Positions 1 to 35,296 of a stretch of DNA of 35,296 bases are shown piece after piece. This stretch comes from Bacteroidales bacterium Bact_22 (GTDB lineage: Bacteria; Bacteroidota; Bacteroidia; Bacteroidales; F082), in assembly GCA_001603665.1 (NCBI GenBank), contig LUZN01000001.1, forward strand, positions 1 to 35,296, given 5' to 3'. How positions within the stretch are numbered: position 1 is the first letter of the stretch; each line of letters opens with the position of its first letter. A program made the translations under genes and the position numbers. Below the pieces are notes generated by a model that made no database searches, had not been told where the DNA came from, and saw only the letters and a list, made by a program, of their open reading frames with translations.

Positions 1-69
1 GATTCACAGAAATCTGATTTTTTTCACATTGTTTATATTTTTTTATAATATATTTATCAATTAATTGTT

Positions 70-77
70 TATTTTTG
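70..77 (+). promoter_or_regulatory. Candidate -7 promoter element ahead of exbB
   Basis: TATTTTTG matches the Bacteroidota -7 consensus TAnnTTTG and would start a transcript about 14 nt before the exbB ATG. The stretch 1-97 is very AT-rich and otherwise holds nothing I recognise. No TTTG lies at the usual 19-nt distance upstream, so the -33 half is missing and the call is tentative. Confidence 0.4.
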
Positions 78-97
78 TAATTGACAAATATTAGTAT

Positions 98-784
98 ATG
101 AATTTATCAAGTTTTTTATTGCAAGTGCCTGTAGCTGATGCAGTTACAGAAGCCACAGAAATCAGAATGTCGTTATGGGACATGACAGTCCAAGGCGGCT
201 GGATTATGTTGATTTTAGCTATCTTTTCGGTGATAGCCGTTTACATCTTCATCGAGCGTTTCATCACCATCAACAAGGCGGCCAAGAAAGACGACGCCTT
301 TATGGAGACCATCCGTCTGTATATGAAAGACGGTAAGTTGGACGACGCCAAGGTGTTATGCCAGAAGAAATCGACACCGCTTTCGCGCATGATTGAGAAA
401 GGTATCTCGCGCGTGGGCAAGCCGTTGAACGACATCCAGACAGCCATCGAAAACGTTGGTAATCTTGAAGTTAGCAACCTTGAAAAGGGCGTGGCGCTGC
501 TCGCCATGATCTCGGGTGCAGGCCCGATGCTGGGATTCCTCGGCACCGTCATCGGTATGATACGTGCATTCTACGACATGTCGATGGCAGGCAACAACAT
601 CGATATCGAGCTTCTCTCGACAGGTATCTATCAAGCCATGGTGACGACCGTCGGCGGTCTCATCGTTGGTATCATAGCCTTCATCTTCTACAACATCCTT
701 GTTGCCCAGATTGATAAGGTGGTGAACCTCCTCGAGTCGAAGAGTATTGAGTTTATGGATGTGTTGAACGAACCCGCGAAGTAA
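98..784 (+). CDS. exbB: ExbB/TolQ/MotA-family proton channel subunit
   Basis: Inner-membrane subunit of the proton-driven motor that energises TonB-dependent outer-membrane transport. The 228-residue protein has the family layout: a first membrane segment around residues 34-53 ending in the FIERF motif, a cytoplasmic loop to about 128, then two membrane segments around 131-158 and 181-205. Thr150 and Thr183/Thr184 sit where the conserved channel threonines of ExbB/TolQ lie. The start ATG at 98 gives the short hydrophilic N-terminus seen in Bacteroidales relatives. exbD follows after 2 nt and the order exbB-exbD-tonB indicates one transport motor. A TolQ-type role cannot be excluded from sequence alone. 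Confidence 0.93.
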   Translation: MNLSSFLLQVPVADAVTEATEIRMSLWDMTVQGGWIMLILAIFSVIAVYIFIERFITINKAAKKDDAFMETIRLYMKDGKLDDAKVLCQKKSTPLSRMIEKGISRVGKPLNDIQTAIENVGNLEVSNLEKGVALLAMISGAGPMLGFLGTVIGMIRAFYDMSMAGNNIDIELLSTGIYQAMVTTVGGLIVGIIAFIFYNILVAQIDKVVNLLESKSIEFMDVLNEPAK

Positions 785-786
785 TT

Positions 787-1200
787 ATGGCACTGAAACG
801 CAGAAACCAGAGAAGAGTGGAGTTTAACTCGTCGTCGATGTCCGACCTCGTGTTCCTCCTGCTTATCTTCTTCATGCTGACGTCGACGCTCGTGGCGCCT
901 AACGCCATCAAGCTGCTGCTCCCGCAGAGCAGCAGCCGCACCATGGCCAAGCAGACCGTCACGGTGTATATCAACGATAAGTACGACTACTTCGTTGGCG
1001 AACGTCAAGTCACTGATAATCAACTACAATCGGAGATATTGATTGCCCTCGGCGGCACTGTCGACGGCACCGTGGTGGTACGTTCCGACAAGAGCGTGCC
1101 GGTGCAGTACGTCGTCAACGTGATCGACGCGGTGAACAACATCAACAACGAGACCAATCAAAACCATAAGGTTTTACTGGCAACATCGGCGAAAAAATGA
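787..1200 (+). CDS. exbD: ExbD/TolR-family biopolymer transport protein
   Basis: Second subunit of the ExbB-ExbD motor. The 137-residue protein has a short basic N-terminus, one membrane segment (about residues 20-36, SDLVFLLLIFFMLTST) and a periplasmic domain. Asp20 inside that segment is the position of the protonatable Asp of ExbD/TolR. It begins 2 nt after exbB, and its last four bases (ATGA) overlap the start of the downstream transducer gene, which points to translational coupling within one operon. Confidence 0.93.
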   Translation: MALKRRNQRRVEFNSSSMSDLVFLLLIFFMLTSTLVAPNAIKLLLPQSSSRTMAKQTVTVYINDKYDYFVGERQVTDNQLQSEILIALGGTVDGTVVVRSDKSVPVQYVVNVIDAVNNINNETNQNHKVLLATSAKK

Positions 1201-1916
1201 CAAGGGAAAACAAAAATAAGACCATAGCTGTTGCTGTCACGGTGGCCGTTCATGCCATTGTGGTGGTGCTCCTTGTCATCATGGCGCTCACCACGCCGCT
1301 GCCGCTGCCAGGAGAAGCAGGCGTTGAGGTCAACCTCGGCATGTACAACGAAGGTATGGGCGTCAACCAGCAGCCTAAGCCTACTGAGACAGTGAAGCCG
1401 TCGGCGCCTCAGCCCGAGCCGCAGGAGCAGACGGTGACGCAGAACACCGAGGAGACACCCGCGATAGAAGCCCCCAAGCCGAAAGAGGAGGCGCCGACGG
1501 TCGACCCTCGAGCGCTGTTTAAGCCTGTAAAACCTCAGGAAAACACCTCGTCGGAAGGTAACACCGAGACGCCTGGCGACCAAGGCAACCCCAACGGCGG
1601 ACAGGACATCAGCAACTACGAAGGCCAAGGCGGCAGCGGCGGTGGACCGTCGTACGACCTCGGCGGACGTAACGCCAAGAGCCTGCCACGACCGAGCTCC
1701 GACTTCAACGAGGAAGGCACCATAGTGGTCGACATCTGGGTCGATCGCGACGGACGCGTGCAGAACGCACAGATAGGCAAAGGCACCAACATCGCCAACA
1801 CCAGGATGCGCGAGACAGCAAAACAAGCAGCTATGTCGTCGGTGTTCGCACCCGACAAAGAAGCGGCAGAACTGCAAAAAGGAACGATAACATATAAATT
1901 TATCATAAGAGAATGA
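1197..1916 (+). CDS. TonB-family energy transducer
   Basis: Predicted to span the periplasm and pass ExbB/ExbD energy to outer-membrane receptors. The 239-residue protein has a single N-terminal membrane anchor (about residues 9-30). A Pro/Glu/Thr-rich middle (about 58-150) becomes Gly/Asn/Gln-rich. The TonB-like C-terminal domain (about 174-239) contains the strand EGTIVVDIWVDRDGRV and ends in TYKFIIRE. It overlaps exbD by 4 nt and folC by 4 nt, both as ATGA. The receptor partners are not in this window, so substrates are unknown. I leave out a symbol because Bacteroidota encode several TonB paralogues. Confidence 0.85.
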   Translation: MTRENKNKTIAVAVTVAVHAIVVVLLVIMALTTPLPLPGEAGVEVNLGMYNEGMGVNQQPKPTETVKPSAPQPEPQEQTVTQNTEETPAIEAPKPKEEAPTVDPRALFKPVKPQENTSSEGNTETPGDQGNPNGGQDISNYEGQGGSGGGPSYDLGGRNAKSLPRPSSDFNEEGTIVVDIWVDRDGRVQNAQIGKGTNIANTRMRETAKQAAMSSVFAPDKEAAELQKGTITYKFIIRE

Positions 1917-3199
1917 ACTACGCTGATACGACGAATTGGATGTTTAACAAATTTCCAATGTATCAAAAGATCGGGGCGAAGGCCTATAAGCCTGACCTCG
2001 GCAACATCACGGAACTGCTAGATTTTCTTGGCAATCCGCAAAACAATTTCAAGACTGTGCACGTGGCCGGCACCAACGGTAAAGGCACTGTGTCGCATAC
2101 TCTGGCGTCGATATTCCAGGAATGCGGCTACAAGACCGGCTTGTACACCTCCCCTCACCTGCTCGACTTCCGCGAACGCATCCGCATCAACGGACAGATG
2201 ATACCCGAACAGAACGTCATCGACTTCATCGGCGACAACAAAGAGAAGTTTGAAGAGATGCAGCTGTCGTTCTTCGAGATGGCAACAGGCATGGCATTTG
2301 ACTATTTTTCCAAAGAGAAAGTCGACATCGCCATCATTGAAGTGGGCCTCGGCGGTCGCCTCGACTCGACCAACGTGATAAAACCCGAACTCAGCGTAAT
2401 CACCAATATTTCCTTGGATCACGTGAGCATGCTCGGCAACACTCTGGCCGAGATAGCAGTGGAAAAAGCCGGCATCATCAAGCCTAACACACCTGTCGTA
2501 ATCGGCGAGACACAGCCCGAGACCAAGGACGTGTTCATCAAGAAGGCAGAGGAATGCAAGGCGCCTATCTACTTCGCCGACCAGATCGTCGACTGCGATA
2601 AAGTTCATATCGAATCGCTTGATTATCAGAAGTTTGACATCTGGAAAGACAACGAATTATACATCGAGGCGGTGGAGTTCCCGCTCCTCGGTTATTATCA
2701 GAAAAAGAACCTCGCCACAGTAATTTGTGCCATCGAGATTCTTAAGGAAAAGTTCAATATCGACAAGAAAGACATCGTCAACGGACTCGAGTTTGTGGTG
2801 AAAAACACCAACCTGATGGGCCGCTGGCAGATCCTAAGCCGTCAGCCGCTGGTGATAGCCGACACAGGCCATAACGTGGGCGGCATAAAAGAGATAGTGA
2901 TGCAGCTTAGCGATATGAGTTTCAGGAAGTTACACTTCGTGCTCGGCTGCGTTAACGACAAAGACATCGACGGAATACTGCATCTGCTGCCGCACTATGC
3001 CGACTATTATTTCTGTAAGGCCGATATCCCACGCGGATTGGATGCTAACATATTGGCAGAGAAGGCGTTAGAGGCCGGACTGAGAGGAAACGTTTACGAA
3101 TCGGTGCAGCAAGCCTACAATTCAGCATTGAATAATGCCCGTTTCGAAGATGTAGTGTTTATTGGAGGTAGTAATTTTACAGTCGCTGAAGTGATTTAA
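1913..3199 (+). CDS. folC: Bifunctional folylpolyglutamate synthase/dihydrofolate synthase
   Basis: Mur-ligase-family enzyme that adds glutamate to dihydropteroate and to folates in an ATP-dependent reaction in the cytoplasm. The 428-residue length is normal. Visible motifs are the P-loop GTNGKG (residues 53-58), TSPHLLDFRERIRING (79-94), GLGGRLDSTN (145-154), the metal/ATP-site segment NISLDH (165-170), and IADTGHN in the C-terminal domain. It overlaps the end of the TonB-like gene by 4 nt, so it is probably translated from the same mRNA. The metabolic role has no evident link to TonB function. Dihydrofolate synthase versus polyglutamylase activity cannot be separated from sequence. Confidence 0.93.
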   Translation: MNYADTTNWMFNKFPMYQKIGAKAYKPDLGNITELLDFLGNPQNNFKTVHVAGTNGKGTVSHTLASIFQECGYKTGLYTSPHLLDFRERIRINGQMIPEQNVIDFIGDNKEKFEEMQLSFFEMATGMAFDYFSKEKVDIAIIEVGLGGRLDSTNVIKPELSVITNISLDHVSMLGNTLAEIAVEKAGIIKPNTPVVIGETQPETKDVFIKKAEECKAPIYFADQIVDCDKVHIESLDYQKFDIWKDNELYIEAVEFPLLGYYQKKNLATVICAIEILKEKFNIDKKDIVNGLEFVVKNTNLMGRWQILSRQPLVIADTGHNVGGIKEIVMQLSDMSFRKLHFVLGCVNDKDIDGILHLLPHYADYYFCKADIPRGLDANILAEKALEAGLRGNVYESVQQAYNSALNNARFEDVVFIGGSNFTVAEVI

Positions 3200-3200
3200 T

Positions 3201-3228
3201 GGTTATAGGTTATTGGTTATAGGTTATT
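3201..3228. repeat. Heptanucleotide tandem repeat GGTTATW x4
   Basis: Four in-phase 7-nt units (GGTTATA, GGTTATT, GGTTATA, GGTTATT) fill the folC-tamL gap and end three bases before the tamL ATG. The first 27 bases are identical to 29148-29174. No hairpin is apparent. The function is unknown. Confidence 0.9.
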
Positions 3229-3231
3229 GAG

Positions 3232-5520
3232 ATGAAATGTTTTAAAATAATATTGCTAACGTTGGTAATCTTTGGATTATCAAGTTGTGCCATCAGGAAG
3301 TATGTGCCTGAGGGCAAGGCAATATTGATTGAAAATTTCATCATCAACGATTCTACGAAGTACAACATCCCGAAGTCGGAAGTCAACAATTACATCATCC
3401 AGAAACCTAATAAAAACGTCTTCGGATGGTTGCCGAGAGTGTGGGTTTACTATAAAACACAGGACAAGACCGACCGCAAGTTCTACAAATGGATCAACAG
3501 GAGCTTCGGCACCGAGCCTGTTTATTACAGCGCTGCAAAAACCGAAAACTCAAAACAGCAGATTGAGGATTATCTTGACAACATCGGCTATTTCAAGTCG
3601 GATGTCGAGCCTGTGATGAGCTCCCGCAACAACAGGGTGATGGTAGTTTATAAGATTCATCCTAATAAGCCGTACAAAGTCAGGAATATCAGCTACAAAA
3701 TCAACGACACCGCTATCGCTAAGATAGTCAATGAGTTAGAGGATGATTTTCAGGTTAAGGAAGGCGAAAATTACAACTTTTTCAACATCTATAAAGACCG
3801 TGAGCTGATAACAAATCATCTTAGAGACAATGGATATTTCATGTTCTCGAAAGATTACATCTTTTACGAGGTCGACACCAACCTGATGCAGAAAAAGGTC
3901 GACATCACCCTTCGCATCGACGGCGAGTCACATGATAAGTATCTGATTAACAATGTGTTTATATATCCCGACTACAACGCGCGAACAGCCAACACCACCG
4001 TCAACGACACCGTTCAACATACGTTTACGTTAAGAAAAAAAGACTCTGAACACTGTTTCGACTTCATCTACGGCAAGAATCCTAAGATTCACCTGAAGAC
4101 CTTCAATCAAGTCATACAGCTGCATCCAGGAGAGGAGTTCAGTCAGAAAAAAGTATCGCAGACGTACCGTGCGCTGGGAAGTCTTAAGTTATACAGTTTC
4201 AGCAACATAAGCTTCGACACCGTGCCGAGCGACAACGACTCGGTGAAGTTTTTGAACTGTAACATCACGCTGCAGAAGGGTAAGATCCACCATTATAATA
4301 TTCAGGTCGAGGGTACCAACTCGGGCGGTGACCTCGGCGCCTTAGGGTCCATTTCGTATCGAAACAACAATATCTTCAGGGGTTCTGAGGTCCTGCGCGT
4401 CTCATTGAAATATGGTTTTCAGGCTCAGCGCGTGAATAACCAGTTCATCGAGGAAGGCATCTTCAACACCAGAGAGTTCGGCGCCGAGGCGAGCATCACC
4501 TTCCCACGATTCCTCAGCCCTATTCCATTGCATAGCTTTGTCATTGAGTATCAACCGAAAACAATGCTTCTCACCGGTTACAACATGCAGATCAGGCCGT
4601 TGTATATGCGTTACATCATGACGGCATCGTTTGGTTACAACTGGCGAGCTTCTAACACTTTGGAGCACATCCTCACTCCTATTAACCTCAACACAGTCAA
4701 GGTGTTACCATCGGAGATGTTTGAGACTGTGCTCAACAACGAGACCAACCAACGTATCAAAGACCAGTACACCGACCACTTGATTTTCGGCTTGAACTAT
4801 TCGTTGATATTTACCAACCAAAACGTCAAGAAATCGAACGACTTCTGCTATCTGAAATTCGACATCGAGACCTCGGGCAACGTGCTGTCGCTGTTCAACG
4901 AAACCCCAATAATCACTGAGCGTGACGGCCATCACGAGATTATCGGAATCCGTTACTCGCAGTTCTTCAAATATCAGTTCGATTTCAGGTTTTACCATTA
5001 TTTGCCGAACAAAAACATGCTCGCGCTGCGCCTAATGTACGGACAAGGTATTGCTTACGGCAACTCCATCGACCTTCCGTTTGAAAGGAGTTTCTATGCA
5101 GGCGGCTCAAACAGCATGCGTGGCTGGCAGTTCAGGTCGTTGGGACCGGGTGAGTTCAACAACCCGCAAGGCTACGACATGGAGCATATCGGCGACGTAC
5201 AGCTCGAGTCGAATATCGAATATCGTTTCCCGATTTATTCGATGTTCAAAGGTGCAATCTTCTCCGATATCGGCAATATCTGGACTCTGACCGACAATGA
5301 GTCGTTCCCTGGCGGTCAGTTTAAGTTCGACAAGTTCTACAAGCAGTTTGCCGTCGACGCCGGTTTTGGTATGCGTCTCGACTTCTCGTTCTTCCTCATC
5401 CGTCTGGACATAGCCGTGCCGTTGTGCGACCCATCGTACGATGAGCCTAACCGCTGGAGAATCAGCAAGTTACAGTGGACCGACGTGGTTTGGAACTTTG
5501 GTATCGGATATCCGTTCTAA
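3232..5520 (+). CDS. tamL: TamL: lipoprotein TamA/BamA (Omp85) family outer-membrane assembly protein
   Basis: Predicted outer-membrane barrel involved in inserting or exporting outer-membrane proteins. Residues 1-19 form a lipoprotein signal with lipobox LSSC and the lipidated Cys at residue 19. This lipid anchor marks the Bacteroidota TamL variant of TamA. A POTRA-type periplasmic region precedes a C-terminal bacterial surface antigen barrel (roughly 350-762). Within the barrel, MRGW at 629-632 is the Omp85 loop-6 RGF/Y-type motif. The chain ends in an aromatic-rich strand with a terminal Phe, as expected for an outer-membrane beta-signal. The usual partner TamB is not adjacent. A heptamer repeat sits directly before the start codon, and the helicase gene begins 1 nt after the stop. 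It could instead be annotated as BamA-like. Confidence 0.87.
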   Translation: MKCFKIILLTLVIFGLSSCAIRKYVPEGKAILIENFIINDSTKYNIPKSEVNNYIIQKPNKNVFGWLPRVWVYYKTQDKTDRKFYKWINRSFGTEPVYYSAAKTENSKQQIEDYLDNIGYFKSDVEPVMSSRNNRVMVVYKIHPNKPYKVRNISYKINDTAIAKIVNELEDDFQVKEGENYNFFNIYKDRELITNHLRDNGYFMFSKDYIFYEVDTNLMQKKVDITLRIDGESHDKYLINNVFIYPDYNARTANTTVNDTVQHTFTLRKKDSEHCFDFIYGKNPKIHLKTFNQVIQLHPGEEFSQKKVSQTYRALGSLKLYSFSNISFDTVPSDNDSVKFLNCNITLQKGKIHHYNIQVEGTNSGGDLGALGSISYRNNNIFRGSEVLRVSLKYGFQAQRVNNQFIEEGIFNTREFGAEASITFPRFLSPIPLHSFVIEYQPKTMLLTGYNMQIRPLYMRYIMTASFGYNWRASNTLEHILTPINLNTVKVLPSEMFETVLNNETNQRIKDQYTDHLIFGLNYSLIFTNQNVKKSNDFCYLKFDIETSGNVLSLFNETPIITERDGHHEIIGIRYSQFFKYQFDFRFYHYLPNKNMLALRLMYGQGIAYGNSIDLPFERSFYAGGSNSMRGWQFRSLGPGEFNNPQGYDMEHIGDVQLESNIEYRFPIYSMFKGAIFSDIGNIWTLTDNESFPGGQFKFDKFYKQFAVDAGFGMRLDFSFFLIRLDIAVPLCDPSYDEPNRWRISKLQWTDVVWNFGIGYPF

Positions 5521-5521
5521 T

Positions 5522-8211
<2,690 letters not shown>

Positions 8212-8239
8212 TTAATTTAAAAATTTTCAATACAAGCTA

Positions 8240-8247
8240 CAAAGATA
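8240..8247 (-). promoter_or_regulatory. Candidate eno promoter (-7 element)
   Basis: On the minus strand the sequence reads TTTTGTATCTTTG. It contains TATCTTTG, a perfect TAnnTTTG box, about 35 nt before the eno ATG. The same 13 bases occur at the uvrD/pcrA promoter (26779-26791). No TTG is seen at the -33 distance. That position is taken by a degenerate 7-nt repeat. Confidence 0.6.
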
Positions 8248-8255
8248 CAAAAAAG

Positions 8256-8283
8256 ATTATAGATAATAGATAAAAGTTAAAAG
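8256..8283. repeat. Degenerate heptanucleotide tandem repeat (WTWAWAG x4)
   Basis: Four phased 7-nt units on the plus strand, ATTATAG, ATAATAG, ATAAAAG and TTAAAAG, lie between the ribosomal terminator and the eno -7 element. In eno orientation they cover the -33 region. The units are AT-rich, so chance similarity is a greater risk here than at the other sites. Confidence 0.6.
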
Positions 8284-8289
8284 ATTTTT

Positions 8290-8321
8290 AAAAAAAGAGA
8301 GACGTTCTTTGAAACGTCTCT
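8290..8321 (-). terminator. Intrinsic terminator of the ribosomal protein cluster
   Basis: A perfect 9-bp stem (8298-8306 with 8313-8321; AGAGACGTT and its complement) has a 6-nt loop and, on the minus strand, is followed by one C and a run of seven T. It lies 37 nt beyond the rplQ stop and separates the cluster from eno. Confidence 0.88.
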
Positions 8322-8322
8322 A

Positions 8323-8354
8323 CTTCTAAACTTATAAGCTTCTAAGCTATTAAG
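8323..8354. repeat. Octanucleotide tandem repeat between rplQ and its terminator
   Basis: Four phased 8-nt units on the plus strand, CTTCTAAA, CTTATAAG, CTTCTAAG and CTATTAAG, fill the short space between the rplQ stop codon and the terminator hairpin. The units differ at one to three positions. The function is unknown. Confidence 0.65.
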
Positions 8355-8358
8355 CTGA

Positions 8359-8859
8359 TTATTCTGCTTTTGGAGCTTCTTCGGCTGCTGGAGCTTCTGC
8401 TACTGGGGCCTCTTCGGCTTTGGCAGCTTCTGCTTTCTTCTTGCCACCACGACGTGTTGTCTTGGTTGCCTTAGCAGCTTTCTTACCATTGGTGTAGATA
8501 TCGTTATAGTCAACGAGCTCCATCATGCACATATCAGCGTTGTCGCCTGCACGGAGACCGAGCTTAATGATACGTGTGTAGCCGCCTGGACGGTTAGCAA
8601 CTTTCTGGCTCACTTCGCGGAACAGTTCTGTCACAGCGTATTTGTTTTGAAGCTGTGCGAACACGATACGACGTGAATTGGTTGAGTCGTCTTTGGAACG
8701 GGTGATCATTGGCTCGATGTAGAGGCGCAATGCCTTAGCCTTAGCGGTCGTAGTCATGATGCGTTTCTCAAGGATCAATGATGATGCCATGTTGGCGAGC
8801 ATCGAGTTACGGTGACCGGCTTTTCTTCCTAAATGATTGATTTTCTTATTGTGTCTCAT
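8359..8859 (-). CDS. rplQ: 50S ribosomal protein L17 with acidic-alanine tail
   Basis: Large-subunit protein bL17. Residues 1 to about 125 form the conserved core, starting [20 protein letters not shown] and including the GGYTRI segment. The remaining 40 or so residues are a Lys-rich then Ala/Glu/Pro-rich low-complexity tail, making it longer (166) than the E. coli protein (127). It is the last gene of the ribosomal cluster and lies 5 nt after rpoA, the usual alpha-operon ending. Confidence 0.97.
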
Positions 8860-8864
8860 CTCTA

Positions 8865-9857
8865 TTATTCCTTATCTAATTTATACTTACTGATATTCAT
8901 TCCAAATTCGAGACCCTTGCTTCTGACCAATTCTTCAAGTTCTGTGAGTGACTTCTTACCGAAGTTACGGAACTTGAGCAGGTCGGCTTTATTGAGGGCG
9001 ACGAGTTCACCGATTGTTTCGACTTCGGCTGCTTTGAGGCAGTTCAGAGCGCGAACTGAAAGATCCATGTCGACGAGTTTGGTCTTCAGAAGCTGACGGA
9101 TATGCAATGAGCCTTCGTCAAAGTCTTCCGACACTGTCTTCTGTTCATCCATCAGGGTGATGCGTTCGTCTGAGAACAGCATGAGGTGATAGATGAGGAT
9201 CTTAGCAGCTTCCGTCATAGCGTCTTTCGGATTGATTGAGCCATCTGTTTCGATGTCAAGGATGAGCTTCTCGTAGTCGGTCTTTTGCTCGACACGGTAG
9301 TTATCAACCTTAAAGCTGACGTTTCTGATTGGTGTATGGATTGAATCGATGGCGATGGTGTTGACCGGAGCGTTGAGAACCTTGTTCTCGTCGGCGTTGA
9401 CATAACCTCTACCTTTGTTGATGGTCATGTCGATAGTCAACTTCACCGATGGGTCCATGTGGCAGATCACGAGTTCCGGGTTCAGCACTTGGAACACTGA
9501 GAGGAACTTGTTGATGTCGCCGGCGACGAATTCTTCTTGTCCACCGATGACGACGGTGACCTTTTCGAATGTCTCACCCGGGATTTGTTGTTTGAAGCGA
9601 ACTTGTTTGAACTTCAGCACGATGTCGGTGAGGTCCTCGATGACGCCAGGGATTGGAGCCATTTCGTGTTCCACGCCTTCAATGCGGATTGAAGTGATAG
9701 CAAAACCTTCGAGCGATGAGAGGAGAACTCTTCTCAAGGCGTTACCGATGGTCATGCCGTAGCCAGGTTCGAGCGGGCGAAATTCGAAGACACCGTGTTT
9801 GTCTGTCGATTCTACCATGACGACCTTATCAGGTCTTTGAAATGCTAATATTGCCAT
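8865..9857 (-). CDS. rpoA: DNA-directed RNA polymerase subunit alpha
   Basis: Scaffold subunit that nucleates RNA polymerase assembly. The 330-residue protein has the N-terminal dimerisation domain (to about 230), with [14 protein letters not shown] near residue 37, a linker, and a C-terminal DNA-binding domain containing [10 protein letters not shown] and the helix-hairpin-helix region [18 protein letters not shown]. The Arg and Asn of RALNCLK match the E. coli residues that contact UP-element DNA. It sits between rpsD and rplQ as in the standard alpha operon. Confidence 0.98.
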
Positions 9858-9876
9858 AATATCAGTTTATATTCGA

Positions 9877-10482
9877 TTATTTAGAATACAACTCAACGAT
9901 AAGCTGTTCATTGATGGTTTCAGGAATATCCTCGCGGTTAGGATAGCTCATGAACTTTCCTGTGAGGGTATTCGAATCCCATTCTAACCATGGGAAGCTG
10001 TTTGAATGGCCTGCCACTGAATTTGTAATAACTTCCAAGCTCTTTGATTTCTCGCGCACTGCAACGATATCGCCTGGTTTCAGCATTGCTGAAGGGATGT
10101 TCATCACCCTGCCGTTCACTGTGATGTGACGGTGGCTGACGAGCTGGCGGGCAGCGTCACGTGTAGGAGCGATACCGAGACGGTACACTGTGTTGTCGAC
10201 ACGTGATTCGATGAGCTGGAGGAGGATTTCACCGGTGATACCCTTCTTCTTCGAAGCTTTCTCGAAGGTGTTGCGGAACTGACGCTCGAGGATACCGTAG
10301 GTGTATTTTGCCTTCTGTTTTTCCTGCAACTGGATACCGTATTCAGAAACTTTCTTACGTTTCTTTGCAGCACCATGTTGTCCTGGAGGGAAATTTCTCT
10401 TTTCGTAGTACTTGTCTGAGCCGTAGATTGGTTCACCAAACTTACGGGCGATCTTTGTCTTAGGACCTGTATATCTTGCCAT
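9877..10482 (-). CDS. rpsD: 30S ribosomal protein S4 (cysteine-free form)
   Basis: Primary 16S rRNA-binding protein uS4. The 201-residue protein has the N-terminal domain, then an S4 RNA-binding domain from about residue 93 ([18 protein letters not shown]). It has no cysteines, so it is the zinc-independent form. In E. coli S4 represses the alpha operon. I see no obvious equivalent pseudoknot ahead of rpsM here. Confidence 0.98.
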
Positions 10483-10510
10483 AACTTTTTCTTTTTAAAA
10501 TGTTAAACAA

Positions 10511-10900
10511 TTACACTCTTCTACGTTTTGGCGGACGGCAACCATTGTGCGGTATTGGAGTAACGTCGATGATTTCTGTCACTTCTACGCCTGATGAGTG
10601 GATAGCGCGGATAGCTGATTCACGGCCTGCGCCTGGTCCCTTGACATAAACTTTAACTTTACGTAATCCCAAGTCATATGCAGTCTTTGAGCATTCTTCT
10701 GCTGCCATCTGAGCTGCGTAAGGAGTGTTCTTCTTTGAACCCTTGAAGCCCATTTTTCCGGCTGATGCCCAAGAAATGACTTGTCCTTCATTGTTTGCTA
10801 ATGAAATGATGATGTTATTGAAAGAAGCTTTGATAAAAGCCTTACCGGTAGCCTCAATCTTCACAACACGTTTCTTAACAGATTTTGAGTTTTTTGCCAT
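10511..10900 (-). CDS. rpsK: 30S ribosomal protein S11
   Basis: Small-subunit platform protein uS11 of 129 residues, with the near-universal segments [14 protein letters not shown] and the C-terminal [15 protein letters not shown]. It lies between rpsM and rpsD in standard order. The N-terminus is Lys/Val-rich as in relatives. Confidence 0.98.
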
Positions 10901-10948
10901 TTTTTAAACTTTACTTTTTAATGGTATTTAATATGATCCAACCACTAA

Positions 10949-11326
10949 TTACTTAGTAGCTTTCTTCTTGTTAGCGACGGTCTTCTTACGACCTTTACGT
11001 GTACGAGCGTTGTTCTTTGTGCTCTGACCACGCAGTGGTAATCCGAGACGGTGACGGATTCCTCTGTAGCAACCGATATCCATCAAACGCTTGATGTTGA
11101 TCTGAATCTCGCTGCGGAGTTCACCTTCTGTCTTGTAATTATCGGCGATGATGTTACGGATAGCGTTCTGTTCATCATCGGTCCAATCCTGGACTTTCTT
11201 GTCAGCTGGGACGTTAGCCTGTGCAAGGATAGCTTTAGCAGCTGAACGGCCGATACCGTAAATGTAGGTTAAAGATATTTGACCTTGTTTGTTGTTCGGG
11301 ATATCTACACCAGCAATTCTAGCCAT
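10949..11326 (-). CDS. rpsM: 30S ribosomal protein S13
   Basis: Small-subunit head protein uS13 of 125 residues, which contacts 5S-L5 bridges and P-site tRNA. It starts [13 protein letters not shown], has the helix-two-turn-helix region [14 protein letters not shown], and ends in the basic tail [20 protein letters not shown]. It follows rpmJ, as in other bacteria. Confidence 0.98.
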
Positions 11327-11344
11327 AATTTATCTATTTTTTAA

Positions 11345-11461
11345 TTAGCCCTGACGTTGTTTTTCCTTAGGGTTCTTTTTGTTAATTACATACAATTTAC
11401 CTTTACGACGCACAATCTTGCAATCGTCTGATCTCTTCTTGATAGATGCTCTTACTTTCAT
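11345..11461 (-). CDS. rpmJ: 50S ribosomal protein L36 (zinc-free form)
   Basis: Translating the minus strand from the ATG at 11461 gives a 38-residue bL36 that begins [19 protein letters not shown] and ends NPKEKQRQG, the normal family length and ends. Of the four zinc ligands in zinc-binding bL36 (three Cys and one His) only Cys14 remains. The others are Ser11, Asn27 and Lys33, so this is the C-minus, zinc-independent form. It lies between infA and rpsM. A candidate internal promoter lies just upstream. Confidence 0.95.
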
Positions 11462-11507
11462 TTTATATAATTTTTTATCTTTTTTCGAAGCATTTATTTT
11501 TAGCGCG

Positions 11508-11515
11508 CAAAAATA
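11508..11515 (-). promoter_or_regulatory. Candidate internal promoter ahead of rpmJ
   Basis: The 93-nt gap between infA and rpmJ is the widest in the spc-alpha part of the cluster. On the minus strand it reads TTTTG TATTTTTG CGCGC, with a perfect TAnnTTTG box. The block from one base before the box to AAAAAT matches the right-end promoter (35236-35256) at 20 of 21 positions. No clear TTTG is found at the 19-nt distance. It would allow rpmJ-rpsM-rpsK-rpsD-rpoA-rplQ to be transcribed separately. Confidence 0.55.
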
Positions 11516-11554
11516 CAAAATTTTGCGTTACCTTTTACATTTTGGTGCAAATTT

Positions 11555-11773
11555 TTATTTGTACCTGAAAGTTATACGACCTTTTGTCAAATCGTAAGGC
11601 GACATCTCGAGTTTTACCTTGTCACCAGGAAGAATTTTTATGTAATGCATACGCATTTTTCCGGAGATGTGAGCAATGATTTGCAGACCGTTCTCCAATT
11701 CGACACGGAACATTGCATTACCGAGTGATTCAGTTACTGTACCGTCTTGTTCTATCGACAACTGTTTTGCCAT
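11555..11773 (-). CDS. infA: Translation initiation factor IF-1
   Basis: Small OB-fold protein of 72 residues that occupies the ribosomal A site during initiation. The S1-like fold is recognisable in [14 protein letters not shown] and the typical end [18 protein letters not shown]. It lies 12 nt after map in the order secY-map-infA-rpmJ. Confidence 0.97.
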
Positions 11774-11785
11774 ATAATTTTCTTT

Positions 11786-12562
11786 TTATTGGTTATTTTC
11801 TACTGCTTCTGCCCATTCAAAACTTGATAAGATCTCGGCTTTGCCGTGGCGCACCGCGATATCGTGTTCGAAGTGAGCGGCCGGCTTCCTGTCGCGAGTA
11901 CAGATGGTCCAACCGTCACGTTCCTGCACGATTTCTTTCTTTCCGAGAGTGATCATCGGTTCGATGGCGAGCACCATGCCTTCGCTCAACTTGACGCCTG
12001 TGCCACGTTTTCCGTAGTTAGGCACCTGTGGGTCTTCGTGCATTTTGCGCCCTACTCCATGTCCGACGAGCTCGCGGACGACACCGTAACCAAATTGCTC
12101 GACGTGGTTCTGCACAGCGTAGCCGACATCGCCGATACGGTTGCCTGCCACTGCCGCCTCGATGCCTTTGTATAGCGATTCCTTCGTACGTTTGAGAAGG
12201 AGCTTCACCTCTTCCGACACCTCGCCGCAGCAGAACGTGTAGGCCGAGTCACCGACGTAGCCGTTGAGCACTGTGCCACAGTCGACCGAGACAATGTCGC
12301 CGTCGCGGAGCTCGTAGTCACCCGGGATACCGTGGACCACCTGCTCATTGACAGAGATGCATAGACTTCCGGGAAATCCGTCGTAGCCCTTGAAGGCTGG
12401 AGTCGCTCCGTGATCTCTGATAAACTCTTCAGCGAGTTTGTCGAGGTCGATGGTACGGACTCCCGGACGTATATGCTTTCCTACCTCGCCGAGGGTCTTA
12501 CCCACGAGCAAAGCAGCTTGTCTCAGCAATTCAATTTCGTTATCAGTTCTGAAATGAATCAT
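11786..12562 (-). CDS. map: Methionine aminopeptidase, type I
   Basis: Removes the N-terminal Met from nascent proteins. The 258-residue protein has the pita-bread metallopeptidase ligands in order: two Asp in SVDCGTVLNGYVGDSAYTF, His in VGHGVGRKMHEDP, Glu in VLAIEPMIT, and the last Glu in FEHDIAV. There is no N-terminal zinc-finger extension, so it is the short bacterial type Ia form. It lies between secY and infA. adk, often found here in other phyla, is absent. Confidence 0.97.
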   Translation of the reverse strand: MIHFRTDNEIELLRQAALLVGKTLGEVGKHIRPGVRTIDLDKLAEEFIRDHGATPAFKGYDGFPGSLCISVNEQVVHGIPGDYELRDGDIVSVDCGTVLNGYVGDSAYTFCCGEVSEEVKLLLKRTKESLYKGIEAAVAGNRIGDVGYAVQNHVEQFGYGVVRELVGHGVGRKMHEDPQVPNYGKRGTGVKLSEGMVLAIEPMITLGKKEIVQERDGWTICTRDRKPAAHFEHDIAVRHGKAEILSSFEWAEAVENNQ

Positions 12563-12574
12563 CTTTTATAGAAA

Positions 12575-13981
12575 TTACATCCTGCCTACGCGGCCTTTGA
12601 TACGGCCAGCCTTTGTGAGACCGTCGTAATGACGCATAAGAAGATGGCTTTCAATCTGTTGTAATGTGTCCAGCACCACACCGACGAGAATCAGCAATGA
12701 TGTTCCGCCATAGAACTGGCTGAACTGTTGGTTGACGCCCATGATAGAGACGAGAGCCGGCATGATAGCCACGACGCCGAGGAATAATGAGCCCGGAAGG
12801 GTGATTCTCGACATGATGGTATCGAAATAGTCTTTCGTCTGTTTGCCAGGCTTCACGCCAGGGATGAATCCTCCGTTCTTCTTGATATCTTCTGCCATCT
12901 GGGCCGGGTTGATGGTCACAGCTGTGTAGAAGTATGTGAAGATGACGATGAGGATGAAGAACACGAAGTTATACCAGAAGCCGTTCATGTTGGTCATAGC
13001 TCTCATGAAGCCGCCCATCTTATCAGGATCAGAATATCTGAAGAATGTGATAGGCACGAACATGATTGCCTGAGCGAAGATGATAGGCATAACGCCGGCG
13101 GCATTGACTTTCAACGGGATGTACTGACGCACTCCGCCGTATTGTTTGTTGCCGACAACGCGTTTCGCATACTGTACCGGAATCTTACGTGTACCCTGGA
13201 CGAGCAGGATAGTCATGATGATAACGAGTACGAGGAATACGATTTCCAGTAAGAAGAAGATCGGGCCGCCTGTACCTTGGGTGAAGCGTGATGCGATCTC
13301 TGCGAACAGTGCGAATGGGAGACGTGCGATGATACCGATCATGATGATGAGTGAGATACCATTGCCAATACCCTTATCGGTGATACGTTCGCCGAGCCAC
13401 ATGATGAACAATGTTCCTGCGATGAGGATTATCACTGAGGCAATCCAGAAGAACAATGTTGGGGCTGCACCTGTGAACGGGTAGATTGCTGTCGCTGGAA
13501 GCTGGGCGCGGAGGTTAGCGATGTAACCTGGGGCCTGCACTGCCACGATGAGCACCGTGAGGTAACGTGTAATCTGGTTGATCTTACGATGGCCACTCTC
13601 GCCTTCCTTCTGCAAACGCTGGAAGTAAGGGATAGCCATACCGAGCAACTGGATGATAATACTTGCGGTGATGTAAGGCATGATACCGAGTGCGAACACT
13701 GAGGCATTTGCGAAAGCACCGCCTGAGAACATATTCAACAAACCAAGGAGTCCGGAACTACTTTGGTTTTTCAACGCTGCCAGCTCGTTAGGGTCGACAC
13801 CTGGAAGAACCACGTATGAACCGAAACGGTAAATCAGGATAATTAACAGCGTATAGAGGATTCTCTTACGAAGTTCCTCGATTCTGAAGATATTCTGGAT
13901 GTTTTCTCTGAGTCGCTTGTTCGTCCAGAGGAGACCGGCGATGACGAGGCACACCAAAATAACTATTAATAACTCCTTCAT
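12575..13981 (-). CDS. secY: Protein translocase subunit SecY with extra N-terminal segment
   Basis: Channel subunit of the Sec translocon, with ten conserved membrane segments visible from about residue 42 (for example RFGSYVVLPGVD, the plug region, and GERITDKGIGNGISLII). The frame begins about 20 residues earlier than typical Bacteroidales SecY, and this added piece (residues 4-19, LLIVILVCLVIAGLLW) is strongly hydrophobic. No ATG, GTG or TTG codon lies between residue 10 and the usual N-terminus (IQNIFRIEELRKR), so the extension is not easily a mis-called start. It follows rplO by 19 nt, as in the spc operon. Confidence 0.96.
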   Translation of the reverse strand: MKELLIVILVCLVIAGLLWTNKRLRENIQNIFRIEELRKRILYTLLIILIYRFGSYVVLPGVDPNELAALKNQSSSGLLGLLNMFSGGAFANASVFALGIMPYITASIIIQLLGMAIPYFQRLQKEGESGHRKINQITRYLTVLIVAVQAPGYIANLRAQLPATAIYPFTGAAPTLFFWIASVIILIAGTLFIMWLGERITDKGIGNGISLIIMIGIIARLPFALFAEIASRFTQGTGGPIFFLLEIVFLVLVIIMTILLVQGTRKIPVQYAKRVVGNKQYGGVRQYIPLKVNAAGVMPIIFAQAIMFVPITFFRYSDPDKMGGFMRAMTNMNGFWYNFVFFILIVIFTYFYTAVTINPAQMAEDIKKNGGFIPGVKPGKQTKDYFDTIMSRITLPGSLFLGVVAIMPALVSIMGVNQQFSQFYGGTSLLILVGVVLDTLQQIESHLLMRHYDGLTKAGRIKGRVGRM

Positions 13982-14000
13982 ATCTCTTCAGTTTAGTTGA

Positions 14001-14444
14001 TTAAATTTTCTCAATAGTACCGCCGGCCTTTGTGATAGCCTCTTCAGCGCCTTTCGACCATGCGTTGGCTTTCACGTTGACGGCCTTTGTCAATTCACCG
14101 TTTCCGAGAATTTTTACTAATTCATTTCTTCCGACGAAACCGTTTTCTTTCAACAGTTCTGGGGTGATGTCTGTAATGCCGCTGTTTGCAAAGTCTTCGA
14201 GGACGTCAAGATTCACGGCGCGATATTCCACGCGGTTGATGTTCTTGAATCCGTACTTTGGAACGAGACGAGCGAGAGGCATCTGGCCGCCTTCGAAACC
14301 GATCTTGTGGGTGTTACCTGAGCGTGAGCCAGCTCCTTTGTGACCGCGTGTTGATGTTCCACCGTAGCCTGAGCCTTGTCCGCGACCGATTCTCTTGCGA
14401 TCCTTTACAGAACCTTCTGCCGGTTTAAGATTACTAAGATCCAT
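14001..14444 (-). CDS. rplO: 50S ribosomal protein L15
   Basis: Large-subunit protein uL15 of 147 residues. The Gly/Arg-rich N-terminal extension RIGRGQGSGYGGTSTRGHKG, which threads into 23S rRNA, and the globular domain (FEGGQMPLARLVPKYGF) are both clear. It is placed between rpmD and secY as in the spc operon. Confidence 0.97.
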   Translation of the reverse strand: MDLSNLKPAEGSVKDRKRIGRGQGSGYGGTSTRGHKGAGSRSGNTHKIGFEGGQMPLARLVPKYGFKNINRVEYRAVNLDVLEDFANSGITDITPELLKENGFVGRNELVKILGNGELTKAVNVKANAWSKGAEEAITKAGGTIEKI

Positions 14445-14474
14445 AACTATTTTTTAATTTTCTTAGTTTAACAA

Positions 14475-14666
14475 TTAGATTTCTTCAATTTTAAGAAGGT
14501 GTTTCACTTTCTCGACCATGCCAGCCACTGAAGGGTTTTCGATGTCCACTTCAACTGACTGATGCATCTTTCTGAGGTTCAAGCTTTTCAGAGTGTCCTT
14601 CTGATCCTGTGGTCTGCCGATGCCACTTCTAATCTGAGTTATTCTTACCTTTTTCATTGTGTTCAA
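14475..14666 (-). CDS. rpmD: 50S ribosomal protein L30
   Basis: Small uL30 protein with the typical KVRITQIRSGIGRPQDQK start and NPSVAGMVEKVKHLLKIEE end. The first ATG (14666) gives 63 residues. A second ATG three codons later (14657) gives 60 residues and fits the usual family start better, so the true start may be 14657. It lies 9 nt after rpsE. Confidence 0.95.
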   Translation of the reverse strand: MNTMKKVRITQIRSGIGRPQDQKDTLKSLNLRKMHQSVEVDIENPSVAGMVEKVKHLLKIEEI

Positions 14667-14675
14667 ATTTTTAGA

Positions 14676-15194
14676 TTATCCGTTAAACACCACATCCATA
14701 TCCACGCCTCTCATCTGGGCTACTGTGCGTGCGTCGCGCATCTGTGACAATGCGGCGAAGGTAGCTTTCACCACTGAGTGAGGGTTTGATGAACCTTTTG
14801 ACTTTGCGAGAACGTTCTTCACGCCGACGCTTTCAAGAACAGCACGCATTGCACCGCCTGCGATAACACCGGTACCAGGGGTAGCTGGCTGGATGTATAC
14901 GTATGCACCGCAATATTTTCCGTATTGTTCGTGTGGAAGAGTACCGTTGATGACCGGAACCTTGATGAGGTTCTTCTTTGCATCTTCTGTACCTTTTTGC
15001 ACAGCGGCTTGAACTTCTTTAGCTTTACCGAGGCCGTAACCTACTACGCCGTTTTCATTGCCGACGACGACGAGGGCTGCGAAGGTAAATGCGCGTCCAC
15101 CCTTGGTGACCTTAGTCACGCGGCCGACGTGGACCAGACGTTCTTTCAACTCGATTTCCGAAGTTTTTACTTTTTTTACGTTGACTTCTGCCAT
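14676..15194 (-). CDS. rpsE: 30S ribosomal protein S5
   Basis: Small-subunit protein uS5 of 172 residues, involved in mRNA entry and decoding fidelity. The N-terminal double-stranded-RNA-binding fold is seen in [20 protein letters not shown] and [17 protein letters not shown], and the C-terminal domain in [20 protein letters not shown]. It lies 4 nt after rplR. Confidence 0.98.
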
Positions 15195-15198
15195 AGTT

Positions 15199-15552
15199 TT
15201 AGAATTTTAATCCTCCATTACGAGCGCCGTCTGCTAAAGACTTAACTCTTCCGTGATACAAATAACCGTTACGATCGAATACGACTGTCTCGATACCGGC
15301 TGCCTTAGCTTTTTCAGCGATGAGGTTACCGACTTTTGCTGCCTTCTCGATCTTTGTAATCTTTTCCTGTTCGATGCCGTTCTCTGTTGAGCTGGCTGCG
15401 ACTAATGTCTTGCCGGCTTCATCGTCGATAAGCTGAACGTAAATCTGCTTGTTGCTTCTAAAGACAGACATTCTTGGGCGTGCTGCAGTGCCGAAAACGA
15501 CCTTACGAACGCGTCTCTTGATGTTTAATCTTCTTTCAATCTTCTTATTCAT
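15199..15552 (-). CDS. rplR: 50S ribosomal protein L18
   Basis: 5S rRNA-binding protein uL18, 117 residues. Recognised by [20 protein letters not shown] and the C-terminal [28 protein letters not shown] region. It lies between rplF and rpsE. Its terminal codons contain a GGAGGA stretch, but at 16 nt before the rpsE ATG this is too far to act as a normal ribosome-binding site. Confidence 0.97.
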
Positions 15553-15578
15553 CTTTCTTCAATTTTAAAAATTAAACA

Positions 15579-16139
15579 TTATTTACCTGCTGCCTTACCT
15601 GCCTTACGACGGAGCACTTCACCTTCAAACTTGATACCCTTGCCCTTGTAAGGTTCAGGTTTACGGTATGAACGGATCTTTGCTGCCACCTGGCCGAGCA
15701 ACTGCTTATCGTATGAACGCATTTTGAGGATAGGGTTCTTACCTCTTTCATTGATGGTCTCGCATGTGATTTCTGCCGGCATGACGAAAATCATGTTGTG
15801 TGAGAAACCGAGTGAGAGCTCGAGTTGTTTGCCGTTGGCCTTGGCTTCTGCCTTGTAACCTACGCCGACAAATTCCTGAACTGTCTCGAAACCTTCTGAT
15901 ACGCCTTTCACCATGTTGAAAATCAACGCACGGTAGAGACCGTGTTTGGCTGAAGCGTTAGGAATGTTAGCCGGTGCTATGTTGATATGACCGTCTTCAA
16001 TCTTGATATCGACGTCGCCGTGGAAATCCTGGGTAAGAGTACCGAGTTTTCCTTTGACTGTGATAACGTTATCTTTTACTGTAACCTCAGTACCTGCTGG
16101 GATTGCAATAGGTAATTTACCGATTCTTGATAATGCCAT
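15579..16139 (-). CDS. rplF: 50S ribosomal protein L6
   Basis: Large-subunit protein uL6 near the factor-binding site, 186 residues with the two tandem L6 repeats. The start MALSRIGKLPIAIPAG is typical, and the C-terminal RSYRKPEPYKGKGIKFEGEV is the family signature. It is unusual here in having a full Shine-Dalgarno sequence 8 nt before its ATG. Confidence 0.98.
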   Translation of the reverse strand: MALSRIGKLPIAIPAGTEVTVKDNVITVKGKLGTLTQDFHGDVDIKIEDGHINIAPANIPNASAKHGLYRALIFNMVKGVSEGFETVQEFVGVGYKAEAKANGKQLELSLGFSHNMIFVMPAEITCETINERGKNPILKMRSYDKQLLGQVAAKIRSYRKPEPYKGKGIKFEGEVLRRKAGKAAGK

Positions 16140-16147
16140 AACTGTTT

Positions 16148-16153
16148 CCTCCT
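16148..16153 (-). promoter_or_regulatory. Consensus Shine-Dalgarno of rplF
   Basis: AGGAGG on the minus strand (within TAGGAGGAAACAGTTATG) ends 8 nt before the rplF start. Other start regions in this cluster show at most partial purine runs such as AAAGGA or AAGAGA, so this site stands out. Confidence 0.8.
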
Positions 16154-16156
16154 ATA

Positions 16157-16555
16157 TTATGATACATAGCACAACACTTCGCCTCCGATGTGGAGATTGC
16201 GGGCTTCTTTATCTGTCATAATGCCTCTTGAGGTCGAGATGATGGCGATGCCAAGACCGTTCATGACTCTCGGGAGGTTTTCTGAGTCAGCATACTGACG
16301 GAGACCTGGGCGTGAAACGCGCTCGATTGTCATGATAGCTGGCTGTTTGGTAACAGGGTGGTATTTAAGAGCGATCTTAATAGTACCTTGTGGGCCTTCT
16401 TCTTCGAACTTATAGTTAAGGATATAGCCTTTTTCGAAGAGGATCTTGGTGATAGCCTTCTTCACATTTGAAGCAGGGACTTCCACGATTCTATGTTTAG
16501 CGTTAACGGCATTGCGTACGCGTGTCAAAAAATCTGCTATAGGGTCTGTAATCAT
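16157..16555 (-). CDS. rpsH: 30S ribosomal protein S8
   Basis: Primary 16S rRNA-binding protein uS8, 132 residues. It has the start MITDPIADFLTRVRNA and the C-terminal STSRGIMTDKEARNLHIGGE signature. In E. coli S8 regulates the spc operon by binding ahead of rplE. I could not identify such a site here. It lies 21 nt after rpsN. Confidence 0.98.
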   Translation of the reverse strand: MITDPIADFLTRVRNAVNAKHRIVEVPASNVKKAITKILFEKGYILNYKFEEEGPQGTIKIALKYHPVTKQPAIMTIERVSRPGLRQYADSENLPRVMNGLGIAIISTSRGIMTDKEARNLHIGGEVLCYVS

Positions 16556-16576
16556 AGTTTTAATCCTTTTAATTAA

Positions 16577-16846
16577 TTACCAACTTGCTTTTTTAACACC
16601 TGGGATCAAGCCTTTGAGGGCCATTTCACGGAAGTTGATACGTGAGATGCCGAACTGACGCATATAACCTTTTGGACGTCCTGTAAGCTGACAACGATTG
16701 TGTACGCGAATAGGTGAAGCGTTTCTTGGAAGCTTCTGGAGACCTACGTAGTCGCCGGCTGCCTTGAGGGCTGCGCGTTTCTCAGCGTATTTCTCGACCA
16801 TCGCCATTCTCTTGCGCTCGCGCGCTTTCATTGATTCTTTTGCCAT
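16577..16846 (-). CDS. rpsN: 30S ribosomal protein S14 (long, zinc-free form)
   Basis: Small-subunit head protein uS14. At 89 residues with a single Cys (in [20 protein letters not shown]) it is the long C-minus form that does not bind zinc, in contrast with the short 61-residue form with two CxxC pairs. It lies 7 nt after rplE in spc order. Confidence 0.97.
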
Positions 16847-16853
16847 ATCTTAC

Positions 16854-17411
16854 TTATTTTTTCTGGTTTTTAAATGGAAGACCAAACTGTTTCAACAAGG
16901 CCATTGCTTCCTTGTCGGTGTTCGCTGATGTGACGAAAGTGATATCCATACCGTTGATCTTGTTGACTTTATCCATGTCGATCTCCGGGAAGATGATCTG
17001 CTCGCTCACGCCGAAGCTGTAGTTGCCGCGGCCGTCGAAGCCTTTGTCATTAATACCTCTGAAGTCACGAACACGTGGAAGGGCGACAGCGACTAAGCGT
17101 TCGAGAAATTCGTACATCTTGTCACCGCGCAACGTCACGCGCACGCCGATCGGGTTACCACGACGAAGCTTGAAGTTAGAAACGTCGTGTCTAGAAATAG
17201 TCGGAACGGCTTTTTGTCCGGTGATAGCTGTCATTTCCTCTACACCATAGTCAATCAGTTTCTTATCGGCAAGAGCTGCACCGATACCCTGATTGAGCGA
17301 AATTTTCAAAAGCCGTGGAACCTGCATCACGGATTTGTAGTTGAATTCCTTCATCAACGCAGGCACGATTTCGCTCTTATACTGTTCTCTGAGTTTGGGT
17401 TGATAGTTCAT
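16854..17411 (-). CDS. rplE: 50S ribosomal protein L5
   Basis: 5S rRNA-binding protein uL5, 185 residues. Recognised by [45 protein letters not shown] and the C-terminal [16 protein letters not shown]. Its start codon shares one base with the rplX stop (TAATG), indicating translational coupling. Confidence 0.98.
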
Positions 17412-17728
17412 TATTTAATAACCTCCCCTGATTTTTTTGAATAACGGATTGATTTTCCTTGTTCATCTTTTTTACGACCGATGCGGCCGGCTTTACCGTC
17501 CTTGTCGCAAACCATGACGTTTGAGGCATGGATGGAAGCTTCCTTCTTTACGATACCACCTTTAGGGTTCTCGGTATTCGGTCTTGTGTGCTTCGACACG
17601 AGGTTGACGCCGTCGACGATGACGCGGTTCTTCTCGGTATCGACGCTGAGGACTGTACCTTTCTTGCCCTTCTGGGTTCCGGCGATAACGACTACGTTGT
17701 CGCCTTTCTTTACGAACATTTTACTCAT
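17411..17728 (-). CDS. rplX: 50S ribosomal protein L24
   Basis: Assembly-initiating protein uL24, 105 residues. A KOW motif lies in the N-terminal part ([20 protein letters not shown]), followed by [14 protein letters not shown] and [18 protein letters not shown]. It is coupled to rplE by a TAATG overlap and lies 19 nt after rplN. Confidence 0.97.
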
Positions 17729-17747
17729 AACTTTATTCCTTTCTTAA

Positions 17748-18116
17748 TTAGAGTACCTCAGGTGCAAGAGATACGATTTTCATATACTGTTTCTCACGCA
17801 ACTCTCTGGCTACTGGTCCAAAGATACGAGTTCCTAACATTTCGCCTTGTCCATTGAGGAGGACGCATGCGTTGTCGTCGAAGCGGATGTATGATCCGTC
17901 GGCGCGGCGTGTTTCCTTCTTTGTGCGGACTACGACTGCCTTTACTACTGAACCCTTCTTCACGTTACCGCTTGGAAGAGCGTCTTTTACTGTGACCACG
18001 ATGACGTCGCCGATACGGGCATAACGTTTCTTGGTTCCGCCTAACACTCTGATGCAGAGCACTTCCTTTGCACCGCTATTGTCGGCTACTGCAAGTCTTG
18101 ATTCTTGTTGTAACAT
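17748..18116 (-). CDS. rplN: 50S ribosomal protein L14
   Basis: Intersubunit-bridge protein uL14, 122 residues. The start [20 protein letters not shown] and the segment [19 protein letters not shown] are characteristic, as is the end IVSLAPEVL. Its ATG overlaps the rpsQ stop by one base (TAATG). Confidence 0.98.
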
Positions 18117-18370
18117 TACTTGGCCCTTTCTATTATTTCAACGAGTCTCCAACGTTTGTTCTTGCTCAACGGACGTGTCTCCATGATGCGGACGGTGTCA
18201 CCGATGTTGCACTCATTCTTCTCGTCGTGTGCGAAGAATCTTGTTGATTTCTTAACGAATTTACCGTAAATCGGGTGTTTTGTACGACGTTCAATCACAA
18301 CGACGATCGTCTTGTCCATCTTATTGCTGGCTACTACACCGATTCTCTCTTTTCTAAGATTTCTTTCCAT
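18116..18370 (-). CDS. rpsQ: 30S ribosomal protein S17
   Basis: OB-fold 16S-binding protein uS17, 84 residues, with [39 protein letters not shown] and [16 protein letters not shown]. It ends overlapping the rplN start by one base. A partial purine run (GAAAGGAA) precedes its ATG. Confidence 0.98.
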
Positions 18371-18391
18371 GTTTATTCCTTTCGTCGTTTA

Positions 18392-18598
18392 TTATTTAAC
18401 GTTCTTTTCTGCATTCTGACGCTTTGTGAGCTCTGTGAGCATACGTGCGATCTGTTTGCGGGTTGCGCTGATTGTGTTCGGATTATCCAATGGAGAAACT
18501 GCGTGTTGCATTTTCATCTTGATGTACTGTGCGCGAGTGGCCTCAATACGTTCCATCAGATCAGCAGTGCTTAATTCATTGATTGCTTCTTTCTTCAT
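18392..18598 (-). CDS. rpmC: 50S ribosomal protein L29
   Basis: Small helical protein uL29 at the polypeptide exit, 68 residues. The central ISATRKQIARMLTELTKRQ helix is typical. It lies between rplP and rpsQ in S10-operon order. Confidence 0.96.
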   Translation of the reverse strand: MKKEAINELSTADLMERIEATRAQYIKMKMQHAVSPLDNPNTISATRKQIARMLTELTKRQNAEKNVK

Positions 18599-18614
18599 GA
18601 TGCGTTACTGTTTT

Positions 18615-19034
18615 TTATTCGACATAATCTCTTCTAACCACAAACTTAGTTGCTACAGGAAGCTTTTGAGCGGCTAAGCGGAGAGCTTCTCTGGCGACTT
18701 CCAGCGGTACTCCCGCAGCTTCGAAAAGCATGTGACCTGGAGTTACGCGAGCTACGAAGTACTCGACGTCTCCCTTACCTTTACCCATACGAACCTCAAG
18801 AGGCTTCTTGGTGATAGGTTTGTCAGGGAATATTCTGATCCAAATCTGTCCTTCACGTTTCATGTGACGTGTGACAGCTTGACGGGCAGCCTCAATCTGG
18901 CGTGCTGTGATCAGGTGTTCCTCAAGTGTTTTAATACCAAAAGTACCGAAGGCGAGTTCATGGCCGCGGTGTGCGTTGCCTTTCATCTTGCCCTTCTGAG
19001 GTCTTCTGTATCTAGTTCTTTTTGGTTGTAACAT
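18615..19034 (-). CDS. rplP: 50S ribosomal protein L16
   Basis: Protein uL16 near the A site, 139 residues, with [39 protein letters not shown] and the [15 protein letters not shown] loop that contains the Arg hydroxylated in some bacteria. It lies 21 nt after rpsC. Confidence 0.98.
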
Positions 19035-19055
19035 CTCTTATCTTTTTTTAATCTA

Positions 19056-19790
19056 TTACTTAGTAGTACGTTTATTACGACGTGGGGCGCCACCGTTTGG
19101 TTTGCCTGCATTGCCACCCTTCTTAGGTGCAGCAGCGGCTGTGGTGGTAGGCACCAGTTCCGGACGACCGTAGACCTCACCTTTGCAGATCCACACCTTA
19201 ATACCGATGCGGCCGTATGATGTGTGAGCCTCTACGAGAGAGTAGTCGATGTCAGCACGCAGTGTGTGCAGCGGCACGCGACCTTCCTTGTAAGTTTCCT
19301 GACGTGCGATTTCAGCACCGCCGATACGGCCAGAAGCGATGACCTTGATACCTTCGGCACCAATTCTCATTGTGTCTGACACGGCCTTCTTGATGGCGCG
19401 ACGGAATGAAACACGTCCTTCAATTTGCTTTGCGATTGAACTTGCGACGATGAATGCGTCGAGTTCAGGTCTCTTGATCTCGCTGATGTTGATCTGAATC
19501 TCCTTACCGATGAGCTTCTTCATCTCTTCCTTCAACTTGTCGACCTCTGTACCACCTTTACCGATGATGACACCTGGACGAGCTGTGAAGATAGTGACTG
19601 TAACGAGCTTAATCGAACGTTCGATACCGATTTTCGAGATACTAGCCTTACCGAGACGAGCGGTGAGATACTTACGGATCTTATCGTCTTCGCCGATATT
19701 CTTGGCTGTTTCTTTACCACAGTACCAGTTTGAGTCCCAACCTTTGATGACTCCGAGTCTTAAACCTATTGGATGAGTTTTCTGTCCCAT
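19056..19790 (-). CDS. rpsC: 30S ribosomal protein S3
   Basis: mRNA-entry protein uS3, 244 residues. A type II KH domain with the loop VIIGKGG lies at about residues 75-81, and the C-terminal domain contains [20 protein letters not shown]. The last 30 or so residues form a Gly/Asn/Lys-rich tail, somewhat longer than in E. coli. It lies between rplV and rplP. Confidence 0.98.
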
Positions 19791-19801
19791 TGTAATCTTA
19801 A

Positions 19802-20236
19802 TTAATTCTTTTCAACATTAGCTTCTGCTGCATTCATTTCTGCAATTCTGCTATCGACGATGATAGTGACGTGGTTAGAGCGTTTGCGGATGCGGTGTGC
19901 ACGACCCTGTGGGGCTGGCTGAATACGCTTCAGTGTGCGACCTTCATCAACAAAGATCTCTTTTACGTACAGGTTAGCGTCTTCAATGCGCTTACCCTCG
20001 TTCTTAGCTTCCCAGTTGGCGATTGCAGAGCGGAGTAACTTGTACACCGGCTTTGCAGCTGCTTTAGGTGAGTATAATAAGGCATGCAGTGCAAGTTCCA
20101 CTTTCATTCCTCTGATCATATCAGCGACCAAACGCATTTTGCGTGGTGAAGTAGGGATATCATTGTATTTTGCAATGGCGACCTGCTTCTTAGCTGCTTT
20201 TCTAGCTTCTGCTGTATTATGTTTTCTTGCTCCCAT
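19802..20236 (-). CDS. rplV: 50S ribosomal protein L22
   Basis: Exit-tunnel protein uL22. At 144 residues it is longer than E. coli L22 (110), with about 15 extra basic residues before the core ([20 protein letters not shown]) and a short acidic tail after the signature [16 protein letters not shown]. The beta-hairpin [18 protein letters not shown] reaches the tunnel. It lies 8 nt after rpsS. Confidence 0.98.
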
Positions 20237-20244
20237 AGTACTTA

Positions 20245-20517
20245 TTATTTATCTTTTCTGTTACCGGCATGGCCTCTGAATGTACGTGTTGGTGCGAACT
20301 CGCCGAGTTTGTGTCCAACCATGTTTTCAGTCACGTAAACCGGGATGAATTTATTACCGTTGTGAACAGCGATGGTTTGTCCAACGAAATCAGGTGAAAT
20401 CATTGAAGCTCTTGACCAAGTCTTGATCACGGTCTTCTTTCCTGTTGCTACATTATCCAGAACTCTCTGTTCGAGTTTATAGTGGATATATGGTCCTTTT
20501 TTAAGTGAACGACTCAT
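20245..20517 (-). CDS. rpsS: 30S ribosomal protein S19
   Basis: Small-subunit head protein uS19, 90 residues, with [40 protein letters not shown] and [16 protein letters not shown]. Standard position between rplB and rplV. Confidence 0.98.
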
Positions 20518-20542
20518 AATTTCTTTCTTTTTACTTGGTTAA

Positions 20543-21367
20543 TTACTTCTTACGTCTTTCAATGATATACTTGTTGGATGCGTTCTTTGGATGACGTGTC
20601 TTGTAGCCCTTTGCCGGCAAGCCCTTACGGCTTCTCGGATGGCCACCAGATGCACGGCCTTCACCACCACCCATCGGGTGATCAACCGGGTTCATGACGA
20701 CGCCACGGACGCGTGGACGACGGCCTAACCAGCGGCTGCGACCTGCCTTACCTGATTTCTCAAGGTTGTGGTCAGCATTCGACACTGTTCCAATTGTAGC
20801 TCTGCAAGCCTGGAGGATGAGACGGGTCTCACCTGAAGGCATCTTCAAGATGGCATATTTACCATCACGTGACATCAGCTGTGCGTATGCGCCTGCGCTG
20901 CGTGCCATCTTGGCACCCTGACCTGGACGCAACTCGATGTTGTGGATGATTGTACCGAACGGAACATCGCTCAAGAACAATGTGTTACCGATGTTCGGAG
21001 TGGCATCCTTACCTGACATCACCTCTTGTCCGACCTTCAAGCCCTGAGGTGCGATGATGTAACGCTTCTCGCCATCAGCGTAAACCACTAATGCGATGCG
21101 TGCTGTGCGGTTCGGATCGTATTCGATAGTCTTAACGATTCCCTTAATACCGTCTTTATCGCGCTTGAAGTCGATAATTCTGTATTTCTGCTTGTGACCA
21201 CCGCCGATGTTGCGGACAGTCTCCTTTCCAGTATTGTTACGGCCGCCAGTGCTCTTCTTAGAAGCAAGCAACGATCTCTCCGGCTTGTTGGTCGTAATCT
21301 CGTCGAACGCGCTGATAACTTTGAAGCGCTGACCTGGAGTAGTTGGTTTATATTTCTTTAAAGCCAT
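20543..21367 (-). CDS. rplB: 50S ribosomal protein L2
   Basis: Core large-subunit protein uL2 required for subunit association and peptidyl transfer, 274 residues. The universal C-terminal segment [19 protein letters not shown] contains the conserved His. Other clear segments are [19 protein letters not shown] and [20 protein letters not shown]. It begins 2 nt after rplW. Confidence 0.99.
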
Positions 21368-21369
21368 CT

Positions 21370-21660
21370 TTAAATGTTGCTAAAAAAGTCAATTGTTTCA
21401 CCTTTAGCCAAGGTCACGATAGCCTTCTTGAAAGCATCTCTTCTGCCCTCAATCATACCGGCCTTTGTGTAACGTGACTTGAGCTTTCCATCATATCTCA
21501 TAGTGTTGACTGATGCCACCTGAACGCCATAGAGGTCCTGGACAGCCTTCTTAATCTGCAACTTGTTAGCGCGGACGTCAACAATGAATGCATACCGGTT
21601 CAGCTTCTCGCTGATAGCGGTCATCTTTTCCGTAATAACAGGTTTCTTAATGATAATCAT
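21370..21660 (-). CDS. rplW: 50S ribosomal protein L23
   Basis: Exit-site protein uL23, docking point for trigger factor and SRP, 96 residues. It starts [14 protein letters not shown] and has [20 protein letters not shown], both typical. It lies between rplD and rplB, 2 nt before the latter. Confidence 0.97.
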
Positions 21661-21680
21661 CTCTTTAATCTTTTTAAGGT

Positions 21681-22307
21681 TTATCCAAGAATTTCGTCAA
21701 TAACTGCAAGCGAGCTTTCAGTGATGAAGAGCTTCTTGGCATTCAGAATATCATAAGTGTTGAGGTTACGGGCAAGTTCAACTTCTGTGCGCTGAATGTT
21801 TCTTGCTGACAACACGATGTTCATGTTTGTCTCTGGGAGAACGAACAGGTTCTTGCCACCATTCACTTTAAGGTTGTTCAAGACTTCGATCATTCTCTTG
21901 GTCTTGATTGTGTCAAATGTGAAATCTTCGAGGATCACAATCTCGTTGTCCTGCATCTTGTAAGTAAGAGCTGAACGACGTGCGAGCTGTTTCACCTTCT
22001 TGTTCAATTTGAAACCATAGTCACGTGGTTGTGGACCGAAAACACGGCCGCCACCTCTCAACACTGGTGAGTTGATGTCACCACGACGTGCACCGCCTGT
22101 TCCCTTCTGACGGAACAACTTGCGTGTACTGCCTGATATCTCGCTACGTGTCTTGGCTTTGTGTGTGCCCTGACGCTGATTGGCCAAATATTGCTTTGTA
22201 TCCAGATAGATGCAATGATCATTTGGCTCGATGCCGTAGATATTCTCGTTCAACTGAACTTTACGTCCTGTTGATTCACCGGTAATCTTTAAAACTTCTA
22301 ACTCCAT
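21681..22307 (-). CDS. rplD: 50S ribosomal protein L4
   Basis: Protein uL4, 208 residues, lining the exit tunnel through its long loop ([33 protein letters not shown]). In E. coli L4 represses the S10 operon. I saw no leader to match. The ATG at 22307 lies inside rplC, giving a 10-nt overlap. This start aligns with the normal family N-terminus, so the overlap looks genuine. Confidence 0.98.
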
Positions 22308-22927
22308 CTCTCAATTTTTAAATAGCCGTTCTTAGCTCCCGGTACTGAACCTTTTACTACTAACAAATTCTTTTCCGGAACGATTTTCACAATTTGGAGG
22401 TTGATAGCCTTCACTTTATGGTTACCCATCTGGCCACCCATACGCAATCCTCTGAAAACTCTTGAAGGATAAGCGCAAGCTCCAATTGAACCTGGTTTTC
22501 TCAAACGGTTGTGCTGACCGTGAGTTGCTTGTCCAACGCCATTGAAATGATGACGTTTCACTACGCCCTGGAAGCCCTTACCTTTGCTGATGCCGCTGAC
22601 ATCGACAAATTCGCCTTCCATGAACACTTCGACGGTAATAGTTTCACCCAGGTGCTTTCTGTGACCTGCTTCGAAACGTGTGAACTCTCTAACCAACTTC
22701 TTAGGCGTTGTGCCGGCTTTCTCGAAATGCTTCTGCATAGCCTTTGAGGTGTTCTTCACCTTCTTCTCGTCAAACGCCAATTGGATAGCGTCGTAACCGT
22801 CTTTCTCCTTTGATCTTACTTGGGTTACTACACATGGACCTGCTTCGATGACTGTAACAGGAACGTTCTTGCCGCTCTCGTCATAGATGCTGGTCATCCC
22901 AATCTTTTTTCCTAGTATTCCTGACAT
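22298..22927 (-). CDS. rplC: 50S ribosomal protein L3
   Basis: Early-assembly protein uL3, 209 residues. It has the N-terminal [20 protein letters not shown] and the central loop [20 protein letters not shown] that reaches the peptidyl-transferase centre. It ends within rplD by 10 nt and follows rpsJ by 35 nt. Confidence 0.98.
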
Positions 22928-22962
22928 TGCTACTAATTTAAGCTGTTAATTACTAGATAGTT

Positions 22963-23271
22963 TTACAATAATTTAATTTCTACATCCACGCCATTTGGCA
23001 TTTCCAATTTCATCAAAGCATCAATCTGCTGAGAAGTTGCGTTGTAGATATCCAACAATCTCTTGTAGTATGACAACTCGAACTGCTCACGTGATTTCTT
23101 GTGAACGAATGTGGAGCGCAAAACAGTGTAGATTTTCTTGTCGGTCGGAAGCGGAATAGGACCGCTGACGACTGCACCAGTCATTTTGATGGTTTTCACG
23201 ATCTTCTCGGCTGACTTGTCAACCAAGTTGTGGTCGTGCGACTTTAATTTGATTCTAATTCTTTGGCTCAT
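22963..23271 (-). CDS. rpsJ: 30S ribosomal protein S10 (NusE)
   Basis: Protein uS10, 102 residues, a head component that also links ribosome and NusG during transcription-translation coupling. It has [38 protein letters not shown] and the [14 protein letters not shown] region. It follows fusA directly (68-nt gap, no promoter box recognised), with no tuf gene in between. Confidence 0.98.
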
Positions 23272-23339
23272 AAGACCTTTTTTTAATTTATTTATTTTTT
23301 TAACTATTTATTTCGTTAACGTTTCGACTCCTATATTAA

Positions 23340-25460
23340 TTAAAACACGAAGTAAATTCCTTTCGCTTTCTTGACTACGATGTCGGCGAGCGCCGGAGGA
23401 ACCTCAGCGTAATGGCTGAACTCCATGTTGAATGTGCCTCTGCCTTGTGTCAAGGTGCGAAGTGTTGTGATGTATCCGAACATCTCTGCCAGCGGGGCGT
23501 CGGCTTTAACCACCTGGAGACCATGCTCCACGTCCACGTTGTGCAAAACAGCTCTACGTCTGTTGAGGTCGCCCGTAACATCGCCGAGATAGTCGGCCGG
23601 AACCTGAACCTCAACCTTCATGATTGGCTCCATCACCACTGAGCCCGCCTGTGCGCCGGCTTCCTTGAAGCCGATGCGTGCCGCCGACTCAAACGAGAGG
23701 TCGTCGCTGTCGACCGGATGAGAGCTGCCGTCGATGAGGCGCACCTTGACGGAATCCATAGGGAATCCTGCCAAAACGCCGTTCGACATGGCACCTCTGA
23801 AACCCTTCTCGATAGGAGCGAAGAACTCTTTCGGGATGTTGTTGCCTTTCACGTCGTTGACGAACTGCAAACCTGACTGTCCGTTATCGGCCGGACCGAT
23901 CTCAAACTCAATATCGGCGAACTTGCCTTTGCCGCCGGTCTGTTTCTTATAGACCTCGCGGAAACGGACTGTCTGTGTGAACGATTCTTTGTATGCCACC
24001 TGCGGCTGACCCTCGTTGATCTCGATTCCGAATTCGCGTTTCAATCTGTCGACGATGATGTCGAGATGAAGCTCGCCCATGCCCGAGATGATGGTCTGAC
24101 CTGAGTTCTCGTCGGTATGGACTTTGAATGTCGGGTCTTCTTCCTGAAGCTTCTGGAGTGCTATGGTGAGCTTCTCCATGTCGGCCTGCGTCTTAGGTTC
24201 GACGGCGATTTGCACGACTGGCTCAGGGAATTTGATGTTCTCGAGGATTATCGGTTTGTTTTCAACTGCGAGGGTGTCACCCGTTCTGATCTCACGGAAT
24301 CCCACAGCGGCTGCGATGTCACCTGCCTCGATGCTCTCGAGAGGTGTCTGCTTGTTGGCGTTCATCTGCACGATCTTAAGGATGCGTTCACGTTTGCCTG
24401 TAGAGACGTTGAGAACGACCTGACCGGCGTTCATTGTGCCTGAATACACACGGAAGAACGCGAGTTTGCCTACGTATGGGTCTGTAGCGATCTTGAATGC
24501 GAGTGCGCAGAAAGGTTCTTTCGGATCTGCTTTACGTGTCTCTTCTTTTTCGGTCTTCGGATTGATACCTGTCACGTGGTCGACGTCAAGCGGGCTTGGA
24601 AGGTAGCGGACTACACCATCGAGGAGAGGTTGTACTCCTTTGTTTTTGAATGAAGCTCCACACATCACAGGGCACATACGCAATTCTAATGTTGCCTTTC
24701 TTATTTCTGCGTAAATCTCTTCCTCTGTGATGGTTTCAGGATCGACCATGAATTTCTCAAGGAGCTCTTCATTGTTTTCAGCAACGCCTTCTAAGAGTTT
24801 AAGGCGATATTCTGCTGCTAAATCAGCCAGTTCTGCCGGGATCTCGACTTCGTCGAATTGGGTGCCGAGTTCGTCTTCGTCCCACAACAGAGCTTTGTTC
24901 TTGATGAGGTCAACCACGCCAATGAAGCCATCCTCCTCGCCTATCGGGATTTGGATTGCTATAGGATTGGCATTGAGACGTTCTTTGATTTGTCTGAGGA
25001 CTTTATAGAAGTCAGCGCCACTGCGGTCCATCTTGTTGACAAAACAGATGCGTGGCACGTTATATCTGTCGGCTTGACGCCACACTGTCTCCGACTGAGG
25101 CTCAACACCGCCAACTGCGCAGAAGATTGCGATAGCACCATCGAGGACTCTGAGCGAGCGTTCCACTTCAACGGTGAAGTCGACGTGACCAGGAGTGTCG
25201 ATGATGTTGATTTTGAATTGGTTGTCGCTGAGGTGCCAGTAAACTGTTGTGGCTGCTGAGGTTATGGTGATGCCGCGTTCTTGCTCCTGAACCATCCAGT
25301 CCATGGTAGCCGCGCCGTCGTGAACCTCGCCGATACGATGATTACGGCCTGTATAATACAGAATACGCTCCGTTGTCGTCGTCTTACCGGCATCGATGTG
25401 AGCCATGATGCCGATATTACGCGTCAGAGCGAGGTTTGTATTATGGAGGTCGTTAGTCAT
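23340..25460 (-). CDS. fusA: Elongation factor G
   Basis: Translocation GTPase, 706 residues, with all five domains. The G1 motif AHIDAGKTT is at residues 20-28, followed by the switch region [13 protein letters not shown]3 DTPGH and G4 NKMD. An intact G domain and location in the str operon mark it as the housekeeping EF-G and not the divergent EF-G2 paralogue known in Bacteroides. Domain IV carries [18 protein letters not shown]. It lies 29 nt after rpsG. Confidence 0.99.
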
Positions 25461-25489
25461 TGTTTCTTATACCTTATTAATATAATGGA

Positions 25490-25957
25490 TTAGAATCTGA
25501 AATGTGAGAACGCCTTGTTAGCGTCTGCCATTCTGTGGATTTCTTCCTTCTTCTTGAAAGCTGCGCCTTCCTCTTTGTAAGCCTGCATGATTTCACCTGC
25601 GAGTTTTTCGCCCATTGAGCGCTCATGGCGTTTGCGAGCGTAACCGATGAGGTTCTTCATACCCATGCTCTGTTTACGTGAAGGACGGATCTCTGATGGG
25701 ATCTGGAATGTTGCACCACCGATACGACGGCTTCTGACCTCGACCTGTGGGGTAACGTTTGCCAATGCTTTCTTCCATACTTCGACAGGGTCTTCCTGAA
25801 GTTTTTCCTGAACGATGTCCATTGCCTGGTAGAAAATCTCGTAAGCGAGGTTCTTCTTACCCTTGAGCATGATGTTGTTCACGAACTTTGTGACTGTGAC
25901 ATCACCGTACTTTGGATCCGGAAGGATGATTCTTTTCTTTGGTTTAGCTTTTCTCAT
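25490..25957 (-). CDS. rpsG: 30S ribosomal protein S7
   Basis: Head-assembly protein uS7, 155 residues, with [40 protein letters not shown] and the C-terminal [20 protein letters not shown]. In E. coli S7 autoregulates the str operon. Whether it binds the structured leader upstream of rpsL here is an open question. It lies 21 nt after rpsL. Confidence 0.98.
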
Positions 25958-25978
25958 TTCTTAAGCATTTACTGATTT

Positions 25979-26368
25979 TTACTTCTTTGCTGCTGCTTTT
26001 TTAGGACGCTTTGCACCGTATTTTGATCTGCGTTGACGGCGGCCGTCGACACCGGCGGTATCCAATGCACCGCGGATGATGTGATAACGTACACCCGGAA
26101 GATCCTTCACACGGCCTCCTCTAATCATGACGATTGAGTGCTCCTGTAAGTTGTGGCCTTCGCCTGGAATGTAGGCGTTGACTTCCTTCTGATTTGTCAG
26201 ACGTACTCTTGCAACTTTACGCATTGCCGAATTAGGCTTCTTAGGTGTCGTGGTATAAACACGAACACAGACGCCGCGGCGCTGTGGGCAAGAATCCAAG
26301 GCAGGAGATTTACTCTTGTCTTCCAATTTCTGACGTCCTTTGCGGACTAACTGTTGAATCGTTGGCAT
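25979..26368 (-). CDS. rpsL: 30S ribosomal protein S12
   Basis: Decoding-centre protein uS12, 129 residues, the first gene of the cluster. The segments [20 protein letters not shown] and [20 protein letters not shown] carry the lysines whose mutation gives streptomycin resistance in other bacteria. Both are wild type here (Lys43 in the first segment). A short Lys/Ala tail ends the protein. It is preceded by an unusually long leader of about 260 nt. Confidence 0.99.
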
Positions 26369-26630
26369 TCTTTAATTGCGTTTAAATTATTATTTTTTAT
26401 TTTGTTGATAGATAAATTTCTCTCTTATCACCAGTAAAAAACGGTAATTCTTGAAGCATTTTACGCATGTAGTAAGGATTTGACAAGTCACATTACGGAC
26501 TTTTGTTTATCAAAACACACCGAAGTCTAAGGGGTTGAGTTTGAGCGACTTACGGTGCAAGAACCTATAACGTTTTCTTTATCAGGTCCTTACTATTGGT
26601 AAATGAGGCAACATTTACTACCTTTTTTCG
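26369..26630 (-). promoter_or_regulatory. Long 5' leader of the rpsL (str) operon
   Basis: If transcription starts about 6 nt after the -7 box at 26636-26643, the mRNA carries about 260 untranslated bases before rpsL. The promoter-proximal 160 nt hold several complementary arms (see the structured element). The last 100 nt (26369-26468) are AT-rich and contain a T-run after ACCG (plus-strand 26434-26443) but no convincing terminator stem. There is no long reading frame; a 10-codon uORF lies at 26582-26614. Confidence 0.7.
26470..26618 (-). ncRNA. Candidate structured cis-regulatory RNA in the rpsL leader
   Basis: By eye, the minus-strand RNA can form: P0, a 7-bp hairpin (26612-26618 with 26599-26605); P1, a perfect 9-bp closing stem (26587-26595 with 26470-26478; UAGUAAGGA and UCCUUACUA) enclosing 108 nt; P2, 7 bp with one bulged G (26579-26586 with 26564-26570), stacked directly on P1; P3, 10 bp with one bulged U (26547-26557 with 26518-26527) and a 19-nt loop; and weaker P4 (26498-26502 with 26485-26489). 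Together these form a closed multi-branch junction like a riboswitch or ribosomal-protein leader. No ligand is inferred. I do not recognise it as a named family and cannot exclude that it is one. Confidence 0.6.
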
Positions 26631-26635
26631 GGCTG

Positions 26636-26643
26636 CAAAATTA
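26636..26643 (-). promoter_or_regulatory. Main promoter of the ribosomal cluster (-7 element)
   Basis: TAATTTTG on the minus strand fits TAnnTTTG. The 23 bases 26635-26657 match 35223-35245 on the plus strand at 21 positions, including the ATTGAAAAATGT spacer, suggesting a shared strong-promoter type. The -33 half at 19-nt spacing is poor (GTCG). Confidence 0.65.
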
Positions 26644-26744
26644 CTACATTTTTCAATACGCCCGACATTTTTTTCAAAAAATTTTTCAAATTATTTTTCA
26701 ACAATGTTAACCATTGATAATCAAACTGAAACAATAAATGAAAA

Positions 26745-26779
26745 AAACTTCAAACTTCAAACTCAAAACTTCAAACTAT
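26745..26779. repeat. Heptanucleotide tandem repeat AAACTTC x5
   Basis: Five phased 7-nt units, AAACTTC, AAACTTC, AAACTCA, AAACTTC and AAACTAT, end four bases before the uvrD/pcrA -7 box and cover its -33 region. The rest of 26644-26744 is AT-rich with no recognised element. Confidence 0.85.
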
Positions 26780-26783
26780 TTTG

Positions 26784-26791
26784 TATCTTTG
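26784..26791 (+). promoter_or_regulatory. Candidate promoter of the uvrD/pcrA helicase (-7 element)
   Basis: TATCTTTG within TTTTGTATCTTTG is a perfect TAnnTTTG box, the same 13 bases as at the eno promoter. Predicted initiation near 26798 leaves a leader of only about a dozen bases before the GTG start. A 7-nt repeat replaces the usual -33 TTTG. Confidence 0.65.
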
Positions 26792-26809
26792 CATCGTAAA
26801 TTTTGAAAC

Positions 26810-29146
26810 GTGTCAGGAATACTCGAACATCTTAATGAGCCTCAGCGTGAGGCGGTTACAACAATTGAAGGTCCGGTGATGGTCATTGCAGGCGCCGGCT
26901 CGGGCAAAACCCGTGCCCTCACCCACCGCATCGCCTATATGATTGAACAAGGTATCAACCCGTTCTCAATCATGGCACTCACCTTCACCAACAAAGCCGC
27001 CAAAGAGATGAAAGAGCGCATAATGCAACTCGTAGAGCCGGGCGCCGCACGTAACGTCTGGATGGGCACGTTCCACTCAATCTTTGCGAGAATCTTGAGA
27101 ATCGAAGCGGCAAGTTTGGGCTATACCTCAGAATTCACCATCTACGACACCGACGACTCGAAGACGCTCATCAACACCATATTAAAAGAAAGAGAAATCG
27201 ACACGAAAGCCTATCCGGCGAAGTATATATTGCACCGCATCTCGATGGCGAAATCGGCGCTCTACACGCCTGAAGACTACTGCGATAACGCCGAGATTCA
27301 GGAGCAGGACCGCCGCGCCAACAAGCCGCTCATCGGAGAGATCTTCAAGACGTACAACGCACGACTGAAACGCGCCAACGCCATGGATTTCGACGATATC
27401 CTGTTCAACACGAACGTGCTGCTGCGCGATTTCCCGGATATCCTTTATAAATATCAGTGTCATTTCCAGTATATCCTCGTCGATGAGTATCAGGACACGA
27501 ACTACGCGCAATACCTTATAATCAAGCGCATCGCGGCCATGCACGAGAACATCTGCGTGGTGGGCGATGACGCACAGTCGATCTACGGCTTCCGCGGAGC
27601 GAACATCCAGAATATATTGAACTTCAAGATAGATTATCCTGAACAAAAGCTCATCCGCCTCGAGCAGAACTACCGCTCGACAAAAACCATCGTGAAGGCG
27701 GCTAACAGCGTGATAGCCAACAACAAAGACCAGATTAAAAAGACTGTCTGGTCGGACAAGGAAGAAGGCGAACTCATTACGCTGCTTAGAGCCACATCCG
27801 ACAACGAAGAAGGCACGCTTGTGGCAAATTCAATCTTCGGTTATAAGATGTCGCGACAGCTAGAATATAAAGATTTTGCTATACTATATAGGACTAACGC
27901 ACAATCTCGTTCCTTTGAGCAAGCATTAAGGAAACAAGATATACCATACAAAATATATGGAGGATTCTCTTTTTATGACAGAGAAGAAGTTAAAAATGTT
28001 TTATCATATTTTCGCGTCGTTATCAATCCCACAGACGAACAAGCATTAAAAAGAATTATCAACTATCCGGCTAGAGGTATAGGTGATACTACCTGGAGGA
28101 AACTACAAGTTATTGCAGATCAGCGTAAATGTACAATCTGGGCTTTACTCACGTCGCTCAATGAGCAATCCTCAGAATTCAATATGGGCACGATTAATAG
28201 ATTGCGTGATTTTGTTACACTAATACAAAGTTTTCAAACATTGATTAACAAAATGAATGCATTTGAATTAGCCAAGCATATCACTGACTCTGTAGGAATA
28301 ATTAAGCTATTAAAAGAAGAAGACACTATAGAAAGTCAAAACCGCATACAAAACATTGAAGAATTATTGAATGCAATAAGTGAATTTTCTGACAAACAAG
28401 TTGACGAAGTTACTGGCGAACAAATAAACATTGACTTACCAAAGTTCATGGAAGATGTTGCTTTAATAACAGATCAAGATCAGAAGGATGACGAAAATGC
28501 AGATTATGTAACATTAATGACAATTCACAATGCTAAAGGTCTTGAGTATCCATATATCTATATAGCAGGACTCGAAGAAAACCTCTTCCCAGGAATACAG
28601 TCGTTGAGTACTCGCGAAGACCTCGAAGAAGAACGCCGTCTGTTCTACGTGGCGCTGACGCGAGCTCAGACGAAGCTCATCCTGAGTTACGCCGAGAGCC
28701 GTTACCGCTGGGGCAACATCACGCTCAGCGAGCCGTCGCGTTTCATCGAGGAAATCGACCCGAATCTGATAGAACGCACAAGAAAGGCCTCTTTCAGAGG
28801 AACAACGATAAAAGAAGACAGAGGATATAATCCGTTTTCGGGCAGAGGTGCGTGGACCTTCAGCGGCGACAAGCGCTATGAGAGTTCTCAGAGATCTCAG
28901 AGTGCTTCGAGAACTCAGGAAGCGCCGAAAACATCTTATCCAAAAGCATCAGCTTCCGACTTCGTCTTCGCTGATGCCGACGAGATCCAAGTCGGCATGC
29001 GTGTGCTTCATCAGAAGTTCGGGCAAGGCACGGTAGTGAAAGTGGAAGGCGTAGGGCCAAACAAAAAGGCATCAGTCGATTTCGATGAAGGTGGTAATAA
29101 GATGTTAATGCTGAAGTTTGCCAAATTAAGCATTTTAAAACAATAA
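26810..29146 (+). CDS. pcrA: UvrD/PcrA-type SF1A DNA helicase
   Basis: 3'-5' DNA helicase of repair and replication-transcription conflict, 778 residues. Motifs in order: Q-motif region LNEPQREAV (8-16), Walker A AGAGSGKT (27-34), Walker B VDEYQDT (224-230), motif III GDDAQSIYGFRG (252-263), motif IV YRTNAQSRSFEQAL, motif V TIHNAKGLEYPYIYIAGLEE, motif VI RRLFYVALTRAQ. A C-terminal Tudor-like domain (about 722-778, VGMRVLHQKFGQGTVVKVEG) of the kind that binds RNA polymerase in PcrA favours PcrA over UvrD. The start is GTG: it is the second codon after an in-frame TGA and the only initiator before the conserved core. The segment of about 27860-28565 is strikingly AT-rich compared with both flanks. 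Confidence 0.95.
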   Translation: MSGILEHLNEPQREAVTTIEGPVMVIAGAGSGKTRALTHRIAYMIEQGINPFSIMALTFTNKAAKEMKERIMQLVEPGAARNVWMGTFHSIFARILRIEAASLGYTSEFTIYDTDDSKTLINTILKEREIDTKAYPAKYILHRISMAKSALYTPEDYCDNAEIQEQDRRANKPLIGEIFKTYNARLKRANAMDFDDILFNTNVLLRDFPDILYKYQCHFQYILVDEYQDTNYAQYLIIKRIAAMHENICVVGDDAQSIYGFRGANIQNILNFKIDYPEQKLIRLEQNYRSTKTIVKAANSVIANNKDQIKKTVWSDKEEGELITLLRATSDNEEGTLVANSIFGYKMSRQLEYKDFAILYRTNAQSRSFEQALRKQDIPYKIYGGFSFYDREEVKNVLSYFRVVINPTDEQALKRIINYPARGIGDTTWRKLQVIADQRKCTIWALLTSLNEQSSEFNMGTINRLRDFVTLIQSFQTLINKMNAFELAKHITDSVGIIKLLKEEDTIESQNRIQNIEELLNAISEFSDKQVDEVTGEQINIDLPKFMEDVALITDQDQKDDENADYVTLMTIHNAKGLEYPYIYIAGLEENLFPGIQSLSTREDLEEERRLFYVALTRAQTKLILSYAESRYRWGNITLSEPSRFIEEIDPNLIERTRKASFRGTTIKEDRGYNPFSGRGAWTFSGDKRYESSQRSQSASRTQEAPKTSYPKASASDFVFADADEIQVGMRVLHQKFGQGTVVKVEGVGPNKKASVDFDEGGNKMLMLKFAKLSILKQ

Positions 29147-29147
29147 A

Positions 29148-29175
29148 GGTTATAGGTTATTGGTTATAGGTTATA
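29148..29175. repeat. Heptanucleotide tandem repeat GGTTATW x4 (second copy)
   Basis: Units GGTTATA, GGTTATT, GGTTATA and GGTTATA follow the pcrA stop codon by one base. The first 27 bases are identical to 3201-3227, and the following GAGAT also matches. Both copies sit between a stop codon and the next start on the same strand. Confidence 0.9.
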
Positions 29176-29203
29176 GAGATTAATGAATTTATAATTTTCA
29201 ATT

Positions 29204-29872
29204 ATGGAATACAATACAGAACGCGAGAAGATAGTGATTTCGGAATACGGCCGTAACATACAGGTGATGATTCGTCATCTCATGGAGATCGAAGACCGCA
29301 AGCAGCGCACCGAGGCGGCATATTTCATCGTCAGCGTGATGGCGCAGATGAACCCGCAGGTGAAGGAGTCGAACGACTACATGCATAAGCTCTGGGATCA
29401 TCTCCACATCATAGCGGAATATAAGCTCGATGTCGACGGTCCATATCCTGTTCCGACCCCTGAGATGCAGAAGAAGAAACCCGAACACGTTGGTTATCAA
29501 AAGAATAACATCCGCTACGGTCATTACGGGCAGTACATCTACGACATAGTTAAGAAGGTGAAAGAGATGGAAGACGGTCCGAAGAAACAGGCCATCCTCA
29601 TCAACATCGCCAACCAGATGAAGCGCGACTACCTCAACTGGAACCGCGACACTGTGAACGACCTGCTCATCCTCGACGATCTGTATAAGATTTCGGGCGA
29701 AGAGGTGGTACTCCCGATGGACACCAAGCTCACCCCTACCAACGAGATCCTGAACAAGCCGCAAGCCCAGCAAAATCAGGGTCAGAAGAAGAAAAACAAT
29801 AACAACAAGAAAAAGAACAATCAGCCGCAGGCTAAGCAAAATAACCCTAATCGTCCAAACAGAAAAAACTAA
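29204..29872 (+). CDS. DUF4290 family protein with basic Asn/Gln tail
   Basis: Conserved Bacteroidota protein of unknown function, 222 residues. The DUF4290 region spans about residues 1-180 (MEYNTEREKIVISEYGRNIQ, MNPQVKESNDYMHKLWDHLH, LNWNRDTVNDLLILDDLYKI). It is predicted soluble, with no signal peptide or membrane segment. The last 38 or so residues are a low-complexity tail of Lys, Asn, Gln and Pro, which could bind nucleic acid, though this is a guess. murA begins 3 nt after its stop, and DUF4290 genes are commonly found beside murA in this phylum, hinting at a cell-envelope or division role that I cannot demonstrate. Confidence 0.88.
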   Translation: MEYNTEREKIVISEYGRNIQVMIRHLMEIEDRKQRTEAAYFIVSVMAQMNPQVKESNDYMHKLWDHLHIIAEYKLDVDGPYPVPTPEMQKKKPEHVGYQKNNIRYGHYGQYIYDIVKKVKEMEDGPKKQAILINIANQMKRDYLNWNRDTVNDLLILDDLYKISGEEVVLPMDTKLTPTNEILNKPQAQQNQGQKKKNNNNKKKNNQPQAKQNNPNRPNRKN

Positions 29873-29875
29873 GTC

Positions 29876-31186
29876 ATGGCATCATTTAGAGTTACAGGAG
29901 GCAACAAACTCCACGGCACCATCATCCCGCAGGGTGCGAAAAACGAGGCAATGCAGGTGCTCTGCGCCGCCCTCCTCACCGACGAACCGGTGACCATCAC
30001 CAACCTCCCCGACATCCTCGACATCAACAACCTCATCGACCTCATGAAGGGCATGGGCGTGAAAGTCGACCGTCGCAGCAAGAGCGAGGTGGTGTTGCAA
30101 GCCGACAGCATCAACCATGATTATTTCGACACCAAGGACTTCCACGAGCGCGCCACCAAGCTGCGTGGCTCGGTGATGATACTCGGTCCGCTCTTGGCAC
30201 GTTTCGGCATGGGTTATATGCCGCGTCCAGGAGGCGACAAGATCGGTCGTCGTCGTCTCGACACCCACCTCATCGGACTGCAGAACCTCGGCGCGACGAT
30301 GGAGACCATAGGTCTGGAGCACGTCTACCGCTTGGTGGCGCCGAAAGACGGCCTCAAAGGCACTTACATGCTTCTCGACGAGGCCTCGGTGACAGGTACC
30401 GCCAACATCGTGATGGCAGCGGTGATGGCCAAAGGCACCACCACCATCTTCAACGCGGCCTGCGAGCCATATCTGGTACAGCTCTGCCGCATGCTCACCG
30501 CCATGGGCGCCAAGATTGAGGGCATCGGCTCTAACTTATTGAAAATCACTGGAGTAGAAAAACTTCACGGCACCACACACCGTCTGCTCGCCGACATGAT
30601 CGAGGTGGGCTCATTCATCGGTCTGGCTGCCATGACGGGCTCCGACATCACCATCAAAGACGCGGGGATCAAGGACTTGGGCATCATCCCGAGCACCTTC
30701 AAGAAACTCGGCATCAAGATGGAGTTCATCGGCGACGACATCCACATCCCGGCGCAGGAACACTATCAGGTTGAGACCTTCCTCGACGGCAGTATCCTCA
30801 CCATCGCCGACGCCCCGTGGCCAGGCTTCACCCCCGACCTCATCAGTATCGTGTTGGTGGTGGCGACGCAGGCCAAAGGCACCGTCCTCATCCATCAGAA
30901 GATGTTCGAAAGCCGTTTGTTCTTTGTCGATAAGCTCATCGATATGGGCGCGCAGATCATCCTCTGCGACCCGCACCGAGCCAACATCATCGGTCTTGAC
31001 CGCAGTCATCAGCTCAAGGCCTTGAGGATGGCATCGCCCGATATCCGTGCAGGTGTGGCATTGCTCATCGCAGCGCTGTCGGCCGACGGCACGTCGATAA
31101 TCGACAACATCGACCAGATCGACCGTGGCTATCAGGACATCGACGGGCGACTGAAGCAACTCGGAGCCCAAATCGAGAGAGTTTAA
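29876..31186 (+). CDS. murA: UDP-N-acetylglucosamine 1-carboxyvinyltransferase with Cys-to-Asp active site
   Basis: First committed step of peptidoglycan synthesis: transfers enolpyruvate from PEP to UDP-GlcNAc. The 436-residue protein has AKN at 21-23 (Lys22-Asn23 of E. coli MurA) and the active-site loop at 117-126. In that loop the usual PGGCxIGxR reads PGGDKIGRR: Asp121 replaces Cys115 of E. coli, the residue alkylated by fosfomycin. The Cys-to-Asp form is known to be active and fosfomycin-insensitive in Mycobacterium and Chlamydia. It lies 3 nt after DUF4290 and ends at an intrinsic terminator. Confidence 0.97.
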   Translation: MASFRVTGGNKLHGTIIPQGAKNEAMQVLCAALLTDEPVTITNLPDILDINNLIDLMKGMGVKVDRRSKSEVVLQADSINHDYFDTKDFHERATKLRGSVMILGPLLARFGMGYMPRPGGDKIGRRRLDTHLIGLQNLGATMETIGLEHVYRLVAPKDGLKGTYMLLDEASVTGTANIVMAAVMAKGTTTIFNAACEPYLVQLCRMLTAMGAKIEGIGSNLLKITGVEKLHGTTHRLLADMIEVGSFIGLAAMTGSDITIKDAGIKDLGIIPSTFKKLGIKMEFIGDDIHIPAQEHYQVETFLDGSILTIADAPWPGFTPDLISIVLVVATQAKGTVLIHQKMFESRLFFVDKLIDMGAQIILCDPHRANIIGLDRSHQLKALRMASPDIRAGVALLIAALSADGTSIIDNIDQIDRGYQDIDGRLKQLGAQIERV

Positions 31187-31206
31187 AATCAGGTTTTTTT
31201 AAAGAA

Positions 31207-31246
31207 TATGCCAAAATGACACAAAAATCGTTTTGGCATACTTTTT
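31207..31246 (+). terminator. Intrinsic terminator after murA
   Basis: A 13-bp stem with one G-U pair (31207-31219 with 31228-31240; outer arm TATGCCAAAA) has an 8-nt loop and is followed by CTTTTTG. It lies 20 nt after the murA stop. The right arm also resembles a degenerate sigma-54 site (TGGCAT-N5-TTGAT), so a second role ahead of grpE is possible but weakly supported. Confidence 0.8.
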
Positions 31247-31294
31247 GATTGTACCTTATTAATATTATCGAAAAAAAGTAAAACAAAATATATC

Positions 31295-31849
31295 ATGGGA
31301 GAAAACAAAAAGAATAAAAAGTTTCATCAAAACGCTGATAATCAACATATTAGTGAAGATGAAAAATTAAAAGAAAGCAACGAGAAAGCTGAAGTCAAGG
31401 AGGAAAAAACCGAAAATTTCGAAGAAAAATTCAACGAGTTGAATGACAAATACCTCCGTTTGTATTCAGAATATGACAATTATCGCAAGCGTACTGCCAA
31501 CGAGAAAGTCGATCTGATAAAAACGGCGGCTGAAAGCACCATCTTGGCTTTGTTGCCTATCCTCGACGACTTCGAGCGTGCTCTTCCGACGATGGAAAAT
31601 GCTGAGGACAAGACTCATTACGAAGGTATGATGTTGATTTACAACAAGTTGAAACGTACTTTGGAGCAAAAAGGTCTTGAAGAGATCAAAGCCACCGGCG
31701 AGCCGTTCAACACCGACGAACACGAGGCGCTGACGCAGATCCCGGCCCCTTCGGAAGACATGAAGGATAAGGTTATCGACGTGGTTCAGAAAGGTTACAA
31801 ACTGAATGGTAAAGTTATAAGATACGCTAGGGTTGTTGTCGGTTGTTAA
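31295..31849 (+). CDS. grpE: GrpE nucleotide exchange factor
   Basis: Co-chaperone that releases ADP from DnaK, 184 residues. A charged, Lys/Glu-rich N-terminus (1-45) and long coiled-coil helix (NELNDKYLRLYSEYDNYRKR) precede the four-helix and beta-wing domains with LLPILDDFERAL, NTDEHEAL and the end KVIRYARVVVG. dnaJ starts 10 nt later, forming a grpE-dnaJ pair. dnaK is not in the window. No TAnnTTTG box was found in the 108-nt gap upstream, so its promoter is unidentified. A stress-type promoter is possible. Confidence 0.97.
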   Translation: MGENKKNKKFHQNADNQHISEDEKLKESNEKAEVKEEKTENFEEKFNELNDKYLRLYSEYDNYRKRTANEKVDLIKTAAESTILALLPILDDFERALPTMENAEDKTHYEGMMLIYNKLKRTLEQKGLEEIKATGEPFNTDEHEALTQIPAPSEDMKDKVIDVVQKGYKLNGKVIRYARVVVGC

Positions 31850-31859
31850 AATATAAAAT

Positions 31860-33011
31860 ATGGCAGAAAAACGAGATTACTACGAGGTGCTGGAGGTTCC
31901 GAAGAACGCTTCGGCCGATGAGATAAAGAAAGCCTACCGCAAGAAGGCGTTGCAGTATCACCCTGACAGGAACCTGGGTGACAAAGAGGCAGAGGAGAAA
32001 TTCAAGGAGGCGGCCGAGGCTTACGGAGTGCTCAGCGACCCTGACAAACGTGCGCGTTACGACCGTTACGGTCATGCCGGCGTCAACGGACAGGACTTCA
32101 GCGGAGCTTCGATGAACGACATCTTCAGTCAGTTTGGCGACATCCTCGGCGACCTCTTTGGAGGCGGCTTCGGTGGCGGCGGCTTTGGCTTTAACTTTGG
32201 AGGCGGCTTCGGAGGCGGCCAGCAGAAGCCAGTCTACAGGGGCTCCAACCTCCGTGTACGCGTGAAGCTCACCCTCGAGGAGATCAGCACCGGCGTCAAG
32301 AAGAAGATAAAAGTCAACAAATACGTGCCTTGTCAGAAATGTCACGGCAGCGGCTCGGAAGACGGTCAGATGGAGACCTGTAAGGCCTGCGGCGGCAAGG
32401 GACAGCGCGTGATGCGTTCGGGCTTTTTCACACAGGTGTCGACATGTTCGGCATGCGGTGGCGAAGGCAAGGTGATAAAGAAGAAATGCTCGGCATGTAA
32501 CGGCGATGGCATCATCAAAGGCGAAGAGGTGATCGAGCTCGACATCCCCGCCGGCGTTGCCGAGGGAATGCAGCTGTCGGTGCGAGGCAAAGGCAACGCC
32601 GGCGCACGTAACGGCATAGCTGGCGACCTTCTCATCCTCATTGAAGAAGAGAAGAGCAAAGACTTCGAACGCGACGAGAACAACCTCATACACAACCTCT
32701 TCATCAGCTTCCCGCAGGCAGCACTCGGATGTAACGTCGACGTGCCTTGCATTGGCGGCACCGTGAGCGTGAAAATCCCAGCAGGAGCGCAGAGCGGCGA
32801 CATCATCAGGGTGAAAGGCAAAGGTCTGCCAGAGGTGAACAGCCACCGCATCGGCGACCTCATCGTCAACATCAACGTGTGGACACCGAAAAAACTCTCG
32901 AAAGACGAGGAAAAACTGATGAAAGACCTCCTCGAGAGCGACAACTTCAAACCAAAACCAAGCGCCAACGAAAAAGGCGTTTTCGACAAAATAAGAGACT
33001 ATTTTAGCTAA
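31860..33011 (+). CDS. dnaJ: Chaperone protein DnaJ (Hsp40, type I)
   Basis: Delivers substrates to DnaK and stimulates its ATPase, 383 residues. The J domain (about 1-70) has HPD at 34-36. It is followed by a Gly/Phe-rich linker ([20 protein letters not shown]), four CxxCxGxG zinc-finger repeats ([32 protein letters not shown]) and the C-terminal substrate-binding domains. The full type I architecture is intact. It lies 10 nt after grpE and 6 nt before the ABC ATPase gene, so the exporter may be co-transcribed with it. Confidence 0.98.
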
Positions 33012-33017
33012 AAATAC

Positions 33018-33875
33018 ATGAATTATCTCGAAATAAATAACGTCTCGAAGACCTACGGAACAAAAAAGGTGCTCAACGACATCTCGATAAAGGTGCCGCA
33101 GCAGAGCATCTACGGTCTGTTGGGACCCAACGGAGCTGGCAAGACCACGCTCATCAGGATATTAAACCAGATTACCATGCCCGACTCAGGTCAGGTTCTT
33201 CTTAATGGTAATCCATTGAAACCCAGCGATATAGCTAATATCGGTTATCTCCCCGAGGAGCGCGGACTTTACAAGAAGATGAAAGTCGGCGAACAGGCCG
33301 TCTACCTCGCTCAACTGAAAGGCATGGACCGCAAGGATGCCGAGAAAAAGCTGCGTCAGTGGTTTGTGAAGTTCGACATCGCGAGCTGGTGGGATAAGAA
33401 AGTCGAGGAGCTCAGCAAAGGCATGCAGCAGAAGGTGCAGTTTATCGTCACGGTGATACACGAGCCGAAGCTGCTCATCTTCGATGAGCCATTCTCAGGT
33501 TTCGACCCGATAAACGTCAACCTTTTGAAGAAAGAAATCCTTGAGCTTCGCGATAAAGGCGCCACCATCCTCTTCTCCACGCATAACATGGCATCGGTTG
33601 AGGAGCTTTGCGACAATATCATGCTTATTAATAAAGGTGAAAAGATCCTCGAAGGCAGTGTTTACGATATAAAACAGCAATATAAGAACCATTCTTACGA
33701 CGTTGTTTACAAGCCATTCGAAGGCGGTGAAGAGACACATCAGACCGTCAATTCCACCAATCCTAACGATTTGATTCGCGAGATTATAGAAAAAGGCGAA
33801 ATCGTTTCGTTCAACGAGATTCTGCCGTCGATTAACGACATTTTCATCAATTTAGTTTCATCTTCAAATAAATGA
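33018..33875 (+). CDS. ABC transporter ATP-binding protein (NatA-like)
   Basis: Nucleotide-binding subunit of an ABC-2 type exporter, 285 residues. Walker A GPNGAGKT is at 36-43, then Q-loop region NIGYLPEERGLYKKM, signature LSKGMQQKV (in place of LSGGQ), Walker B LLIFDEPFSGFDP and H-loop STHNM. The C-terminal 75 or so residues are the regulatory extension (DUF4162-like) seen in NatA-type subunits. It is paired with the permease gene 13 nt downstream. The substrate cannot be told from sequence. Sodium, lipid or drug export are all precedented in the family. Confidence 0.92.
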   Translation: MNYLEINNVSKTYGTKKVLNDISIKVPQQSIYGLLGPNGAGKTTLIRILNQITMPDSGQVLLNGNPLKPSDIANIGYLPEERGLYKKMKVGEQAVYLAQLKGMDRKDAEKKLRQWFVKFDIASWWDKKVEELSKGMQQKVQFIVTVIHEPKLLIFDEPFSGFDPINVNLLKKEILELRDKGATILFSTHNMASVEELCDNIMLINKGEKILEGSVYDIKQQYKNHSYDVVYKPFEGGEETHQTVNSTNPNDLIREIIEKGEIVSFNEILPSINDIFINLVSSSNK

Positions 33876-33888
33876 TAATCAACGACTT

Positions 33889-35202
33889 ATGAAAATAGGC
33901 ATCATCATACAAAGAGAATATCTCACACGCGTCAAGAAGCGCTCGTTTATACTAATCACCTTCCTCGCGCCCATATTTTTCGCTGCTTTGATGTTTCTTC
34001 CTGCCCTTCTCATGCTGAATTCGGAGAAGTTCGACACGAAGAAAACCATTGCTGTTTGCGACGAATCGACGCTGTTTGTCGGTAAGTTTAAAGACACCGA
34101 CGTCAACACCTTTATGTATGTCGATAACGACATCGCCACGGCCAAAAACCTCGTGCGTGAAGGCGTTTACGACGGAGTGCTCTACATCCCGGGCACCTCG
34201 TTGACTTTACCAGTAAATGCTGAGATTTACAGCATGAATCAGATTCCGATGACGCTCTCCGATTACATCAACACGACGATGAAAAAAGTGATAGAGCATC
34301 AGAAGCTTCTCGCGTCTGGCATCGACCCGGAGATTGTGAAGGCGGCCAACACCACCATTCACGTGCAGTCGATCAGGATGAGCGAAGACGAGAACGTGGA
34401 GAAGAAGAGTTTCGGTGAGTTCGAGTTTTTGCTTGGCATAGCGCTCGCCATGGTGATCTATTTCGTAATCTTCATCTTCGGCAGTCAGGTGATGCGCGGC
34501 GTTATTGAGGAGAAGACCAACCGCATCATCGAGGTTATCATCAGCAGCGTCAAGCCTTTCGAGCTGATGATGGGCAAAATCATCGGCATCGCTCTCGTCG
34601 GGTTGACACAGTTCCTGCTTTGGGGCGTTCTGACCATGGGAATCTACGTCGCTGTGGCACAGTTCCTGCCTACGCAGGAGGTGTTCTCGACTGGCACCGT
34701 CATGACAGAGCAAATTACGGAAACAGTACAAAACACTGACACTCAAGAGGTTTTGACAAAAGTCTTCGACGTCATACATTCCATCAATTTCAAGGCCATT
34801 TTATGGTGTTTCCTCTTCTATTTCATCGGAGGATATTTCCTTTATTCGGCCATGTTCGCCGCTGTTGGCTCGGCTGTCGATAACGAGACCGACACCCAGC
34901 AGTTTGTGACGCCTATTTCGATGCTTCTGATCATCCCAATGGTGTGTTCGACCATCATCGCCAACGCGCCTGACAGCTCGCTAAGTCTTTGGTTATCAAT
35001 GATTCCATTCACCTCACCGGTCGCCATGATGTTGCGCATCCCGTTCGGTGTGCCAATTTGGCAGGTGGTGACATCGGTGGCCTTGTTGTTCGTCACGTTT
35101 ATCATCTTCACATGGCTGGCTGGCAAAGTGTACCGCACCGGCATCCTGATGTACGGCAAAAAAGTGTCGTGGAAGGAAATAATCAAGTGGATTAAATATT
35201 AA
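33889..35202 (+). CDS. ABC-2 type transporter permease (NatB-like)
   Basis: Membrane subunit of the exporter, 437 residues. A first membrane segment (about 18-43, FILITFLAPIFFAALMFLPA) is followed by a large extracytoplasmic domain to about 180. Several more segments follow, for example LLGIALAMVIYFVIFIFGSQ, IGIALVGLTQFLLWGVLTMG and MLLIIPMVCSTIIANA. The cytoplasmic motif EEKTNRIIEVIISSVKPFEL is typical of the NatB/YhaP group. It is paired with the ATPase upstream. No terminator is recognisable in the short stretch that follows. Confidence 0.9.
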   Translation: MKIGIIIQREYLTRVKKRSFILITFLAPIFFAALMFLPALLMLNSEKFDTKKTIAVCDESTLFVGKFKDTDVNTFMYVDNDIATAKNLVREGVYDGVLYIPGTSLTLPVNAEIYSMNQIPMTLSDYINTTMKKVIEHQKLLASGIDPEIVKAANTTIHVQSIRMSEDENVEKKSFGEFEFLLGIALAMVIYFVIFIFGSQVMRGVIEEKTNRIIEVIISSVKPFELMMGKIIGIALVGLTQFLLWGVLTMGIYVAVAQFLPTQEVFSTGTVMTEQITETVQNTDTQEVLTKVFDVIHSINFKAILWCFLFYFIGGYFLYSAMFAAVGSAVDNETDTQQFVTPISMLLIIPMVCSTIIANAPDSSLSLWLSMIPFTSPVAMMLRIPFGVPIWQVVTSVALLFVTFIIFTWLAGKVYRTGILMYGKKVSWKEIIKWIKY

Positions 35203-35213
35203 TTAAAAAATAT

Positions 35214-35244
35214 TTTGTTGGCATTGAAAAATGTCGTATTTTTG
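35214..35244 (+). promoter_or_regulatory. Bacteroidota consensus promoter at the right edge
   Basis: TTTG (35214-35217), 19 nt, then TATTTTTG (35237-35244) is a textbook fit to TTTG-N19-TAnnTTTG. Its target lies beyond the window; 35245-35296 is AT-rich with no start codon in a useful context. Twenty-one of 23 bases match the rpsL promoter, suggesting a highly expressed downstream gene. Confidence 0.75.
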
Positions 35245-35296
35245 CACGCTAAAAATTTTTTGGCGTAAAAATTGGAAATTAATTAAAAAAAGTTTA

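Follow-up and report, generated by a model that had tools for sequence, protein, structure and literature searches.

Genomic setting of the leader

The window, the whole 35,296-nt stretch of contig LUZN01000001.1 from Bacteroidales bacterium Bact_22, carries on its reverse strand a contiguous str-S10-spc-alpha cluster that runs from rpsL to rplQ and is presumed to be one regulated unit (Table 1). This unit of about 18 kb holds about 33 genes, 29 of them identified and four small ones expected in gaps; gene names were assigned from the proteins and the gene order, without annotation. On the opposite strand, the divergent gene adjoining rpsL (26810-29146) encodes a UvrD/PcrA-type helicase (Pfam PF00580 and PF13361) and is followed by a DUF4290 gene and then by an EPSP-synthase-family gene. 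By eye, a helicase-like reading frame, reversed, also lies upstream of rpsL in one relative (L102).

The rpsL leader contains a structured element whose outer stem, P0, ends 101 nt before the rpsL start codon of the window. No open reading frame of at least 20 amino acids extends across the element, and five touch an edge of 26466-26634. On comparative evidence, the element is a conserved pseudoknotted leader of the ribosomal supercluster, with a secondary structure supported by covariation.

Table 1 Features of the rpsL leader and its cluster (window coordinates; paired strands are separated by a slash)
Feature	Position	Strand	Basis
Bacteroidetes-type −7 promoter box TAATTTTG	26636..26643	-	sequence
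5′ hairpin, 7 bp, 6-nt loop (26612-26618 / 26599-26605)	26599..26618	-	fold
P0 outer stem, 5′ strand	26587..26595	-	pairing statistics over 64 elements
P0 outer stem, 3′ strand	26470..26478	-	pairing statistics over 64 elements
P1, 5′ strand AGGACCU, most conserved hairpin	26584..26590	-	alignment A3
P1, 3′ strand AGGUUCU	26560..26566	-	alignment A3
PK2, 5′ strand, GAUAA part of P1 loop	26577..26584	-	P1-loop pairing statistics
PK2, 3′ strand CUUGUCA	26481..26487	-	P1-loop pairing statistics
PK1, 5′ strand AAAACG, in P1 loop	26571..26576	-	comparison with relatives
PK1, 3′ strand UGUUUU	26512..26517	-	comparison with relatives
P2 hairpin, 10 bp, 19-nt loop (26547-26557 / 26518-26527, one bulged U)	26518..26557	-	fold; genus alignment A4
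P3, small optional hairpin	26501..26515	-	fold
rpsL (S12), first gene of cluster	25979..26368	-	ORF list; product retrieves relatives by tblastn
str-S10-spc-alpha cluster, rpsL to rplQ, presumed regulated unit	8359..26368	-	ORF list

Upstream of the 5′ hairpin lies a match to TAnnTTTG, which we take to be the Bacteroidetes −7 motif, and transcription would start at about 26628-26632. A sequence scan places such a box 46-88 nt 5′ of P1 in 62 of 63 leaders (L150, with the element before rpsJ, was left out), whereas after mononucleotide shuffling 5.9 of 63 carry a box anywhere within 150 nt. Many genomes that lack the element also have a box at a similar position before rpsL, as judged by eye. 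In 36 of the 63 leaders a second −7 box stands between the element and rpsL, 50-96 nt 5′ of the rpsL start (7.7 expected); the other 27, including the window's genus, gave no second box. The rpsL-to-rplQ order is contiguous in seven carrier genomes, as in the window, and the gaps of more than 90 nt within it hold one −7 box, in a species of the window's genus, which would plausibly place the leader at the head of the whole str-S10-spc-alpha unit. The preliminary description of this DNA had put the element at the head of the fused cluster, and its conservation before rpsL behind a promoter box agrees with that placement.

Fold of the leader in the window

The four stems listed in the preliminary description all exist, but they do not form its nested closed junction only; the conserved form is a pseudoknot around P1. 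The 9-bp stem, here P0, pairs without a mismatch across arms 108 nt apart, and both the 10-bp hairpin, here P2, and the separate 5′ hairpin are present. The 7-bp stem has its seven pairs, with one bulge, but lies 2 nt off the 9-bp stem on each side instead of being stacked directly on it. It corresponds to PK2, one of the two parts of the pseudoknot that the P1 loop forms. Missing from that inventory were PK1 and the best conserved of the helices, P1 itself.

Taken alone, the perfect 9-bp stem is mildly unusual, being reached by 5 of 200 dinucleotide shuffles of a 169-nt segment. The fold of 26466-26625 has an energy of −42.8 kcal/mol, against −26.75 kcal/mol (sd 3.63) for shuffled sequences (z = −4.42; 0 of 200 as low). 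Nested folds of 64 related elements give a mean z of −2.11, with 54 of them below −1 (40 shuffles each), and the 70 nt 3′ of P1 in these elements a mean z of −1.12 (36 below −1, 9 above 0).

P0 and an extended P1 have the sequence AAGGA in common in the window. The best nested fold contains P0, and forcing P1 yields −38.0 kcal/mol, a cost of about 5 kcal/mol; as modelled, P0 and P1 would either share a junction or alternate. The 3′ strand of PK1 overlaps P3, so these two compete in the window's species. In sister species P3 is replaced by a different hairpin (helix 6 of alignment A4, 77.0% paired). A 5′ hairpin of different sequence is visible by eye in some relatives.

Conservation and covariation

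We compared rpsL loci from 39 genomes near the window's (37 with rpsL) and from 80 named contigs among the matches listed. The alignments comprise 22 of 27 leaders (A2), 62 of 76 (A3) and, for the genus, 20 of 24 (A4), the last leaving out L006, L007, L009 and L016, in which P2 and P3 are too different. Two relatives (L034 and L062) were dropped from the pattern comparison, the pattern having matched outside the element. The leaders read, from the window's genus and from other lineages, share a constant core, (A/G)ACCUGA(U/C)AA ... AUAGGU; the columns ACCUGA, AA and AGGU are invariant in 22 leaders, and CCUGA and AGG in 62.

P1 is paired in 98.6% of cells in A3, and sliding its partners lowers pairing to 67% or less. 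With statistics that ignore phylogeny, as throughout our covariation and pairing tests, both sides have changed in four of its seven pairs (1 of 500 shuffles as high), and 14 cells have changed on both sides compared with 4.9 in shuffles (0 of 500 as high); pair types are unexceptional in number (42 of 500 as high). An example is the A-U pair next to CCU, which is G-C in two species of the genus g32.

Within the window's genus (A4, 36 pairs), 83.6% of cells pair, compared with 43-44% when slid by one column, and 37 cells have changed on both sides against 13.2 after shuffling. Nine pairs in this alignment have changed on both sides, which is unexceptional (61 of 500 shuffles reach as many), and pair types are fewer than the shuffled mean. 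P2 pairs in 82.8% of cells, with two of nine pairs changed on both sides, and PK1 in 72%, with no pair changed on both sides.

Support for the longer-range helices comes from exchanging strands between species, using 64 of the 76 elements (near-duplicates removed; L150, with its element before rpsJ, retained). For the P1 loop, pairing with the downstream region of its own element gives −10.2 kcal/mol, and with that of other species −8.6 kcal/mol (Wilcoxon p = 3.5e-6 over the 64 elements, phylogeny ignored). Against its own shuffled downstream region (−8.1 kcal/mol) the difference has p = 4e-8, with 21 of 64 elements below the 5th percentile. This pseudoknot effect is one of averages: the own downstream region ranks 18.8 of 64 on mean, and several of the best loop duplexes, including the window's, which lacks PK1, bypass the expected strands. 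The pairing falls into two parts, GAYAA with UURUC and RRGAC with GUCYY, and reaches 12 bp in L117 and 11 bp in L168. The PK1 part often reads RRGAC / GUCYY in relatives and UAAAC / GUUUA in sister species. The P0 strand gives −10.7 kcal/mol for its own downstream region and −8.1 kcal/mol when swapped between species (p = 4e-10), also for the 51 elements outside the genus (p = 1e-7). Its own shuffled downstream region likewise gives −8.1 kcal/mol (p = 2e-9; 29 of 64 below the 5th percentile), whereas a control segment further upstream has no pairing preference (p = 0.91; 3 of 64). Many other Bacteroidales keep in their rpsL leaders the element first described in one genome, and the differences among these genomes support P1, P0 and the pseudoknot.

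Distribution in the Bacteroidales

A covariance model of P1 built from 22 leaders (R1) matched 69 of 247 genomes of the order at E ≤ 0.05. Its best 30 matches are all immediately upstream of rpsL and share its strand; the next 40, weaker ones comprise 22 rpsL leaders, one rpsJ leader and 17 others, 4 of them inspected. A second P1 model from 62 sequences (R2), run on 393 whole genomes of the order, matched 104 genomes at E ≤ 0.02. At E ≤ 1.2e-4 it returned 89 matches, 86 of them directly before rpsL on the same strand; the other three lie before rpsJ (G054) and inside genes (G107 and G108). Genomes outside the model supplied 34 of the 86, mostly from families represented in it, with four (G095, G193, G606 and G612) in two families that are absent from it. 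The window's own match (26554-26598, E 3.3e-7) concerns a sequence included in the model. From the 24 rows above E 1.2e-4, 11 were fetched, 3 were in stretches obtained earlier (L148, L173 and L175) and 10 were left out; one of the 11 (G619) lies beside ribosomal genes, and two of the stretches end at a contig end.

Counted from the R2 table, the carriers amount to 87 genomes in 30 anonymised families. The element is dispensable, since R2 has no confident match in 306 of the order's 393 genomes. In a class-wide scan of 346 genomes, part of them from the order, and under the stricter filters of large scans, R2 found only the window's genome and seven weak matches (E 6e-4 to 0.009). None of the seven adjoins a ribosomal gene of the cluster; one (L185) has a distant map-like gene. 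Five of the 80 named contigs listed are carriers (L031, L035, L065, L080 and L102), all of them metagenome assemblies. The core is absent from the rpsL leaders of Bacteroides neonati (L045), Tannerella forsythia (L039) and Parabacteroides faecalis (L055). A plasmid search gave 32 records, in which the matches are all short and cover less than 80%.

Rearranged clusters and candidate regulators

Three genomes of the genus g32, with one R2 match each, bear on the identity of a regulator. G163 has a fused cluster with the element before rpsL. In G054, a draft assembly in which rpsL and rpsG were not found, the element precedes rpsJ and retains P1 and an outer stem (−11.1 kcal/mol), with no clear pseudoknot partner. 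G619, which is 68% complete, has its cluster in three pieces: rpsL-rpsG-fusA and rpsJ-rplC-rplD lack the element, and rplW-rplB-rpsS-rplV-rpsC has a weak, degenerate copy. The G619 match (E 0.0024) is as weak as chance matches in the class-wide scan, and a promoter takes the place of its 3′ half. The cluster is broken in two of the three g32 species (L182, L259, L265 and L266) and contiguous in twelve other genomes of the order viewed whole.

These rearrangements point weakly to the S10-spc-alpha part of the cluster as the source of a ligand, away from S12 and S7. The pattern comes from two drafts, the second at a chance-level score, and may simply mark the fragment that kept the old promoter. 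S7 and S12, the proteins that the preliminary description named for binding and reporter tests, are not favoured as regulators on this thin evidence of an element before rpsJ and a weak copy before rplW.

Resemblance to rRNA is common in ribosomal-protein leaders but not required. Mimicry was sought with the P1 model R2 and a relaxed pattern in 16S and 23S rRNA of members of the order, with nothing convincing: for R2, run with filters off on five loci with rRNA, the best match (14.5 bits) is antisense, and the best sense match in rRNA (10.9 bits) has its arms in different helices of a local fold. A resemblance to the S8 site in 16S h21 was considered and dropped.

Comparison with known ribosomal-protein leaders

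Rfam 15 contains no gathering-score match for the window or for 15 relatives, and permissive scans of the window and 12 relatives returned microRNA matches below threshold only. The preliminary description had recognised no named RNA family, and none emerged here; the element would belong to a class without a match in Rfam 15, most likely a new class of ribosomal-protein leader. A literature search, with most subscription papers beyond its reach, found no published rpsL leader in Bacteroid- taxa. Table 1 of PMC7247131, in the part of that paper available, gives 20 new ribosomal-protein leaders, and those of Bacteroidia are L13 and S4, neither before rpsL; the available part of PMC6429828 does not mention rpsL.

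Attenuators in rpsL leaders are given for Listeria, Xanthomonas, Pseudomonas, Rickettsia and streptococci in the accessible portion of PMC2965389, where the string 'bacteroid' is absent. Like our element, they are leaders before str-operon genes with presumed ribosomal-protein control. They differ in having been predicted from intrinsic terminators, with no globally conserved feature in that text. Our intrinsic terminator scan of 26200-26800 found one terminator-like site, inside rpsL, and none in the window's leader. A terminator after P0 was considered and rejected, as the U-rich stretches of some relatives are not constant.

Two E. coli systems are comparable. The S7 site there is in the rpsL-rpsG spacer and works at the level of translation, according to the portion of PMC10931766 at hand, which also names L4 as the protein that binds the S10 leader. 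Autogenous control of the str operon by S7 is similar in kind; an E. coli-type S7 site would sit in the rpsL-rpsG spacer of a message carrying rpsG, whereas our element precedes rpsL and, in G054, rpsJ. The S10 leader resembles ours as a long structured 5′ untranslated region controlling a large ribosomal operon, and differs in that no Rfam match is found here and in that in G619 the weak copy precedes rplW while rpsJ-rplC-rplD, which encodes L4, lies elsewhere without it. A sub-threshold Alpha_RBS (RF00140) match occurs just before rpsM in one carrier genome (L183, 2739-2820, reverse strand; 23.8 bits, cut-off 38, E 0.15); positions 9800-12700 of the window have no Alpha_RBS match.

Closer in taxonomy is the S4-Bacteroidia leader (RF03139), which by Table 1 in the available part of PMC7247131 is likewise a structured RNA leader of Bacteroidia, with targets in the same cluster (rpsD, rpoA and rplQ). 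It differs as a 34-position motif before rpsD. Identifying S4 through likeness of the two motifs was abandoned, since by eye they share no sequence. At gathering score, RF03139 matches neither the window nor any of the 87 element-bearing genomes. It is present in 48 of the 393 genomes of the order, with an overlap of 0 against 10.6 expected (hypergeometric 2.5e-6), and in 15 families, none shared with the 30 of the element; 258 genomes have neither at the thresholds used. This exclusivity may be a product of clade structure. As a lead, it would suggest either that S4 is the ligand of both leaders or that two alternative designs exist in the order. In the map-rpsM or secY-rpsM gap, a −7 box precedes rpsM in 3 of 5 non-carrier clusters and 1 of 7 carrier clusters (L285, L288, L289 and L281); non-carriers could start a separate alpha-operon message there, in a sample too small to judge.

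Proposed function and alternatives

We judge it somewhat probable that the element is a new class of ribosomal-protein leader controlling the str-S10-spc-alpha message, and that it helps to adjust ribosome production. From a start just upstream of 26618, the message would fold at its 5′ end into P0, P1, P2 and a pseudoknot joining the P1 loop to strands 55-90 nt downstream. One of the cluster's own ribosomal proteins, probably from the S10-spc-alpha part, would bind this fold when a shortage of rRNA leaves it free, and would lower output from the transcript, either through premature termination or by keeping the message from being used. Because P0 and extended P1 share AAGGA, one of these two helices may be complete when the RNA is bound and the other when it is free. 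In known leaders the ligand is a protein made from the operon itself, most often not the product of its first gene, as stated in the available part of PMC7247131.

Location argues for this reading: 86 of 89 confident matches precede rpsL and one precedes rpsJ, behind a promoter box in 62 of 63 leaders, and the single elements of g32 stand before rpsL, rpsJ and rplW, always ribosomal genes. Further points in its favour are the pairing evidence for P1, P0 and the pseudoknot, the unbroken downstream cluster of the seven carriers and, unless clade structure explains it, the lack of any element in the 48 genomes with the S4 leader. Messages of Bacteroidetes have little Shine-Dalgarno pairing. With no terminator in the window's leader either, no step leading from binding to repression is evident, which counts against a ribosomal-protein leader. 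So do the second −7 box of the 36 leaders, which would bypass control, the lack of a convincing 16S or 23S resemblance, the 306 genomes with no confident match and the weakness of the G619 match.

Some of these observations would also suit a 5′ element that stabilises the message, pauses the polymerase or directs processing, setting message lifetime or elongation over the 18-kb transcript with no feedback. The fixed place behind the promoter box, the 5′ hairpin, the lack of a terminator in the window's leader and the 306 genomes with no confident match fit such a role, which we regard as possible though not likely; a constant core within variable helices suggests a specific binding partner, not mere stability.

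A partner need not be a protein. A riboswitch-like sensor of a candidate small molecule, such as a growth-rate nucleotide signal, could govern the whole cluster with no ribosomal-protein ligand, and some RNAs that regulate ribosomal-protein genes may bind no ribosomal protein, according to the available part of PMC7247131. The pseudoknotted fold with its invariant core (22 and 62 leaders), the two folds 5 kcal/mol apart and the lack of rRNA mimicry accord with a sensor of this kind. Riboswitch classes usually spread to several pathways. Here, 87 of the 89 confident matches precede ribosomal genes, two lie inside genes and none precedes a metabolic gene, and we consider a riboswitch rather unlikely.

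An independent small RNA gene upstream of rpsL, acting in trans, would explain the element's own promoter box and the second box of the 36 leaders, but in the 27 leaders with no second box the RNA would belong to the rpsL message, and in G054 and G619 the element precedes other ribosomal genes, making a separate gene improbable. Chance folding of an A+T-rich leader, which the single 9-bp stem reached in 5 of 200 shuffles might have allowed, has next to no credibility beside the covariation of P1, the controlled pairing tests of P0 and the pseudoknot, and the position of the held-out R2 matches.

A bolder extension, which we offer as speculation with little expectation that all of it holds, is that a pseudoknotted switch exchanging P0 for P1 sets the roughly 33 genes of a single unit of about 18 kb in a large part of the Bacteroidales. 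It would sense something other than the ligand of a classical rRNA mimic, such as a growth-rate nucleotide or an assembly intermediate, and related lineages without it would use the S4 leader before rpsD, giving two alternative designs for the same genes.

As a ribosomal-protein leader, the element would be a class without an Rfam entry that heads the largest ribosomal-protein cluster. Its base pairs, as given by the alignments, can be tested directly, and the exclusivity with the S4 leader opens a way to test whether one control design has replaced the other.
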